In this document: positions 1 through 64,000 of the stretch, piece by piece
Numbering within the stretch: position 1 is the stretch's first letter
Layout: every line of letters begins with the position of its first letter
Origin: Anaerococcus hydrogenalis DSM 7454
GTDB taxonomy: Bacteria; Bacillota; Clostridia; Tissierellales; Peptoniphilaceae
NCBI RefSeq assembly: GCF_000173355.1
Contig: NZ_ABXA01000043.1
Span: forward strand, 1-64,000
Length of the DNA stretch: 64,000 bases
Reading direction: 5' to 3'
Position numbers and translations under genes: made by a program
The notes under the pieces: model-generated
What the model saw: only the letters and a program-made list of their open reading frames with translations
Database searches by the model: none
What the model was told of the DNA's origin: nothing

Positions 1-8
1 AGGATTTT

Positions 9-545
9 TTAATAATTTTTTTTATCTGTAATTACCAAATCTAATTTTCGGTCAAAATCATTGAAATTTAATTTATAAGATTTATTTATTTGATAAAACA
101 AACCTACATAAAAGGACTTATGATTTTTTAAATAATAATCATAAAAGCCTCCGCCATAGCCAAGCCTATATTTATTTTGATCAAAGGAAAGTCCTGGCAC
201 TATGGTAAGGTCAATATTTTCTTTTGTTTCATCTCGTTTTGAAGTTTTTATCTTGTAATTTCCATCAATAAGATCATCAAAGGATTTAAGTAAAACAGGA
301 ATCATTTGATGCCTTCCTGTAATTTTTGGAATATAAACTTCCTTTTTATCTAAAAAAGCCTCTTTAATTATTTTTTTTGTATCAATTTCATAATCTGTCG
401 AATAATAAATGAAAATTGACTTGGCATTTTTATAAAAATTACTTTTTGTGACCTTTTCTTTAATTTTTTTATCCCAATTTTTTTTATCATCTAGGTTAAT
501 TTTTTTCCTATTATTTATAAAATATCTTCTAAGCTCATTTTTCAT
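9..545 (-). CDS. 5-formyltetrahydrofolate cyclo-ligase family protein
   Basis: Predicted cytoplasmic enzyme converting 5-formyl-THF to 5,10-methenyl-THF with ATP, a folate salvage step. The family signature RLGYGGGFYDYYL is at residues 127-139, preceded by the usual VPGLSFD segment. The N-terminus is basic, as expected for the ATP/folate-binding helix. At 178 aa the length is normal. It is the last gene of a minus-strand operon and its start overlaps the stop region of the radical SAM gene by one base, implying translational coupling. What lies downstream is outside the window. The family call is firm; the substrate follows from the family. Confidence 0.93.
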   Translation of the reverse strand: MKNELRRYFINNRKKINLDDKKNWDKKIKEKVTKSNFYKNAKSIFIYYSTDYEIDTKKIIKEAFLDKKEVYIPKITGRHQMIPVLLKSFDDLIDGNYKIKTSKRDETKENIDLTIVPGLSFDQNKYRLGYGGGFYDYYLKNHKSFYVGLFYQINKSYKLNFNDFDRKLDLVITDKKNY

Positions 546-1237
546 CAGCCTACTCCAAAATCTGTAATATTATAAAGGTAGTCAATTTTTGGATTTTCTT
601 TTAATTTGTCGTGATATTTTTTCAAAAACCAATTTACAAGCTCATCATCTCTTTTGACATCTGTTGAATTTTCATTAAAGACATTTACAGTGGCATGGGG
701 GAAATTATTTAAAATAATTTCCATATCCCTATCAATCATTTCTTTTGTCTGTCCCTTTATGCCAACCATAAGGCAGGGAGAATCAAAATACTTTAAAACC
801 TCCTTATAATTTTTAAAACCAGCTCCTTTTTTTAAATAATTTTCACGAAAATCATTGTCAAAAGTTTCAACTCCAGTTTTAATAATTATTTTTTGATTTT
901 TAAAATATTCTCTAATTTCGTGGACTTTGTTTCTGTAAATCCAATGGCATTCAAAAAATAGGGTGTGGATGTTTTTTTCATTGACTATTTCTTTAATCAT
1001 CTTTTTGGTATTTTCTGTTAACTCAAAAAACGAAGCTGAATCTATTACTTCAAGAACCCCATATTTTCCTGTAACTTTTTTCAAAACTTTTTTATTTATT
1101 TGGTCAATTTTTTCTTCATCTATTTCATTATCTTCTATATAGTCGCAAAACCTACATTTTCCCCACCTGCATGGTCTTGCTTTTAAAAGGACTATTTCTC
1201 TTTTATATTTTTTATCTATAGTTGAATATCTTTCCAT
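545..1237 (-). CDS. Radical SAM superfamily protein with CX4CX2C cluster motif
   Basis: The N-terminus carries a cysteine triad at residues 23, 28 and 31 (PCRWGKCRFCDY), i.e. CX4CX2C rather than the common CX3CX2C. This should bind the 4Fe-4S cluster that cleaves S-adenosylmethionine. Later motifs such as FFECHWIYRN, GVETFDNDF and VGIKGQT resemble the beta-strands of a partial radical SAM barrel. At 230 aa it is short and has no visible accessory domain. It lies between a YihY-type gene and the cyclo-ligase with overlapping ends. Substrate unknown. Queuosine-salvage lyases are small radical SAM proteins in related anaerobes, but I cannot confirm a link. Confidence 0.75.
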   Translation of the reverse strand: MERYSTIDKKYKREIVLLKARPCRWGKCRFCDYIEDNEIDEEKIDQINKKVLKKVTGKYGVLEVIDSASFFELTENTKKMIKEIVNEKNIHTLFFECHWIYRNKVHEIREYFKNQKIIIKTGVETFDNDFRENYLKKGAGFKNYKEVLKYFDSPCLMVGIKGQTKEMIDRDMEIILNNFPHATVNVFNENSTDVKRDDELVNWFLKKYHDKLKENPKIDYLYNITDFGVG

Positions 1238-2112
1238 TATCTTAACTTCCTATAATTATTTTTAGTTTTCATATAAGCTGCTATGATTTCTGCTCCCAAA
1301 ATTATGGTAAGGGAGAATAGTAGCATCCAAACTAAAAGAGCTATTATTCCTGCCAAGGCCCCATAAATTACTGACATATTACTCATGTTTTTTAGGAAAT
1401 AGGAATATCCAAAACTTGTAATAAAAATCATAAGGCTTGTAGAAATTGATCCTACAAAGGCATCTTTGAATTTTATTTTTATTGAATTATTATATGGTGC
1501 AGCCTTGTACAAGAGTGTTAATCCCAAAATTAATATTATTGGTGGAATAATTCCAGAAATTAAATTTATTAGCCAGGTAAATTCATCCAGGGAGAATGAA
1601 GAATTTACAATTTTCAAAACATCTTCTATTATTCTTAAGATTCCATTTGAATAAATTTTTAATAAAAACATAAAAATCAAAATAAATATTAGGATAAAGG
1701 TATACAAAAATCCAAATATTTTATTTTTTATCATTGAATGATCATCTTCAAGTCCATAGGCTACATTTATGGCAAGAATTATTTTTGAAACTCCCTTTGA
1801 TGCAGACCAAAGTGCAAAAATTAGGGTGATTGTTGAAATTGTTGAGGCTGAGCCTGAATCAATTATTGATTTTACAATCAACAAAATTACTCCCCTTATT
1901 GAATCGGGAAGTAATTTTATAAATTCAATTACCACATCCTCATTTCCCTTCATATATTTTGTAACAAGGTTTAATAAAACCAATAGCATGGGAATTGCTG
2001 CTGACAAAAAATAATAAGAAAGGGAAGAGGCAAGGGTCATAAGGTCATGGTTCCTAATTCTTTCTATCAAATTTAAGATGAATTTTTTAATATTAGACGA
2101 TTTTATTTTCAT
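1237..2112 (-). CDS. YihY/BrkB family inner membrane protein
   Basis: A 291-aa polytopic membrane protein with about six hydrophobic segments. The N-terminal region (RNHDLMTLASSLSYYFLSAAIPMLLVLLNLV) matches the start of YihY/virulence factor BrkB proteins, and the C-terminal LVWMLLFSLTIILGAEIIAAY segment is also typical of that family. The molecular function of the family is not established; it was once mislabelled as ribonuclease BN. It overlaps the preceding peptidase gene by four bases and the following radical SAM gene by one, so it belongs to the same transcript. Confidence 0.88.
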   Translation of the reverse strand: MKIKSSNIKKFILNLIERIRNHDLMTLASSLSYYFLSAAIPMLLVLLNLVTKYMKGNEDVVIEFIKLLPDSIRGVILLIVKSIIDSGSASTISTITLIFALWSASKGVSKIILAINVAYGLEDDHSMIKNKIFGFLYTFILIFILIFMFLLKIYSNGILRIIEDVLKIVNSSFSLDEFTWLINLISGIIPPIILILGLTLLYKAAPYNNSIKIKFKDAFVGSISTSLMIFITSFGYSYFLKNMSNMSVIYGALAGIIALLVWMLLFSLTIILGAEIIAAYMKTKNNYRKLR

Positions 2113-4017
2113 TTTAAATACCTATCAAACCATTCTTTTATTGCCTCAAGTCTTTTTATTCTTGCTTTTGGCTTGCCTGATCTTGAAAGTTCGTGATTTT
2201 CTCCATGGAATATATACATTTTTGCCTCCACTCCATTTTCTTTTATCCTCGTATACATTTGAAGACCTTGTTCCAATGGACACCTATAATCTTCATCTGA
2301 ATGGATAAACATGGTTGGAGTTTTTACATTTTTAGCATATTTAATAGGAGATTGGTCCCACATTTTTTCTAAATTATCCCAAGGATTTGCTCCTGTTTGG
2401 TCAGGTCCAAAATAATATCCTATATCTGAAACCCCATAAAAGGAAGTCCAATTTGAAATTGATCTTTGAGAATTTGCAGCCTTAAAGCGATCATTGTGAG
2501 AAATTATCCAATTTGTCATAAAGCCGCCATAAGATCCACCATAAACTCCCATATTATCTTTATCAATTTGTGGGAATTTTTCTATGGCATTATCTGTAAA
2601 ATTCATCAAATCTTGGTAGTCAATAGATCCATATTTTCCCCTAATATCAGAATATTTTACACCATTTCCACTTGATCCGTGAGGATTTGTGTAAATAATT
2701 ATATAGCCATCATTAGCAAAAACTTGGTGTTCGTGGTGGAAAATATTTGATAGTTCTGTTTTTGGTCCACCGTGGATTGATAAAAGAGTTGGATATTTTT
2801 TATTTTTATCAAAATCCACTGGCAAAATAACATAGCCACGAATTTTATCCCCATTTGATTCATAGAAAAATTCATTAATTTTTCCAAGTTTTGAATTTAT
2901 TTTATTATCAAGTAAAATCAAATTATTTTTCTTATCTTTTAAATGAGAAAGCCTATCTTCTGTTATATAAAAATAATAAATATTGTCATCAGCTATTACA
3001 AAATCTTCTACACATCCAGATATTTCTAGCTTTAATTCTCCCTTTAAATCCATAGAATAAAGCTTAGCTTCTTCCTTTTCTGTAACTATAAAATAAAGCT
3101 TATCATCTTTAAACTCAAAACTTCTACAAGATCCATATCTTGCGTCAGTTCCTATTGAATTTCCAAAGGACTTGTCAAAATCATCTGGAGAAATTTTCTC
3201 AAAATTTCCTGAACAATCACTTTTAAAAATAAAGGCATCTTCATTTATGCCACCTTTTTTCATATCAGTAGCAATAAAGATTATTTCGTCATTACTAGAA
3301 AAAATAAATCATAATAAGAAAAAGTATTTTCTATTATAATTTTCTCTTTTTTATTTTTAAATCTAAAAAAACTAAATCATCTTTTAGCCTTGCTAGCTTA
3401 TTATCATTTTTTCCTATAACAAGGGCAATTTTATCTAAATTTTTGTTAATTGCAAAGGCATTTAAGGTCTCATTTTCAAATTCTCTAATTTTTTCTAGTT
3501 TGTTTTCATCCTTTTTATAAAAATATAAGGACTCAACTTTATCTTTTATATAACCTGACCCATTAAACCAAAAAGGTACATTTGTAACTTCTTTATAAAA
3601 AGAATTTTCTTTTTGAGTTTTTAATTGGTCTTTTGATAATTTATTGCTGGCCTTGATTAAAAAATATCCGTTTTTTAAATCTTTGATAAAGGACACATTT
3701 TTATCTATTTTAAAATCCAAGGACCCTATTTCCATTGACCTATCCTTTTTATAAAAATAATCAAATTCGTCATCAGATTTTTCCCTATAAATAATATTAT
3801 CATCCTCATCAAAAATAAAAAGTCCAATATTTTTATTATCAGCAATTTTAAAACTTTTCTTTTTTTCTATATCATAAGCATATAAAAAAGAATCATATTT
3901 ATTTTTATGAAAATTTGCATTTGTTTTTAAAAATGCAAGATATTTTTGATCGTTTGATATTTCAAGATTTGAATAAAAATCATATTTTAAAATATCATTT
4001 ATTTTTGTTTTCTCCAT
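2109..4017 (-). CDS. S9 family prolyl oligopeptidase-like peptidase (two frameshifts)
   Basis: Split into an N-terminal beta-propeller part (4017 down to about 3334) and a C-terminal alpha/beta-hydrolase part (from about 3300 to 2109). The catalytic part shows GGSYGGFM around the nucleophilic Ser, an acid in HSDEDYRCPLEQG and a His in GENHELS, typical of acylaminoacyl-peptidase-like S9 enzymes. The bridging peptide can be read in a third frame between two homopolymer runs: one base is missing near 3347-3358 and one in the A6 run at 3299-3304. Adding both gives a continuous protein of about 636 aa, normal for the family. The start has a perfect GGAGG site. A sequencing error is more likely than a true pseudogene. 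First gene of the operon running to position 9. Confidence 0.85.
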
Positions 4018-4131
4018 ACTTCCTCCTCATTTTTATATATTATACATTAATTTTTTAATAAAGAAAAATAAAAGGTTTACCCACAGCTTATCAGGGTATA
4101 TATATAATATCAAAATGATGGAGGTTCAATT

Positions 4132-4662
4132 ATGAAACTAAATATTAAAGGTAAAAACATCAATGTTTATGAAAGCTTAAAAGAAGAAGCTAAGGAAAAA
4201 TTTGATAGGCTTGACAAATATTTTAACAAGGAAGAAGAAATGGACCTCAAATTTTCTACCGAAGGTAATTTTAAAAAAGTTGAATCAACAATTTTTCTTA
4301 AAGGCGGAACAATTTTAAGGGCTGAGGAAGTAAATGAAGATTTCTCTACAGGAATTGATAAGGTAATAGATGCCTTGGTTCGTCAAATTAGAAAACAAAA
4401 AACAAAACTTCAAAGAAACAGAAGAAGTGGAGAATCTATAAAGTTTGAATCCTTTGATAAAGTTGATGAAGAAAAAGAGGATGATCCAATAATTAAAAGA
4501 GAAAAAGAAATTCTCCTAAGGCCTATGAGCGATGAGGAAGCTTGTATGCAAATGGAACTTTTAAACCATGATTTCTTTTTATACTTAGATGATCAAGATA
4601 TGAAAACAAGACTTGTATATAAAAGAAAAGATGGTCATTACGGATTAATTATTCCAGAATAA
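4132..4662 (+). CDS. hpf: Ribosome hibernation promoting factor, long form
   Basis: A 176-aa protein with an N-terminal S30AE/RaiA-type domain (MKLNIKGKNINVYESLKEEAKEK) and the C-terminal dimerisation domain of long HPF (about residues 120-176, including RPMSDEEACMQMELLNHDFF). Long HPF binds the 30S subunit and joins 70S ribosomes into inactive 100S dimers during stationary phase or stress. It has a strong GGAGG site about seven bases before the ATG and a TATAAT-like box at 4103-4108. It is a single gene closed by its own terminator. Confidence 0.95.
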   Translation: MKLNIKGKNINVYESLKEEAKEKFDRLDKYFNKEEEMDLKFSTEGNFKKVESTIFLKGGTILRAEEVNEDFSTGIDKVIDALVRQIRKQKTKLQRNRRSGESIKFESFDKVDEEKEDDPIIKREKEILLRPMSDEEACMQMELLNHDFFLYLDDQDMKTRLVYKRKDGHYGLIIPE

Positions 4663-4672
4663 ATAATTTTCA

Positions 4673-4700
4673 CTGCTGCATTTTTTGCAGCAGTTTTTTT
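4673..4700 (+). terminator. Rho-independent terminator after hpf
   Basis: Stem CTGCTGCA / TGCAGCAG (4673-4680 and 4686-4693), short T loop, then seven T. It ends the hpf transcript. Confidence 0.93.
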
Positions 4701-4702
4701 GT

Positions 4703-4731
4703 TTTTACTAATTAAAATATTTTGATATAAT
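4703..4731 (+). promoter_or_regulatory. Candidate promoter for the tyrA-aro operon
   Basis: A perfect -10 hexamer TATAAT at 4726-4731 follows the hpf terminator and precedes the tyrA start by 34 bases. The -35 region (TTTTAC near 4703) is weak. No T-box or other leader structure fits in the short untranslated region. Confidence 0.5.
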
Positions 4732-4765
4732 ATAAAGAAAAATATTTAAATATAAGGAAAGAATA

Positions 4766-5572
4766 ATGAAAAAAATTGCTATAGTAGGTTTAGGATTAAT
4801 GGGTGGTTCTTTTGCTAAAGCTTTTATAGAGTATAGTGATAATATAGTTTACGGATACGATATTAATGAAAAAACCATAAAAGATGCCCGAAATTTAGGA
4901 ATAAAAATAATAGATAATAAAAATGAGTTTAAAAATATGGACCTTACAATCATTTGTTTGAATCCTTCAAGTATTAAAAAATTTGTTGAAGAAAATTATA
5001 AATATTTATCCAATACAGTTATGGAAATCTCTGGAGTGAAAAATAACTTGTATCCATATATAAAAGACTTATCAAAAAAGTATTCTTTTACCTATAAGTC
5101 TATCCATCCAATGGCTGGAAGAGAAGTTTATGGATTTGAATCTTCTTTGAAAGATTTATACACTGATGCTTCTATGATTTATCTTGATGATTTAGATGAC
5201 GAGGAAATTTTCTTGTTTAAAAAAATTGGTTTTAATAAATTTGTAAAGGCAAGTCTTAAAAAACATGACCAAATGATTTCTTTTACATCCCAGCTTTGCC
5301 ATGTGATTTCTAATGCCTATGTTTTAAATGAAAAATCCATTGACCATGATGGCTTTTCTGCTGGAAGTTTAAAAGATATGACCAGGGTATCAAAAATTGA
5401 TGAAAATTTGTGGTCAGAATTGTTTTTATTAAACAAAGATTTTTTGATTAAAGATATAGATCTAATGATAAAAAATTTAAAAGATTTAAAAAGTGAACTT
5501 GAAAATGATGACCTAGAAAGGTTAAAAGCCCAACTAAAAAAAGGAAATGATATAAGAAAGAAGATGTGGTAA
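4766..5572 (+). CDS. tyrA: Prephenate dehydrogenase
   Basis: Predicted to oxidise prephenate to 4-hydroxyphenylpyruvate for tyrosine synthesis. The N-terminal Rossmann motif GLGLMGGSFAKAF (from residue 8) binds the nicotinamide cofactor. The SIHPMAGRE segment contains the family's conserved active-site His. At 268 aa it lacks the C-terminal ACT regulatory domain found in longer homologues, so feedback by tyrosine through ACT is not expected. It heads the aromatic operon, and its stop overlaps the aroB start (TAATG). Confidence 0.92.
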   Translation: MKKIAIVGLGLMGGSFAKAFIEYSDNIVYGYDINEKTIKDARNLGIKIIDNKNEFKNMDLTIICLNPSSIKKFVEENYKYLSNTVMEISGVKNNLYPYIKDLSKKYSFTYKSIHPMAGREVYGFESSLKDLYTDASMIYLDDLDDEEIFLFKKIGFNKFVKASLKKHDQMISFTSQLCHVISNAYVLNEKSIDHDGFSAGSLKDMTRVSKIDENLWSELFLLNKDFLIKDIDLMIKNLKDLKSELENDDLERLKAQLKKGNDIRKKMW

Positions 5573-6603
5573 TGAGATTAAGAGTCGATTTAGCAAATCC
5601 TTATGATATAGACATAGGGGAGAATGTAATAGAAGAATTAAATACATATTTGAAAGAATTTTATCCAAATTCTAAAATTTTAGTAATTAGTGATGATTAT
5701 CTTTATAAAATTCACGGAGAAAAACTTGAAAAAGAGCTAGAAGGATTTACTTTTAATAAATACATTTTAAAAAATGGAGAGAAGTCAAAGTCTACAGAAA
5801 ATTTGATAAGTATCCTAGAATTTGCAGCAGAAAATGAATATAGAAGGTCAGATTTAGTAATAGCCTTTGGGGGCGGAGTAGTTGGAGATATTTCAGGTCT
5901 TTTTTCATCACTTTACCTTAGGGGCCTTGATTTTATTATGGTTCCAACTACATTTTTATCTGCGATTGATTCATCTGTTGGAGGCAAAACTGCAGTAAAT
6001 TTAAAAGCTGGGAAAAATTTGTGTGGAGCCTTTTACCAACCAAAAAAAGTTTTTATTGATACAAATTTCCTAAAAACTTTATCAGATTATTATTTTAAAG
6101 ATGGTTTGGGAGAGGCCATTAAATATGGAATGATTAGGGATAGTTCCATATTTGATGAAATTTCAAAAGAAAATGTTACAAAATCTTATCCAAACCTTCC
6201 ATCAATTATAAAAAAATGTCTGAATATTAAAAAAGATTTGGTAAAAGAAGACGAAAAAGATTATGGTATCAGACAAATTTTAAACTATGGTCATACCTTT
6301 GCCCATGCCATAGAAATAAAGTCTGATTTTAATATAAGTCATGGCCATGCAGTTGCCCTTGGCATGAAAATTATGGTCAAATATTTTTATGAAGATTTTT
6401 ACCATGATTTTGTAAAAGTTTTAGAAAAATATGACCTAGACTACGACATAGACTTTGATACAGAAGATATTATAAAAATTTGCAAGGTGGATAAAAAATC
6501 CAGAGAAGATAAGATTAATATAATAATTGTTAAAAAACTTGGAACTTGTGAAATTTTAAAGATAGACTTTAATGATTTGAGGAAAATTTATGAAAACAGA
6601 TGA
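5572..6603 (+). CDS. aroB: 3-dehydroquinate synthase
   Basis: Second step of the shikimate pathway: cyclises DAHP to 3-dehydroquinate using NAD and a divalent metal. Seen: FGGGVVGDISGL (NAD binding), VPTTFLSAIDSSVGGKTAVN, the GLGEAIKYGMI helix, and the metal-site histidines in NYGHTFAHAIE and SHGHAVALGM. I prefer the ATG at 5572, which overlaps the tyrA stop; an in-frame GTG at 5566 is possible. The length of about 343 aa is normal. The 3' end overlaps aroA by 14 bases. Confidence 0.95.
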   Translation: MRLRVDLANPYDIDIGENVIEELNTYLKEFYPNSKILVISDDYLYKIHGEKLEKELEGFTFNKYILKNGEKSKSTENLISILEFAAENEYRRSDLVIAFGGGVVGDISGLFSSLYLRGLDFIMVPTTFLSAIDSSVGGKTAVNLKAGKNLCGAFYQPKKVFIDTNFLKTLSDYYFKDGLGEAIKYGMIRDSSIFDEISKENVTKSYPNLPSIIKKCLNIKKDLVKEDEKDYGIRQILNYGHTFAHAIEIKSDFNISHGHAVALGMKIMVKYFYEDFYHDFVKVLEKYDLDYDIDFDTEDIIKICKVDKKSREDKINIIIVKKLGTCEILKIDFNDLRKIYENR

Positions 6604-7820
6604 CATTTTAATCCACCCATCAAAACTTGTTGGAGAAATTGATGCAATTTCATCCAAATCTTTTGCCCATAGGGCCCTTATTATGGCAGCTCTTTCAAAT
6701 AATACTACTAATATTTATATAAATGAATTTTCAAAAGATATAAATGTTACTATAGATGGGCTTAAAAATTTGGGGGTAGGAATTGAAAAAAATGAAAATT
6801 ATGTAAAAATTATTCCTCCAAAAGAAAAAATAGATCAAGCTTCAATTGATATGTACGAATCGGGATCTTCTTTGAGATTTTTTTACAGGAGTTTCTTCTC
6901 ATTTTTCAAAAAATACAAAAATAATAGGAGAAAAAAGACTTGCCCAAAGACCAAACCTTGAACTAATTAATAATTTAAGAAAGCATGGCCTAGAAATTTC
7001 AGCTGACAAAATTCCCTACACTATAAAAGGAAATTTAAAAGCAGGCCAGTTTGAATTTTTGGAAAATAAATCAAGCCAATATATAACAGCAATTATGCTT
7101 GCTGCAAGTAAATTAAAGGGAAAAACTTATATAAAATTATCTGAAAAACCAGAATCTATTGGTTATATTGATATAACAAGAAAAGTTTTAAAGGATTTTA
7201 ATGTAGATGTAAAAAAAGATAAACACTCCTATATTATCGAAAATCCAGAATTAAAATCACCAAAAAATTATATAGTTGAAGGTGATTGGTCAAATGCTGC
7301 TTTTTTTTATGGGGCAAATTTACTTGGTTCAAAAATAAAAATATCTAATTTAGATAAAAATTCCCTACAAAAAGATAGGGAAATTGTTGAAATTTGTCAA
7401 AAAATTAAAAAGTGTAAAGAAGAGAACAAAGAATTAAAAATAGATATTTCACAAATACCAGACCTTTGCCCAATAGTTGCAATTTTACTCACATCTTTAG
7501 ATAAAACTTCCTACATTATTAATGGAGAAAGATTAAGACTTAAGGAAAGTGATAGGTTAGAATCAACTTCAAAGATGTTAAATGATTTGGGAGCAAATTG
7601 CCAAATCCTTGGAGACGGTCTTAAAATTTCTGGAAAAATAAGTGGAGGAGTAGTTGATTCTTTTAATGATCACAGGATAGTAATGGCTGCAAGTATAGGA
7701 TCTTTACTTGCAAAAGAAGACATAATAATAAAAAACTATAAGGCAGTAAATAAGTCCTACCCATCATTTTTCAAAACTTTTGAAAAACTTGGTGGTAGAA
7801 TTAAATATCTAGGAGCTTAA
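6590..7820 (+). CDS. aroA: EPSP synthase (3-phosphoshikimate 1-carboxyvinyltransferase), one frameshift
   Basis: Sixth shikimate-pathway enzyme, adding enolpyruvyl from PEP to shikimate-3-phosphate. N-terminal half: SKSFAHRALIMAAL and ESGSSLRFF. C-terminal half: GDWSNAAFF, RLRLKESDRL and DHRIVMAAS. The frame breaks at a run of seven T (6878-6884). With six T the text reads on as TGVSSHFSKNTKIIGEKRLAQRP, matching the expected GExRLxxRP region, and the protein is 409 aa. All core motifs are present, so this looks like an intact gene with a homopolymer error. Overlaps aroB and abuts the next gene. Confidence 0.9.
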
Positions 7821-9309
7821 ATGGACGATATAAAAGATATTAGAGAAAATATAAACAAAGTCGATGATAAAATTATAAAATTACTAGAAGAAAGGTTTGA
7901 CCTTTCAAAAAAAGTAAGGGCCTACAAGATATCTCACAATAAAAAAGTTTATGATCCAATTAGGGAGAAAGAAATTCTAAAAAAAATTCAAGAAAAAAAT
8001 CCTGAATACGGGAAATATTTCGTAAAAATTTATCAAGAAATAATGGACCAATCTAAAAATCTACAAAGAAATGATAAAAATTATGGACTTTTAGGAAAAA
8101 AATTAGGCCATTCTTATTCAAAAATAATCCATGAAAAAATCGGTTATTATGATTACCAATATTTTGAAAAAAACCAAGAAGACTTAGATGATTTTTTTGA
8201 AAAAAAAGATTTTAAGGGGATAAATGTTACTATTCCATATAAAGAAAAGGTAATTAAATACCTAGATTTTGTGTCTAATAAGGCAAAAAAAAATTGGGGC
8301 TGTAAATACAATTGTAAATAAAAACGGAAAACTTTACGGATATAATACAGATTATTATGGTTTTTTATATAATCTTAAAAAAAATAAAATAGAAATAAGG
8401 GATAAGAAGTGTTTGATTCTTGGAAAAGGAGCATCATCAAAAACAGTTGAAGCAGTTTTAAAAGATTTGGGTGCAAAAGAAATTGTATTTTTATCAAGAA
8501 GATTTAAACCTTATTTTAAAGATGAAAAAGATTATAGGGATTTTGAAATTATTGTAAATACAACCCCTGTTGGTATGTATCCAAATAATGGAGAATTTTT
8601 AGATCATATAAAGCTTGATAATTTTAAAAAATTAGAGGGACTTGTGGATTTAATTTACAATCCAAATATGACAAGAATTTTAATAGAGGCAAAGTTAAAA
8701 AACATAAAATATGCCTGTGGGATTGACATGCTTATTGCCCAAGCTGTTAAGGCAAGTGAATTATTTCTGGATAAAACTTTTGACCAAGATCTTATAACAA
8801 AAATTAGAAATTCTCTTATGAAAAATCAGCTAAATATAGCCCTCATTGGAATGCCAGGATCTGGAAAAACATCTCTTGGAAGGATATTGGCAGAAAATAT
8901 GAAAAGAAATTTTATTGACCTTGACTTAGAATTTGAAAAAAAATATGGAAATATAGAAGAATTTTTCAAAAATTATGGAGAAGATAAGTTTAGAGATAAG
9001 GAAAGTCAAATCCTTAAAGAATTTTCAAAAAAAACAGGACAAATTATTAGCTGTGGTGGTGGAATTGTAGAAAAAGAAGAAAATTATTATAGGCTTAAAG
9101 AAAATTCTATAATTGTTAATGTAAAAAGAGATTTAGAAAATTTAGAAATTGAAGGAAGACCCCTATCAAAAAAATATGACTTAGATTTTTTATATAATAA
9201 AAGAAAAGATTTATATGATAAATTTAAAGATTTGGAAGTATATAATACAGATTTAGACAAATGTGCAAAAGAAATTGAGGAGAAATTTTATGAGAATATT
9301 AGTAATTAA
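7821..9309 (+). CDS. Trifunctional chorismate mutase / shikimate dehydrogenase / shikimate kinase, one frameshift
   Basis: Three domains in one frame once one A is removed from the A9 run near 8285-8293 (495 aa). Residues 1 to about 85 are an AroQ-type chorismate mutase (INKVDDKIIKLLEERFDLSKKV). From about 89 to 330 is AroE: YGLLGKKLGHSYSK, GINVTIPYKEKV, GAVNTIV, and ILGKGASSKTVEAVL for NADP. From about 333 is shikimate kinase with P-loop GMPGSGKTSLG, DLDLEFEKKYG, and SCGGGIVE. No stop separates the AroE and AroK parts, so the fusion there is firm. The mutase-AroE junction also lies upstream of the shift, in one open frame. It would cover three pathway steps in one polypeptide. Confidence 0.88.
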
Positions 9310-9721
9310 TGGACCCAATATAAATATGCTCGGAATTAGAGAAAGAGAACTTTATGGAAACAAGACTTATAAGGATTTGATTAAATGCATAAAAGATTAC
9401 ACTGATGATAAGGATATAGAAATTGAAATCTACCAATCAAATTCTGAAGGACAAATTATAAATAAAATTCAAGAAGCTTACAAACTTTATGATGGCATAG
9501 TTATAAATCCTGCAGCCTACACCCACACATCAGTTGCAATCCTAGATGCCCTAAAAGCTGTAAATATTCCAACAGTAGAAGTTCATTTAACAGATGTTGA
9601 TAAGAGAGAAGAATTTAGAAAAATATCCTACGTTTCTTATTTTGCAAAAAAAACTATAAAGGGTAAGGGCTTTGAGGGCTATATAGAAGCAATTGATTAT
9701 TTAGAAGAAAATTTTAAATAG
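9290..9721 (+). CDS. aroQ: 3-dehydroquinate dehydratase, type II
   Basis: Third shikimate-pathway step, removing water from 3-dehydroquinate. Family motifs: INGPNINMLGIRERELYG at the N-terminus with the catalytic Tyr, QSNSEGQIINKI, INPAAYTHTSVAILDAL with the catalytic His, and VEVHLTDVDKREEFR. I place the start at ATG 9290, preceded by GAGGAG, rather than an earlier in-frame ATG at 9263 that would add nine atypical residues. It overlaps the end of the fusion gene by 20 bases and ends the aromatic operon. DAHP synthase and chorismate synthase are not in this window. Confidence 0.94.
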   Translation: MRILVINGPNINMLGIRERELYGNKTYKDLIKCIKDYTDDKDIEIEIYQSNSEGQIINKIQEAYKLYDGIVINPAAYTHTSVAILDALKAVNIPTVEVHLTDVDKREEFRKISYVSYFAKKTIKGKGFEGYIEAIDYLEENFK

Positions 9722-9737
9722 TAAATTTATTTTACAA

Positions 9738-9816
9738 TTGATAGATTTTCATTTAATATTATATTTGTGATAATTTAATCCTATCTTATTGATAAAAGTA
9801 ATAAAAAAGGTAGGAT
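9738..9816 (+). promoter_or_regulatory. Candidate promoter and stem-loop upstream of secA
   Basis: TTGATA (9738-9743) and TATATT (9760-9765) with 16-base spacing form a plausible promoter. Downstream is an inverted repeat ATCCTATCTT / AAGGTAGGAT (9778-9787 and 9807-9816) with a 19-base loop and no T tract. It could be an RNA hairpin in the secA leader or an operator. Function unknown. Confidence 0.45.
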
Positions 9817-9832
9817 ATACAGTGAATTAGAG

Positions 9833-12556
9833 GTGAAAGATTTGGCGTTATTAAATATATTTAAAACATTTAGTCAAAAAGAAATTGCCAACAACCAAAA
9901 ATTAGTTGACAAAATTTTAGCACTAGATGAAGACATGCAAAAATTAACAGATAAACAGTTACAAAATAAAACAAATGAATTTAAAGAAAGACTAAAAAAC
10001 GGAGAAAGTTTAGATGATCTTTTGGTAGAAGCATTTGCCACAGTAAGAGAAGCAAGTGACAGGGTTTTGGGTATGAAACATTATCCTGTGCAATTGTTGG
10101 GAGGCATTGTTCTACATAATGGACAAATAGCAGAAATGAAAACAGGAGAAGGAAAAACTTTAGTTGAAACTCTTCCTGCTTATTTAAATGCCCTTGACGG
10201 AAAAGGCGTCCATGTAGTTACAGTAAATGATTACCTTGCAAAACGTGACCAAGAGTGGATGGGAAAAGTTTATTCATTTTTAGGTCTTACTGTAGGTTGT
10301 ATTATTTATGGGCTTACAAATTCTGAAAGACAAAAAAATTATAACTGCGATATAACTTATGGTACAAACAACCAATTTGGTTTTGATTACCTAAGAGATA
10401 ACATGGTTATTTATAAGGATAATATGGTTCAAAGAGGACTTCATTATGCCATAGTCGATGAGGTTGACTCAATTTTAATAGATGAGGCAAGAACTCCACT
10501 TATAATTTCTGGAGAAGGTGATGAATCTACAGATACTTATAAAAAAGCCGATGAATTTATAAAAGGACTTGAAGGAAGAATTTTAGATCCAAATGAAGAC
10601 TTAGACCAAGATCCTTTTGATAGGGAATTTGTTGTAGAAAAAGTAGATTTCTTGGTAGATGAAAAAAGAAAATCATCAAACCTTACAGAACAAGGTACAG
10701 CTAAAGCTGAAAAATTCTTTGGTATTGAAAATTTATCAGACCCAGAACACTTAGAGCTTGCTCACTACATTAACAATGCCCTAAAAGCAAATACAACTAT
10801 GACAAGAGACATTGATTATGTTGTAAACAAGGGCGAGGTAATGATTGTAGATGAATTTACAGGTCGTATCATGCAAGGAAGAAGATACTCAGATGGTCTT
10901 CACCAAGCAATCGAGGCCAAAGAAGGAGTTGAAGTTCAATCAGAATCAAAAACCCTTGCAACAATTACCTTCCAAAATTACTTTAGGATGTATGATAAAT
11001 TATCAGGAATGACTGGTACTGCAAAAACAGAGGAAGAAGAATTTTCAGAAATTTATAACCTAGACGTTGTAGAAATTCCTACAAATAGACCAATCCAAAG
11101 AGTTGATGATGTAGACTATGTTTATATAAATGAAAATGGAAAATACAATGCAATAATTGAAGAAATTAAAAAAGTTCATGCAACAGGTCAACCAATCCTA
11201 GTTGGTACAATTTCAATTGAAAATTCTGAAAAATTATCAAATGCTCTTAAAAAAGAAAAAATTAAACACGTTGTATTAAATGCTAAAAATCACGAAAGAG
11301 AAGCTGATATTGTAGCACAAGCAGGTAGACTTAATTCTGTAACAATCGCTACAAACATGGCAGGTCGTGGTACTGATATTATGCTTGGTGGAAATGCTGA
11401 TCATATGGCGAAACAAAGACTTAAAAGAGAAGGAATTTCTGATGAATTATTAGAACAAGTAGACTCTTTCCAAGAAACAGACAACCAAGAAATATTAGAT
11501 GCAAGAAAAAAATATAAACATTATAAATCACTTGTAAAACCTGAAATTGATAAAGAAGCTAAAAAGGTAAGAGAAGTTGGTGGTCTTTATATAATTGGTT
11601 CTGAAAGACACGAGTCTAGAAGAATTGATAACCAATTGAGAGGACGTTCAGGAAGACAAGGAGACCCAGGAAAATCTAGATTTTTCATCTCATTAAAGGA
11701 TGATCTAATTAGATTAAATGTAGGAGAACAAATTTCTAAATTTGTAGAAAATTACAATTATCCAGAAGATGAACCAATTGTATCAAGAATGGTTACAAGA
11801 TCAATTGAAAAGGCTCAAACAAGAGTTGAAGCAAATAACTTTGCAACAAGAAAAAGAGTCCTCCAATATGATGATGTAATGAATAAACAAAGAACAATAA
11901 TCTATAACGAAAGAAAACAAGTTCTTTATGGAGAAAACATGAGAGATTCTATCTTATCAATGATAAAAGATTCAATTTCTCAAGCTGTATATTCATTTAC
12001 AAACCCACAAATTAAACCGGAAAATTGGGAAATGGTAGCCTTACTAAACCATTTAAAATCTATAGCAATCCCGGTTGAACTTTTAAGATTTGAAAATATT
12101 AACGATTATACCCAAGAAAAATTAATAGATTATATTTACCAAACAACCTTAAATAAATATGAAGAAAAAGAAAAACAATTTGGTGAAGATAATATGAGAG
12201 AAGTTGAAAGGGTAGTTCTTCTAAGAGTAATTGATACAAAATGGATGGAACACATCGATGCAATGGATCAAATGAGAAAAGAAATTGGTGTAAGAGCTAT
12301 GGGAAATGATGATCCTGTTCGTGCTTACACAAACTCTGGATTTGAAATGTATGAAGAGATGACAAATTCTATCCAAGAAGAAACTGTTAGACTTATGATG
12401 GGTGTTGAAATAAGACAAAATATTGAAAGAAAACAAGTCTTAAAACCTGATGAAGAAAGTGTTGAAAACGCAGAAAGTCCTGACCAAGCAACAAATAGGG
12501 CTGAAAGAAGAAGATTAAAAAGAGAAGCAAAAAAAGGAAATATTAAGGGTAATTAG
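9833..12556 (+). CDS. secA: Preprotein translocase subunit SecA
   Basis: The ATPase motor that drives secreted proteins through SecYEG. Walker A is in MKTGEGKTLVETLPAYLNAL and Walker B is at VDEVDSILIDEARTPLIISG. Also seen are TNNQFGFDYLRDNM, TNMAGRGTDIMLGG and LRGRSGRQGDPG. At about 907 aa it is full length, but it ends in a lysine/arginine-rich tail and lacks the C-terminal cysteine zinc motif seen in many SecA proteins. The frame opens with GTG at 9833. A TTG at 9842, five bases after AGGTGA, is an equally plausible true start. It abuts prfB directly. Confidence 0.96.
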   Translation: MKDLALLNIFKTFSQKEIANNQKLVDKILALDEDMQKLTDKQLQNKTNEFKERLKNGESLDDLLVEAFATVREASDRVLGMKHYPVQLLGGIVLHNGQIAEMKTGEGKTLVETLPAYLNALDGKGVHVVTVNDYLAKRDQEWMGKVYSFLGLTVGCIIYGLTNSERQKNYNCDITYGTNNQFGFDYLRDNMVIYKDNMVQRGLHYAIVDEVDSILIDEARTPLIISGEGDESTDTYKKADEFIKGLEGRILDPNEDLDQDPFDREFVVEKVDFLVDEKRKSSNLTEQGTAKAEKFFGIENLSDPEHLELAHYINNALKANTTMTRDIDYVVNKGEVMIVDEFTGRIMQGRRYSDGLHQAIEAKEGVEVQSESKTLATITFQNYFRMYDKLSGMTGTAKTEEEEFSEIYNLDVVEIPTNRPIQRVDDVDYVYINENGKYNAIIEEIKKVHATGQPILVGTISIENSEKLSNALKKEKIKHVVLNAKNHEREADIVAQAGRLNSVTIATNMAGRGTDIMLGGNADHMAKQRLKREGISDELLEQVDSFQETDNQEILDARKKYKHYKSLVKPEIDKEAKKVREVGGLYIIGSERHESRRIDNQLRGRSGRQGDPGKSRFFISLKDDLIRLNVGEQISKFVENYNYPEDEPIVSRMVTRSIEKAQTRVEANNFATRKRVLQYDDVMNKQRTIIYNERKQVLYGENMRDSILSMIKDSISQAVYSFTNPQIKPENWEMVALLNHLKSIAIPVELLRFENINDYTQEKLIDYIYQTTLNKYEEKEKQFGEDNMREVERVVLLRVIDTKWMEHIDAMDQMRKEIGVRAMGNDDPVRAYTNSGFEMYEEMTNSIQEETVRLMMGVEIRQNIERKQVLKPDEESVENAESPDQATNRAERRRLKREAKKGNIKGN

Positions 12557-13662
12557 ATGGCAGAAATTTATGAGTTAAGAGAAATCATTAAAGAACTTGA
12601 TAAAAATCTTAAAATGATTGGAGCTCATCTTGATCCTGATAATCTTTTTAAAGAAATAAAAAATATTGAAAAAGAAACCTTAAAAGAAAATTTTTGGGAT
12701 GATAGTCAAAAAGCCCAAGAAATTATGGCTGATCTTTCAGATAAAAAAGATGATTATAAAACTTTTATAAATTTAAAAGAGGAATTAGAAGATCAATCAG
12801 ATCTAATTGATATAATTGAAGAAACAAACGAAGAGTTAGATAGTTTAGTTGATGTAGAAAATTCTTTAAATATGTTAAAAAAGAAATATCATCTTTTAAA
12901 ATAAAAACTGAACTTGACGGAGAATATGATAAAAATAATGCATATATGGTAATTCATGCAGGCGCTGGTGGTCTTGAGGCTACTGATTGGGCAGAAATGC
13001 TTATGAGAATGTACACAAGATTTTTTGAAAGACGAAATTTTAAATTTGATATTACAGATTTAAACAATGAAGAAGCCGGTGGAATAAAGTCTGCAACTAT
13101 TCATATCAAAGGATCTTTTGCTTATGGATATTTAAAAGGAGAAAGAGGAGTTCATAGACTTGTTAGAATTTCTCCTTTTGACTCATCTAAAAGGCGCCAT
13201 ACATCTTTTGCATCAATAGATATTTTTCCAGAGCTAAATGATGATATGAGTGTTGAAATTGATCCTAAAGATTTAAGGATTGATACTTATAGGGCAAGTG
13301 GAGCTGGCGGCCAACACGTCAATAAAACTGATTCTGCTGTAAGAATTACCCATATTCCTACAGGAGTAATTGCCTCAAGTCAGGCTGAAAGAAGTCAAAC
13401 TCAAAATAAGGAAACTGCTATGAAACTTCTTTTAGCAAAACTTACTCAAATTAAGGAAGAAGAACATAGAGAAAAAATTGAAGATATTCAAGGAAACTAC
13501 ACCCAAATAGCATGGGGAAGTCAAATAAGATCTTATGTTTTTCATCCGTACACTTTGGTTAAAGATCATAGAACAAATTTCGAAGTTGGAAATGTAGAAA
13601 GTGTTATGGATGGAGATATTGATGGATTTATAGATGCATATTTAGCTAATAAGGGAGAGTAA
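12557..13662 (+). CDS. prfB: Peptide chain release factor 2, one frameshift at an A run
   Basis: RF2 releases the peptide at UGA and UAA codons. The peptidyl-hydrolase GGQ motif is in [21 protein letters not shown], and the anticodon-like domain precedes it. The frame breaks near 12896 where a short A run is one base too short. Adding one A gives [25 protein letters not shown] and a normal 368-aa protein. This is not the classical programmed site: around codon 25 the DNA reads CTT GAT in frame, with no CTT TGA C slippery stop. Autoregulatory frameshifting therefore seems absent. Co-transcribed with secA, as in many Firmicutes. Confidence 0.9.
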
Positions 13663-13702
13663 TAATCTTTCCCTTATTTTTTATTAAATAAAAGGAGAAA
13701 AA

Positions 13703-14800
13703 ATGAAAGATATAATATTAACCGGTGATAGACCAACAGGAAAACTTCACTTGGGCCATTATGTTGGATCTTTGAGAAATAGGGTTAAAATTCAAAATGA
13801 GGGAAATTATGACAAAATGTATGTTATGATTGCTGATGCCCAAGCTCTAACAGATAATTTTGATAATCCTACAAAAATCAGGGAAAATATAACTGAGGTT
13901 ATGCTTGATTATTTGTCAGTAGGACTTGATCCTGAAAAAGTTACATTTTTTGTTCAATCTTACGTAAAAGAACTTACAGAATTAACTTTTTATTTATTAA
14001 ATTTGGTAAGTCTGTCAAGACTTGAGAGAAATCCTACAGTAAAAAATGAGATTAAATCAAAAAATTTTGAGACAAGTCTTCCTACAGGATTTTTAATTTA
14101 CCCGGTAAGCCAAACATCAGATATTATTTTATTTGATTCAAATATAGTTCCAGTAGGAGAAGACCAAGAGCCTATGCTTGAACAAGCTAGAGAATTGGTT
14201 AGGTCATTTAACCATACTTATAAGGAAATTTTTAGGGAGCCTAAGGCTGTTATTCCAGAAAATAAAGTTTGTAGGAGACTGCCAGGAATTGATGGATCTA
14301 ATAAAATGAGTAAGTCCTTAGACAATTGTATTTACTTATCAGATTCTAAAAAAGAAGTGAAAAGAAAAGTAATGTCTATGTTTACAGATCCAGACCATAT
14401 CAAAGTATCTGATCCTGGAAAAGTTGAAGGCAATACTGTCTTTACTTACCTTGATGCTTTTTGTGAAGATTATCATTTCGAAAAATTTTATCCGGAATAT
14501 AAAAATTTAGATGAATTAAAAGATCATTACAGACGTGGGGGTCTGGGTGATGTTAAAATTAAGAAATTTTTAAATAAAGTTTTGGAAGATTTTCTAGAAC
14601 CAATTAGAGAAAGAAGAGCATATTACGCTAAAGATATTTCTAAACTATTTGAAATTATGGAAAATGGTTCAAAAGAAGCAAGTGCCTATGGTCAAAATAA
14701 ATTAAAACAAGTAAAAGAAGCTATGGGGATAAATTATTTTGATGATATAAATTTAATTTCTGAACTTCAAAAAAAATATGACCAAGAATATAATAATTAA
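13703..14800 (+). CDS. trpS: Tryptophanyl-tRNA synthetase
   Basis: Class I synthetase charging tRNA-Trp. The HIGH-like motif is in GDRPTGKLHLGHYVGSL near the N-terminus, and the KMSKS motif is in GSNKMSKSLDNCI. At 365 aa it is slightly longer than the usual 330-340. AAAGGAG lies upstream of the ATG. No T-box was found in the 40-base gap from prfB, so read-through from secA-prfB or a cryptic promoter may drive it. Followed by a strong terminator. Confidence 0.95.
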   Translation: MKDIILTGDRPTGKLHLGHYVGSLRNRVKIQNEGNYDKMYVMIADAQALTDNFDNPTKIRENITEVMLDYLSVGLDPEKVTFFVQSYVKELTELTFYLLNLVSLSRLERNPTVKNEIKSKNFETSLPTGFLIYPVSQTSDIILFDSNIVPVGEDQEPMLEQARELVRSFNHTYKEIFREPKAVIPENKVCRRLPGIDGSNKMSKSLDNCIYLSDSKKEVKRKVMSMFTDPDHIKVSDPGKVEGNTVFTYLDAFCEDYHFEKFYPEYKNLDELKDHYRRGGLGDVKIKKFLNKVLEDFLEPIRERRAYYAKDISKLFEIMENGSKEASAYGQNKLKQVKEAMGINYFDDINLISELQKKYDQEYNN

Positions 14801-14813
14801 ATTAAAAATTGTT

Positions 14814-14846
14814 AAAAAAGTGCGATTTTATTTGCACTTTTTTATT
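14814..14846 (+). terminator. Rho-independent terminator after trpS
   Basis: Stem AAAAAAGTGC / GCACTTTTTT around a ten-base AT loop, extending into a T-rich tract. The descending arm doubles as the -35 region of the next promoter. Confidence 0.85.
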
Positions 14847-14860
14847 TTTTGTCTTATAAT
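14832..14860 (+). promoter_or_regulatory. Promoter of the symporter gene, overlapping the trpS terminator
   Basis: TTGCAC (14832-14837), exactly 17 bases, then TATAAT (14855-14860). This is close to the vegetative sigma consensus and lies 76 bases before the start codon. Confidence 0.7.
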
Positions 14861-14935
14861 GAAAAGGTAGTCATGAAAAGAACTATATAAATTTTACATA
14901 ATAATATAGTTGAAAAAAGGAGTATTTAAATAAAT

Positions 14936-16186
14936 ATGAGTAAATCTGAAAAGAAAAAATTAGGTTTAATACCAAAATTATTGATAGCGATTGCCTTAGG
15001 TACTCTAGCAGGTTTATATTTACCAGAATGGTTTGTAAGAATTGCAGTTACATTCTCATCTATTTTTGGTGCATTTTTAAACTTTGTTATACCACTTATG
15101 ATTATCGCTTTTGTTACTAAAGGAATAGCTGACCTTGGAGAGGGAGCTGGAAGGTTACTTGCAGTAACAGTTCTTATTGCATACACTTCAACAATAGTTG
15201 GTGGATCCTTATCCTATTTGATGAGTTCAAATATTTTCCCAGCTTTTATAAGCCAAGACCAAGTTTCTAAAATTCAAGCTTCAAGTAAAATTGAAGTTAA
15301 TCCATTTTTTGAAGTGCCTATCACACCATTTTTTGATGTTACATCAGCAATTATTTTTGCCTTTATGATGGGAATTTCAATTTCTTGGTTAAGAAAACAC
15401 GGCAAGGGAGAATTTTCTTATGGTCTTATTGGGGAATTTAATGAAATAATTACTAAAGTTTTATCAACAGCAATTGTTCCATTATTACCATTTTTCATTT
15501 TTGGTAATTTCTCAAAAATGGCCTTTACAGGATCTGTTTTCGCAGTTTTATCAATATTCTGGAAAATTTTCATATGTGTAATTGCCCTCCACTTATTATA
15601 TGTATCTGCTTTATTTATAATAAATGGTGTTTACACAAAGAAAAATCCTCTTACATTAATAAAAAATCAAGTAAAGGGATATCTAACAGCTGTTGGTACA
15701 CAATCATCAGTTGCTACAATTCCAGTAAACTTAGAATGTGCTAAACAAAATAGCGTTAGTAAGGGAATAAGAGATTTTGTTATCCCTCTTGGAGCTACAG
15801 TTCACATGCCAGGATCAATGATTACAATCACAGCTTGTACATTTACAATCTTAACTATGTATGGAATGGATCATTCTTACCTATTAATGTTAAGATATAT
15901 GTCAATTTTAGGAATAGCAATGGTTGCAGCACCTGGAGCACCAGGTGGAGCTGTAATGAGTGCCCTACCATTTTTACCAGTTGTAGGAATTCCTTCAGAA
16001 GGGGAACTTGCATCATTATTGATCACACTTTATCTAACACAAGATTCATTTGGAACTGCAGCAAATATATCAGGAGATACAGCAATCTCTGTTGGTATAG
16101 ATAAGATCTTTAATAAACATATAGTTAAAAATAATGACTACAAAGACGGTTTCAATGATGAAATTATAAATGCTAAAGAAATTTAA
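14936..16186 (+). CDS. Dicarboxylate/amino acid:cation symporter (DAACS family)
   Basis: A 416-aa polytopic transporter. Family features: a run of N-terminal membrane helices, the serine-rich re-entrant segment GTQSSVATIPVNLECAK, the IPLGATVHMPGSM region, and the C-terminal APGAPGGAVMSALPFLP and SGDTAISVGIDK segments that form the substrate and cation sites. Family members import glutamate, aspartate, C4-dicarboxylates, serine or threonine with Na+ or H+; the substrate cannot be set from sequence. It has its own promoter and a bidirectional terminator, so it is monocistronic. Confidence 0.92.
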   Translation: MSKSEKKKLGLIPKLLIAIALGTLAGLYLPEWFVRIAVTFSSIFGAFLNFVIPLMIIAFVTKGIADLGEGAGRLLAVTVLIAYTSTIVGGSLSYLMSSNIFPAFISQDQVSKIQASSKIEVNPFFEVPITPFFDVTSAIIFAFMMGISISWLRKHGKGEFSYGLIGEFNEIITKVLSTAIVPLLPFFIFGNFSKMAFTGSVFAVLSIFWKIFICVIALHLLYVSALFIINGVYTKKNPLTLIKNQVKGYLTAVGTQSSVATIPVNLECAKQNSVSKGIRDFVIPLGATVHMPGSMITITACTFTILTMYGMDHSYLLMLRYMSILGIAMVAAPGAPGGAVMSALPFLPVVGIPSEGELASLLITLYLTQDSFGTAANISGDTAISVGIDKIFNKHIVKNNDYKDGFNDEIINAKEI

Positions 16187-16190
16187 TGTA

Positions 16191-16218
16191 AAAAACTAGG
16201 CAATAGCCTAGTTTTTTT
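16191..16218. terminator. Bidirectional terminator between symporter and histidine kinase genes
   Basis: Stem AAAAACTAGGC / GCCTAGTTTTT with an AATA loop. There are A and T tracts on both flanks, so it can serve the convergent genes on either side. Confidence 0.9.
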
Positions 16219-16222
16219 GTGC

Positions 16223-17341
16223 TCATTTTAATATTGGAAGGGAGATTTTTATAAGTGATCCCTTATCTATATTTTCAACTTTAATATTTCCACCATGAAT
16301 TTTTATTGTCTCCATAGCAAGGGATAGGCCAAGGCCTGATCCTTTTTCGTTTGTATTATTTATCCTATAAAAGGCTTTAAATATATTTTCTTTTTCTTTT
16401 TCATCTATGCCAATTCCGCTATCTTCTACAAAAATTTCTACAAAATCATTATTTATTTTTGAATAAATCTTTATGTATCCATTTTCTACATTATATTTTA
16501 TAGAATTTTCTATAAGATTATAAAAAACCCTATAGATTAAAGTATCATTAGCAAGGATATAGATTTCTTGGCACATATTTTGAATGCTTATATTTTTCTT
16601 ATCAGCAATAAATGATAAATCTTGAATAGCCTCTTCTATTAAGGAAGATAGCTCTATTTTTTCATTTCTTGAAACTGACCTTAATTCGCTTAAATCAAGC
16701 AGGCTTGTTACAAGTTTTGATAACCTGTCACTTTCAGTCTTTATCTTATCCATCAAATCCTTGGTTTCTTTTTCATCCATCTCGCTTTCTTCATAAAGGT
16801 CGATTTGAGAATTTATTATTGTAAGGGGAGTCCTTAATTCGTGGGCAGCCCTTGCTGTAAAATCTCTTTCTATTTCATAGGACTTATCGAGTCTTTCAAG
16901 CATTTGGTTGAATGTTTTGGTTAAATTTTCAAATTCTTTTATAGGGTTTTCCTTTACTTCGAATGAGGTCAGATTTTTAAGCTGAATTTGCTCGATTTGT
17001 TTAGAAAAATCATCTAAGGGTTGTAAAAATTTTCCACTTAGAAAATAAGAAATTAGCCCACCTAAAATAGTGATAAGGGATGTAATTAGCCAGGTTTTTT
17101 TTGTATAATTAATTTTTGTTGTATTTATTTGATTTGAAAAGTTATTTTCGAAATTTACTATCTTATCCTTATCTATATTTATATATAGGTCTTCATCTTT
17201 TACATTATCCACAAAGCCACCTAAGGAATCTATATAAAAATAAGCAGTCTTATTTGTGAAAAAGTTTAGACTAATACTTGTTAATGCTATTAGGATACTG
17301 GTAAGAATGGCAATCCTAAATCTTAATGATATTTTTTTCAT
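16223..17341 (-). CDS. Sensor histidine kinase (HAMP, HisKA, HATPase)
   Basis: A 372-aa membrane sensor. An N-terminal membrane helix, a short extracellular loop of about 55 residues and a second helix lead into a HAMP-like linker. The phospho-acceptor helix is AAHELRTPLTIINSQIDL. The ATP-binding domain shows NLIENSIKYN (N box), VEDSGIGIDEKE (G1) and GSGLGLSLA (G2). The response regulator gene lies just upstream and overlaps by four bases. The divergent thiol/FeS operon is the most likely target. The sensed signal is unknown; the small loop could detect redox or envelope stress. Confidence 0.93.
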   Translation of the reverse strand: MKKISLRFRIAILTSILIALTSISLNFFTNKTAYFYIDSLGGFVDNVKDEDLYINIDKDKIVNFENNFSNQINTTKINYTKKTWLITSLITILGGLISYFLSGKFLQPLDDFSKQIEQIQLKNLTSFEVKENPIKEFENLTKTFNQMLERLDKSYEIERDFTARAAHELRTPLTIINSQIDLYEESEMDEKETKDLMDKIKTESDRLSKLVTSLLDLSELRSVSRNEKIELSSLIEEAIQDLSFIADKKNISIQNMCQEIYILANDTLIYRVFYNLIENSIKYNVENGYIKIYSKINNDFVEIFVEDSGIGIDEKEKENIFKAFYRINNTNEKGSGLGLSLAMETIKIHGGNIKVENIDKGSLIKISLPILK

Positions 17342-18012
17342 TTAATTTTCCTCAATAAATACCCAACTCCAATCCTGTTTTCTATTGGATCATAATTTAA
17401 TTTATTCTTTAATTTTTTTCTCAAAGCAGAAATATGAACCCTAATAGAATTGCTCAATAAATCAACACTTGAATCCCATACGTGCTCTATTAATTCTTCC
17501 TGGCTAATTGGCCTTCCTTGGTTTAAAAGTAAATACTCTAAAATTCCTATTTCCTTACGAGTTAATTTAAGTTCTTCACCATCAACAAAAACCCTCCTAT
17601 TTTTGCTGTCAAATTCAATCTTATCAAAGGAAATTTCGCTATTTTTTTGGATAAAATTTCTTCTTGTAAGTGACCTTACCCTTGCCTTTAATTCATCCAA
17701 ATGAAAGGGCTTTTGCAAAAAATCATTGGCACCAGCATCAAGTCCTTCAACCTTATCTTTTATTTGACTTCTGGCTGAAAGAATTAAAACTTTGGTTTCC
17801 TCATCTTCTTTTCTTAAATTTTTCAAAATTTCCATCCCATCCATATGGGGAAGGTTCAAATCCAAAATTATTAAATCATAAGATTCAATTTCTATCATTT
17901 CCATAGCATCAATCCCATCAAAGGCTGATTCAACCTCATAACCTGATTTTTTTAAGGACTTATTTATGGTATCATTTAAAATTTGTTCATCCTCAACAAT
18001 TAAAATCTTCAT
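17338..18012 (-). CDS. OmpR-family response regulator
   Basis: A 224-aa two-domain regulator. The receiver domain has the acidic pair in VEDEQ, the phosphorylated Asp in LIILDLNLPHMDG, the switch region ILSARS and the conserved Lys in LQKPF. The C-terminal winged helix (LTRKEIGILEYLLLNQGRPISQEEL) binds DNA. It pairs with the following kinase gene. Its start is separated by about 100 bases from the divergent CXXC/FeS/thioredoxin operon, a common layout for a regulator and its target. Confidence 0.95.
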   Translation of the reverse strand: MKILIVEDEQILNDTINKSLKKSGYEVESAFDGIDAMEMIEIESYDLIILDLNLPHMDGMEILKNLRKEDEETKVLILSARSQIKDKVEGLDAGANDFLQKPFHLDELKARVRSLTRRNFIQKNSEISFDKIEFDSKNRRVFVDGEELKLTRKEIGILEYLLLNQGRPISQEELIEHVWDSSVDLLSNSIRVHISALRKKLKNKLNYDPIENRIGVGYLLRKIK

Positions 18013-18116
18013 AAGACCTCCTTTATAATAATTATAACAAAATAAAATAAAATAGATGTTAAGAAAATCTTAACAGAAAATTTATACCTAATCTGTTATC
18101 ATAAGTTTGTAAAGGG

Positions 18117-18272
18117 GTGATTGGTATAGAAATAAGAAAAAAGAAAAATTTACAAATAGGATTTTTGCTTTTAGGAGTCTGTTTTATAATCCTTGGTGCT
18201 TTTAGGGGAGAAGTTGATACAGTCTTATCAAAGGCAATAAACTTATGTTTGGAGTGTGTTGGAATTGGGTAA
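18117..18272 (+). CDS. Small membrane protein with C-terminal CXXC motif (CD1871A-like)
   Basis: A 51-codon frame: a basic N-terminus, one hydrophobic helix ([16 protein letters not shown]) and a C-terminal CLECVGIG that ends immediately. It matches my memory of the CD1871A family of CXXC mini-proteins found in Clostridia beside 4Fe-4S membrane proteins. The start is uncertain: GTG at 18117 is the only standard codon, yet the best Shine-Dalgarno (AAAGGGG) overlaps it, so a start a few codons later is possible. The next gene begins one base after the stop. Probably relays thiol redox equivalents at the membrane (inference). Confidence 0.72.
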
Positions 18273-18273
18273 A

Positions 18274-19155
18274 ATGAAATCTATTTTTTTGGCAAAATAT
18301 AGACTCTTAATTCAAATTGTTGCCACACTTCTTACAAATATCCACCTTCCAAATTTTTTGAAAGGAACTATATACAGAGGAAAATTTAAAAAGATATGTG
18401 TACCTGGACTAAACTGTTATTCATGTCCTGCAGCTGCTGGATCTTGTCCTATTGGAGCCTATCAGGCTGTAGTTGGGTCATCAAAATTTAAATTTTCATA
18501 TTATATAACTGGATTTTTAATTTTTGTTGGGGTAATACTAGGAAGAGTAGTCTGTGGTTTTTTATGTCCTTTTGGTTTTTTCCAAGAAATATTACATAAA
18601 ATTCCAACGAAAAAATTCTCAACAGAAAAACTAAAAATTTTAACCTACCTAAAATACATAATCCTTCTCGTAGCCGTTATAATTTTACCAGTTTTTCTTA
18701 CAAATAAGCTTGGTATGGGAAATCCATACTTTTGTAAGTATATTTGTCCTGCTGGAGTTTTGGAAGGGGCAATACCACTTTCTCTTGTAGATTCATCAAT
18801 AAGAGCAAGTCTTGGATCCTTATTCAATTTGAAGTTAACAATATTAATAATAAGTATAGTACTTTCTATAATATTTTTCAGGCCATTTTGTAAGTGGATT
18901 TGTCCTTTGGGAGCATTTTATGCCTTATTCAATAAAATATCTCTATTTAAAATAATATTTGATAATAGTAAGTGTATTTCTTGTAAAAAATGCAAAAAAG
19001 CTTGTAAAATGGACGTAGATGTTAGAAAAGATCAAAACCACACTGAATGTATAAGGTGTGGAATGTGTATCAAGGCTTGTCCAACTTGTGCACTAAAATA
19101 TGAATTTGGACTAGATAAGACAAAAGAAATTAAAGGAGAAAAAAATGAAAAATAA
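18274..19155 (+). CDS. NapH/NosR-like membrane 4Fe-4S protein
   Basis: A polytopic membrane protein of about 293 aa. It has three CX3CP motifs between helices (CGFLCPFG, CKYICPAG, CKWICPLG), an N-terminal Cys cluster (CVPGLNCYSCP...CPIG), and two C-terminal ferredoxin motifs, CISCKKCKKAC and CIRCGMCIKACP. NapH/NosR/CcoG-type proteins move electrons across or within the membrane. ATG 18274 follows the previous stop and suggests translational coupling; GTG 18256 would overlap it. It is followed, with overlap, by a thioredoxin-fold lipoprotein, so I infer electron delivery to an extracytoplasmic thiol system. Confidence 0.88.
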   Translation: MKSIFLAKYRLLIQIVATLLTNIHLPNFLKGTIYRGKFKKICVPGLNCYSCPAAAGSCPIGAYQAVVGSSKFKFSYYITGFLIFVGVILGRVVCGFLCPFGFFQEILHKIPTKKFSTEKLKILTYLKYIILLVAVIILPVFLTNKLGMGNPYFCKYICPAGVLEGAIPLSLVDSSIRASLGSLFNLKLTILIISIVLSIIFFRPFCKWICPLGAFYALFNKISLFKIIFDNSKCISCKKCKKACKMDVDVRKDQNHTECIRCGMCIKACPTCALKYEFGLDKTKEIKGEKNEK

Positions 19156-20098
19156 AAAATTACAAATATCAGCCCTAGCCTTGGCTTTGGCATTTACCTT
19201 CGTAGGATGTGGAAAAAAGGAAAACTCAGAAAATTCAACAAGTAATAAGACAAGTGTAGAAAGTAAGGCAAATGATAAGGAAAATGCAAAAGACAATTTA
19301 TCATCTGATAAAAGTTCAACAGATTCAAATGATCAATCAGTAGATGATTTAATGCAAAAACAAAATGATATCTTACAAAAACATGACAAACAATGGCAAG
19401 TTGCATTTTCAAAAGCTGATAAGAGTAAAATTGCAGGAGAACCGGATGTCTCTTATGATGCTTATCTCCTAGATTTAGTAGAAAAATCAAAAGATGAACT
19501 TTCAAAAGAAGATTATGACCTACTAAAAAAAGATGTAGAAGAAATTGGAAAAATAGAAAAAATAATAAATAAGAAAAAGGGGATAGATGAGCAATTTAAT
19601 AAGGATAAGAAAAAACAATCAGCTTCTACCAAAGAATTAAAATTATTCCCAGAATTTAAATCAAAAGACTTTGAGGGAAATGAAGTAACAAAGGAAATTT
19701 TTAAAGACAAAAAATTAACCCTAGTAAATTTCTGGTTTAATGGATGTGCTCCATGCGTTGGAGAAATTCCACATTTACAAAAATTAAATGATGAAATAGA
19801 AAAAATGGGTGGACAAGTAATAGGAATAAATACAGAAGCAAAAGTTGGCGATGAAGAAATAATAAAAGAAGCTAAAAAAATCCTAAAAAAACAAGGGGCA
19901 ACTTATAAAAATATAAGCCTTGATCCAGACAGCGAACTTGGAAAATATGCTGAACAAATAATGTCATATCCAACATCTGTTCTTGTAGATAGCGATGGAA
20001 ATATTGTCGGTGATCCAATAGTTGGAGCAATAGACAAAAAAGATAATTATAACAAAGTAAAGACAATGATAGAAAAAATTATAAAAGATGAAATATAA
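19145..20098 (+). CDS. TlpA-like thioredoxin-fold lipoprotein
   Basis: A signal peptide with lipobox FVGC (Cys22) is followed by a Ser/Asn/Asp/Lys-rich linker, a charged helical section (about 65-160) and a C-terminal thioredoxin/TlpA domain. The domain has active-site CAPC at residues 201-204 in FWFNGCAPCVGEIP and the cis-Pro loop in SYPTSVLVD. It should be anchored outside the membrane and reduce protein thiols or a peroxide/sulfoxide repair enzyme. At 317 aa it is longer than typical TlpA proteins because of the extra helical section, for which I have no match. Strong GGAG site; last gene of the operon. Confidence 0.88.
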   Translation: MKNKKLQISALALALAFTFVGCGKKENSENSTSNKTSVESKANDKENAKDNLSSDKSSTDSNDQSVDDLMQKQNDILQKHDKQWQVAFSKADKSKIAGEPDVSYDAYLLDLVEKSKDELSKEDYDLLKKDVEEIGKIEKIINKKKGIDEQFNKDKKKQSASTKELKLFPEFKSKDFEGNEVTKEIFKDKKLTLVNFWFNGCAPCVGEIPHLQKLNDEIEKMGGQVIGINTEAKVGDEEIIKEAKKILKKQGATYKNISLDPDSELGKYAEQIMSYPTSVLVDSDGNIVGDPIVGAIDKKDNYNKVKTMIEKIIKDEI

Positions 20099-20119
20099 AA
20101 ATATCCTTCTTGAAATGAA

Positions 20120-20152
20120 AAATACCAGAGTTCAAACTCTGGTATTTTTGTA
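20120..20152. terminator. Bidirectional terminator between lipoprotein and ppdK genes
   Basis: Stem AAATACCAGAG / CTCTGGTATTT around TTCAAA, with A and T tracts on both sides. It serves two convergent transcripts. Confidence 0.93.
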
Positions 20153-20156
20153 TTTA

Positions 20157-22787
20157 TTATTTATTTCTTGGATGTTCGATAGCTTCTTGGGCTGCAGCAA
20201 GTTTTGCTATTGGAACTCTATATGGTGAACATGAAACATAGTCAAGTCCTACATTATACAAATATTTTACAGTTGTAGGTTCACCACCGTGTTCTCCACA
20301 AATTCCCAAATGAAGATTTGGATTTGCTTTTTTACCACGTTCAACAGCAGTTTCTACTAAGAAACCTACACCTTTTTGATCTAAAACTTGGAAAGGATCT
20401 TTTGCAAAAATATCCTTGTCTAAATAAAGTCCTAAGAATTTACCGGCATCATCTCTTGAAAGACCAAAGGTCATTTGTGTTAAGTCGTTTGTTCCAAAAG
20501 AGAAGAAGTCAGTAATTTCACCGATTTCATCAGCAGTAATTGCAGCTCTAGGAATTTCAATCATTGTTCCTAATAAATAGTCAATTTTCTTTCCTTTTTC
20601 TTCAAAAACTTTTTCAATTTCTTCTCTTACTTTAGATTTTACATAAGCTAACTCTTTTACATCAGATGATAATGGAATCATAATTTCAGGAACAACCTTT
20701 ATTCCATCTTCGTGACAATGCATAGCAGCTTGAATTATAGCACGAGCTTGCATTTTTGAAATTTCAGGATACCTAACCCCAAGTCTAAGACCTCTAAATC
20801 CAAGCATTGGGTTTACTTCTTCAAGGTCTAAAATTCTTTTCTTAACTTCAGAAATTTCCATATTTAGATCCTCAGCCAAGGTTCTAATTTCTTCTTGTCC
20901 TCTTGGTAAAAATTCATGAAGAGGTGGATCTAAAAGTCTAACTGTAACAGGTCTTTCTCCCATTAGAGAATAAATTTGATAGAAGTCATCTTCTTGCATT
21001 GGTAAAATTTTATCTAGAGCTTCTTTTCTAGTTTCAGAGTTGTGAGCTAGAATCATTTTTCTAACTTGGAAAATTCTATCAGCCTTAAAGAACATGTGTT
21101 CAGTTCTACATAAACCAATTCCTTCAGCACCAAATTCTAAGGCTTGTTTTGCATCATGAGGAGTATCGGCATTAGTTCTAACTTTCATATCACGATACTT
21201 ATCAACCCAGCCCATAAATTCACCGAAGTCTCCTTCAAGTTTTGGATTTTCAGTTTCAAGGGATCCTATATAAATATTTCCTGTAGAACCATCTATAGAA
21301 ATTGTATCTTTATCAGTATATTTTTTGCCATCAATTCTTACAAATCTTTCAATTTCATCAACATAAATATCATGAGCTCCAGATACACAACATTTACCCA
21401 TTCCTCTAGCAACTACAGCAGCGTGACTTGTCATACCACCCCTTGCAGTTAAAATACCAGATGCTGAAACCATTCCTTCAAGATCTTCTGGAGAAGTTTC
21501 TTCACGAACAAGAATTACATTAATTCCCTTAGCAGCTCTATCCTTAGCTTCTTTTGCAGTAAAGGCAATATAACCTACAGCTGCACCTGGACTTGCTGCA
21601 AGTCCCTTAGCTACAGGTTGATTTTCTTTTTTAGATTTTTCAGAAAGAGTAGGGTGGAGGATTCCATCAAGGTCTTTTGCCTCAACTCTTAAAATTGCTT
21701 CTTTTTCATCAAGTAAACCTTCATGAACCAAATCTACAGCAACTTTTACAGCAGCTTGTGCAGTTCTTTTACCATTTCTTGTTTGTAGTAAGAACAATTT
21801 ACCTTCTTGGATAGTAAATTCCATATCCTGCATATCTTTATAATGTTGTTCAAGTTTTTCTGAAGTATCATGGAATTGTTTATAAACATCAGGCATTGAA
21901 TCTTTTAAAGTAGCAATTTCTTTTGGTGTCCTAACTCCAGCAACAACATCTTCACCTTGGGCATTCATTAAATATTCACCAAATAATTTGTTTTCACCAG
22001 TAGCAGGGTTTCTAGAAAAAGCTACACCTGTACCAGAATTATCTCCCATATTTCCAAATACCATTGATTGGACATTAACTGCAGTTCCCATAGCATCATC
22101 TATATCATTTAATCTTCTATATAAAATTGCACGTTCATTATTCCAAGATGCAAATACAGCAGTAATAGCCTTATCTAATTGGTCTCTTGGATCTTGTGGG
22201 AAATCTTCACCTTGTATTTCTTTATAAACTTTTTTATAGCTTTCAACAACATCTTTTAAATCGTTTGCATCAAGAGCAGTATCTTCTACTACATTTTTTT
22301 CTGCCTTCTTAGCACTAAGAACCTTTTCAAAGTTGTTTTTATTAATTCCCATTGCAACATCAGCAAACATTTGAATAAATCTTCTGTAAGAATCATAAGC
22401 AAATCTTTCGTTGTTTGTTTTCTTGCTAAGACCTATTACAGCATCATCATTTAAACCAAGATTTAAAATTGTATCCATCATTCCTGGCATAGAAATTGGT
22501 GCACCACTTCTTACAGAAACAAGTAAAGGATCTTCAGTTGATCCAAAGGTTTTCTTATTGTGTTCTTCTAAATCTTTAATATGACTTGTGATTTCATCAT
22601 TTAAATCATTCCATAATTTTTTATCTTCTTCATAAAATCTTGCACAAGCCTCAGTTGTAACTGTAAAGCCATATGGAACATTAATTCCCATATTTGTCAT
22701 TTCTGCTAAGTTTGCGCCTTTACCACCAAGCAAAGAGCGCATTTCCTTGTCTCCTTCATTGAAATTATAAACATATTTTTCAGTCAT
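20157..22787 (-). CDS. ppdK: Pyruvate, phosphate dikinase
   Basis: Interconverts pyruvate, ATP and phosphate with PEP, AMP and pyrophosphate. It is used for PEP supply or PPi-linked glycolysis in anaerobes. The N-terminal ATP-grasp starts with LGGKGANLAEMTNMGINVPYGFTVTTEAC. The swivelling phospho-His domain has GGMTSHAAVVARGMGK. The C-terminal PEP domain has LLDPPLHEFLP, RTEHMFF, SFGTNDLTQMTFG and GICGEHGG. At 876 aa it is full length. It is co-transcribed with its regulatory protein, overlapping by eight bases. Confidence 0.97.
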   Translation of the reverse strand: MTEKYVYNFNEGDKEMRSLLGGKGANLAEMTNMGINVPYGFTVTTEACARFYEEDKKLWNDLNDEITSHIKDLEEHNKKTFGSTEDPLLVSVRSGAPISMPGMMDTILNLGLNDDAVIGLSKKTNNERFAYDSYRRFIQMFADVAMGINKNNFEKVLSAKKAEKNVVEDTALDANDLKDVVESYKKVYKEIQGEDFPQDPRDQLDKAITAVFASWNNERAILYRRLNDIDDAMGTAVNVQSMVFGNMGDNSGTGVAFSRNPATGENKLFGEYLMNAQGEDVVAGVRTPKEIATLKDSMPDVYKQFHDTSEKLEQHYKDMQDMEFTIQEGKLFLLQTRNGKRTAQAAVKVAVDLVHEGLLDEKEAILRVEAKDLDGILHPTLSEKSKKENQPVAKGLAASPGAAVGYIAFTAKEAKDRAAKGINVILVREETSPEDLEGMVSASGILTARGGMTSHAAVVARGMGKCCVSGAHDIYVDEIERFVRIDGKKYTDKDTISIDGSTGNIYIGSLETENPKLEGDFGEFMGWVDKYRDMKVRTNADTPHDAKQALEFGAEGIGLCRTEHMFFKADRIFQVRKMILAHNSETRKEALDKILPMQEDDFYQIYSLMGERPVTVRLLDPPLHEFLPRGQEEIRTLAEDLNMEISEVKKRILDLEEVNPMLGFRGLRLGVRYPEISKMQARAIIQAAMHCHEDGIKVVPEIMIPLSSDVKELAYVKSKVREEIEKVFEEKGKKIDYLLGTMIEIPRAAITADEIGEITDFFSFGTNDLTQMTFGLSRDDAGKFLGLYLDKDIFAKDPFQVLDQKGVGFLVETAVERGKKANPNLHLGICGEHGGEPTTVKYLYNVGLDYVSCSPYRVPIAKLAAAQEAIEHPRNK

Positions 22788-23601
22788 TTTTTTCCCCTTT
22801 CCTACTATTAATATGATTGATAATAATATCAGACGTTTCTTCTATAGATCTGTTTGTAACATCAATTATCACACATCCTAAATCATCCATAATCTCTTTT
22901 GCATGGTCAAGTTCTTTTTGAATAATATTAAGGTTTGAATATTGACTTTTTCCTGACAAATTCAAACTTTTTAGTCTTTCATCTCTAAAAGATTTTAAAA
23001 TATTTTTATCGATAGTAAGGCCTATAATTTTATCGCTATCAATTTCAAAAAGTTCATCTGGTAGGCTTGCATTTAAAAGTAAAGGAATATTACATACCTT
23101 ATAGCCCCTGCTTGCCATGTAAATTGATAAGGGTGTTTTTGAAGAACGAGATACACCAATTAAAGCTATATCACAAACCTTGAGCGACCTAAAATCTTTG
23201 CCGTCGTCATATTTTATGGCAAAATCTAGGGCGTTTAATGTTTTAAAATGGTCAGTTTCATATAAGGATTCGCTAGAAAAAGTATTTTTTGGTTCTAAGC
23301 CAACTTTTTCAGCAATAGTCCTAATTGAATAACCAGTAATGTCAACATAGCTAATATTATTTAGCTCACAAAATTTATTGATATAAACATTCATCCTTGA
23401 ATCTTGGAAGGAGTGATAGATCATAAAATTATCGCCAGTTTCAATTATAAAATTTAATATATCTTTTAATGCATCTAAATTTCTTACATCTGGATATATA
23501 TTTGTAATTGTTTCAACATCAAACTGACTTAGGGATACTTTTACAATTTGTTCTGTTGCAAATCCGCTAGTATCAGAAATAATGTTTACACTAAGCTTCA
23601 T
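22780..23601 (-). CDS. PPDK regulatory protein (bifunctional kinase / Pi-dependent phosphorylase)
   Basis: A DUF299/PPSR-family protein of 273 aa. The P-loop-like motif GVSRSSKTPLSIYMASRGYKV lies mid-protein and NIPLLLNASLPDELF follows it, both hallmarks of the family. Members inactivate PPDK by ADP-dependent phosphorylation of a Thr next to the catalytic His, and reactivate it with phosphate. The ppdK immediately downstream carries the matching GGMTSH target loop, so partner and role are well supported. Confidence 0.94.
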   Translation of the reverse strand: MKLSVNIISDTSGFATEQIVKVSLSQFDVETITNIYPDVRNLDALKDILNFIIETGDNFMIYHSFQDSRMNVYINKFCELNNISYVDITGYSIRTIAEKVGLEPKNTFSSESLYETDHFKTLNALDFAIKYDDGKDFRSLKVCDIALIGVSRSSKTPLSIYMASRGYKVCNIPLLLNASLPDELFEIDSDKIIGLTIDKNILKSFRDERLKSLNLSGKSQYSNLNIIQKELDHAKEIMDDLGCVIIDVTNRSIEETSDIIINHINSRKGEKND

Positions 23602-23738
23602 TCCATCACCTCGTTTTATATAAGATTCTACTTATATTATAGCACCTTTTAATAAAAATCCAAGACTCGAAAACATTTTTCACTCATTTAAACTAATAAT
23701 TATTAATTTATATTTTGAAATTTCAAACTTTAACCTAA

Positions 23739-23766
23739 TTGACAAAAATATTATTTAAAATATAAT
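23739..23766 (+). promoter_or_regulatory. Promoter of the valS transcript
   Basis: Perfect hexamers TTGACA (23739-23744) and TATAAT (23761-23766) with 16-base spacing, followed by a leader of about 250 bases before valS. Confidence 0.88.
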
Positions 23767-23789
23767 AAATGAAAGAAATGAATATAAAA

Positions 23790-23985
23790 CTTTGACAAAA
23801 AGGAGTAGTAGGGGAAATTTTTTAGAGAGAAGATGGTTGGTGAAAATCTTTAAATTAATCCTATGAAGGTTGTTTTGAAACAGTTTAATGTAGCATGCAT
23901 ATATGCAAATAAGAGCCTTTTTTATAAAAAGGAAGATAGGTGGTTACGCGATAATCTCGTCCTTGAGAATTGTGTTACTTTTTTT
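23790..23985 (+). promoter_or_regulatory. T-box leader upstream of valS
   Basis: The untranslated leader holds the conserved T-box core AGGTGGTTACGCG (23938-23950), followed by CTCGTCCTTG, the expected 3' half of the antiterminator. Upstream, GGTGAAAATC and CCTATGAAGG resemble the distal loops of stem I. The UGGU bulge would pair with an ACCA tRNA end. A GTA at 23890-23892 is a candidate valine specifier codon, not proven. Uncharged tRNA-Val should allow read-through into valS. The competing terminator is weak: a short TCTC/GAGA stem before a run of T at 23979-23985. This accounts for most of the 422-base gap before valS. Confidence 0.85.
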
Positions 23986-24023
23986 ATTATTTATTTTTAA
24001 AATTTTATTTTTAAGGAGAATTT

Positions 24024-26651
24024 ATGCAAACAAAATATGAACCGCAAAAGTTTGAAAAAGATATTTATAAAAAGTGGGAAGATGGTGGTTATTTTAAAGC
24101 TAGGGTAAATAAGGATAAAAAACCATTTACTATAGTTATGCCACCTCCAAATATTACTGGGAAATTACACCTTGGCCATGCCTTAAATAATACCATCCAA
24201 GATATTATTATAAGATATAAGAGAATGCAAGGTTATGAAGCTTGCTGGATACCAGGAACTGACCATGCATCAATTTCTACTGAGGCAAAAGTTGTAGGAA
24301 AAATAAAAAGTGAAGGAAAATCCAAAGATGAGCTTGGCCGTGATAAATTTTTAAAAGAATGTTGGGACTGGACAGAAGAATATGGTGGAACAATCAAAAA
24401 ACAATTAAGAACTGTTGGAGTTTCTTGTGATTGGGACCGTGATTCTTTTACAATGGATAAAAACCTTACAAGAGCTGTAAGAAAAGTTTTCAAAAAAATG
24501 TATGATGATGGCCTAATTTATAGGGGAAATAGGATTGTAAATTGGGATCCTGAAGCAAAAACTGCCCTTTCAGATGCAGAAGTTTACCACAAAGACCAAG
24601 AAGGTCATTTATGGTATATAAAATATTTCTTTGAAGATAGTGATGAATATATAACTATTGCTACAACAAGACCAGAAACCATGCTTGGAGATTTGGCAGT
24701 AGCTGTAAATCCAGAAGACGAAAGATTTAAAGATAAGATTGGTAAAAATTTAATCCTACCTCTTGTTGGTCGTAAAATTCCTTTGATTGAAGATTCTTAT
24801 GTTGATATGGAATTTGGTACAGGTTGTGTAAAAATCACCCCTTCCCATGACCCTAACGATTTTGAAGTTGGAAAAAGACATGATCTTGGCCAATGTATAG
24901 TTATTGATGAGTCTGCAAAAATTAAAGAAGGCTATGGAAAATATTCTGGTCTTGATAGGTATGAGGCTCGTAAAATAATGATTGAAGATTTAGAAAAAGA
25001 AAATCTTTTGGTAAAAACTGAAACAATTGAGCATGCTGTTGGATATAGTGAAAGAACAAATGTTGTAATTGAGCCATTAATTTCTAAACAATGGTTTGTT
25101 AAAATGGGGGATTTGGCAAAAGATGCAATCGAAGTTTATAAAAATGGAGATTTAAATTTAATTCCAGAATCTTTAGGAAAAACCTACTTAAATTGGCTAG
25201 AAAATATTAGAGATTGGTGCATTTCTAGACAATTATGGTGGGGACACAGACTTCCAGTTTTCTACACTGAAGATGGGGAAATCATTGTTTCAGAAGAAGA
25301 TCCTGATGAAAATGGATATTTAAATGGGAAAAAAGTCACTCAAGAAGAAGATACTCTTGATACTTGGTTCTCATCAGCTCTTTGGCCTTTTGCGACCTTG
25401 GGATGGCCAGAAGAAACTGAAGATTATAAGTATTTCTTCCCAACAGATATTCTTGTAACAGGTTATGATATTATCTTTTTCTGGGTTATAAGAATGGTAT
25501 TTTCATCTCTTTATAATACAAATAAAACTCCATTTGACCATGTACTTTTCACAGGTCTAATTAGAGATCCTCAAGGAAGAAAAATGAGTAAGTCTTTAGG
25601 AAATGGGGTTGATCCAATTGATGTTGTAAATAAATACGGAGCAGATGCCCTTAGATTTACAATTATTACAGGAAATTCTCCTGGAAATGATATGCGCTAT
25701 GATGAAAAAAGAATTGTAGCAAGCAGAAATTTTGCTAACAAATTATGGAATGCAACAAGATTTGTATTGATGAATATAGATGAATCTGATGATCTTGAAT
25801 TTAAAGATTTAGACTTAAGTCTTGAAGATAAGTGGATTTTAAAAAGATTAAACAATGTTGTTGAAGAAGTTTCTAAAAACTTAGACAAGTATGAAATTGG
25901 TCTTGCTGCAAGTAGGATAGAAGATTTTATTTGGGAAGAATTTTGTGATTGGTATATAGAATTTGCCAAGGAAAGATTAAATTCTGATGATGAAAATAAA
26001 AAATCAACTGTTAAAAAAGTTCTTCTTTATGTATTAAAAGATATGATTTCACTTCTTCATCCATTTATGCCTTTTATTACTGAGGAAATTTATAAGCAAT
26101 TGCCAAACAAAAATGATATGCTCATAGTTGAATCTTGGCCAGAGGTTAGGGAAGATTTCAATTTTGATAGCGAGGCAAGGGTTGTTGATGGAGCAATCGA
26201 GGCTATAAAAGCTATAAGAAATCAAAGACAAACTTTAAATCTTGGATCAAAAACAAGACAAGATTTAATAATTTACTCATCTGATGCAAATACTAGAAAA
26301 TTCTTAGAAATTTTGAAGGGACAATTTGTAAATCTTTCAAAATCTGGAGAAATTTCAATAATAGATGAAGACAAAGAAGTAGAAGATGCAGTATCCTTAA
26401 TTTTTAATGATTTCAAAATTTATATTCCTTTAGAAAATTTAATCGACTATGACAAGGAAAGAAAAAGATTAAAAGATGAAATTAAAAAATTAGAATCTGA
26501 AATTAAAAGGGCTGAGGGTAAATTAAATAACCAAGGCTTTGTTTCAAAAGCACCAGAGAAAGTTGTAAATGAAGAACGAGAAAAATTAGAAAAATATAAA
26601 GACTTACTTGTAAAAACTCAAGAATCTTACAAGGAAATAGAAGATAAGTAA
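24024..26651 (+). CDS. valS: Valyl-tRNA synthetase
   Basis: Class I synthetase, 875 aa. HIGH motif in PPPNITGKLHLGHALNN; CP1 editing domain with TTRPETMLGD and GCVKITPSHDPNDFEVG; KMSKS in GRKMSKSLGNGVDPIDV; the C-terminal tRNA-binding coiled coil is rich in Lys and Glu. The editing region clears mischarged Thr-tRNA-Val in this family. It sits behind a T-box leader and overlaps the following methyltransferase start by one base. Confidence 0.97.
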   Translation: MQTKYEPQKFEKDIYKKWEDGGYFKARVNKDKKPFTIVMPPPNITGKLHLGHALNNTIQDIIIRYKRMQGYEACWIPGTDHASISTEAKVVGKIKSEGKSKDELGRDKFLKECWDWTEEYGGTIKKQLRTVGVSCDWDRDSFTMDKNLTRAVRKVFKKMYDDGLIYRGNRIVNWDPEAKTALSDAEVYHKDQEGHLWYIKYFFEDSDEYITIATTRPETMLGDLAVAVNPEDERFKDKIGKNLILPLVGRKIPLIEDSYVDMEFGTGCVKITPSHDPNDFEVGKRHDLGQCIVIDESAKIKEGYGKYSGLDRYEARKIMIEDLEKENLLVKTETIEHAVGYSERTNVVIEPLISKQWFVKMGDLAKDAIEVYKNGDLNLIPESLGKTYLNWLENIRDWCISRQLWWGHRLPVFYTEDGEIIVSEEDPDENGYLNGKKVTQEEDTLDTWFSSALWPFATLGWPEETEDYKYFFPTDILVTGYDIIFFWVIRMVFSSLYNTNKTPFDHVLFTGLIRDPQGRKMSKSLGNGVDPIDVVNKYGADALRFTIITGNSPGNDMRYDEKRIVASRNFANKLWNATRFVLMNIDESDDLEFKDLDLSLEDKWILKRLNNVVEEVSKNLDKYEIGLAASRIEDFIWEEFCDWYIEFAKERLNSDDENKKSTVKKVLLYVLKDMISLLHPFMPFITEEIYKQLPNKNDMLIVESWPEVREDFNFDSEARVVDGAIEAIKAIRNQRQTLNLGSKTRQDLIIYSSDANTRKFLEILKGQFVNLSKSGEISIIDEDKEVEDAVSLIFNDFKIYIPLENLIDYDKERKRLKDEIKKLESEIKRAEGKLNNQGFVSKAPEKVVNEEREKLEKYKDLLVKTQESYKEIEDK

Positions 26652-27379
26652 TGTATAAAGATTTTGCTTATATTTATGATAAATTATCCTTTGACCTTGA
26701 TTATGAAAAATATGCAGAAAATATAAAATATTTGGTCGATAAAAATAATATAAAAAGAGAAAAAATGTTGGAGTTAGCATGTGGAACAGGCATGCTAACC
26801 AATCATTTTTTTGATTTTTTTGAAAAAATTGATGCCTTGGACTTATCACAGTCTATGCTTGAAGTTTTTTCAAAAAAGTTTCAAGAAGAAAACTTATCCT
26901 TGTATAATTATAATATGGTAGATTTTGAAAATGAAAATTCATACGATCTTATTGTAATTTTACTTGATTCTATAAATTATATTTTGGATAAGGATGATCT
27001 AAAAAAATTGATAGAAAATTCTTATAAAAATTTAAAAAAGGGTGGACTATTGATTTTTGATATAAATTCAGAATATAAAATGGAAGAAGTTTTTGGGTCA
27101 AAATCTTATATTTACGAGTATGAAGATATTTTTTATACTTGGGATAATATTAAAGATGATGATATTATTGATATGGAGCTAAACTTTTTTGTAGAAAATG
27201 ATGATGGGACATACCAAAGAATTATTGAAAATCAAGTTGAAAGATATTATTCTGTAGATTTTATGAAAAATATTTTAAAAGAAAATAAGTTTTCTGATAT
27301 TGAAATTTTTGATGAAGACGATATGGAGGAGATTAAGGATAATACTTTGAGGATCTTATTTAAGGCTAAAAAGGAGTAA
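26651..27379 (+). CDS. Class I SAM-dependent methyltransferase
   Basis: A 242-aa protein with motif I MLELACGTGMLTNHF (SAM binding), an acidic residue in DALDLSQSML, and motif IV-like YDLIVILLDSINYI, then LKKGGLLIFDIN. This is a standard Rossmann methyltransferase of the YqeM/UbiE-like type. The substrate is not identifiable. It is translationally coupled to valS, which does not itself indicate a tRNA role. The next gene, csp, starts two bases after its stop. Confidence 0.85.
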   Translation: MYKDFAYIYDKLSFDLDYEKYAENIKYLVDKNNIKREKMLELACGTGMLTNHFFDFFEKIDALDLSQSMLEVFSKKFQEENLSLYNYNMVDFENENSYDLIVILLDSINYILDKDDLKKLIENSYKNLKKGGLLIFDINSEYKMEEVFGSKSYIYEYEDIFYTWDNIKDDDIIDMELNFFVENDDGTYQRIIENQVERYYSVDFMKNILKENKFSDIEIFDEDDMEEIKDNTLRILFKAKKE

Positions 27380-27381
27380 AA

Positions 27382-27588
27382 ATGGAAGGAAAAGTTAAAT
27401 TTTTTGATGAAAAAAAAGGATTTGGTTTTATAGAATCAGAAAGTGGTGACTATTTTTTTCATTATTCTGAGATAATTTCTGATAAGGATTATAAAACTAT
27501 TGAAAACGGGGCAAGGGTAGAATTTGATGTTAAAGATTTAGGCAGGGGAGATACTGCCTTTAATGTAAAAAAAAAGGAGTTAAGATGA
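27382..27588 (+). CDS. Cold-shock domain protein
   Basis: A 68-aa OB-fold protein with RNP1 KGFGFI and RNP2-like YFFHYSEI, beginning MEGKVKFFDEKKG. It should bind single-stranded nucleic acid as an RNA chaperone. RNP2 reads YFFHYS rather than the usual VFVHFS. It overlaps the next gene by four bases, so it is part of the valS transcript rather than a stand-alone cold-shock gene with a long leader. Confidence 0.92.
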   Translation: MEGKVKFFDEKKGFGFIESESGDYFFHYSEIISDKDYKTIENGARVEFDVKDLGRGDTAFNVKKKELR

Positions 27589-28586
27589 AATATTTTATTT
27601 TGTTTTTATTTATAATTCTTCTTCCTCAAATTTATTACTTGTATAGGAAAAAAACTTATCTAGATTTAAAAAATGGGTCAAGGTTTTTTATAAAAGAAGA
27701 AAGTTTTATAAATGACAATAGGTTTAAGGTTATTCTTACAAATTCCGATGGTTTTGATATTTATGCCAACCGTTTTGATGTTGAAAATCCAAAAGCTGTT
27801 GTTCAAATTGTTCATGGTATGCTTGAACATTCCCTTAATTATTTACATTTTATTAAATTCTTAAATGAAAAAGGTTATGCGGTTGTAATTTCAGATAATA
27901 GGGGACATGGAAAATCTATTTCCGAAAACCATCCTTCTGGATTTATAAAGGAAAAAGATGAATTGGTTGATGATCAATTTGTAATAAATAAATATATTAG
28001 AATGTATTACAAGGATAAAAAAGTATTTATGTTGGGTCATTCTATGGGGTCTTTGATTTGTAGAAATTATTTACAAAAATATGATTATACTATAGACAAG
28101 TTAGTTTTGACAGGAACTGTAGCCTATATTCCGATTGCAAAAATTGGTATTTTTATTGGAAATATTCTTACTTTTTATCTAGGAGAAAAAAGAAGGTCTC
28201 ACCTTTTGGATATGCTTTCAGGAATTACAGGAAAAGATCCATCTTGGATTTCGTATAATGAAGAAAATGTAAGGATAAAAAATAATGATCCTATGAGACT
28301 TAGTGGTTTTTTGGCAAGAAGTAATGTCTGTTTATTTACTCTTGTAAATGATTTAAATAAAAATAAAAAATACAAGCTAAAAAATGAAAATTTACCAATA
28401 GCTTCCTTAAATGGAGTTGACGACGATGTGACTGGTGGTGACAAGGGACTTAAGAATACACAGAAAATTTTATCATCTCTTGGCTACAAAAATTTATTTT
28501 TCAAATCCTATAATCATATGAAACATGAAGTTTTAAATGAAGATAATAGGTTAGAAGTTTTTGAAGATATTGAAATGTTTTTTTAA
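27585..28586 (+). CDS. Membrane-anchored alpha/beta hydrolase (monoacylglycerol lipase-like)
   Basis: An N-terminal hydrophobic segment (residues 2-18) is probably a membrane anchor. The hydrolase fold has oxyanion region VQIVHGMLEHSLNY, DNRGHGKS, nucleophile elbow GHSMGSLICRNYL, an acid candidate in NGVDDDVTGG and the His in YNHMKHEVLNE. This pattern fits the serine aminopeptidase S33 / lysophospholipase group. At 333 aa the length is normal. Substrate unknown; esters of glycerol or phospholipids are typical for the group. Confidence 0.86.
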   Translation: MKYFILFLFIILLPQIYYLYRKKTYLDLKNGSRFFIKEESFINDNRFKVILTNSDGFDIYANRFDVENPKAVVQIVHGMLEHSLNYLHFIKFLNEKGYAVVISDNRGHGKSISENHPSGFIKEKDELVDDQFVINKYIRMYYKDKKVFMLGHSMGSLICRNYLQKYDYTIDKLVLTGTVAYIPIAKIGIFIGNILTFYLGEKRRSHLLDMLSGITGKDPSWISYNEENVRIKNNDPMRLSGFLARSNVCLFTLVNDLNKNKKYKLKNENLPIASLNGVDDDVTGGDKGLKNTQKILSSLGYKNLFFKSYNHMKHEVLNEDNRLEVFEDIEMFF

Positions 28587-28608
28587 AAATGAGCTAGGCT
28601 CATTTTTT
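28585..28608 (+). terminator. Rho-independent terminator of the valS operon
   Basis: Stem AAAAATGAGC / GCTCATTTTT around TAG, ending in a T tract. It overlaps the hydrolase stop. Confidence 0.88.
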
Positions 28609-28643
28609 AATGTAAATTTATAATTTTATAAGAGGAAGAAAAA

Positions 28644-29285
28644 ATGAAAATATTACTTACAGGTTTTGATCCTTTTGGAGAAGATAAGATTAATCCATCT
28701 ATTGAACTAGTAAAAAAAGTTGAGGGAAAAATTTCTAATGCTGAAATTTTTAAATTAGAAATTCCAACAGTTTTTAAAAAATCTGGTAAAATTTTAGAAG
28801 AAAATATCAGAAAAATAAGGCCAGATGTAATTTTGTGTATAGGTCAAGCCGGCGGAAGATCTTCTATTACTGTTGAAAGAATTGCAATTAATATTGACGA
28901 TGCGAGAATTTCTGATAATTTAGGAGAAAAACCAATTGATAAAAAAATAAGAGATGATGGAGATAATGCTTATTTTTCAAATTTACCAATTAAAAAAATA
29001 GTAGAGGAAATTAAAAAGGAAAATATTCCTGCAGAAGTTTCAAATTCGGCAGGAACTTTTGTTTGTAATCATTTGATGTATGAGTCCTTGTATTTGGCAA
29101 AAAAATATAAAAATATAAGGGCGGGATTTATTCACATTCCATATTTGCCAGAACAAGTTATAAATAAGGCAAATACTCCTTCAATGGATTTGGAAAATTC
29201 TTTAAAGGCAATTAATATTGCTATAAAAACAATAATTAACTATGATGGAGAAGATGTAAAAATTTCTGGCGGGAAAATTTCATAA
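28644..29285 (+). CDS. pcp: Pyroglutamyl-peptidase I
   Basis: A cytosolic cysteine peptidase (C15) removing N-terminal pyroglutamate. Family motifs: LLTGFDPFGEDKINPS at the N-terminus, the glutamate region CIGQAGGRSSITVERIAIN, and the catalytic Cys in SNSAGTFVCNHLMY with the His in FIHIPYLPEQ. 213 aa, normal. It has an independent Shine-Dalgarno site after the previous terminator and is followed by a palindromic element. Confidence 0.95.
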   Translation: MKILLTGFDPFGEDKINPSIELVKKVEGKISNAEIFKLEIPTVFKKSGKILEENIRKIRPDVILCIGQAGGRSSITVERIAINIDDARISDNLGEKPIDKKIRDDGDNAYFSNLPIKKIVEEIKKENIPAEVSNSAGTFVCNHLMYESLYLAKKYKNIRAGFIHIPYLPEQVINKANTPSMDLENSLKAINIAIKTIINYDGEDVKISGGKIS

Positions 29286-29292
29286 ATTCTAC

Positions 29293-29653
29293 AAGCAAGT
29301 TTTGTATTTGCTCAGAGCATATACAAACCCTCAAGCACGAATATCTGACTTCAAAAATTGTTGATTTCTAAATTTCAAAATTCTAAAATCGCAAACTCGC
29401 TAACGTGAGGACAGATAAATAGCTTAAAATTGTGCCAGTGGCACGATTTTAATATTTATCCCTCGGAGTAAACCGAAGAATTAAAATTTAATTGAATTTA
29501 ATTTATTTAACAAATAAGTCATAGCTTTAAAATTTAGAGTGCGATTTTTGACGAATTTTCAAATTTGAAATCAAATTAATTTTTTACGTATGATATTCTT
29601 AGCGTGAGGATTTGTATACTTTGTCAAAAGTTTAAGCAAGTTTTGTACTTGCT
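29293..29653. repeat. Long palindromic element flanked by 20-bp direct repeats (MITE-like)
   Basis: This fills the 455-base gap between pcp and the ABC genes; no ORF is supported here. The outer 20-bp units AAGCAAGTTTTGTATTTGCT (29293-29312) and AAGCAAGTTTTGTACTTGCT (29634-29653) differ at one base and each can fold as a hairpin. Inside, about 29317-29398 and 29537-29624 are imperfect inverted arms sharing GAATATC ends, TTGATTTC, AAATTT, AAATTC and AAATCGCA blocks. The centre (29407-29464) is another hairpin with GTGCC-AGT-GGCAC at its tip. The layout suggests a non-autonomous mobile element inserted into, and duplicating, a terminator hairpin. A structured RNA is the alternative. Confidence 0.6.
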
Positions 29654-29662
29654 TATTTTTTT
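29634..29662 (+). terminator. Terminator at the right end of the palindromic element
   Basis: AAGCAAG / CTTGCTT hairpin followed by a run of T. The left copy at 29293 has the same hairpin but no T tract, so only this one should terminate well. Confidence 0.7.
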
Positions 29663-29670
29663 GTTATAAT
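29643..29670 (+). promoter_or_regulatory. Candidate promoter of the ABC transporter genes
   Basis: TTGTAC (29643-29648) lies in the descending terminator arm, then 16 bases and TATAAT at 29665-29670. It starts about 70 bases before the ATPase gene. Confidence 0.6.
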
Positions 29671-29740
29671 AAAAAATATTAATGATGAAATAAATAATAT
29701 TATTCGTAAAATAAATATAAATTTTCTTAAAGGAGGATTT

Positions 29741-30496
29741 ATGAAACTTGAAATAAAAAATCTTTCCAAAAAATTTGGAAAAAAAGAAGTTTTGAAAAAT
29801 ATAGATTACACTTTTGACCAGGGAGTTGTTTATGCTCTTTTGGGAAGAAATGGAGCTGGAAAAACTACGCTTTTTTCTTTGATTAGTGAACAAATTAAAA
29901 AAGATTCTGGAAATATTTATCTTCTTGATGAAAATGGAAAGAAAGAACTTGATTTTAGGGATGTATTTTTTATGGTGGCAGAACCAGACCTTCCTAAATT
30001 TCTTACGGGAAGAGAATTTATAAAATTTTTCTTAGAGGCAAATAAGGAAAATATTAAGAATGAAAAATCAATAGAAGAATATTTTTCTCTTGTAGATTTT
30101 GATATGGAAGATACCGATAGGCTTATCCAAGATTATTCAACAGGGATGAAAAATAAACTTCAAATGCTTATGTTTTTAATTTTGAGACCAAAGGTAATTT
30201 TGATGGATGAGCCTCTTACAAGCCTTGATGTAGTTGTTCAACTTGAAATGAAAAAAATAATTAGGGATATTCACAAGGACCATATAATTATTTTTTCAAC
30301 TCATATTTTACAACTTGCAAAGGATATTTGTGATGATATTGTCCTTCTCCATGATAAGAATTTACAAAAAGTTGATAATATGGTTTCAGAAGATAAGGAT
30401 TTTGAAGATAAAATAATAAAGCTTTTGACAAGTAAAAATGTTGAAAATATTGATATAAATTTAGGTGATGAAAATTTGGGTGATAAAGATGAGTAG
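29741..30496 (+). CDS. ABC transporter ATP-binding protein
   Basis: A 251-aa nucleotide-binding subunit. Walker A is LGRNGAGKTTLFSL, the signature region is DYSTGMKNKLQML, Walker B is PKVILMDEPLTSLD, and the switch His is in IIIFSTHILQLAKD. The fold and length fit the exporter-type, multidrug/bacteriocin-like group (ABC-2 associated). It pairs with the large membrane protein that follows, overlapping by eight bases. Cargo unknown. AAAGGAGG precedes the ATG. Confidence 0.93.
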   Translation: MKLEIKNLSKKFGKKEVLKNIDYTFDQGVVYALLGRNGAGKTTLFSLISEQIKKDSGNIYLLDENGKKELDFRDVFFMVAEPDLPKFLTGREFIKFFLEANKENIKNEKSIEEYFSLVDFDMEDTDRLIQDYSTGMKNKLQMLMFLILRPKVILMDEPLTSLDVVVQLEMKKIIRDIHKDHIIIFSTHILQLAKDICDDIVLLHDKNLQKVDNMVSEDKDFEDKIIKLLTSKNVENIDINLGDENLGDKDE

Positions 30497-32120
30497 GTAT
30501 TTTTCTAAATTTCTATTAATTGAAAGAATAAAGATCACCAAAGTTTTTAATGGGATGGTTTATGGGATAAGAAAAATTCCCTTAATTGGAAAACACTTAG
30601 GAGATAAGTATTATTTTTACGATTTAAAAGAAATCATAAATACATTTGTTCCTATTTTTTCAATAATCTGGCAATTTATTAAATCAATTCTAACCTTTGG
30701 CTTTGCAATTTTTATTTCAAGGACTTTATTAAAGCTATTATTTGAGATTTCCGATAAATCTCCCTTGTTTTTTAGAGAAAATTTTGATTTAAGTCCAGGT
30801 GCAGTTCTTCTAACTTGTATTCCTTTTAGTTTTTATATATCAAATATGATTACATCATCATTATTAACTGATAATGGGAATGCTTTTTCTGATTTGAGTA
30901 AAAATTTTAATTTTTTTCCAAATGACTTGGCACATATATTTTTGTATTTAGAGCCATTTTTGATTTTTGTTGGAAGGACTTTGGGATTTATTATTTTTGG
31001 TAAAATTTTTGCAAATATAAATCCTATTTACACATTTTTATTTAGTCTTGGTATTTATTTTTATAATATAAATATTACGGGATTTTGGACAAAAATATAT
31101 GAAAAAAGAGAAAAACCATTTTTTGAAGATAGACCATTTTTACAAATTATTTTGATTTTAATTTTGGACTTGGCTATAAGTTTATTAGTTTTAATAATAA
31201 AACTTGATTTTAAAGTTTTAAGTCTTGGATTTTTCTTTATAAATTTAATTTTATTTCCCTTTGTTGTGAAATATTTTAAAAATTTCAAGGGCTATGACAA
31301 AATAATTGAAAAAACAATAAGGGTATATAAACTAGCGGTAGAAGATTCAAAAGATGTGCAAGAAAATGTTGTAAAAATTAAAAACAAGGATATAAATAAA
31401 AATGAAAAAATAAAGGGAGAAGGCTTTGTCTATTTAAATAAGTTATTTTTTAAAAGGCACAAAAGACATCTTTTAAAACCAACTTTAATAAAATCAGGAA
31501 TCTTTTTTGTCCTTGGAATTACAATATTTTTTATTTTATCAAGTCTAACAATGAAGAGCAAGGAAGTTTATAATATTTTAATATATGCAATACCTATAAT
31601 TTCATATATTTTATTTAAGCAAGATATAATTTTGATGGCTTTTTATAAAAATTGTGACTCATCGCTTTTATACTATAATTTTTATAGGGAAGATAAAAAT
31701 TTATTGAAAATGTTTTGGTTAAGATTTAATTCAGTTTTTAAACTTATGTCAATTCCTATGGGAGCTATGTTTATAATTTATATTGTTTTTGCAACAAAAT
31801 TTTTGACCAAAACTGATTTAAATTTATCATTACCAATTTTTTATATAGTATTAAATGCTATATTTTTTACAGTTTTGCCCTTGTTTCAATATTATATAAT
31901 TCAACCCTTTGACAAGGAAGGAAAACAAAAATCTGTAGTCTTAGTTTTAATGAACATGTTTTTGTATTATATATTTATATTTGGACTTCCAGCCTTGGCA
32001 ACAAAAATTGGAGAGATTAAATTTATGTTAATAATTTCAATTTTTATAATAGCCTTTGTAGGGCTAGCAAGTTTTTTAATATATAAATTTGCACCAAAAA
32101 CTTTTAAAATTAAGCAATAA
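30489..32120 (+). CDS. ABC transporter membrane subunit, large, uncharacterised
   Basis: A protein of about 543 aa with roughly 10-12 hydrophobic helices in two halves, separated by a charged cytoplasmic section near residues 270-330. I start at ATG 30489 (MSRYFSKF) because it overlaps the ATPase stop in the usual ATGAGTAG manner; the upstream in-frame ATG at 30465 lies deep inside the ATPase gene. No known permease family signature was recognised, but context makes it the partner of the ATPase. Followed by a terminator-like hairpin and a second palindromic element. Confidence 0.8.
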   Translation: MSRYFSKFLLIERIKITKVFNGMVYGIRKIPLIGKHLGDKYYFYDLKEIINTFVPIFSIIWQFIKSILTFGFAIFISRTLLKLLFEISDKSPLFFRENFDLSPGAVLLTCIPFSFYISNMITSSLLTDNGNAFSDLSKNFNFFPNDLAHIFLYLEPFLIFVGRTLGFIIFGKIFANINPIYTFLFSLGIYFYNINITGFWTKIYEKREKPFFEDRPFLQIILILILDLAISLLVLIIKLDFKVLSLGFFFINLILFPFVVKYFKNFKGYDKIIEKTIRVYKLAVEDSKDVQENVVKIKNKDINKNEKIKGEGFVYLNKLFFKRHKRHLLKPTLIKSGIFFVLGITIFFILSSLTMKSKEVYNILIYAIPIISYILFKQDIILMAFYKNCDSSLLYYNFYREDKNLLKMFWLRFNSVFKLMSIPMGAMFIIYIVFATKFLTKTDLNLSLPIFYIVLNAIFFTVLPLFQYYIIQPFDKEGKQKSVVLVLMNMFLYYIFIFGLPALATKIGEIKFMLIISIFIIAFVGLASFLIYKFAPKTFKIKQ

Positions 32121-32121
32121 A

Positions 32122-32139
32122 AAAGACCTAGTGGTCTTT
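32122..32139 (+). terminator. Terminator-like hairpin after the ABC operon, lacking a T tract
   Basis: Stem AAAGACC / GGTCTTT with loop TAGT directly after the permease stop. It runs into the palindromic element instead of a T run. A near-copy with a T run lies at 32311. Confidence 0.55.
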
Positions 32140-32314
32140 CAGGCTGTTGACAAGCTAAAAATTCGACCATTTCGACCGAGTGCAACGAGCGGAGAAATCT
32201 CATGAGATCTCTCCGTGCGTTCATTTCATTCACTTAGTCGAGATGGTATATAGCTTAATTTTTATTTTCAAATAAATTATTATCTACATTCATACTTTGT
32301 CTACACTCTGAAAG
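32136..32314. repeat. Second palindromic MITE-like element
   Basis: About 179 bp with terminal inverted repeats: left CTTTCAGGCTGTTGACAAG (32136-32154), right complement CTTTCAGAGTGTAGACAAAG (32295-32314). The arms contain matching CGACC/ATTTCGA-type blocks. The centre 32191-32214 is a 24-bp palindrome, GGAGA...TCTCC, with a single mismatch. No ORF. It sits between two almost identical terminator hairpins. The sequence is unrelated to the element at 29293. Non-autonomous transposable element is the best guess; the source transposase is not in the window. Confidence 0.62.
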
Positions 32315-32333
32315 ACCCGTTGGGTCTTTTTTT
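32311..32333. terminator. Terminator hairpin right of the second element
   Basis: Stem AAAGACCC / GGGTCTTT with loop GTT and seven T. It serves the ABC transcript and, on the other strand, partly the convergent DUF1232 gene. Confidence 0.85.
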
Positions 32334-32604
32334 ATTTATTTTCTTCTATATATTCAATTTTTTCCTTATTCATTACAGAATCAGGAATCATTTTGCTTGT
32401 TATATAAATTAAAAACGGAAGGACGATTGCATCATCCAAAATTCCAAAAAATGGAATCATATCATTTATCAAATCAGCTGGCATTACTGCATATAAAATT
32501 GCTCCAAGGCCTAAAAGTTTTGCAAGTTTTGGAGTATTTTTATCTTTCATAGCCCTAAAATATACTGGTATAAAATTTGTAATTTTTGAAAATTTATTTT
32601 TCAT
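32332..32604 (-). CDS. DUF1232 (YkvA-like) small membrane protein
   Basis: A 90-aa protein whose core, ALLGLGAILYAVMPADLINDMIPFFGILDDAIVL, matches the DUF1232 pattern of a hydrophobic helix followed by a P-x-D-x-I-D/N-x-(I/F)P motif and a second helix. The family function is unknown. Monocistronic, facing the second palindromic element. It is divergent from the macro-domain gene, with a shared 170-base AT-rich gap. Confidence 0.83.
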   Translation of the reverse strand: MKNKFSKITNFIPVYFRAMKDKNTPKLAKLLGLGAILYAVMPADLINDMIPFFGILDDAIVLPFLIYITSKMIPDSVMNKEKIEYIEENK

Positions 32605-32775
32605 TATTTCCCTTACTTTCTTTTTATATTAATTATTTTAACTTTCATTTTAATTATACTAGAAAATCTCTGTTTGTAAATTAAATATCTTAAAATTAAT
32701 TTTAAAAAAATCTTACAAGATTAGTATATTATGATTTTTTTAAATTTCAAGTTATAATATTATAAAGGAGTTTTT

Positions 32776-33267
32776 ATGACATTACAAGTAGTTGATATTG
32801 ATATTTTAAAATTAAAAGTTGATGCAGTTGTAAATGCAGCAAATGTTGATTTGATAGAAGGCGGAGGAATCTGTGGACAAATTTTTGAAAAAGCAGGAAG
32901 GGATAAGCTAAAAGAGGCTTGCCAAAAATTATCCCCAATAAAACCTGGCCAGGCTGTACTTACTGATGGATTTGATCTTTACCAAAAATATATTATACAT
33001 GCAGTAGGACCAATTTATAATGAACTTTACAAAGAAGCTTGCCAAAAAATTTTAGAAGATGCCTATAAAAATGCCTTAGAACTTGCAAAGAAAAATAAAA
33101 TAAATTCTATAGCTTTTCCCTTAATCTCAGCTGGAATTTATGGATATCCCGACAGGGAGGCTTTTATGATTGCAAAAAATACTATAGATGAATTTTTGAA
33201 AGAAAATAAAATGGATATTTACTTATCTACATATGGGAAGGATATGCTTTCTTTAATAATGGGATAG
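32776..33267 (+). CDS. Macro domain (ADP-ribose-binding) protein
   Basis: A 163-aa stand-alone macro domain. Motifs: DAVVNAANVDLIEGGGICGQIFEKAG (ADP-ribose loop 1), YIIHAVGPIY, and SIAFPLISAGIYGYPDREA (loop 2). Members hydrolyse ADP-ribosyl modifications or O-acetyl-ADP-ribose. The Asn in VNAANVD and the Gly-rich loop needed for hydrolysis are present. No ADP-ribosyltransferase is visible nearby. AAAGGAG site and a TATAAT at 32753-32758. Confidence 0.93.
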   Translation: MTLQVVDIDILKLKVDAVVNAANVDLIEGGGICGQIFEKAGRDKLKEACQKLSPIKPGQAVLTDGFDLYQKYIIHAVGPIYNELYKEACQKILEDAYKNALELAKKNKINSIAFPLISAGIYGYPDREAFMIAKNTIDEFLKENKMDIYLSTYGKDMLSLIMG

Positions 33268-33341
33268 ATTGAATTTTTTATTTACTTCTAGTATAAATAC
33301 TAGTGTAGAAAAGTTACAAAATTTAGGTTAGGAGTTTTTAA

Positions 33342-33470
33342 ATGAAAATTTTTAAAGCAATTAAAAATAGGTGGGAGAAGTTTTTAAAAAATTTAGCAGA
33401 AGAAAATAAAAAATCTTTTGGAGACCAAAAATTAGATTGTTGTACAATGAACAAAAAAGAATATAAATAA
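33342..33470 (+). CDS. LDCC-motif putative metal-binding microprotein
   Basis: A 42-aa frame with a strong TAGGAG site nine bases before the ATG and its own terminator. The N-terminal half is amphipathic and basic (MKIFKAIKNRWEKFLKNLAEENK). The C-terminal half has QKLDCCTMNKKEYK, with adjacent cysteines at 33-34. It fits the small LDCC-motif family I recall from Clostridia, presumed metal binding and uncharacterised. Good translation signals make it a likely real gene despite its size. Confidence 0.75.
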   Translation: MKIFKAIKNRWEKFLKNLAEENKKSFGDQKLDCCTMNKKEYK

Positions 33471-33499
33471 AAAAATGACCCGTGTGGGTCATTTTTTAG
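33471..33499. terminator. Bidirectional terminator between LDCC gene and wrbA
   Basis: Stem AAAAATGACCC / GGGTCATTTTT with loop GTGT. It directly follows the LDCC stop and also faces the convergent wrbA. Confidence 0.92.
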
Positions 33500-33503
33500 T
33501 GTC

Positions 33504-34094
33504 TTAATCTACAAGTTTTTTTGTAACTTCTACTACTCTTCTTGCTTGAGCTTTGACTGCATTTTCAATTTGGTTTGCAAACCCTTCATTTGTTGCAGTT
33601 CCACTTGCTCCGTAAGGATTTCCACCTTGAGCATAAATTGCATCATCAGTGTATCCAACTGGAACAATTATTGCTCCCCAGTGAGCAGCGCTTGTATAAA
33701 TTGTTTTTATGGTTCCTTCTTGTCCACCGTTATTATTTTGAGCAGAAGTCATTGCAGAAATTACCTTATTTGTCAATAGACCTTTAGCCCAAACTCCTCC
33801 TTGTCCGTCTAAAAAGGCCTTTAATTGGAAAGGAATATTTCCAAATCTTGTTGGTGCTGAAAAAATTATTGCATCAGCCCAAATTAAATCATCAGATGTG
33901 GCCTCTTTTATTTCTTTTGAATCTTCTAAATATTTTTTCCAAGCAGGATTGTTATCGGCTCCACTTTCATCAAGATATTCTTTAACCTTTAAAAGTCTAA
34001 CCTCAGCTCCGTTTTTTTCAGCTTCTTCCTTTGCCCATTTAGCCATCTGGAAATTGTGTCCGGTTTGTGAATAATATATAATTGCAAGTTTCAT
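33504..34094 (-). CDS. WrbA-like flavodoxin-fold NAD(P)H:quinone oxidoreductase
   Basis: A 196-aa flavodoxin-like protein. The FMN phosphate loop is YYSQTGHNFQMAKW, followed by the middle segment FSAPTRFGNIPFQLKAFLDGQGGVWAKGLLTNK and the flavin loop SAQNNNGGQEGTI, then GYTD and GGNPYGASGTA. These match WrbA-type quinone reductases, which carry out two-electron quinone reduction in oxidative stress. Monocistronic. Confidence 0.92.
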   Translation of the reverse strand: MKLAIIYYSQTGHNFQMAKWAKEEAEKNGAEVRLLKVKEYLDESGADNNPAWKKYLEDSKEIKEATSDDLIWADAIIFSAPTRFGNIPFQLKAFLDGQGGVWAKGLLTNKVISAMTSAQNNNGGQEGTIKTIYTSAAHWGAIIVPVGYTDDAIYAQGGNPYGASGTATNEGFANQIENAVKAQARRVVEVTKKLVD

Positions 34095-34253
34095 CTATTA
34101 CTCCTTTAATTTTTATTTCTACATCGTCTCTAGAAATATAACCAATTACAAACAAACTTAAACAATTACTTTTTATTTAACTTCTTTATTTAATGAAGTA
34201 AAGTAAATCATTTTATTTTTTGGGTAAATTAATAAAAAGAAAAGGAGGATTAT

Positions 34254-35186
34254 ATGGAATTAACTGAAAAATTTGAAAAAGACCAATGCAAAAATCCTGT
34301 AGAATATTCTATTATACATAAAGAAATTCCTATTAAAATGCCAGGGGATATGTGGGAGGCAATTTCTTATTTGTTGTGGTATGTGCCAGATATTTCTTCA
34401 ATCCAATCAAAATCAAACGAACTTATTTCAAATATGGAATACGATTATTATACTTTTATTGAAATAATGACCTATATGGATTTAAAAGATGAAGATTGTT
34501 TATTTACAGATAAAATTGATGAAAAACTTGCTGATGAATATAAAAAAAAGATTTGCACAAATTCACAAAAATTAATATTGACACAGTCTGATGGCGAAAC
34601 AAAAACAGAATCTTTATTAAGGCATATAAGAAATGCTATAGCTCATGGATCTTTTAATATTGTAGAGGATCTTATGGTTGGTTTTGATGAAAAAATCGTA
34701 GGTAAAGATTTAAGTAAGACAACTGCAATTTTTAAGATAAAGCCAAAAAATTTATTAAATGCTCTAAAAATGCTAAATGAAGATTTAACCAACCAAAAAC
34801 TTATTGCCAAGGCTTTAAAAAATACAAAATATTGGGTGGAACCTTACCAAGAAGGTTTCGAAAGAAGCAATAAATTTGATTTATTTGCCAAAAAAGATAA
34901 GAAAAAATATGCCATTGAAATTAGAAATTATAAGTCTAAAAAAGATATAGACAAGGGCTTTGCCAGAGAGCTTGCCCATAATTTTAAAAATTTAAAAGAT
35001 GAAAGAGTGAGGCCTGTTCTTGTAATCAACACTTCATTTTTAAAAGAAGAATCAAAAAATGAGTTAATTGCCTATGATGTTTTAATTTTGGATGTTAAAA
35101 ATATCAAAAAAATGTTAAAGGGAAGGGATATGATACGTGAAATAGAACAAGCTCAAACTTTGTACAAATATAAAAATAAAATTTAA
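34254..35186 (+). CDS. Uncharacterised protein with HEPN-like motif and PD-(D/E)XK-like C-terminus
   Basis: 310 aa, no family recognised outright. The central LLRHIRNAIAHGSFNI contains R126-N127...H131, the Rx4H motif of HEPN ribonucleases. The C-terminal third has KFDLFAKKDKKKYAIEIRNYKSKK: D209, then E222-I-R224, resembling the D...(D/E)xK core of restriction-type nucleases with Arg for Lys. Strands such as RPVLVINTSF and YDVLILDVKNI follow, as in that fold. Soluble, no signal peptide. It has its own AAAGGAGG site and a lone position among stress genes. It may be an RNase/DNase effector of a defence or toxin system (inference). Confidence 0.6.
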   Translation: MELTEKFEKDQCKNPVEYSIIHKEIPIKMPGDMWEAISYLLWYVPDISSIQSKSNELISNMEYDYYTFIEIMTYMDLKDEDCLFTDKIDEKLADEYKKKICTNSQKLILTQSDGETKTESLLRHIRNAIAHGSFNIVEDLMVGFDEKIVGKDLSKTTAIFKIKPKNLLNALKMLNEDLTNQKLIAKALKNTKYWVEPYQEGFERSNKFDLFAKKDKKKYAIEIRNYKSKKDIDKGFARELAHNFKNLKDERVRPVLVINTSFLKEESKNELIAYDVLILDVKNIKKMLKGRDMIREIEQAQTLYKYKNKI

Positions 35187-35322
35187 TTTTATAAAATATT
35201 AAAGATATAAAATTAAATTTTTAAATTATAGTTCTCAAATTATTTAATATTATTTTTAAAAAAATTGATTTATAAATGAATCGTAGTATAGTTACTAATG
35301 TAATAAAAATTTAGGAGGAAAA

Positions 35323-36396
35323 ATGACAGAAAAGTATAATGAAAAAAATTCTAGAAAAAACTCTAGTGAAATAAGAGAAAAAAGAAGAGAAAGGTACAAA
35401 GATGATTTTTCAAGAGATAATACAATATCTTGGGGATCAATCATAGCTGGGGCTGTTTCCTTTGCAGCTGTTTTTACAGTTTTAAGTTTAATTGTTGCAG
35501 CTTTAGGACTTGGAATATTTTCACCAAATAATGAAAATCCTATTTCATCAATGGGAATAGGAGTAGGAATTTCAACAGTTATAATTCTTATTATTTCCTT
35601 TGGAGTTTCTGGATTTATTTCTGGAGCTTTTTCAAAAGGACAATCTTTACTTCATGGATTTATGAGCTGGGCTTTATCAATTATTTTATTATTTGGTCTA
35701 GTAACTAGTATGGTTTCATCTGCACTTGGACTTGTTGGTTCTGCAACAAAAGCTGTAGCAAATACTGCAGGAGATGCTGTAGGAACTGTAGCAAGTACAA
35801 CAGCTGACGGGGCAGGAAATGTTCTTTCAAGCGTTGCTGATTCTATTAGTGGAGTTGACACAAAAGAACTTGAAAAAAATATCAATGATACTTTAAGTGA
35901 GACTGATGTTAAAGAATTACAACCAGAATATTTAAAATCTCAATTAGATGATTCTAAGGATGAAGTTTTAGAAGCAGGAAAGAAACTTTTAACAAACCCT
36001 GAAGATTCTGACAAGATTTTTGATGATTTATCAAAATCTTTAGAGAAAAAAGCAAAAGATATTACTGACTCAGTTGATAAGAAGACAATAAAAGATGAAG
36101 TTTACAAAAATTCATCCCTTTCTGCTGAAGAAAGTGACAAGGCTGTAGATAATATCTATGATGGAATGGATAAGGCATCAAAAGAAGCTAGCAAGCAAAT
36201 TGAAAATGCTAAAAATTCTTTAGAAGATGCTAAAAAAGATGCTAAAAAAATGGTTAAAGATGCAAAAGATGGGGCAGAATCTGCTACTAATAAAGCATCA
36301 GCAGGAGCTGTTTTAGTATTTTTATTCCTTCTTGTTGGTCTTGCAATAGAAATTTATTGTGCAAGAATAGGAGAAAGATACGTAAATAGTTTATAA
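35323..36396 (+). CDS. Uncharacterised membrane protein with long helical extracytoplasmic or soluble loop
   Basis: 357 aa. A charged Arg/Lys/Glu-rich N-terminus (about 1-35) precedes Gly-rich membrane segments (WGSIIAGAVSFAAVFTVLSL, a second at about 80-110, a third to about 140). Then come an Ala/Gly/Thr-rich stretch and a long Asp/Lys/Glu-rich helical region (about 180-325, with heptad-like Ala), and a last membrane helix (AVLVFLFLLVGLAIEIY). The middle resembles apolipoprotein/LEA-like amphipathic helices. Probably envelope or stress related; function not recognised. Its own ribosome site (AGGAGG) and terminator. Confidence 0.65.
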   Translation: MTEKYNEKNSRKNSSEIREKRRERYKDDFSRDNTISWGSIIAGAVSFAAVFTVLSLIVAALGLGIFSPNNENPISSMGIGVGISTVIILIISFGVSGFISGAFSKGQSLLHGFMSWALSIILLFGLVTSMVSSALGLVGSATKAVANTAGDAVGTVASTTADGAGNVLSSVADSISGVDTKELEKNINDTLSETDVKELQPEYLKSQLDDSKDEVLEAGKKLLTNPEDSDKIFDDLSKSLEKKAKDITDSVDKKTIKDEVYKNSSLSAEESDKAVDNIYDGMDKASKEASKQIENAKNSLEDAKKDAKKMVKDAKDGAESATNKASAGAVLVFLFLLVGLAIEIYCARIGERYVNSL

Positions 36397-36400
36397 AATA

Positions 36401-36434
36401 AAAAATCTTGAGAAAATTTTCTCAAGATTTTTTT
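36401..36434. terminator. Bidirectional terminator
   Basis: Perfect palindrome AAAATCTTGAGAAAA / TTTTCTCAAGATTTT with T tract on both strands. It overlaps the stop of the convergent pseudo-S41 gene. Confidence 0.9.
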
Positions 36435-37832
36435 ATTTTATCATATTTAAAACTTCTTTGTGGGGGGTCAGAGGAGTTTATTGTTTGATTATATTTTATA
36501 AATTTATCATCTTCATTTAAACTTTTTGAAGAATTAATTGATATTAAAAATCCAGAATGATCTAATTTGAATATATCTGACCTTAAATTATAAATTATTT
36601 CGTTTTGATTTTGATCTCCCTCAAAGCCATTTTTTACTATATAAGCATCAGCATTTGCCTTTAAAATACTAGCAAATCTTATAGGATCATTTTTCGTATT
36701 ATCGTTTGTTAGAATATATATTTTTTTATTTCCAATATCCTTATCTTTTTTTATATCGATTCTTATTTGATCATAATACATATAATAATCTTTGTTGATT
36801 TCCTTTGTTTCCTCTGGAAATTTTATAGACTGATTTTGCATGAAAGATGACCTAGTATTTAGCCTATCCTTATTATTTTTCATATAAGATAAACTTTGTT
36901 TTAATAAATTTCCCCTATAAAAAACCACCTTTTCTAATGTATAATCTTCATGGATTAGTAGGGGAAGAATTTCATTTGCATACTTATCATCTATTGAATC
37001 ATTATTAGATAAGTCTATAAAAATATTTTGTATATTTTGATTTTTTTGCAAAACTTCTTTTAATTTTTCCTTATCTTTATTGAGGGTGTTCGTATCAAAG
37101 TCTGGCCAATAAATCTCTAAGGTATTTTTATTTTCTTTTATTTCCAATCCTGTGTTTTCTAATTTTCTTCCTAAAAGTCTCTTGTACCTATTAACAACTT
37201 GAGCATCGCCCAAATTTTTTGCTCTAGGTGACTTATTTTTTTCCTTATAGTAAGGAAAGGTTAGTTGGTAAGTTTTTTTATCAAGTATTTTTGTCCTATT
37301 ATCTTTTAATATAGAAAGGTAGGATGAAATAATATCATAAAATTCTTGATCAGATTTGGAATTTTTAACTCTTTTTTTTGTAGATATCAGTTTGGTCAAT
37401 TAAATTTTTATAATTTTCCTCGTTATTATTGTCAATTGCATAATTTCTAATTATATAATCATTTAATTTGTTAAAATCAGATATTTTTTCAGCACTTGTA
37501 AGAGACCTATTTTCTGTATTTGTTACAAAAATATCCTTGGTAAGTGAATCCATTACCTGGTCTCTAAATTTTGGATAAGAATCTGACTTATATCTATTTA
37601 ATCTTTTGCTTATTGCACTTACAAGAAAAATTATTATAAAAATCAACAAGAGAAGAAGAATAATTCTCCTTCTCATATAAATTAATCTTTGATTTTTACG
37701 TCTTTTTTTCGATCTTTTTCTTATATTTGAATCTTTTGACCTGATTTTTATATCTTTTTTTCTAACTTTTGTATTTTTGTGTCTTGATCCAGACCTATTT
37801 TTATTATTTAATCTATTTTTTTTACTTTTCAT
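36422..37832 (-). CDS. Membrane-anchored S41-peptidase-like protein, probably inactive, one frameshift
   Basis: About 469 aa after removing one base from the T8 run at 37372-37379, where the frame breaks. A very basic cytoplasmic N-terminus of about 55 residues precedes one membrane helix (RIILLLLLIFIIIFLVSAI), then an extracellular part. The C-terminal segment IYILTNDNTKNDPIRFASILKANADAYIVKNG lines up with the S41 active-site helix, but the nucleophile position lacks Ser and the usual Lys motif is absent; SSDPP resembles the closing GIxPD motif. It lies downstream of a two-component pair on the same strand, so it may be a sensor partner or peptidoglycan-site scaffold (inference). Confidence 0.6.
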
Positions 37833-37877
37833 AATCCACCTTATTATAATATATCAAAAAATAGGACCTAAACAAAA

Positions 37878-39194
37878 TTATTTGGGAAAAATAACAGAGA
37901 AGGTGGATCCCTTTCCAAGCTTCGATTTTAATTTGATTTTTCCACCCAAACTTTCGACAAAATTTTTAGTAATAGACAATCCCAAACCATGGCCATTTAT
38001 CTTTGTATTTCTAGCATCATCTATCCTATAAAATCTTTCAAAAATTACTTCTTTTTTCTCATCACTTATGCCTACGCCGTTATCTTTTACGACAAGATAA
38101 ATATTATTTTTATCCTCACTAAGACTTACTCTAATTAATCCATCATCTTTAATTGCCTTTATAGCATTAGAAATTAAATTTTGGGTTATTTGACTAATCT
38201 TATCCTTATCAGAATAAATCATAATACCATCTTTTATTTCTTCTATTAAAGAAATATCAAGCTTGTTAAGTCTTGGTTTTATAGTATTTAAAATTAATTT
38301 AATGTGATTGGATAAGTCAAATTCTTTTTTATTAATTTTTAAATATTCAGAATTATCATTAAAGGACTTATTTAAATTTACAACAAGACCTTCAAGCCTA
38401 TGGATCTCTTCCAATAGAGAGTTGAGCGTTTGATCATCAACATCTATGACCCCATCTTTTATAGCTTCTATATAAAGTTGAAGGTTGGTTATTGGCGTCC
38501 TAAGCTCGTGAGAAATATCTTGGGCATATTGTTTTCTTACATATTTTTGATTTTTTAAATTTATAGATAAGTATTTAATATTATTTTGTAAATTTTCAAG
38601 CTCTATAATTTTGCTATCTTTTAAATCAATATCATAATCCTCATCTTTAATTTTAAGGGTGGCATCTGAAATTTGTTTTATAGGATTTGTAATTTTGGTT
38701 GATAGATATAAGGCTATAATAAGGCCTATAAAAATAGAAAGAAAAATGGCAATAAAAATCGAAGTTTTAATATTTGTTATAAGCTCATTTGCCTCAAACT
38801 CATCAGTCCCATAAGTAATAATCAACTGACCCATATAATCATTTAAATTTGGGTTTATAATATCATAGGACTTACTTTCAGTAAGTTCTGACGCATCCTT
38901 ATCCCTACCCTTAAAACTCATTACAGGTTCGTTGTTTTTATTTAAAATAGAAATATCAACATTCAAAGTTTTAGAAACTTTTCCAAGTCTTTCTTTCATA
39001 AGGTAGGGGTCTTTATCAGTTAACAAGTCCTCAAATTGTTTTTTAATTTGCCTGGGCCTATTATCTTGGGTAGTATTGATAAAATTTCTTGTATAGACAT
39101 TTATCAAATAGGAAATAGCAAGAGAAAAAACTAAGATGCAGGCAAAAATACCTGCAAGTAAGTTTCTAATTATTTTATTTCGTAGAGTTGTCAT
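37878..39194 (-). CDS. Sensor histidine kinase (HAMP, HisKA, HATPase)
   Basis: About 438 aa from ATG 39194; a GTG at 39203 is an alternative start but lies in the ribosome-site region. An N-terminal helix, an extracellular sensor loop of about 120 residues and a second helix lead into HAMP (TKITNPIKQISDATLKI). The phospho-His is in AQDISHELRTPITNLQLYIEAI. The ATPase motifs are NLISNAIKAI, VKDNGVGISDEK and GHGLGLSITKNF. It overlaps the response regulator gene by about 20 bases. The signal is unknown. Confidence 0.93.
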   Translation of the reverse strand: MTTLRNKIIRNLLAGIFACILVFSLAISYLINVYTRNFINTTQDNRPRQIKKQFEDLLTDKDPYLMKERLGKVSKTLNVDISILNKNNEPVMSFKGRDKDASELTESKSYDIINPNLNDYMGQLIITYGTDEFEANELITNIKTSIFIAIFLSIFIGLIIALYLSTKITNPIKQISDATLKIKDEDYDIDLKDSKIIELENLQNNIKYLSINLKNQKYVRKQYAQDISHELRTPITNLQLYIEAIKDGVIDVDDQTLNSLLEEIHRLEGLVVNLNKSFNDNSEYLKINKKEFDLSNHIKLILNTIKPRLNKLDISLIEEIKDGIMIYSDKDKISQITQNLISNAIKAIKDDGLIRVSLSEDKNNIYLVVKDNGVGISDEKKEVIFERFYRIDDARNTKINGHGLGLSITKNFVESLGGKIKLKSKLGKGSTFSVIFPK

Positions 39195-39888
39195 CAATAC
39201 CACCAGACTTATAACCCATGCCGTAAATTGTTTTTATATAGGATGGTTTTTTAGGATTATCTTCAATTTTTTGTCTGATATTTTTAATATGAGTATCAAT
39301 AGCCCTATCATAAGCGTCATAATCAAATCCAAAAGTAATTTCTATAATCTCTTCCCTGGTAAAAATTTTGTTAGGATTTGAAAATAAGGTTTTAATAATT
39401 TGGAATTCATTTTTTGTAAGAAAAATTTCTTCCCCATCCTTAAAAAACCTATTATATTCAAGGTCCATCTCAAGTCGGCCATCGGTAGTTTTTATAATAT
39501 CTGCCCTTGGTATATTATATTTTTCAATTCTTCTAAGAACAGTTTTGATTCTTTGCATAAGCTCTTTTGGCGAAAATGGCTTTGTAACATAATCATCTGC
39601 ACCTAGTTTTAGACCGTTAACAATATCATCCTCACTAACTTTTGCAGTTACCATAATTACAGGAACATTTGATTTATTTCTAATTTCTTTAATAAGGTCT
39701 TCACCAGAAATTTTAGGAATCATTAAATCAAGCAAAACTAGATCAATATCTTCACTTTCAAAAATTTCCAAACCTTCTTTTCCATCAAAGGCTTGAAATA
39801 CTTTATAATCTTCTTTTTCTAAATAGGATTTCATAATTTTTGAAATGCCTTTTTCATCTTCAATAAGCAATATTTTTATTTTATTCAT
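39175..39888 (-). CDS. OmpR-family response regulator
   Basis: About 237 aa. The receiver has IEDEKG, phospho-Asp in LVLLDLMIPKISG, MVTAK and VTKPFSPKEL. The winged helix has LTKNEFQIIKTLFSNPNKIFTREEII and DTHIKNIRQKIEDNPKKPSYIKTIYGMGYK. I choose ATG 39888 because GAGGTG stands seven bases ahead; the GTG at 39897 is part of that Shine-Dalgarno. First gene of a three-gene operon with the kinase and the pseudo-S41 protein. Confidence 0.94.
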   Translation of the reverse strand: MNKIKILLIEDEKGISKIMKSYLEKEDYKVFQAFDGKEGLEIFESEDIDLVLLDLMIPKISGEDLIKEIRNKSNVPVIMVTAKVSEDDIVNGLKLGADDYVTKPFSPKELMQRIKTVLRRIEKYNIPRADIIKTTDGRLEMDLEYNRFFKDGEEIFLTKNEFQIIKTLFSNPNKIFTREEIIEITFGFDYDAYDRAIDTHIKNIRQKIEDNPKKPSYIKTIYGMGYKSGGIDDNSTK

Positions 39889-40047
39889 TTCTTTCACCTC
39901 TATATAGTATACCTTACCATTTTAGACTAATATATCTTTTCAATTCGTGATAATTATGTAAAAGATTAAAAATAAATGGTGATTAAAAGAATTAATGGGT
40001 AAAAATAATATATAAGAAACGAAAATAAAAAAAACGAAGGAGGAAAT

Positions 40048-40296
40048 ATGATTAGTTCAATAGTAATAGGTGCTTTATGCGGATGGATCGCAAGCATGAT
40101 AATGAAAACAGATGCTCAAATGGGAGCAATAGCAAATATAGTTGTAGGTATAGTAGGAGGAGCAGTAGGTTCTTGGGTACTAAATTTATTAAATATTAGT
40201 GTATCTTCAGGATTTATTGGAAGTTTGATTTCAGGAATTTTGGGATCTGTAATTTTAATTTATGTATATAATTTAATTACTAAGAAAAATAAATAA
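40048..40296 (+). CDS. GlsB/YeaQ/YmgE-family small membrane protein
   Basis: 82 aa with three Gly-rich membrane segments, e.g. [13 protein letters not shown] and [19 protein letters not shown], the classic transglycosylase-associated (YeaQ) pattern. Members respond to general stress; molecular role unknown. GGAGG site, own terminator, divergent from the two-component operon. Confidence 0.9.
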
Positions 40297-40308
40297 TGAA
40301 ATAATTAT

Positions 40309-40333
40309 GACTGGCAAGTGCCAGTCTTTTTTT
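40309..40333 (+). terminator. Rho-independent terminator after the GlsB-like gene
   Basis: Stem GACTGGCA / TGCCAGTC with an AG loop, then seven T. Confidence 0.92.
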
Positions 40334-40358
40334 ATGAAAAATTTTTTCATGATATAAT
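40334..40358 (+). promoter_or_regulatory. thyA promoter region with palindrome
   Basis: TATAAT at 40353-40358 is only six bases before the thyA ATG (40365). A perfect palindrome ATGAAAAA-T-TTTTTCAT (40334-40350) fills the spacer region just upstream. Transcription would start at or next to the ATG, giving an almost leaderless message. The palindrome could be an operator. Confidence 0.5.
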
Positions 40359-40364
40359 AGGAAT

Positions 40365-41231
40365 ATGAATAAGACAGATAAAAAATATATAGAAATTGCA
40401 AAAAATATTTTAGAAAACGGATACGACGAAGAAAAGCTAAATCATGAGGTGAGGGCTGTTTGGGAAGATGGTGAAAGTGCCTATACGAAATTTCTTCCCC
40501 AAGAGATTGTAAGATATGAGAAGGGAGAAGTACCTCTAATTAGTTTAAGAAAAATAGCTTGGAAATCTGCTATTAAGGAAATTTTATGGATTTACCAAGA
40601 TAGGTCTAATGATGTAAACTTACTGAAAGAAAAATACAAGGTAAATTATTGGGATTCCTGGAAAAATGATGAGGGAAATCTGGGAACAGCCTATGGCTAT
40701 CAAGTAAATAAAAAATTTAAATCACCTGAAACAGGAAATATGACAAATCAAATTGAAAGATTAATTGATCAAATAAAAAATAATCCCTTAAATAGAAGAT
40801 TAATTATGAATTTAATTGATGTGGATGATATGGCTGATATGACCTTAATACCTTGTGCATTTTTAACTATGTGGACTGTTAGTGGAGATTATTTAAATTT
40901 AACCTTAATTCAAAGAAGTGGTGATTTTTTGGCAGCAGCTGCTCCTGGTGGGATAAATGCCTTTCAATATTATGTTTTATTAAGAATGATTGCCCAAGTA
41001 ACAGGCTATAAGGCAGGGGATTTTGTTCATTTTATCCAAAATTATCACATTTACAAAAAACACATACCGATTGTTAAAAAAATCATGGAAGTTAAGGTAG
41101 ATGAAAAAAGTAGGCCAATACTTGAAATAAATCCTGACATAAAAGATTTTAAAGATTTTACTATAGATGATTTCAACTTGGTAGATTATTATCCTGACCA
41201 AACAAAGTATGATATTGATATAGCACTTTAG
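40365..41231 (+). CDS. thyA: Thymidylate synthase
   Basis: Methylates dUMP to dTMP with methylene-THF. The catalytic Cys is in LIPCAFLTMW; folate and dUMP contacts are in QRSGDFLAAAAPGGINAFQYYVL and HFIQNYHIY. At 288 aa it is full length, with the N-terminal insertion seen in some Firmicute enzymes. dUMP-binding Arg residues are in NPLNRRLIMNL. A dihydrofolate reductase gene, often adjacent elsewhere, is not here; the next gene is a P-loop kinase-like protein. Confidence 0.95.
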   Translation: MNKTDKKYIEIAKNILENGYDEEKLNHEVRAVWEDGESAYTKFLPQEIVRYEKGEVPLISLRKIAWKSAIKEILWIYQDRSNDVNLLKEKYKVNYWDSWKNDEGNLGTAYGYQVNKKFKSPETGNMTNQIERLIDQIKNNPLNRRLIMNLIDVDDMADMTLIPCAFLTMWTVSGDYLNLTLIQRSGDFLAAAAPGGINAFQYYVLLRMIAQVTGYKAGDFVHFIQNYHIYKKHIPIVKKIMEVKVDEKSRPILEINPDIKDFKDFTIDDFNLVDYYPDQTKYDIDIAL

Positions 41232-41281
41232 GTATTGAAATATAATAATTTTTAAGTATAGTCAATCGGTATGGAGGAATT

Positions 41282-41788
41282 ATGGAAAAAATAACTATAA
41301 TTGGATCCGGAGGTTCCGGAAAATCAACTCTTGCCAAACAACTAGGCGAAAAACTTGGTATAAAAGTTTTTTATTTAAACAAAATATGGTGGCTTAATGA
41401 TAAAGAACATATAAGCGATGAAGAATTTTTAAAAATTCAAAAGGATATTATAGAAAGTAATCAATCTTTTATATTTGATGGCTACTATCCTGATACTTTG
41501 GATTTAAGATTAGAAGCGAGTGATACAATAATATTTTTAGATTTTCCGCCTGTCACAAATTTAAAGAGGTCAGTAAAAAGATCATTAACTGAAAAAAATA
41601 ATGAGGATGATCCAAGCTTAGATAGGACTGAGAAATTAAATAAGGAATATATTTCTTGGTTGCTAAATTTCAATAAAAATGAAAGAGAAAAAATAATAGC
41701 AAAATTAAATAAATTAAAGCTAGAAAAAAGAATAGTAATAATCGATAATGATAATAAAAAAGATTTATTTCTTCAATCTATAGCATAA
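41282..41788 (+). CDS. P-loop NTPase, FlaR/adenylate-kinase-like
   Basis: A 168-aa protein with Walker A IIGSGGSGKSTLAKQLGEKLG and YLNKIWW, then FIFDGYYPDTLDLRLEASDTIIFLDFP, the pattern of the group annotated as DNA topology modulation protein FlaR. The fold is that of small nucleoside/nucleotide kinases. The true substrate is not known, and the topology label is historical. GGAGG site; own terminator. Confidence 0.82.
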   Translation: MEKITIIGSGGSGKSTLAKQLGEKLGIKVFYLNKIWWLNDKEHISDEEFLKIQKDIIESNQSFIFDGYYPDTLDLRLEASDTIIFLDFPPVTNLKRSVKRSLTEKNNEDDPSLDRTEKLNKEYISWLLNFNKNEREKIIAKLNKLKLEKRIVIIDNDNKKDLFLQSIA

Positions 41789-41815
41789 AAAAAGAGCCGG
41801 TTGGCTCTTTTTTTA
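41787..41815. terminator. Bidirectional terminator
   Basis: Stem AAAGAGCC / GGCTCTTT, loop GGTT, A and T tracts outside. It lies between two convergent genes. Confidence 0.92.
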
Positions 41816-44743
41816 GTTATTATTTCTAATTCCTTGCTGATTTTGAGGATTTATTTGGTTTTGAGGATTGGTATTTTGCTCGTTACCATTTAGATTAGTA
41901 TTAGTTTTTGTATCTTCTTTATCCTTATTCTCATCCTTTTCTTTTTCTTTATTAGAATTATTATCTGCTTTCGGTAATTCTGCACCTAGAGTAGAATATC
42001 TAGTTGGTATAGAATATTTCCAATCTTCAGGAACAATTCCATCCCACTTGCTAGGGTCATATGAATTTTTCCTATCTATAAAAGACCTATTAGCTTGTAA
42101 AGATTTTGGTGTAGAATTTGAAGCAAGCAAATTATTTCTTGTATCTACAGTTATCCAAACATGAACATCATCTTCTTTTTTTTGGAAGATTATCTTTGGT
42201 AAATATTTCATCTTTTACAGTATTTCTTGGATCAGAATAAGAAGCTTGAGTTGGAAGTTTTCCACTTATTGTATCTACTTTTGCATGGATTATTCCTTTA
42301 GGTTCTTTAAATTTCTTAGTCTCATATCCTTCAAGAATTTGATTATTAATATTTTTCCAAATAACTTGTGCTCTTGTTGTAGAATAGTCATCTTGATAAA
42401 TATTTTGATCATCAGCTCCCATCCAAACACCTACAGTATAGTAAGGACTATAGCCTATTGACCAGAAATCCACATTAGATTCACTAGAACCTGTTTTTGT
42501 ACCATAATCAATACCGATAGGGCTGATTGTTTGATAATGCTCGGCAGCTGATTTTAGGGCTGAAGTAATTTGGTAAGCTGTTTGAGGGCTTGTTACCTTA
42601 TTTCTTTTTTATTTTTTTCACTAAAAATAATTTTTCCTTGATTATCTTCTATTTTTGAAAAAGCCAAAGGTTCTATATATTCACCCTTGTTAGCAAGTGC
42701 TGCGTAAGCTGCTGTCATATCAATTAAGGTCATTCCGTTTGTCATAGCTCCAAGCCCCATTGAAGCAAGATTTTCATCATTATTTTTTGGATTTTCATCC
42801 TTAGTTATGAAATTATCATCGCCATTTTCTTTTATTAGTCCAAATTTTTCTAAGTATTTTTTTGAATTTGCAATTCCCACATCTTTTAAAGTACGAACAG
42901 CGTTTGTATTTATAGAATATACAATAGAATCTCTAAGAGAAACAATTCCCTTGTAAGATTTATAAATATTTTCTGGCCAAATTTCTCCATTTTCTTTTCT
43001 CATAAAAGGAACATCATCAATTCCTGTAGCAAGCGAATAGCCCTTATCTATAGCAGGTGTGTAAGTTGCAAGAGGCTTCATTGTTGATGCAGGTTGTCTT
43101 GGTTGGTCAATCGCCCTATTTAAAATTTTAAGACCTTTTTGATCACGTCCTCCAACAACTGCTTTAATTTCTCCGTTTTTATGATCAATTACAATTGTTG
43201 CAGATTGTGGTTGAATAACTCCTTCAAGGTCAATATCATAATAACTTTTATTAAATGAATATGATCCAGAGTCATTTTGAATAATTAAATCCTTATGTTT
43301 TTTTAGATAAGAAGATGTAATAATTATTGACCCATCATTTCCTTCTTTTACATTTTCATTAGAATTTAACTCCATATAACCGGTTTTATGTGTTCTTAGA
43401 TTTGAATCTTTTTCATCTAAGGTGTAGAAATTTTTAAGTATTAAATTTGTTTGATTTAGCTTTAATTTTGATGAATTAATTACAAAATTATTATAATCGT
43501 CAAAATATGCTTCATTATTTGATAAAGTAAAATCATTGTTATCATTTATAATGTTTGATTTAGCAAAATAAATTACATTTCCATTCTCATTGATTATATT
43601 TCCATATCCATCATAAGATAAGTTTAATAGGGGAGCGGTATTTCTACCTTGAGTATTTCCTAATATATATTCTGAGAAATTTTCGTAAATATTTTCTACT
43701 TGTTCTTGTATTTTTGAATCTATAGTTGTTGTGATTTTAAGACCACCATAATAAAGTTTGTTGTAAGCTTCTTTTTCATCAATTTTATAAATATCTTGAA
43801 GTTTTTCTACAACTTGTTTTTCTAAAAGAGTATTAAAGTAGGATGCCATTACAGGTTCCCTATCTTCTGGTGGGTTAATAGAACTCGCTACATCTTCATT
43901 TAAAGCATCTTTATATTCTTTATCCGAAATATATCCTTCTTCATTCATTTTCTCTAGGACATATTTTTCTCTTTCATATGGTTTTGGATTGTAAATTGCA
44001 GAATACTTTTGTCCATCAATTGTAAATTCACCAAGAACTTTTTCATTTGTAACCTCTGAGGTTGGTATTGTTTTAAATAAGGCAAATTCTGTTGGTGATT
44101 GGACTATTCCTGCTATTGTTGCACATTCGGCAAGAGATAGTTCGCTTACATCTTTTGAAAAATAAGTTTGGGCTGCAGCTTGGACTCCAAAAACATTTTG
44201 TCCAAGAAAAACCCTATTCATATAAGCTTCAAGTATTTCATCTTTGCTTAATGATTTTTCTATGTCTAAGGCTAAAAATATTTCTTTGATTTTTCTTTCG
44301 TATGTTTGGTCATTGGAAAGGTAAGTATTTCTTGCGAGTTGTTGAGTTAGGGTAGATCCACCTCTTACAATAGAACCACTTTTTAAATTTTGTAGGGCAG
44401 AACCGACTATTGAAAGAGGATCTATTCCGCTGTGCTTATAAAATCTTCTATCCTCAGCTGCCACAAAAGCATTTTTCAAATAATCAGGTACTTTTTCAAT
44501 ATCTACAATTTCCCTGTTCTCACTAGTTCTTATCGAATCAATTTCTTTTCCATTTTTATCAACTATAGTTGAATTTTCGCTCATCTCGTATTTTATATTT
44601 TCTGGATTAACTTTTGGAGATTTTTTCATAACCTCAACTATTCCGCCTCCAATTAATCCGGCAAAAATAGTCCCTATAATTCCAAAAGCGAGTAAGGCTA
44701 TAAGCAAAATTTTCAAAACTATAGAGGAAATTTTTTTATTCAT
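41813..44743 (-). CDS. Class A penicillin-binding protein (PBP1A-like), two frameshifts
   Basis: Bifunctional peptidoglycan glycosyltransferase/transpeptidase of about 976 aa. One membrane helix (about 10-37), GT51 domain (VAAEDRRFYKHSGIDPLS, GGSTLTQQLARN, ECATIAGIVQSP), then transpeptidase motifs STMK (ASTMKPLATYTP), SIN (YSINTNAVRTL) and KTGSS. KTGSS is in the segment between the shifts (about 42480-42590), readable once one A is added to the A6 run near 42605. A second shift is an extra base in an eight-base run near 42176-42183. The tail is Glu/Lys then Asn/Gln/Pro-rich (about 60 residues). Both shifts are at homopolymers, so the gene is probably intact. Confidence 0.9.
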
Positions 44744-44916
44744 TTTGACCTCCTGTTTAAATCTATATTAAATTTTAAAAATTCTTAAATTTAAATCTTA
44801 TTCTTATTTTATCATTTTTTTAAAATTTAATCTATCAAGCTAATAAATATTTGTATTTATTATAAATCTTTAATTTATAATAAAAAAATGTATAATCTCT
44901 TATAGAAAGGATGTTT

Positions 44917-46153
44917 ATGCAAGAAGTTATACAAGTAAATGTTTTTGAAAATAAAGAAAACCCAAATAAGGATTTTGAACTTGAATCTTTAATTAATACT
45001 GCAGGTGGAAAGTCTGTTGCGAAAATTAGTCAGGTTGTATCAAAAGTAAATCCTGCTTACTATATTGGATCTGGAAAAGTTTCTGAAATTGAAGATATAG
45101 CAAAAAAAATTAAATGTAAATACAGTTGTTTTTGATGTAGAACTTTCAGCATCTCAATTAAGAAATCTTGAAGAGAGAATGAAACTTCACGTTGTAGATT
45201 GGACAACTTTAATTTTGGATATTTTTGCCCAAAGAGCAAATACAAAAGAGGCTAAATTAAAAATAAAACTTGCCCAATTAAAATATCAACTTCCAAGAAT
45301 AAATAAGTGGTTTGCTTATCTTTCTCGTCAATCAGGTGGAATTGGTACAAGAGGACCAGGTGAAACCATGCTTGAAACAGATAAAAGAGCAATAGTACGT
45401 GATATAAGAAGTCTTGAAGAAAAATTAAAAGATTTGGAAAAAACAAAGGTAGTTAATAGAAAATCTAGAGAAAAGATTTTGAATATCTCACTTTTAGGAT
45501 ATACCAACGCTGGAAAATCTACTATTTTAAATAATATGTTAAAAATATTTGGTAAAGATAAGTTTGTTTATTCTGATGATCTTTTATTTGCAACCCTAGA
45601 TACTTCGACTAGAAGGCTAGATTTTTCAAACACAAAAGTCACCCTAACGGATACAGTAGGTTTTATTGATAATTTATCAAAAGAATTAAATGATTCATTT
45701 CTTACAACTTTAGAAGAAATTAAATTTTCTGATATGCTTTTAGTTGTAATAGACTCATCTTATGACATACAAACTCAGCTGGATACAATCGATAAGGCCC
45801 TTGATGACATAGATATTGGAGAAAAAAAGATTCTTTATGTTTTCAATAAGATTGATAAAATTGAAGATGAAATTATTCTTTTAGGATATAAAAATAAAGA
45901 AGAAAAAATTTATATATCAGCAAGAGACGAAGCTGATATTATAAGACTAAAAGATAAGATAGTCGATGTTATAAAAAATGACTATGTAAGAGTTATAATG
46001 AAAATACCTTATGAAGATGGGAAAGTTTTAGATTATATTATGACAAATTACGATATAGATAAAAAAGATTATGATGAAAATTCTTCTATATTAGAATTTG
46101 ATATTTCAAAGAAAGATTATAATAAATATGAGAGATATATCGAGAAAAATTAG
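44917..46153 (+). CDS. hflX: GTPase HflX, one frameshift
   Basis: Ribosome-associated GTPase that splits stalled or heat-damaged ribosomes. The N-terminal HflX domain is broken at the A8 run 45102-45109; one A fewer gives LNVNTVVFDVELSASQLRNLEERM and a 411-aa protein. Family core: DWTTLILDIFAQRANTKEAKLK (Trp replaces the usual Arg), LSRQSGGIGTRGPGET. G domain: GYTNAGKSTILN, DTVGFIDNL, NKID. I use ATG 44917, six bases after AAAGG, not the ATG at 44911. TATAAT at 44891-44896. Confidence 0.92.
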
Positions 46154-46775
46154 CCCAAATTATAAAACTATTGAAGGGCAAATACAAGATGAATTTGAAA
46201 TAGAAAAATCAGTCTTTATAACAAACATAAAATATGTTGAAAATGAAGAAGATGCCATAGCTTTTATCGAAAAAATAAAAGATAATTATAAGGATGCAAA
46301 TCACAATTGTTCAGCCTATATTATTAATGAAAAACCAGAAATAAAAAGATATTCAGATGATGGAGAGCCACAAGGATCTGCTGGTCTTCCTATGCTTTCA
46401 GTTTTGGAAAAAGAAGAACTTTTTAATCTTGTAGCAGTCGTTACAAGATATTTTGGTGGAAAAAAACTTGGCAAGGGCGGTTTGGTAAGAGCCTATACAA
46501 AAGGCGTTTCTGATTGCTTGGATGGGAAAATTACTTATAGAAAAGTTTTTATAGAAAGTAAAATAACTTTTGATTATAATTTACTTGGAATAATAGAAAA
46601 CTTTCTAAATGAAGAAAATTATATTATTATAGAAAAGAACTTTCTTCAAAATGTAAGTATAGATTTATATATAGAAGAAAGTAATTTTGAAAATTTCAAA
46701 AAAAGACTTATAGACATGACCTCATCAAATATAGAAATAGAAAAACTTGATAAGATCATGTTATATGATAAATAA
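46128..46775 (+). CDS. YigZ/IMPACT family protein
   Basis: About 215 aa. The IMPACT domain has ANHNCSAYIINEKPEIKRYSDDGEPQGSAGLPML, VVTRYFGGKKLGKGGLVRAYTKG, both hallmark segments of the UPF0029/YigZ family. The C-terminal DUF1949-like domain follows. Cellular role not settled; linked to translation control in eukaryotic IMPACT. The ATG at 46128 overlaps the end of hflX; the earlier ATG at 46098 would add ten poorly fitting residues. Confidence 0.9.
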   Translation: MRDISRKISPNYKTIEGQIQDEFEIEKSVFITNIKYVENEEDAIAFIEKIKDNYKDANHNCSAYIINEKPEIKRYSDDGEPQGSAGLPMLSVLEKEELFNLVAVVTRYFGGKKLGKGGLVRAYTKGVSDCLDGKITYRKVFIESKITFDYNLLGIIENFLNEENYIIIEKNFLQNVSIDLYIEESNFENFKKRLIDMTSSNIEIEKLDKIMLYDK

Positions 46776-46786
46776 AAGGAGGAAAT

Positions 46787-47524
46787 ATGTCAGGACATAA
46801 TAAATGGAGCAAAATTAAAAATAAAAAAGGTAGTGAAGATGCAAGACGTGGAAAAATTTTTACAAAACTTGGTAGAAATATTTCTGTTGCTGTAAGAGAA
46901 GGCGGGGATAATCCAGAATATAATCCAGCACTAAAAGCTGCAATTGATAAGGCTAAGGCTGAAAATATGCCAAATGATAATATCGAAAGAGCAATCAAAA
47001 AAGCAAGCGGCGATATGGATGGGGCAAATTTTGAAAGAATTATATATGAAGGATATGCTAAAGATGGAGTAGCTGTAATTGTTGATTGCCTAACAGACAA
47101 TAAAAATAGAACAGCTCCAGATATTAGACATATTTTTGATAAAAATGGTGGAAATCTTGGAACTGATGGATCAGTAATGTTCATGTTTAACAGAAAAGGA
47201 CTAATCGAAATTGAAAAAGCTGGAATTGATTTTGATGATTTAATGTTAGAAGTGATTGATCTTGGAGCAGAGGATGTGACAGATGAGGGCGATACTTATC
47301 AAATTATAACAAGTGTCGAAGATTTTCAAAGCATAGTAGATGGAATTAAAAAATCAGACTATAAACTTACAAAGGCAGACATTTCATACATTGCTGATAA
47401 TTTAATTGATGCACAAGAATCAAATAACAAACAAATAATGAAATTAATCGATGCTCTTGAAGATAATGACGATGTTCAAGAAGTTTATACAAATTGGAAT
47501 GTGCCAGATAGCATAGAAGATTAA
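46787..47524 (+). CDS. yebC: YebC/PmpR family protein
   Basis: 245 aa starting MSGHNKWSKIKNKKGSEDARRGKIFTKL, the invariant YebC start. Domains II-III have IIYEGYAKDGVAVIVDCLTDNKNRT, GGNLGTDGSVMFMF and AEDVTDEG. Annotated as a transcriptional regulator in older work; newer evidence ties YebC proteins to translation of proline-rich stretches. GGAGG site. It lies between yigZ and lgt. Confidence 0.95.
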   Translation: MSGHNKWSKIKNKKGSEDARRGKIFTKLGRNISVAVREGGDNPEYNPALKAAIDKAKAENMPNDNIERAIKKASGDMDGANFERIIYEGYAKDGVAVIVDCLTDNKNRTAPDIRHIFDKNGGNLGTDGSVMFMFNRKGLIEIEKAGIDFDDLMLEVIDLGAEDVTDEGDTYQIITSVEDFQSIVDGIKKSDYKLTKADISYIADNLIDAQESNNKQIMKLIDALEDNDDVQEVYTNWNVPDSIED

Positions 47525-47525
47525 T

Positions 47526-48288
47526 ATGTTGAATTTTAATATAGATAGGGTTGCTTTTTCCTTATTTGGAATTGATATATATTGGTATGCCATATTAATA
47601 ATTTCAGGAGTTTTAATTGGGGCAAAAATTGCACAAAAAGAATTTGTAAAAAGAGGATTTTCTGAAGATTTCATTTATGATTTACTTTTTGTAACCCTTC
47701 CTTTTGCAATAATTGGAGCTAGGATTTGGTATGTAATATTTGAATGGGATTTTTATAAGAATGATCCAATACAAATTTTAAATTTTAGGGCAGGTGGACT
47801 TGCCATTCACGGTGGTATTTTGTTTGCGATAATTGCAATATACTTTTATACAAAGAAAAAAAACCTACCCCTAATTGATATTTTAGACATTATGGTCCCT
47901 TCCCTTGCTTTGGGCCAAGCTATTGGTAGGTGGGGTAATTTTGTAAATGGAGAAGCCCATGGAAGTGCTACAAATTTACCTTGGGCTATAATTGTTGATG
48001 GAGTAAAAGTTCACCCAACTTTTTTGTATGAATCACTTGGAGATTTTTTGATATTTTTATTTTTACTAATATATAGGAAAAAAAATCCAAAAAAAGGAAT
48101 ACAAACATCAGTTTATTTTATGGCTTATGGAGTTTTAAGATTTTTTTGTGGAAGGACTTAGAACCGATTCTTTGATGATAGGACCTTTTAGGATGGCACA
48201 AATAACAAGTGTTGCATATTTAATAATCGGAATATTTTTATTTGTAAAATACAAAAATATAAATTTAAAACCATATAAGAAAAATTAA
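47526..48288 (+). CDS. lgt: Prolipoprotein diacylglyceryl transferase, one frameshift
   Basis: Adds diacylglycerol to the lipobox Cys of lipoproteins such as the one at 19145. Seven membrane helices; signature [13 protein letters not shown]. The frame breaks at a T7 run (48141-48147). With six T it reads [21 protein letters not shown], matching the conserved C-terminal region, and ends at 48288 for 253 aa. So the apparent early stop at 48161 is very likely an error. The start follows the yebC stop by two bases. Confidence 0.92.
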
Positions 48289-48308
48289 CAGCTTAGGCTG
48301 TTTTTTTC
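48287..48308 (+). terminator. Rho-independent terminator after lgt
   Basis: Stem AACAGC / GCTGTT with loop TTAG and a run of seven or more T. It overlaps the corrected lgt stop, which supports that longer reading. Confidence 0.88.
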
Positions 48309-48411
48309 TTTGCAAATTTTTATTTTGGGAAATTAAACCACCTTACTTTTAAAAAAATAAAAAATACTCTTAAAATATATAAATTTGACCATTAAAATAA
48401 TTTTATAATCC

Positions 48412-48440
48412 TTTACAATTTAAAGGATTTGGTATAAAAT
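48412..48440 (+). promoter_or_regulatory. Candidate promoter of the dcw cluster
   Basis: TTTACA (48412-48417), 17 bases, TAAAAT (48435-48440); the -10 box ends nine bases before the MraZ operator. Moderately close to consensus. Confidence 0.55.
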
Positions 48441-48448
48441 AATTATGA

Positions 48449-48473
48449 AGTGGAAATATGTGGTAGAAGGTGG
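48449..48473 (+). promoter_or_regulatory. MraZ operator: three GTGG repeats spaced 10 bp
   Basis: AGTGG, TGTGG and GGTGG start at 48449, 48459 and 48469, a helical-turn spacing. This matches the known MraZ binding architecture of GTGG-type repeats before mraZ. The last repeat doubles as the mraZ ribosome binding site, so bound MraZ would block its own cluster's transcription. Confidence 0.82.
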
Positions 48474-48476
48474 GTC

Positions 48477-48890
48477 ATGTTTTTAGGAGAATTCATTCAT
48501 AAATTAGATTCTAAAAATAGAATAATGATGCCAAGTGAATTTAGAGATGATCTCGGTAGTGAATTTTATGTAACAAAGGGACCAGAGCGTTCTTTAGTTT
48601 TATATACTATTGATGAATTCGAAAAACGTGCCAAAAAGTTTGAAGACTTATCCTACCAAAATAAAAACAATAGGGCGATGAAAAGATTGTTTTTCTCTTC
48701 CACTATCAAAGCTTATTTAGATAAACAAGGGCGAGTTTTATTAAATAAGCAATTGCGCGAGTATGCCAATTTAAATAAAGAGGCTATTATAATCGGAAAT
48801 AATACCAACATAGAAATATGGGATTTGGATAATTGGAATGATTATATTGGTGATGTAGAAGTGAACTTATCAGAAATTATGGATCAGTAA
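48477..48890 (+). CDS. mraZ: Transcriptional regulator MraZ
   Basis: About 137 aa with two AbrB-like half-domains: MFLGEFIHKLDSKNRIMMPSEFRDDL and AYLDKQGRVLLNKQLREYANL. It forms oligomeric rings that bind GTGG repeats and regulate the division and cell-wall cluster. The start at ATG 48477 gives the canonical MFxGE N-terminus; the frame is open from 48450, but that would include the operator. First gene of the dcw cluster. Confidence 0.95.
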   Translation: MFLGEFIHKLDSKNRIMMPSEFRDDLGSEFYVTKGPERSLVLYTIDEFEKRAKKFEDLSYQNKNNRAMKRLFFSSTIKAYLDKQGRVLLNKQLREYANLNKEAIIIGNNTNIEIWDLDNWNDYIGDVEVNLSEIMDQ

Positions 48891-48891
48891 T

Positions 48892-49812
48892 ATGGAATTT
48901 TCTCACAAATCAGTTTTATTAAATGAAACTATAAAAAATTTAAATATTAAAGAAGATGGTATATATGCTGACCTAACTTTGGGTAAGGGAGGCCATTCTA
49001 AGGAAATTTTAAAAAACTTATCACCTGAAGGTCTTTTAATTGGCTTAGACCAAGATAAGGATGCTATCAAAGCAGCTAGAGAAAATTTGAAAGATTTCTC
49101 AAATGTTTTATTTTTTAATGAGAACTTTGAAAAAATTTCAGATGTTCTTGATAAGGCTAGCTTAAAAATGATAGATGGCGCTTTGATGGACATTGGCGTA
49201 AGTTCATATCAAATTGACAATGGAGATAGAGGTTTTTCTTATATGAAAGACGGACCTTTGGATATGAGAATGAACAAAGATAATGAGTTAACAGCAAAAC
49301 AAATTGTCAATGATTACTCTTTGGATGAGCTTTGGGAAATTTTTTCCAAATATGGTGAAGAAAGATATTCTAAAACCATTGCGAAAGCTATAGTAGATTA
49401 CAGAAAATTGCACGAAATTAATACAACTTTACAACTCCGAAATATTGTTATGAAATCTGTAGTTACTAATGAAGCTCATCCTGAAAAAAGAGTATTCCAA
49501 GCTTTAAGAATAGAAGTTAACAGAGAGCTTGAAGTTTTGGAAAATACTTTAGAAAAAATAGTAGACCGTCTTAATAAGGGAGGAAGGTTGTGTGTAATAA
49601 CTTTTCATTCTTTAGAAGATAGGATAGTTAAAAATAAATTTAAAGAGATGAGCAAAAAATGTATATGCCCACCTGAATTTCCTGTTTGTGTTTGCAATCA
49701 CGAAAAAAAGGTAAAGATAATAAGTAAAAAACCTATTTTGCCATCTAAAGATGAACTTAAAACAAATAGAAGATCTCATAGTGCCAAGCTAAGGGTTTGC
49801 GAAAGGGTTTAA
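48892..49812 (+). CDS. rsmH: 16S rRNA m4C1402 methyltransferase
   Basis: 306 aa, also called MraW. SAM motif ADLTLGKGGHSKEIL, LIGLDQDKDAI, DIGVSSYQID, and RVFQALRIEVNRELEVLE and ITFHSLEDRIVKN, all family-specific. Cys-rich CICPPEFPVCVCNHEKK follows, as in Firmicute homologues. It acts on the decoding site of 16S rRNA. Adjacent to mraZ (1-base gap). Confidence 0.96.
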   Translation: MEFSHKSVLLNETIKNLNIKEDGIYADLTLGKGGHSKEILKNLSPEGLLIGLDQDKDAIKAARENLKDFSNVLFFNENFEKISDVLDKASLKMIDGALMDIGVSSYQIDNGDRGFSYMKDGPLDMRMNKDNELTAKQIVNDYSLDELWEIFSKYGEERYSKTIAKAIVDYRKLHEINTTLQLRNIVMKSVVTNEAHPEKRVFQALRIEVNRELEVLENTLEKIVDRLNKGGRLCVITFHSLEDRIVKNKFKEMSKKCICPPEFPVCVCNHEKKVKIISKKPILPSKDELKTNRRSHSAKLRVCERV

Positions 49813-49813
49813 A

Positions 49814-50212
49814 ATGTCAGCTGCTTTGAAAAAAAGAAAAGTTAATAAAAATTTAAATAAAAGAAAAAAGCTAAGTTTACATAATCAAACTTCTTACGAC
49901 ACTAAGTTTAGCTATAATAGGCTTAAAAAGAAGGATAAGAAGTTTAAGAGAAATGTCTTAGCTTTATTAATTTTATCCTTTATTTTTATGGGGATTTTTT
50001 CTTTACATAATTATATGAAATTGAATAATATGAGAAACGAGTATAATAATTTACAAAGTCAATATACATCTTATCAATTGACAAGGGATAGGTTGAATAA
50101 AGACCTTGAAGATTCAGTTGATTTAAAAGAAATCCAAAGATATGCAATGGAAAATCTTGGCATGATTTATGAAAACAAGGACAACACTGTTTATCTTAAT
50201 ATTGATAGGTAG
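49814..50212 (+). CDS. ftsL: FtsL-like cell division protein
   Basis: 132 aa: a Lys/Arg-rich cytoplasmic N-terminus (about 50 residues), one membrane helix (NVLALLILSFIFMGIFSLHNY) and an extracellular coiled coil with MRNEYNNLQSQYTSYQLTRDRL, then DLKEIQRYAMENLGMIY, a typical FtsL/DivIC ending. Position after rsmH is the usual ftsL locus. Sequence alone cannot separate FtsL from DivIC; context favours FtsL. Confidence 0.8.
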   Translation: MSAALKKRKVNKNLNKRKKLSLHNQTSYDTKFSYNRLKKKDKKFKRNVLALLILSFIFMGIFSLHNYMKLNNMRNEYNNLQSQYTSYQLTRDRLNKDLEDSVDLKEIQRYAMENLGMIYENKDNTVYLNIDR

Positions 50213-50217
50213 GAGAG

Positions 50218-51168
50218 ATGAAAAATATTATTTTAATTATTTTAATAAGTTTAATGCTAACTTTAATTTTAGGAAAAATTATAATTCCAATTTTAAAGTC
50301 TAGTCATATTGGACAGAATATTAGACAAGAAGGACCAAAAAGTCATTATGATAAAGCAGGAACACCAACTATGGGTGGTATTATATTTTTAATTTCAGCT
50401 CTTGTTTTAACATTGATATTTGTTCCTTTTTCTATGAAAACTTTTATATTATTATTAGCAACATTTGGTTTTGGAGCTATTGGTTTTATTGATGATTTTA
50501 GAAAACTAGTTTTGAAAAGATCTCTGGGACTAACTGCTATGCAAAAAATAATCCTTCAAGTTGGATTATCATTTGCTATTGCAATTTTATGTTTTATCTT
50601 TCAAAATGATACAATTACAAAATTATGGATTCCATTTACAGATATTAGATTAAATGTTTCTATTTTAGGAATTCCAATAATGATGTTTATAATGATAGGA
50701 ACATCAAATGCAGTAAATTTAACTGATGGGCTTGATGGTTTATCTACCCAAGTTTCAATTCCAGTTTTTATTACTTTTATAATTTTAGCTAAAAATATAG
50801 AAGATGAATTATTTGCAAGCATCATGCTTGGAGCAGTTTTAGGATTTTTATTTTTTAACTCAAATCCAGCAAGCGTATTTATGGGGGATACAGGATCTAT
50901 GGCTATAGGTGGGGCTGTAGTTGCTCTTGCTATAAATATGGGGATGACTTTGTTTTTGGTAATACTTGGAGGAGTATATGTAGCTGAAGCACTAAGTGTA
51001 ATAATCCAGGTTGCATCATACAAACTTAGAAATAAAAAGAGAATATTTTTAATGACACCAATCCACCACCATTATGAATTGAAAGGATACAAAGAACCAA
51101 AAATAGTTACTGGTTTTACAATAGTATCAGTAATTTTATCTTTGATTACTTTATTAGCAGTACTATGA
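50218..51168 (+). CDS. mraY: Phospho-MurNAc-pentapeptide translocase
   Basis: Transfers phospho-MurNAc-pentapeptide from UDP to undecaprenyl phosphate to make lipid I. Polytopic, 316 aa. Motifs: GTPTMGG, FIDDFRKLVLKRSLGL, NLTDGLDGL with catalytic Asp, FMGDTGSMAIGG and the metal-binding PIHHHYE. It follows ftsL directly; no ftsI, murE or murF lies between. The 3' end overlaps murD by four bases. Confidence 0.96.
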   Translation: MKNIILIILISLMLTLILGKIIIPILKSSHIGQNIRQEGPKSHYDKAGTPTMGGIIFLISALVLTLIFVPFSMKTFILLLATFGFGAIGFIDDFRKLVLKRSLGLTAMQKIILQVGLSFAIAILCFIFQNDTITKLWIPFTDIRLNVSILGIPIMMFIMIGTSNAVNLTDGLDGLSTQVSIPVFITFIILAKNIEDELFASIMLGAVLGFLFFNSNPASVFMGDTGSMAIGGAVVALAINMGMTLFLVILGGVYVAEALSVIIQVASYKLRNKKRIFLMTPIHHHYELKGYKEPKIVTGFTIVSVILSLITLLAVL

Positions 51169-52474
51169 AAAAAGTTTTAGTTTACGGTTTAGGAATAACA
51201 GGAATATCTACAGTAAAAACTTTAGATAAATTAGGATATGAAGTTTTTACTTATGATAAAAATAAAAATAAAGACGAAAGATTAGAGGGCTATAATTATA
51301 GCCCTATTTCTGATTTAAAAATTAATGAAAAGTATGATTTTGTAGTAAAATCACCAGGAATTAGGCCTGATGATAAGATTGTACAAAAATTAGAAAAAAA
51401 TAATCAAATTATTTCAGATATAGAACTATCATATAGGATTTTTAAAGATAAAAAAATAATTTCAGTCACAGGAACAAATGGTAAAACCACAACTACATCT
51501 CTAATTACATATGTTTTAAATCAAGCAGGGCAAAAGGCAATTAGTGTAGGAAATATAGGTGAGGGGATTTTGTGGCAAATGTACAATAAGGATGCTGTAT
51601 TTGTTGAAGAAGTTTCATCCTTTCAACTACATGATACAAAAACATTCAAACCACATATTGGAGCGATTTTAAATATTAGTCCAGACCATATAGATTGGCA
51701 TGGATCATTTGAAAATTACGCCAATGATAAGTTAAAACTTGCAGTTAACCAAGATGAAGATAATTTTTTAGTTATTAACCATGATGACAAAATATTGTTA
51801 GAAAATAAAAATAAATTTAAGACGAAAATATATGAATTTTCTATGAAAGAAAAAGTAGAAAGAGGAATATATTTAAAAGATGATAGTTTGTATTTAAAAG
51901 ATCAAAAAGATATATTTTTATTAAATAAAAAAGATTTAAAGATAGTAGGAAATCACAACCTAGCAAATGCAGCCTGTGCTATGCTTTGCTTATACTTATA
52001 TGGAATAGACTTAGAAAAAATAAAAAATATACAAAAACCTTTAAGGCAATTGAACACAGGTTGGAATTTGTCAAAAAAGTAAACAATGTTTCATTTTATA
52101 ACGACTCAAAAGCAACCAACGTTGATAGCACAATAAAGGCCATAGATTCTTTTGACAAAAACATAATTTTACTTGCAGGTGGCTATGATAAAAAAATTGA
52201 TTACTCACCAATGTTTGAAAAAGAAAATGGAAAAATAAAGGCCATGATTTTATTAGGTCAAACAAAATATATTTTAGAAGATTTATGCAAAAAATATAAA
52301 ATAGAATATTACCTTGTAGATGATATGCAAATGGCTGTTGACAAGTCTTTTGAAATCATGAAAGATTCTGATACAGTTTTATTATCGCCTGCAAGTGCAA
52401 GTTGGGGAATGTATAATAATTACATGCAAAGAGGAGATGACTTTAAAAAAAGAGTTTTAGAAAAGGAAGTTTAA
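51165..52474 (+). CDS. murD: UDP-MurNAc-L-alanine:D-glutamate ligase, one frameshift
   Basis: Adds D-Glu in the peptidoglycan precursor pathway. N-terminal Rossmann VYGLGITGISTVKTL; ATP site GTNGKTTTTSLI; NISPDHIDWHGS; GNHNLANAACAM. The frame breaks near 52033-52037, an A5 run. With six A it continues QKTFKAIEHRLEFVKKVNNVSFYNDSKATNVD, the expected C-terminal domain, with LLSPASASWGMYNNYMQRGDDF at the end; 436 aa. Essential in most bacteria, so the break is probably an error. Confidence 0.92.
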
Positions 52475-53559
52475 ATGAGAGTAATAGTATCTGGAGGAGG
52501 CACAGGTGGACATATATATCCTGCCATTGCAATGTGCCAAAAAATTAGAAAAAGAAATAAATGATATAGAAATTTTATATGTTGGAATAAAAGGAAAGCC
52601 AGAAGAAAGAATAGTAAAAAAATATGGCTATAAATTTAGACCAATTGAAGCTATGGGTCTTCCTAGAAAAATTTCCAAAAGACTTTTTAAATCATTAATA
52701 ACAAATTTTAAAGGATTTAAAGAGGCTAAAAAAATAATAAAAGAATTCAAACCTGATCTTGTAATTGGAACTGGTGGCTATGTTTGTGCACCAATACTTT
52801 ATCAAGCAAGCAAGAAAAATATCAAAACTCTTATTCACGAGTCAAATTCATTCCCAGGAATTACCACAAGATTTCTATCCAATAAAGTTGACTTAGTATG
52901 CATTTCTTTTGAAGAAGCGAAAAAACACATAAAAAATCAAAAAAATATCCATATAACAGGTAATCCTGTAAGAGGAAATTTTAATACTAATTATACAAAA
53001 GAAGATTTAGAAAAATTAGGCATAAAAAAAGATAGGCCGGTAGTTTTTCTTTTGGAGGATCAAACGGGTCAAAAGCCTTAAACAAGGCCGTGCAAGAAAT
53101 GAGTAACTTGATGGATGGTAAATTTTATCTCCTCCACCAAACAGGACCTATTTTTTATGATGATTTTCTAAAAAATACAAAAGAAAATGAATTTATTAAA
53201 GTATTTTCATACATAGATAATATAAATCTTTTTTATGGGGTAAGTGATCTTGTAATTGCCTCATCAGGAGCCATGAGCCTAAGTGAGATTTCAAGCCTAG
53301 AAAAAGCCTCAATACTAATTCCCAAAGCTTATACAACAGAAAATCACCAAGAATATAATGCAAGAACCTATCTTGAAAAAGGTGCAAGTTCTATGATTCT
53401 TGAAAAAGATTTAACAGGTGAAGTCTTATATAAAAACATAGTTGATATAATTGATGATAAAGAAAACTAAAAAAGATGGGCCAAATGGCAAAATCTTTAC
53501 AAAATCCAGATGCTGCTGATGAAATATATAAATTAATAAAAAATTTAATGGAAAATTAA
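52475..53559 (+). CDS. murG: Lipid II-forming GlcNAc transferase, three frameshifts
   Basis: Transfers GlcNAc to lipid I. It starts at ATG 52475, directly after murD, with VSGGGTGGHIYPAIAM. Three single-base shifts break the frame: an extra A in the A6 run at 52539-52544, a missing T in the run at 53044-53048 (after which FGGSNGSKALNKAVQEM appears) and a missing A near 53464-53467. Correcting them gives 361 aa, with HESNSFPGITTRFLS, ASSGAMSLSEIS, PKAYTTENHQEYNA and a C-terminus MGQMAKSLQNPDAADEIYKL. All sites are homopolymers. Annotated as whole. Confidence 0.9.
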
Positions 53560-53560
53560 A

Positions 53561-54339
53561 ATGAGTAATAAAAACAGAAAAAGAAGAAAAATAAAAAGAA
53601 AAGAAAAATTATTTACTCCGTTTTTATTATATTTTTAGTAATTCTTAGCCTTGGAATTTTAATATACAATTTTTTCAACCATGAATACTTTAAAATATCT
53701 CAAGTATTTATAGAAGGAAATAAAGTTTTATCAGATGATCAAATACTGAAAAAATTAAATAATCCAGTAGGCAAAAATATTGCCCTATATGACGAAAAAG
53801 AAAGTATAGAAAAATTAAAAAAGGATCAAATAATTAAAAAAATCTCTATAGATAAAGAAATGCCAGATAAAATTGTGGTTAAAGTCAAAGAAGAATATCC
53901 ATATATGTACACGACATATAAAAAAGATAAGTATATTATTACCAATAATGGAAAAGTTTTAGATAGGACAATAAAATTAAATAATAAAAGTCTAATAAAA
54001 ATAAAACTTCCAAAAAAGAAACCACAGATAGGTAAAAAATTTACTGATGATAAAAATATTTTGGAATTTATATCTTTATTGCAAAAGCTAAAATATAGTA
54101 AGGACATAAAAGAAATAGACTTGGAAAACTATAATGATATTGGTATAATAATAAAAGATATTCAGATTAATTTCGGAGATTTAAAAAATTATAAGTATAA
54201 ATTGAAATTACTTGATTCGGTTTTAAAAGATATAGATAATAAAAAACTAAAAGCATATTCTATTAGTCTTGATAAAGGAAAGAATCCAGTAGTGGAAGTT
54301 GAAGAAAAAAGTCTTGACGAAAAAGATGAAGATAATTAA
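53561..54339 (+). CDS. ftsQ: FtsQ/DivIB cell division protein, one frameshift
   Basis: 259 aa after adding one A to the A5 run at 53604-53608. The basic N-terminus (MSNKNRKRRKIKRKEK) is followed by one membrane helix (VFIIFLVILSLGILIYNF) and the extracellular POTRA domain (FKISQVFIEGNKVLSDDQILKKL), then a beta domain with ITNNGKVLDR. It acts in the divisome bridging complex with FtsL/DivIC. It starts two bases after murG. Without correction only the second half from 53860 is an obvious ORF. Confidence 0.85.
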
Positions 54340-54372
54340 AAAATATTATTCTTAATGAAACGGGGGAGGAAG

Positions 54373-55458
54373 ATGGCAAATATCAATATGGAAGTAGAAA
54401 ATAACGCCTTAGCCAAAATAAAAGTTATTGGAGTAGGTGGAGGTGGAAATAATGCAATAAGTAGAATGAGAGAGGGTGGCCTTTCTGGTGTAGAATTTAT
54501 TGCATTAAATACAGACCTACAAACTTTAAATGAAGCAAATGCCGATATAAAATTACAAATTGGTGCAAAGCTTACAAGAGGACTTGGAGCAGGAGCTAAT
54601 CCTGAAATTGGTGAAAAAGCTGCTGAAGAAAGTGAATCAGAAATTGATGAATCACTAAAGGGAGCAGACATGGTATTTATAACTGCCGGAATGGGTGGTG
54701 GAACTGGTACTGGAGCAGCCCCTGTTGTAGCTAGAAAAGCAAAAGAACAAGGAATACTTACAGTAGGCGTTGTAACTCGTCCTTTCACTTTTGAAGGAAG
54801 AAAAAGACAAACATCTGCAGAAGGTGGAATTGAAGCTTTAAAAGAAAGCGTTGATACATTAATTACAATACCAAATGATAGACTATTACAAATAGTTGAA
54901 AAAAGAACATCAATGGTAGAGGCCTTCAAAATGGCAGACCAAGTACTTATGGATGCTGTAAGTGGTATTTCAGAACTTATAGCTATACCAAATGTAATTA
55001 ACCTTGACTTTGCTGATGTTAAATCAATAATGTCAGATCAAGGAATAGCTCACATGGGAATTGGTAGAGCAAGTGGTGAAAATAGAGCAGTTGATGCAGC
55101 AAAAGCAGCTGTTAACTCTCCACTTCTTGAAACATCTATTGAAGGTGCTAATGCTGTATTATTAAATGTAACAGCAGCAGAAGTTGGTCTAATGGAAGCA
55201 AATGAAGCAGCAGAATTAATCAGAGATCACATCGATTCAGATGCAAATATCATTTTTGGTGTAGGTAGCGATGAATCACTAGGCGATGATATTAAGATTA
55301 CTGTAATTGCTACAGGATTTGACCAAGATAGTCAAAAAAGAAGAGAAACAATTGAGACTAGAAGATCAAGTCAAAGTACAGGACAAAGACCTGCACAAAG
55401 AAGTCAAAAATCTTCAAATCCATTTGATGATATAGATTTACCAGATTTCTTAAAATAA
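54373..55458 (+). CDS. ftsZ: Cell division protein FtsZ
   Basis: Tubulin-like GTPase forming the Z ring. [27 protein letters not shown] (tubulin signature), [11 protein letters not shown] synergy loop region. A variable linker ([19 protein letters not shown]) and the C-terminal FtsA/SepF-binding peptide ([11 protein letters not shown]) are intact. I use ATG 54373 behind GGGGGAGGA, not the upstream ATG at 54355. About 361 aa. No ftsA is adjacent. Confidence 0.96.
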
Positions 55459-55459
55459 A

Positions 55460-55912
55460 ATGAAATGTCCATATTGCGACTCAAATGACACAAAAGTCAT
55501 AGACTCTAGAGCCACAGAAGATAATCACGCTATTAGAAGAAGAAGACTTTGCCAGACTTGCAATAAGAGATTTTCAACTTACGAAAGATATGAAGATCAA
55601 ACTCTAATGGTTGTAAAAAAAGATAACACAAGAGAATCTTTTGATAGGGCAAAACTTATCAGTGGAATAGTAAAATCGTGTGAAAAAAGACCAGTAAGTA
55701 TGGATCAAATAGAAAAAATTGCAAATGAGATAGAAATTTCTATTAATCATATTGGTAAAAAAGAAATACCATCATCAAGTATTGGTAAATTTGTCATGGA
55801 CCATCTAAAAAAATTAGATCCTGTTGCTTATGTTAGATTTGCATCAGTATATAGAGAATTTAAAGATGTTGAGTCTTTTTATAAAGAAATTAAAAATTTA
55901 GAAAATGATTAG
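55460..55912 (+). CDS. nrdR: Ribonucleotide reductase repressor NrdR
   Basis: 150 aa: N-terminal zinc ribbon with CPYC and CQTC pairs (MKCPYCDSNDTKVIDSR ... RRRRLCQTCNKRFSTYER), then an ATP-cone (VVKKDNTRESFDRAKLISGI) that senses ATP/dATP. It represses nrd genes, which are elsewhere. Directly after ftsZ (one-base gap), probably co-transcribed with the dcw cluster. Confidence 0.95.
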   Translation: MKCPYCDSNDTKVIDSRATEDNHAIRRRRLCQTCNKRFSTYERYEDQTLMVVKKDNTRESFDRAKLISGIVKSCEKRPVSMDQIEKIANEIEISINHIGKKEIPSSSIGKFVMDHLKKLDPVAYVRFASVYREFKDVESFYKEIKNLEND

Positions 55913-55920
55913 ATAATTTA

Positions 55921-56035
55921 GGGCTTTTGCAAACATGAATTAAGTCTAACTTTAAGATAAGTCAAATAAAAATTTAAATAATTTTTGTTTAGATTTTAAA
56001 GATTAACTTATTCGTTATGCAATGGTCCTTTTTTT
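55921..56035. repeat. Third long inverted repeat, ends in a T tract
   Basis: Arms GGGCTTTTGCAAACATGAAT...TTTAA (55921-55955) and its imperfect complement (55996-56028) share TTGCA, GAAT, AAGT and CTTTAA blocks. A 40-base AT-rich loop separates them, and seven T follow. It could be the nrdR terminator in an unusually long form or a third MITE-like insertion. It fills the gap before rarA; no ORF. Confidence 0.5.
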
Positions 56036-56049
56036 GAAAGAAGTTTAAA

Positions 56050-57381
56050 ATGGATTTATTCGAACTTAATAGACAAAGACAATTAGAAAAATCAGCTCCC
56101 TTGGCAGATAGGATGAGACCTGACAATATCGAAGATTTTTTGGGCCAAGACCATTTGTTGGGAGAGGGTAAAATTATTAGAAGGATGATAAAATCAGATA
56201 GAATTTATTCATCTATTTTTTATGGCCCGCCTGGAGTTGGGAAAACTACCCTTGCAAAAATTATTTCAAAATCTACAAATATGGCTTTTGAAAAAGTTTC
56301 TGCCGTAGCTAGTGGAATAAGTGATCTAAAGAAAAAAATTGAAATAGCAAAAGATAATCTTAAATATGAAAATAAAAAAACTATATTATTTATTGATGAG
56401 ATTCACAGGTTTAATAAGAGTCAACAAGATTATCTCCTTCCTTTTGTTGAAGATTCTACTATTATTTTGATAGGGGCTACAACAGAAAATCCATATTTTG
56501 AGGTAAATAAGGCTCTAATTTCAAGAATGTATGTTTTTGAATTAAAAGCTCACACTAATGATGACTTGCATAAGTTAATTGGTATGGCCTTGACCAAGGA
56601 TAAAGTTTTACAAAATAAAAATATAAAAATTGATAAGGATGCAAGAAATACCTTAGTAAAATTTTCGAATGGAGATTGTAGGGCCTTATTAAATGCATTA
56701 GAAATTGCTATATTTTCACAAGAGGATAAAGAAGGTATAATAGAAGTTGATCGACAAAGTATACTTAATTCTATACAAAAAAAGATTTCTATCTATGATA
56801 GAAATGGGGATAGACATTATGATACTATATCTGCCTTTATAAAATCTATGAGAGGCTCTGATCCTGATGCTGCAATTTTCTATTTAGCAAAAATGTTAAA
56901 TAGCGGGGAGGATATAAAATTTATAGCAAGAAGGATGATTATTTTTGCATCAGAGGATATTTCCCTTGCAGATCCTTATGCTTTAAGCCTTGCCACTAAT
57001 ACCTTTACAGCAATAAATACTGTTGGCATGCCGGAAGCTAGAATTATTTTAGCCGAAACTTGTATTTATCTATCTTTGGCAAAGAAAAATAATTCTACTT
57101 ATCTTGCCATAAATAAGGCTATGGATTTTGTAAAAAATGAAAAAGATCTGGAAGTTCCTAATAAACTAAAAGACACACATTATAAGGGGAGTAAAAATCT
57201 TGTGAAAGATACTTATTTATACCCACATGATTATAATGGTTATGTAAAACAAGATTACCTTCCAGATGGATTTATAAATGAAAAATTTTATAAATCAAAA
57301 GATATAGGTTATGAAAAAATACTTAGTAAAAATTTAGAAAAAATAAAGAGAGGAAATGAGGATGAAATTATCAGAGATTAA
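56050..57381 (+). CDS. rarA: Replication-associated recombination protein A (RarA/MgsA)
   Basis: AAA+ ATPase, 443 aa, working at stalled forks. [20 protein letters not shown] start, Walker [16 protein letters not shown], Walker [17 protein letters not shown], sensor [16 protein letters not shown], then the MgsA C-terminal [11 protein letters not shown] and [19 protein letters not shown]. Its end overlaps the asnS start by about 26 bases. Confidence 0.95.
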
Positions 57382-58750
57382 AAAAGATGTTGAAAAATAC
57401 ATTGACCAAGAAATTACAGCCCAAGGCTGGATAAGACAAGCAAGATTTACAAAAAATGTTGGTTTTATCGAATTAAATGATGGAACAATTTTTAAAAATT
57501 TACAAGTTGTTATAGGAAAAGACTTAGAAAACTTTGAAAGCATACAAAAAGAACACTTGTCAGCTTCTTTAAAGGTTATTGGTAAGCTTGTCAAAACTAA
57601 TAATGCAAAGCAAGCCTATGAGCTTCAAGCAAATAAAGTAGAAGTTTTGGGTCATAGTGATGAGAATTTTCCAATCCAAAAACAAAGACAATCTCTTGAA
57701 TATATGAGAACTATTCCTCATTTAAGAGTTAGAACTAATACTTATAGGGCTGTTTTTAGATTAAGATCAAAACTTGCCTATGCCCTTCATAAATTCTTCC
57801 AAGAAAGAGAATTTATTTACTTAAATGCGCCTTTAATTACTGCTTCAGATACTGAAGGTGCTGGGGAAATGTTCCAAGTTACAACTCAAAACTTAGAAAA
57901 ACCAAATCTTGATAAGGATGGTAAGGTTAATTATTCAAAAGATTTCTTTGGAAAAAAATCATATCTAACTGTATCAGGACAACTTGAAGCTGAAGATTAT
58001 GCTCTTGCTCTTTCAAATATCTATACTTTTGGTCCAACATTTAGGGCTGAAGAATCAAATACACCAAGACATGCTGCAGAATTTTGGATGCTTGAACCTG
58101 AACTTGCCTTTGCAGATTATAATGTATGTATGGATGTGGCTGAAGAAATGATGAAATATATGATTGAATATGTTTTAGAAAATTGTAAGGATGAGATTGA
58201 ATTTTTCAATGAAAGAATAGATGATACTTTGATCGAAAGACTTACAAAGGTTAAAAATGCTAAATTTGCAAGAATTACCTATACAGATGCAATTGAAAAA
58301 TTAAAAAATGCTGATGTTGATTTTGAATATCCAGTAGAATGGGGAATTGACCTTCAAACTGAACATGAAAGATATTTATCAGAAAAAATAGTTGATGGTC
58401 CTGTTTTTGTAACAGATTATCCAAAAGATATTAAGGCGTTTTATATGAGAAGAAATAATGACGGAAAAACTGTAGCTGCCTTTGATATGCTTGTTCCTGC
58501 AGTAGGTGAGCTTATAGGTGGAAGTCAAAGGGAAGAAAGATATGACGAGCTTGTAAAATCTATGGAAGATAATGGATTGAAAATTGATGAATATCAAAAT
58601 TACCTAGATTTAAGAAAATATGGAACAGTTGTTCATTCAGGATATGGACTTGGCTTTGAAAGGGCTGTAATGTATCTTACAGGAATGAAAAATATCCGTG
58701 ACGTTATACCTTACCCAAGAACAGTTAATTCTTTTGCATCAAAAAATTAA
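57356..58750 (+). CDS. asnS: Asparaginyl-tRNA synthetase
   Basis: Class IIb, 464 aa. The N-terminal OB-fold binds the anticodon ([23 protein letters not shown]). Motif 2 is [27 protein letters not shown]; motif 3 is [13 protein letters not shown]. The AsnRS-type [19 protein letters not shown] separates it from AspRS. The start may be ATG 57356 or 57362. No T-box leader because it overlaps rarA. Confidence 0.95.
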
Positions 58751-58759
58751 GGAGAAAAT

Positions 58760-61168
58760 ATGAGGGAATATAATCCAAATGCCATTGAAAAAAAATGGCA
58801 AAAAATATGGGATGAAGAAGAAACCTTTAAATCAGAACTTGACACAGATAAGAAAAAATTCTATCCTTTGGTAGAATTTCCTTACCCATCTGGTCAAGGT
58901 CTTCATGTAGGTCACCCAAGACCATATACAGCTTTAGATATAGTAGCTAGGAAAAGAAGACTTGAAGGAGAAAATGTAATTTATCCAATGGGATGGGATG
59001 CTTTTGGCCTTCCAACAGAAAATTATGCTATAAAAAATCATATTCACCCAGCTATAGTAACAAGAGATAATATTAAAAATTTCAAGGCTCAAATGAAGTC
59101 AATAGGATTTTCTTTTGATTGGTCCAAAGAAGTAAACACTACAGATCCAAATTATTACAAATGGACTCAATGGATTTTCATTCAATTATATAAACATGGC
59201 CTTGCCTATAAAAAAGAAATGCCAGTAAACTGGTGCCCATCATGTAAGGTTGGTCTTGCAAATGAAGAAGTTGTTGATGGAAAATGTGAAAGATGTGGGT
59301 CAGAAGTAACTCACAAGGTTAAAAATCAATGGATGTTAAAGATTACAGAATATGCTGATAGGCTTATTGATGATTTAGATGAAGTTGATTATGAAGAAAA
59401 AATAAAAATTCAACAAAAAAATTGGATTGGTAGAAGTCACGGTGCAGAAATTAATTTTTCTTTAAAAGACAAAGATTATAAATTAAATGTCTACACAACA
59501 AGACCTGATACAATTTTTGGGGCAACTTATATGGTAATTGCACCAGAACATCCAATGCTTGAAGAATTTAAAGATGAGATTAAAAATTTAGATGAGGTTA
59601 AAGAATACCAAGATTTTGCTAAGAAAAAATCTGACTTTGAAAGAAGTGAGCTTATAAAGGAAAAAACCGGTATAAAATTAGATGGAATTTCTGCTATAAA
59701 TCCAGTTAATGGAAAAGAAATTCCAATTTGGATTTCTGATTATGTTTTAATTTCTTATGGAACAGGAGCTATTATGGCAGTTCCTGCTCATGATGAAAGA
59801 GATTTTGAATTTGCACAAAAATTTGAAATGCCAATTATTCCTGTAATTGATACAGGTGATGAAGCTTTACCAACAACTTCAATTGATAAGGGACTTTTGA
59901 TAAATTCAGATTTCCTAAATGGACTTACTGTATCAGATGCTAAAAAGAAAATAATTGAATATGTTGAAGAAAAAAATCTTGGTTCAGCTAAGGTAAATTA
60001 TAAGTTAAGAGATTGGGTATTTTCTAGACAAAGATATTGGGGTGAACCAATTCCAATGATTTATTGTGAAGAACATGGATGGATTGCTGAAAAGGAAGAA
60101 AATTTACCAATAAAATTACCTGATGTTGATTCTTATGAAGTTACTGATGATGGGGAAAGTCCACTTTCAAAAATAGATGAATTTGTAAATACTGCTTGTC
60201 CAATTTGTGGAAAGCCTGCAAAAAGAGAAACTGACACCATGCCACAATGGGCAGGATCTTCTTGGTATTATTTAAGATATATTGATCCAAATAATAATGA
60301 AGACCTAGCAAGTAAAGAAAAATTAGATTATTACACACCTGTTGATTGGTACAATGGTGGAATGGAGCATACTACTCTTCACTTACTTTATTCAAGATTT
60401 TGGCATAAATTTTTGTATGATTTAGGAAAAGTTCCTACAAAAGAACCATACAAGAAAAGAACTTCTCACGGAATGATTTTGGGAGAAGACCACCAAAAAA
60501 TGTCAAAATCTAGAGGAAATGTTGTAAATCCGGATGATATTGTAAGAGATTATGGGGCAGATACCCTTAGAGCTTATGAAATGTTTATTGGTGATTTTAG
60601 GTCAACAGCTCCTTGGTCAGACGAAGGTGTTAAGGGTTGTAGAAAATATTTGGAAAGAGTATTTAATCTTTATGACTTAGTAGAAGATGGTGATGAATAC
60701 ACAAATGAACTTGAAATTTTAATTAACCAAACTATCAAAAAAGTAAGTGAGGATTATGAATCTTTAAAATACAATACAGCAATAGCTGCTCTAATGAGTT
60801 TATTAAATGAGATGAGAAATATTGGAAAAATCACTAAAAAAGATTATAAAACTTATCTAATCTTATTAAATCCAGTTGCTCCTCACTTAACTGAAGAATT
60901 GTGGGAAGAAATTGGCTTTGAGGGTCAATTAAACCAAGCATCATGGCCTGAATACGATGAAAGTAAACTTGAATTTGATTCCATAGAACTTCCTGTTCAA
61001 GTAAATGGAAAAGTCAGGGCTACTATAAAAATTTCAAAAGATGCTGATCAAGAAGATGCAGTAACAAGTGCAGAAAATGATCAAAATATTCAAAAATATA
61101 TAGACGGTAAAAATATATTCAAGGTAATCTATGTACCAGGAAAAATATTAAACTTACTTGTAAAATAA
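58760..61168 (+). CDS. leuS: Leucyl-tRNA synthetase
   Basis: Class I, 802 aa. HIGH motif in [19 protein letters not shown]; zinc-type CPSC...CERC pair; CP1 editing domain with [14 protein letters not shown] and [21 protein letters not shown] in [13 protein letters not shown]-terminal leucine-specific domain VNGKVRATI. Nine bases after asnS, AAGGAG site. Ends the rarA-asnS-leuS run. Confidence 0.97.
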
Positions 61169-61172
61169 AAAT

Positions 61173-61199
61173 AAGGCTCTTGCAAATGCAAGGGCCTTT
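61173..61199. terminator. Bidirectional terminator after leuS
   Basis: Stem AAGGCTCTTGCA / TGCAAGGGCCTT with an AA loop, flanked by AT-rich tracts. Convergent genes on both sides. Confidence 0.85.
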
Positions 61200-61945
61200 T
61201 AAATATATGTCGATTTTTGGATTGTTGAAATTATCTTTCTAAGCTTATCCGATGTATCAATTTCAGAAAAAGAAATCTTTTTAATTTCACTAATCACTTT
61301 TATATTATTTTTTGTAAAATTTTTATAGTCAGCTCCTGTAATAAAATCAATTAGAAGAGTTTCATCTATTTTTTCAACTGAAAAAACAAAAATACCTTGT
61401 AAATACTTTGTATTATTATGGTAGACTCCAGAATTAAAGTCTTTATCAAAACCTTTTATTTCAACAAAATCTCTATCTTTATTAATTTTTAATCCTAAAT
61501 CTATCAATTTATTAAATAAGCTTAAAAAATCATCTATTGAAAAATCTTCATGAAAATTTGAAACCTTAATTTGAGAATAATTGTCCTTTATTTTTAAAGT
61601 AAGGTCCTTCTTGTTATAATATTTTAAAAATAAAGATTTAAAAATAAAAAAAGCTGTGTTATAATCCATATTTTTAAGTCTTATATCCTTATCAAAACTT
61701 AGCTTAACAGAAGATGATTTTATTTTATTATTAACTGTATGTATCAAATTTCCATTAATAAATCTTATATGGCTAACTTCATTTCCTGAAATTCTTGGAT
61801 TTTCATCCAAAAGATATGGAGAAGTTGGCATAAAAATACTCCTATCCAAAATTATCTTTGTATTTTTTCCTTCATTTTTTGTCTTAATAATTTTGGAATC
61901 AATTTTATTTAATTGTGGATGACTAATGTATAACAAATCATTCAT
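61199..61945 (-). CDS. Uncharacterised protein, degenerate AlaX-like editing fold
   Basis: 248 aa. The N-terminal half (IILDRSIFMPTSPYLLDENPRISGNEVSHIRFINGNLIHTV) resembles the start of alanyl-tRNA editing domains, where VLDRTxFYPEGGGQ precedes the catalytic core. At the zinc-binding HxxxH position there is MDYNTAFFIFKSLFL, lacking both His residues. The C-terminal part is Lys-rich and lacks the CxxxH motif. So either it is an inactive AlaX paralogue or the resemblance is superficial. Soluble, no signal peptide. Monocistronic, divergent from comEC. Confidence 0.5.
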   Translation of the reverse strand: MNDLLYISHPQLNKIDSKIIKTKNEGKNTKIILDRSIFMPTSPYLLDENPRISGNEVSHIRFINGNLIHTVNNKIKSSSVKLSFDKDIRLKNMDYNTAFFIFKSLFLKYYNKKDLTLKIKDNYSQIKVSNFHEDFSIDDFLSLFNKLIDLGLKINKDRDFVEIKGFDKDFNSGVYHNNTKYLQGIFVFSVEKIDETLLIDFITGADYKNFTKNNIKVISEIKKISFSEIDTSDKLRKIISTIQKSTYI

Positions 61946-61999
61946 AAAATTACCTCTAATTTATTATATCATATGTTATAATAAATTCAGGAGAATCTT

Positions 62000-64000
62000 A
62001 TGAGAAAAAATTTGTTTTTTTTACTTATTTCTTTGTTGGCAGGGGTTAGAATTTTTACTTTGTATGAGGCTTATAATTTTTATTATTTAATTATAGGCTT
62101 ATTTGCATGTGCAGTTTTTCTTTTTATTAGAAAATCTTTCCTTTCTTATCTTTGTTTAGGTTTTTCTTTGGGACTTTTTCTTGGAGTTTTTTCTTTTTCT
62201 TCTTATAAACTTGATAAGTATGATGATTTGGATTTAAACCTTACTGTAGTTGACAAGGCTAAAAGTGAAGATTTTTATACATATTATGTAAAAGCCTCAA
62301 ATAGAAAGGAAGATATTAATGAAAAATCTTCTTTTATAAGCCAGAAAAATTTTCAAATAGGACAAAGATTAAGGGCAAATTGTAAAATTTCATGGCATAA
62401 GACCAATACCAACCCTTACTTATTTTCTTATAGGAAATTTTTACTTTCTAAAAAGATTAAGTCAAAACTTGATATAAAATCTTATAAAAATTTAGGCTAT
62501 TCATCTTCTGTTTTTTTGAAAATGAAGAGGTCTTTTAGAATATATATTGAGAAAATTTTTGGGGAAAATTTATCAAAAAAATCTTTTTTGTTTATAAAAT
62601 CTGTTATTTTATCTGAAAGATTTGATGATAGGGAAGTTTTGAATAAGTTAGGTCTTTCACATATTTTGGCAATTTCTGGACTCCATATAGACTTAATCCT
62701 TACTTTATTGTTATTTTTGCTTATAAAATCTGGGGTTTCTTATAAGTATGCCTATCCAATTTCTTTAGGATTTTGTTTATTTTATGGATATTTAATTTCT
62801 TTTCCCTTTTCGGTAATAAGGGTACTTTTAATGTATTCTTTTTCTTACTTGGCATTTTTGTTAAAAAAAGGAAGGGATATGTATAAAAATCTTATAGTTT
62901 CAATGCTATTGATTTTATTTTTTAATCCCTTTGCTATTTTTAACTCTGGGTTTTTCCTATCTTTTTTGGCAGGATTTGCAATTTATGTAATTTATCCAAG
63001 TCTTGTTAGAGGAAAAAAATATTCATACATAAAGAAAAGTCTAATTTTTACCTTGACTTTACAAGTTACTTTAGCCTTTCATATAATTTATTACTATGGA
63101 TTTTTCAATTTGCTAAGTTTTTTTGCAAATTTTTTGGTTATTCCTATTTTTACTATATCTATGTATATAATTTTTGGAATAATTATCTTATATCCATTTT
63201 TAGGAGGACTTTTGGGAATATTTTTCTATATTTTAGATTTTTTAATAGGGTCTATTTTAAATATAGTTAGCTTTTTGAATTCATTTTCAATTTTTAGCCT
63301 TGAATTTCCAAAAGAATCCATTTTAATTTGTTTTTATTACCTAATACTTTTATTTATTATGGTTAAATTTACCAATAAAAAAATAAGGGCAAAAAATTTC
63401 TTAATCTTATCAATTTTTATTGTGATTTTTTCTATAATAATTAAAGATAAGAATATGCCAATTTCTTTTCAAATGGTCGATATTGGCCAAGGGGATTTTT
63501 TTATTTTAGAAGATGGTAAGGATGTATATTTATTTGATTGCGGGGAAGTTTCTTTTAAAAATTATTCTTCAAGTGAAAAAATTGCCATACCTTTGTTAAA
63601 GGCAAAGGGAGTTAAAAAAATAAAGGCTGTTTTTGTATCTCATGAGGACAAAGACCATATGGGAAGTATAGAAAAGCTTAAAAATAATTTTGAACTTGGC
63701 CCTATTATTTCAAATAAGTATAATAGAAACTTAGGAAAAATTCACTCTTTTAAAGAAATGAAAGAGGGAGATGTGTATGAGGGGAAAAATTTTAAAGTAA
63801 GGTGTTTGAAAAATTTTGATGGAAGGGAAAATGACAATTCCATGCCACTTTTAATTGAGATTAATAATTTTAAGATTTTAACTATGGGAGATTTGCCAAG
63901 TGATAAGGAAGAAATTCTTGCTAGAGATATAGATATTTTGAAAGTTTCCCACCATGGATCAAGATTTTCGACATCAAAAAAATTTGTAAAAATTACAAGT
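62000..64000 (+). CDS. comEC: DNA internalisation competence protein ComEC/Rec2, runs off the window
   Basis: Reads open for 667 codons to the window edge. N-terminal membrane helices, an OB-like periplasmic domain, the competence channel domain (LGLSHILAISGLHIDLI), more helices, then a metallo-beta-lactamase-like domain with MVDIGQGDFFILED, SHEDKDHMGS, MGDLP and SHHGSRFSTS. AGGAG site seven bases before the ATG, TATAAT at 61977-61982. No frameshift in the visible part. Homologues translocate single-stranded DNA in transformation. Confidence 0.93.
   Translation, partial: MRKNLFFLLISLLAGVRIFTLYEAYNFYYLIIGLFACAVFLFIRKSFLSYLCLGFSLGLFLGVFSFSSYKLDKYDDLDLNLTVVDKAKSEDFYTYYVKASNRKEDINEKSSFISQKNFQIGQRLRANCKISWHKTNTNPYLFSYRKFLLSKKIKSKLDIKSYKNLGYSSSVFLKMKRSFRIYIEKIFGENLSKKSFLFIKSVILSERFDDREVLNKLGLSHILAISGLHIDLILTLLLFLLIKSGVSYKYAYPISLGFCLFYGYLISFPFSVIRVLLMYSFSYLAFLLKKGRDMYKNLIVSMLLILFFNPFAIFNSGFFLSFLAGFAIYVIYPSLVRGKKYSYIKKSLIFTLTLQVTLAFHIIYYYGFFNLLSFFANFLVIPIFTISMYIIFGIIILYPFLGGLLGIFFYILDFLIGSILNIVSFLNSFSIFSLEFPKESILICFYYLILLFIMVKFTNKKIRAKNFLILSIFIVIFSIIIKDKNMPISFQMVDIGQGDFFILEDGKDVYLFDCGEVSFKNYSSSEKIAIPLLKAKGVKKIKAVFVSHEDKDHMGSIEKLKNNFELGPIISNKYNRNLGKIHSFKEMKEGDVYEGKNFKVRCLKNFDGRENDNSMPLLIEINNFKILTMGDLPSDKEEILARDIDILKVSHHGSRFSTSKKFVKITS

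Follow-up and report, generated by a model that had tools for sequence, protein, structure and literature searches.

The window, i.e. the whole stretch of 64,000 nucleotides from Anaerococcus hydrogenalis DSM 7454 that was analysed, encodes on its plus strand (34254..35186) a protein of 310 amino acids in which a HEPN-like domain, whose RNx3H motif is invariant among relatives, and an Mrr-type PD-(D/E)XK fold are joined in one chain. Our analysis showed that this HEPN–Mrr gene is an old, vertically inherited gene of Anaerococcus and its relatives and no mobile cassette. We tentatively regard its product as a chromosomally resident two-domain nuclease which most likely serves as an innate anti-invader effector needing no antitoxin, this function being a prediction from the sequence. 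The main rival of this reading is a housekeeping RNase, beside which an HEPN RNase with a degenerate nuclease domain has to be named.

Domain structure and conserved residues

The gene was recognised by its open reading frame, which starts with ATG and is preceded at a distance of five bases by a GGAGG ribosome-binding site (34244..34248, plus strand) read from the sequence, by a family alignment of 66 rows and by purifying selection. For this alignment 95 open reading frames of relatives were collected, 69 of them distinct, and three of less than 250 aa (both halves of a split copy in L074, and L033) were dropped; five of the remaining rows belong to a divergent clade (L071, L075, L080–L082). 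Gene ends were taken from a simple ORF caller and the starts are approximate. The closest named relative, with 91% identity, was found in A. senegalensis, while sequence searches of NCBIfam, PHROGs and the PDB with the window protein gave no convincing match.

The preliminary description of this DNA had pointed to an RNAIAH motif at residues 126–131 (34629..34646, plus strand) and to a restriction-type nuclease core made of D209, E222 and R224, and both lie where they had been placed. R126, N127 and H131 are present in 66 of 66 rows, as are A130, G132, H22, L41, Y43 and P45, so that the R-x4-6-H pattern by which the HEPN superfamily is recognised exists as R126…H131 in every relative aligned. 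In 5,000 shuffles of the window protein the RNx3H motif arose in 0.7%, the looser R-x4-H in 11% and D-x(8–20)-[DE]-x-[KR] in 99.8%. A chance origin of RNx3H was rejected, given this rarity and its conservation in all rows. As nearly every shuffle holds it, the D…ExR motif is worthless on its own, and the reality of both motifs is decided by conservation and structure and not by their mere presence.

The N-terminal HEPN-like domain extends over residues 14–178 approximately (34293..34787, plus strand). In Pfam the window protein matches only PF18736 (pEK499_p136 HEPN), with 22 bits and thus below the cut-off of 26.6, and weak matches to the same family were obtained for 33 of 36 diverse relatives (best E 3.2e-5). 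Two HEPN-only proteins, encoded at L101 and L163, exceed the cut-off with 36.0 and 36.7 bits, and a profile of our N-terminal domain matched these two with an hhalign probability of 95.7% (E 1e-8). Judged by the sub-cut-off score together with this profile match, the domain is a relative of the PF18736 family and not a member of it. A Cas13e model was matched by 8 of the 36 relatives (best E 1.7e-4), which we attribute to HEPN similarity. Across 196 genomes of the class, PF18736 gave five weak matches, none of them above the cut-off.

An AlphaFold2 model of the full protein, built from an alignment of 17 sequences (mean pLDDT 80.4, pTM 0.74), contains in its N-terminal half the helices 31–43, 61–74, 90–98, 117–130 and 164–177 as well as a beta insert, and the RNAIAH motif ends the helix 117–130. 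No HEPN chain is found among the fold-search matches listed, which are taken up by the C-terminal domain. HEPN RNases generally must dimerise to build their active site.

For that C-terminal domain (residues 179–300; 34788..35153, plus strand) the fold search of the model finds the PD-(D/E)XK fold, with matches including the CRISPR ancillary nucleases Cdn1, Can2 and Card1 as well as restriction enzymes. The catalytic residues expected of this fold are present in the window protein as D209, E222 and R224, with R in place of K. D209, a putative metal ligand (34878..34880, plus strand), is D in 57 and E in nine of the 66 rows. E222-I-R224 (34917..34925, plus strand) forms the putative (D/E)xK element, position 222 being E in 53, D in 11, K in one and a gap in one row and position 224 being K in 43, R in 18, another residue in four and a gap in one. 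Because L034 has no second domain, 65 rows count for the nuclease triad, and the pattern D/E–D/E–K/R is intact in 60 of them. The preliminary description had staked its reading on at least one of the two folds being found and on the motif residues being conserved; a PD-(D/E)XK fold was found, the motif is conserved, and the proposed union of both domains in one 310-aa protein is supported.

It is possible, if doubtful, that the protein is an HEPN RNase whose PD-(D/E)XK domain has become, or is becoming, catalytically inactive and serves only as a DNA or RNA sensor or as a dimerisation module. Such a loss would agree with the five rows in which the triad is broken (L021 has K at 222, and L014, L085, L086 and L088 have H, I or L at 224), with the lower mean fraction of the top residue in the REase half (0.50 versus 0.59 in the HEPN half), with the R at position 224 of the window protein, and with PF04471 (Mrr_cat) not being among the matches of this protein at E <= 5. 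Against it stand the 60 rows with a complete triad and position 214, which is K in 65 and R in one of the 66 rows. In addition, selection is equally strict in the REase half: compared with six close relatives, dN/dS ratios, which are approximate since dS is about 0.8–1.6, amount to 0.057–0.091 for the HEPN half and 0.048–0.077 for the nuclease half (in a seventh comparison, with L012, dS was undefined in the nuclease half). Both domains are under purifying selection. With respect to PF04471 itself, for which the cut-off is 21 bits, the relatives L018, L096 and L081 reach 36.3, 21.8 and 17.8 bits.

Distribution and vertical inheritance

A profile of 17 sequences detected the HEPN–Mrr gene in all 31 genomes of the genus. 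Within the family 67 of 130 genomes, belonging to 13 of 39 genera, hold it, with no match in the other 63. Some of the matches in the family were flagged with internal stop codons and were counted as they stood, and the L087 copy (G425), which has an altered C-terminal end with gaps, was counted as present. In an even draw of the class, 15 of 391 genomes matched, of which ten belong to the family, one holds a full-length match outside it, situated on a 4.4-kb contig, and four hold partial ones. In a draw of the phylum 16 of 398 genomes matched, at full length in only two, both of them in the family.

Four genomes (G398, G402, G406 and G491) carry a second, more distant copy, and the first copy of G491 is broken up into two ORFs. 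These second copies form the divergent clade (L071, L075, L080, L081 and L082), which has the motif LLRCIRNxVAHGDF and is represented in G477 by the sole copy of that genome (L071). The divergent copy at L075 adjoins fragments that, by eye, resemble a DUF262-type protein.

No relative was found in the viral contig, phage or plasmid collections searched, and an origin from a phage, plasmid or prophage was rejected on these grounds. The pattern of mobile defence genes, i.e. location on mobile elements and patchy presence, is therefore not what is seen here, the gene being present in 31 of 31 genomes of the genus and in none of the phages, plasmids and viral contigs. Protein distances of HEPN–Mrr were correlated with those of a neighbouring histidine kinase (r 0.96) and a neighbouring response regulator (r 0.83), each over 30 loci, and neither value was reached in 2,000 permutations (0/2,000). 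In detail, one of the 31 loci had no kinase match, and for the response regulator an identity filter removed L119.

This inheritance is an argument for the view that the protein is a housekeeping enzyme of RNA processing or decay, with the Mrr-like domain as a nucleic-acid-binding or second nuclease part and Shango (see below) lying nearby by chance synteny, a view that we consider rather unlikely. The genus-core status, vertical descent and purifying selection would fit it, as would the presence of the gene, in chromosomal settings, in roughly half of the family, the tadA-like neighbours in several genomes, the position divergent from ribosomal-protein genes in others (both by eye) and the lack of relatives on the mobile elements searched. 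On the other hand, the 63 family genomes with no match mean that the gene is not essential to the lineage, the combination of an HEPN with a REase domain is otherwise typical of conflict systems (PMC3710099), and a BrxD/Shango gene is situated 2–12 kb upstream in 19 of the 31 genomes of the genus.

Genomic neighbourhood

In the window, a flavodoxin-like gene (by eye; 33504..34094, minus strand), assigned from its ORF and synteny, lies divergently between a macro-domain gene and the HEPN–Mrr gene. Downstream, after a gap of 136 bases, follows a membrane-protein-like gene (by eye, with no Pfam match above cut-off; 35323..36396, plus strand), which is retained at 30 of the 31 loci of the genus. 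Further downstream a gene on the minus strand (36422–37832) is split into ORFs of 325 and 155 aa by a frameshift or an assembly error; its counterpart in most same-genus loci is a single ORF of about 450–470 aa. A promoter and terminator scan yielded sites no more numerous than in shuffles.

In other genera the HEPN–Mrr gene is found beside rplM/rpsI-like genes (divergent in some), tadA-like genes or unrelated genes, as judged by eye. The tadA-like deaminase gene (by eye) is overlapped by 14 and 17 bases in L076 and L123, and in L077, L115, L137 and L138 it follows about 560–830 bases downstream.

The preliminary description had called the gene isolated from any antitoxin. This holds: no antitoxin-like gene adjoins it in the window, by eye, and no antitoxin-like partner is conserved across genera among 71 mapped loci. 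A type II toxin-antitoxin system with a fixed antitoxin was rejected, as no partner is conserved in these 71 loci and the macro gene is linked in part of the family only. An RNA antitoxin was likewise rejected, as a search of 32000–37000 against Rfam gave no match at E <= 0.1.

The macro-domain gene (32776..33267, plus strand; PF01661, E 1.9e-37), a linked neighbour about 1 kb upstream here, would be the controlling partner if the HEPN–Mrr protein were the toxin of a two-gene system, which we judge very unlikely. In all 16 same-genus genomes with a full-length copy the macro gene lies upstream on the same strand, in eight genomes of the genus it overlaps the HEPN–Mrr gene or sits within 21 bases of it, its product gave a weak match to the DarG profile (E 2.8e-4), and Macro genes are listed with the pEK499_p136-like HEPN family (PMC3710099). 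However, 15 of the 31 same-genus genomes hold the HEPN–Mrr gene without a full-length macro gene. Outside the genus linkage was found only in genus g5, where 10 of the 12 genomes compared have the macro gene linked on the opposite strand; in the 17 other genomes compared it is more than 100 kb away or on another contig. For the macro and BrxD linkage counts the best macro match per genome was used and macro genes of genomes lacking the HEPN–Mrr gene were left out, distances were measured from match edge to match edge, and a sub-cut-off BrxD match (G475) was excluded.

At L184 a sugar-transport and transketolase-like cluster (by eye; 8849–18108) lies between the macro and HEPN–Mrr genes, and such a cluster is located directly upstream of the HEPN–Mrr gene in A. 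obesiensis and A. vaginalis ATCC 51170 (L184, also L007 and L010).

The survey of neighbours for defence genes that had been suggested in the preliminary description turned up a BrxC/D-family ATPase (PF10923) in 19 of 31 same-genus genomes, or 18 of 27 when the count is limited to genomes of at least 90% completeness. In all 19 the BrxD-type gene is on the strand of the HEPN–Mrr gene and precedes it by 2.2–12.0 kb. It belongs to a module of a TerB-like protein, an ATPase and a helicase which PADLOC identified as Shango (SngA 3.5e-16, SngB 1.3e-140, SngC 1.1e-172); PADLOC was applied to SngB and SngC of L112 and SngA of L128, the other loci being tied to these by BLAST or by the BrxD family search. 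Shango acts against phages and consists of three genes, whose products have TerB, ATPase and helicase domains (PMC10250203); no description of its mechanism was found in the consulted part of that paper. Module loci are L128, L130, L131, L134, L136 and L177–L183. In five genomes SngC ends 3, 48, 49, 49 and 167 bases before the HEPN–Mrr gene. In the other mapped loci the stretch in between holds an ABC-transporter/two-component-like cluster (by eye), the macro gene or the gene of a transglutaminase-domain protein, with two additional opposite-strand genes in two of seven further Shango maps.

No BrxD match was obtained in the other 12 of the 31 genomes (nine of the 27 at least 90% complete), among them the window's own assembly, which is 84% complete, and seven genomes of other genera have BrxD and lack the HEPN–Mrr gene. 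Membership of Shango was therefore rejected, and PADLOC has no model for the HEPN–Mrr protein. As all 19 cases fall within one genus, the linkage counts as a single evolutionary event and not as 19, and the BrxD/Shango module apparently is a fixed, vertically kept defence locus whose chromosomal position is constant in 19 of the 31 genomes.

One of the two HEPN-only relatives, the 171-aa protein of L101 (5325–5840), is encoded immediately ahead of a large gene that resembles a type I restriction subunit (by eye) in an R-M-like cluster that also holds a recombinase-like gene (by eye). A second, weaker HEPN-only relative lies near R-M-like genes at L100 (by eye).

Relation to known systems and predicted function

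Fusions of REase-fold domains to HEPN families have arisen on multiple independent occasions (Anantharaman et al. 2013, PMC3710099). With the pEK499_p136-like HEPN family (PF18736) described there the window protein shares R-N-x3-H and, from about residue 29 to 144, similarity at profile level, and R-M and Macro neighbours are reported for that family too. The neighbours given in its table row are R-M, ART, Macro, NamA-like and Pgl, and this row holds no REase fusion. Whereas the two relatives that pass the PF18736 cut-off are HEPN-only proteins of 171 and 183 aa, the window protein carries a fused Mrr-type domain. That domain resembles, in the model, the Mrr_cat and other PD-(D/E)XK restriction endonucleases (PF04471; structure 1y88) in its fold and in the positions of D…(D/E)xK, and L018 and L096 exceed the Mrr_cat cut-off; it differs in having an HEPN domain ahead of the nuclease and in missing the full triad in five of 65 rows. 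The EC042_2821-type fusions (PMC3710099), compared by description only, likewise place a REase-fold domain after an HEPN domain in one chain, but they belong to another HEPN family, have extra wHTH/Zn-ribbon domains and occur in R-M operons. Shango is a genomic neighbour of HEPN–Mrr in 19 of 31 same-genus genomes, but our protein is no component of it, being kept in the 12 genomes with no BrxD match.

The claim that such a protein had not been described can consequently be retained in part. The HEPN–REase fusion as a kind is known, and as far as the literature searched goes, the combination of a pEK499_p136-related HEPN with an Mrr-type nuclease, which is absent from the consulted part of PMC3710099, and its status as a core gene are undescribed. 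The corresponding part of PMC9122126 holds nothing on an HEPN–Mrr fusion, and our literature search found no paper pairing HEPN with Anaerococcus and a single one that names pEK499_p136.

The proposal of a single-gene effector or defence protein is plausible with regard to the Shango linkage and to the HEPN-only relative in a restriction cluster (by eye), and fits less well with a vertically inherited genus-core gene that was not found on mobile elements. Several observations support defence: the RNx3H motif in 66 of 66 rows, the triad in 60 of 65, the PD-(D/E)XK fold and the low dN/dS in both halves, together with Shango, the HEPN-only relatives near R-M-like genes (by eye) and the lack of a conserved antitoxin-like neighbour. 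So do the R-M, ART, Macro and Pgl neighbours of the earlier survey (PMC3710099) and the HEPN RNases counted among auxiliary modules of BREX-type systems in a 2026 survey (PMC12839542). Unlike typical mobile defence genes, however, the gene is present throughout the genus, its distances track those of adjacent chromosomal genes and no relative was found in the viral, phage and plasmid collections searched. Its varied contexts in other genera, the missing PADLOC model, the 12 genomes with no BrxD match, the seven BrxD genomes without the gene and the single event behind the one-genus linkage also speak against defence. On balance, HEPN–Mrr is probably a built-in nuclease defence, as predicted from its sequence.

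As such a defence effector the protein would dimerise via its HEPN helices. Its Mrr-like domain would bind or cut DNA that is abnormal for the cell, be it invading, damaged or modified, and recognition or cleavage of this DNA would release the HEPN RNase, which might then cut host or phage RNA so that growth stops. Toxicity would be controlled inside the protein itself, and such control would explain the absence of an antitoxin. The ties to Shango and to the macro gene may reflect membership of an old, fixed defence neighbourhood that may have been lost in part by some members of the genus, this genome probably among them. A bolder version, which we consider unlikely, is that this fixed, antitoxin-free RNase/DNase is a genus-wide inborn immune effector in which the Mrr-like sensor unleashes HEPN and which backs up, or originally served with, the Shango system upstream.

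Defence genes are commonly regarded as mobile and patchily distributed, yet HEPN–Mrr has the parts of suicide and restriction nucleases and the inheritance of a housekeeping gene. With these parts, core inheritance and no antitoxin, how the cell tolerates the protein becomes a clear and testable question, and the steady link to Shango makes it a candidate partner effector. If the reading as an inborn immune effector is true, HEPN–Mrr would be a defence gene that has turned into part of the core genome.
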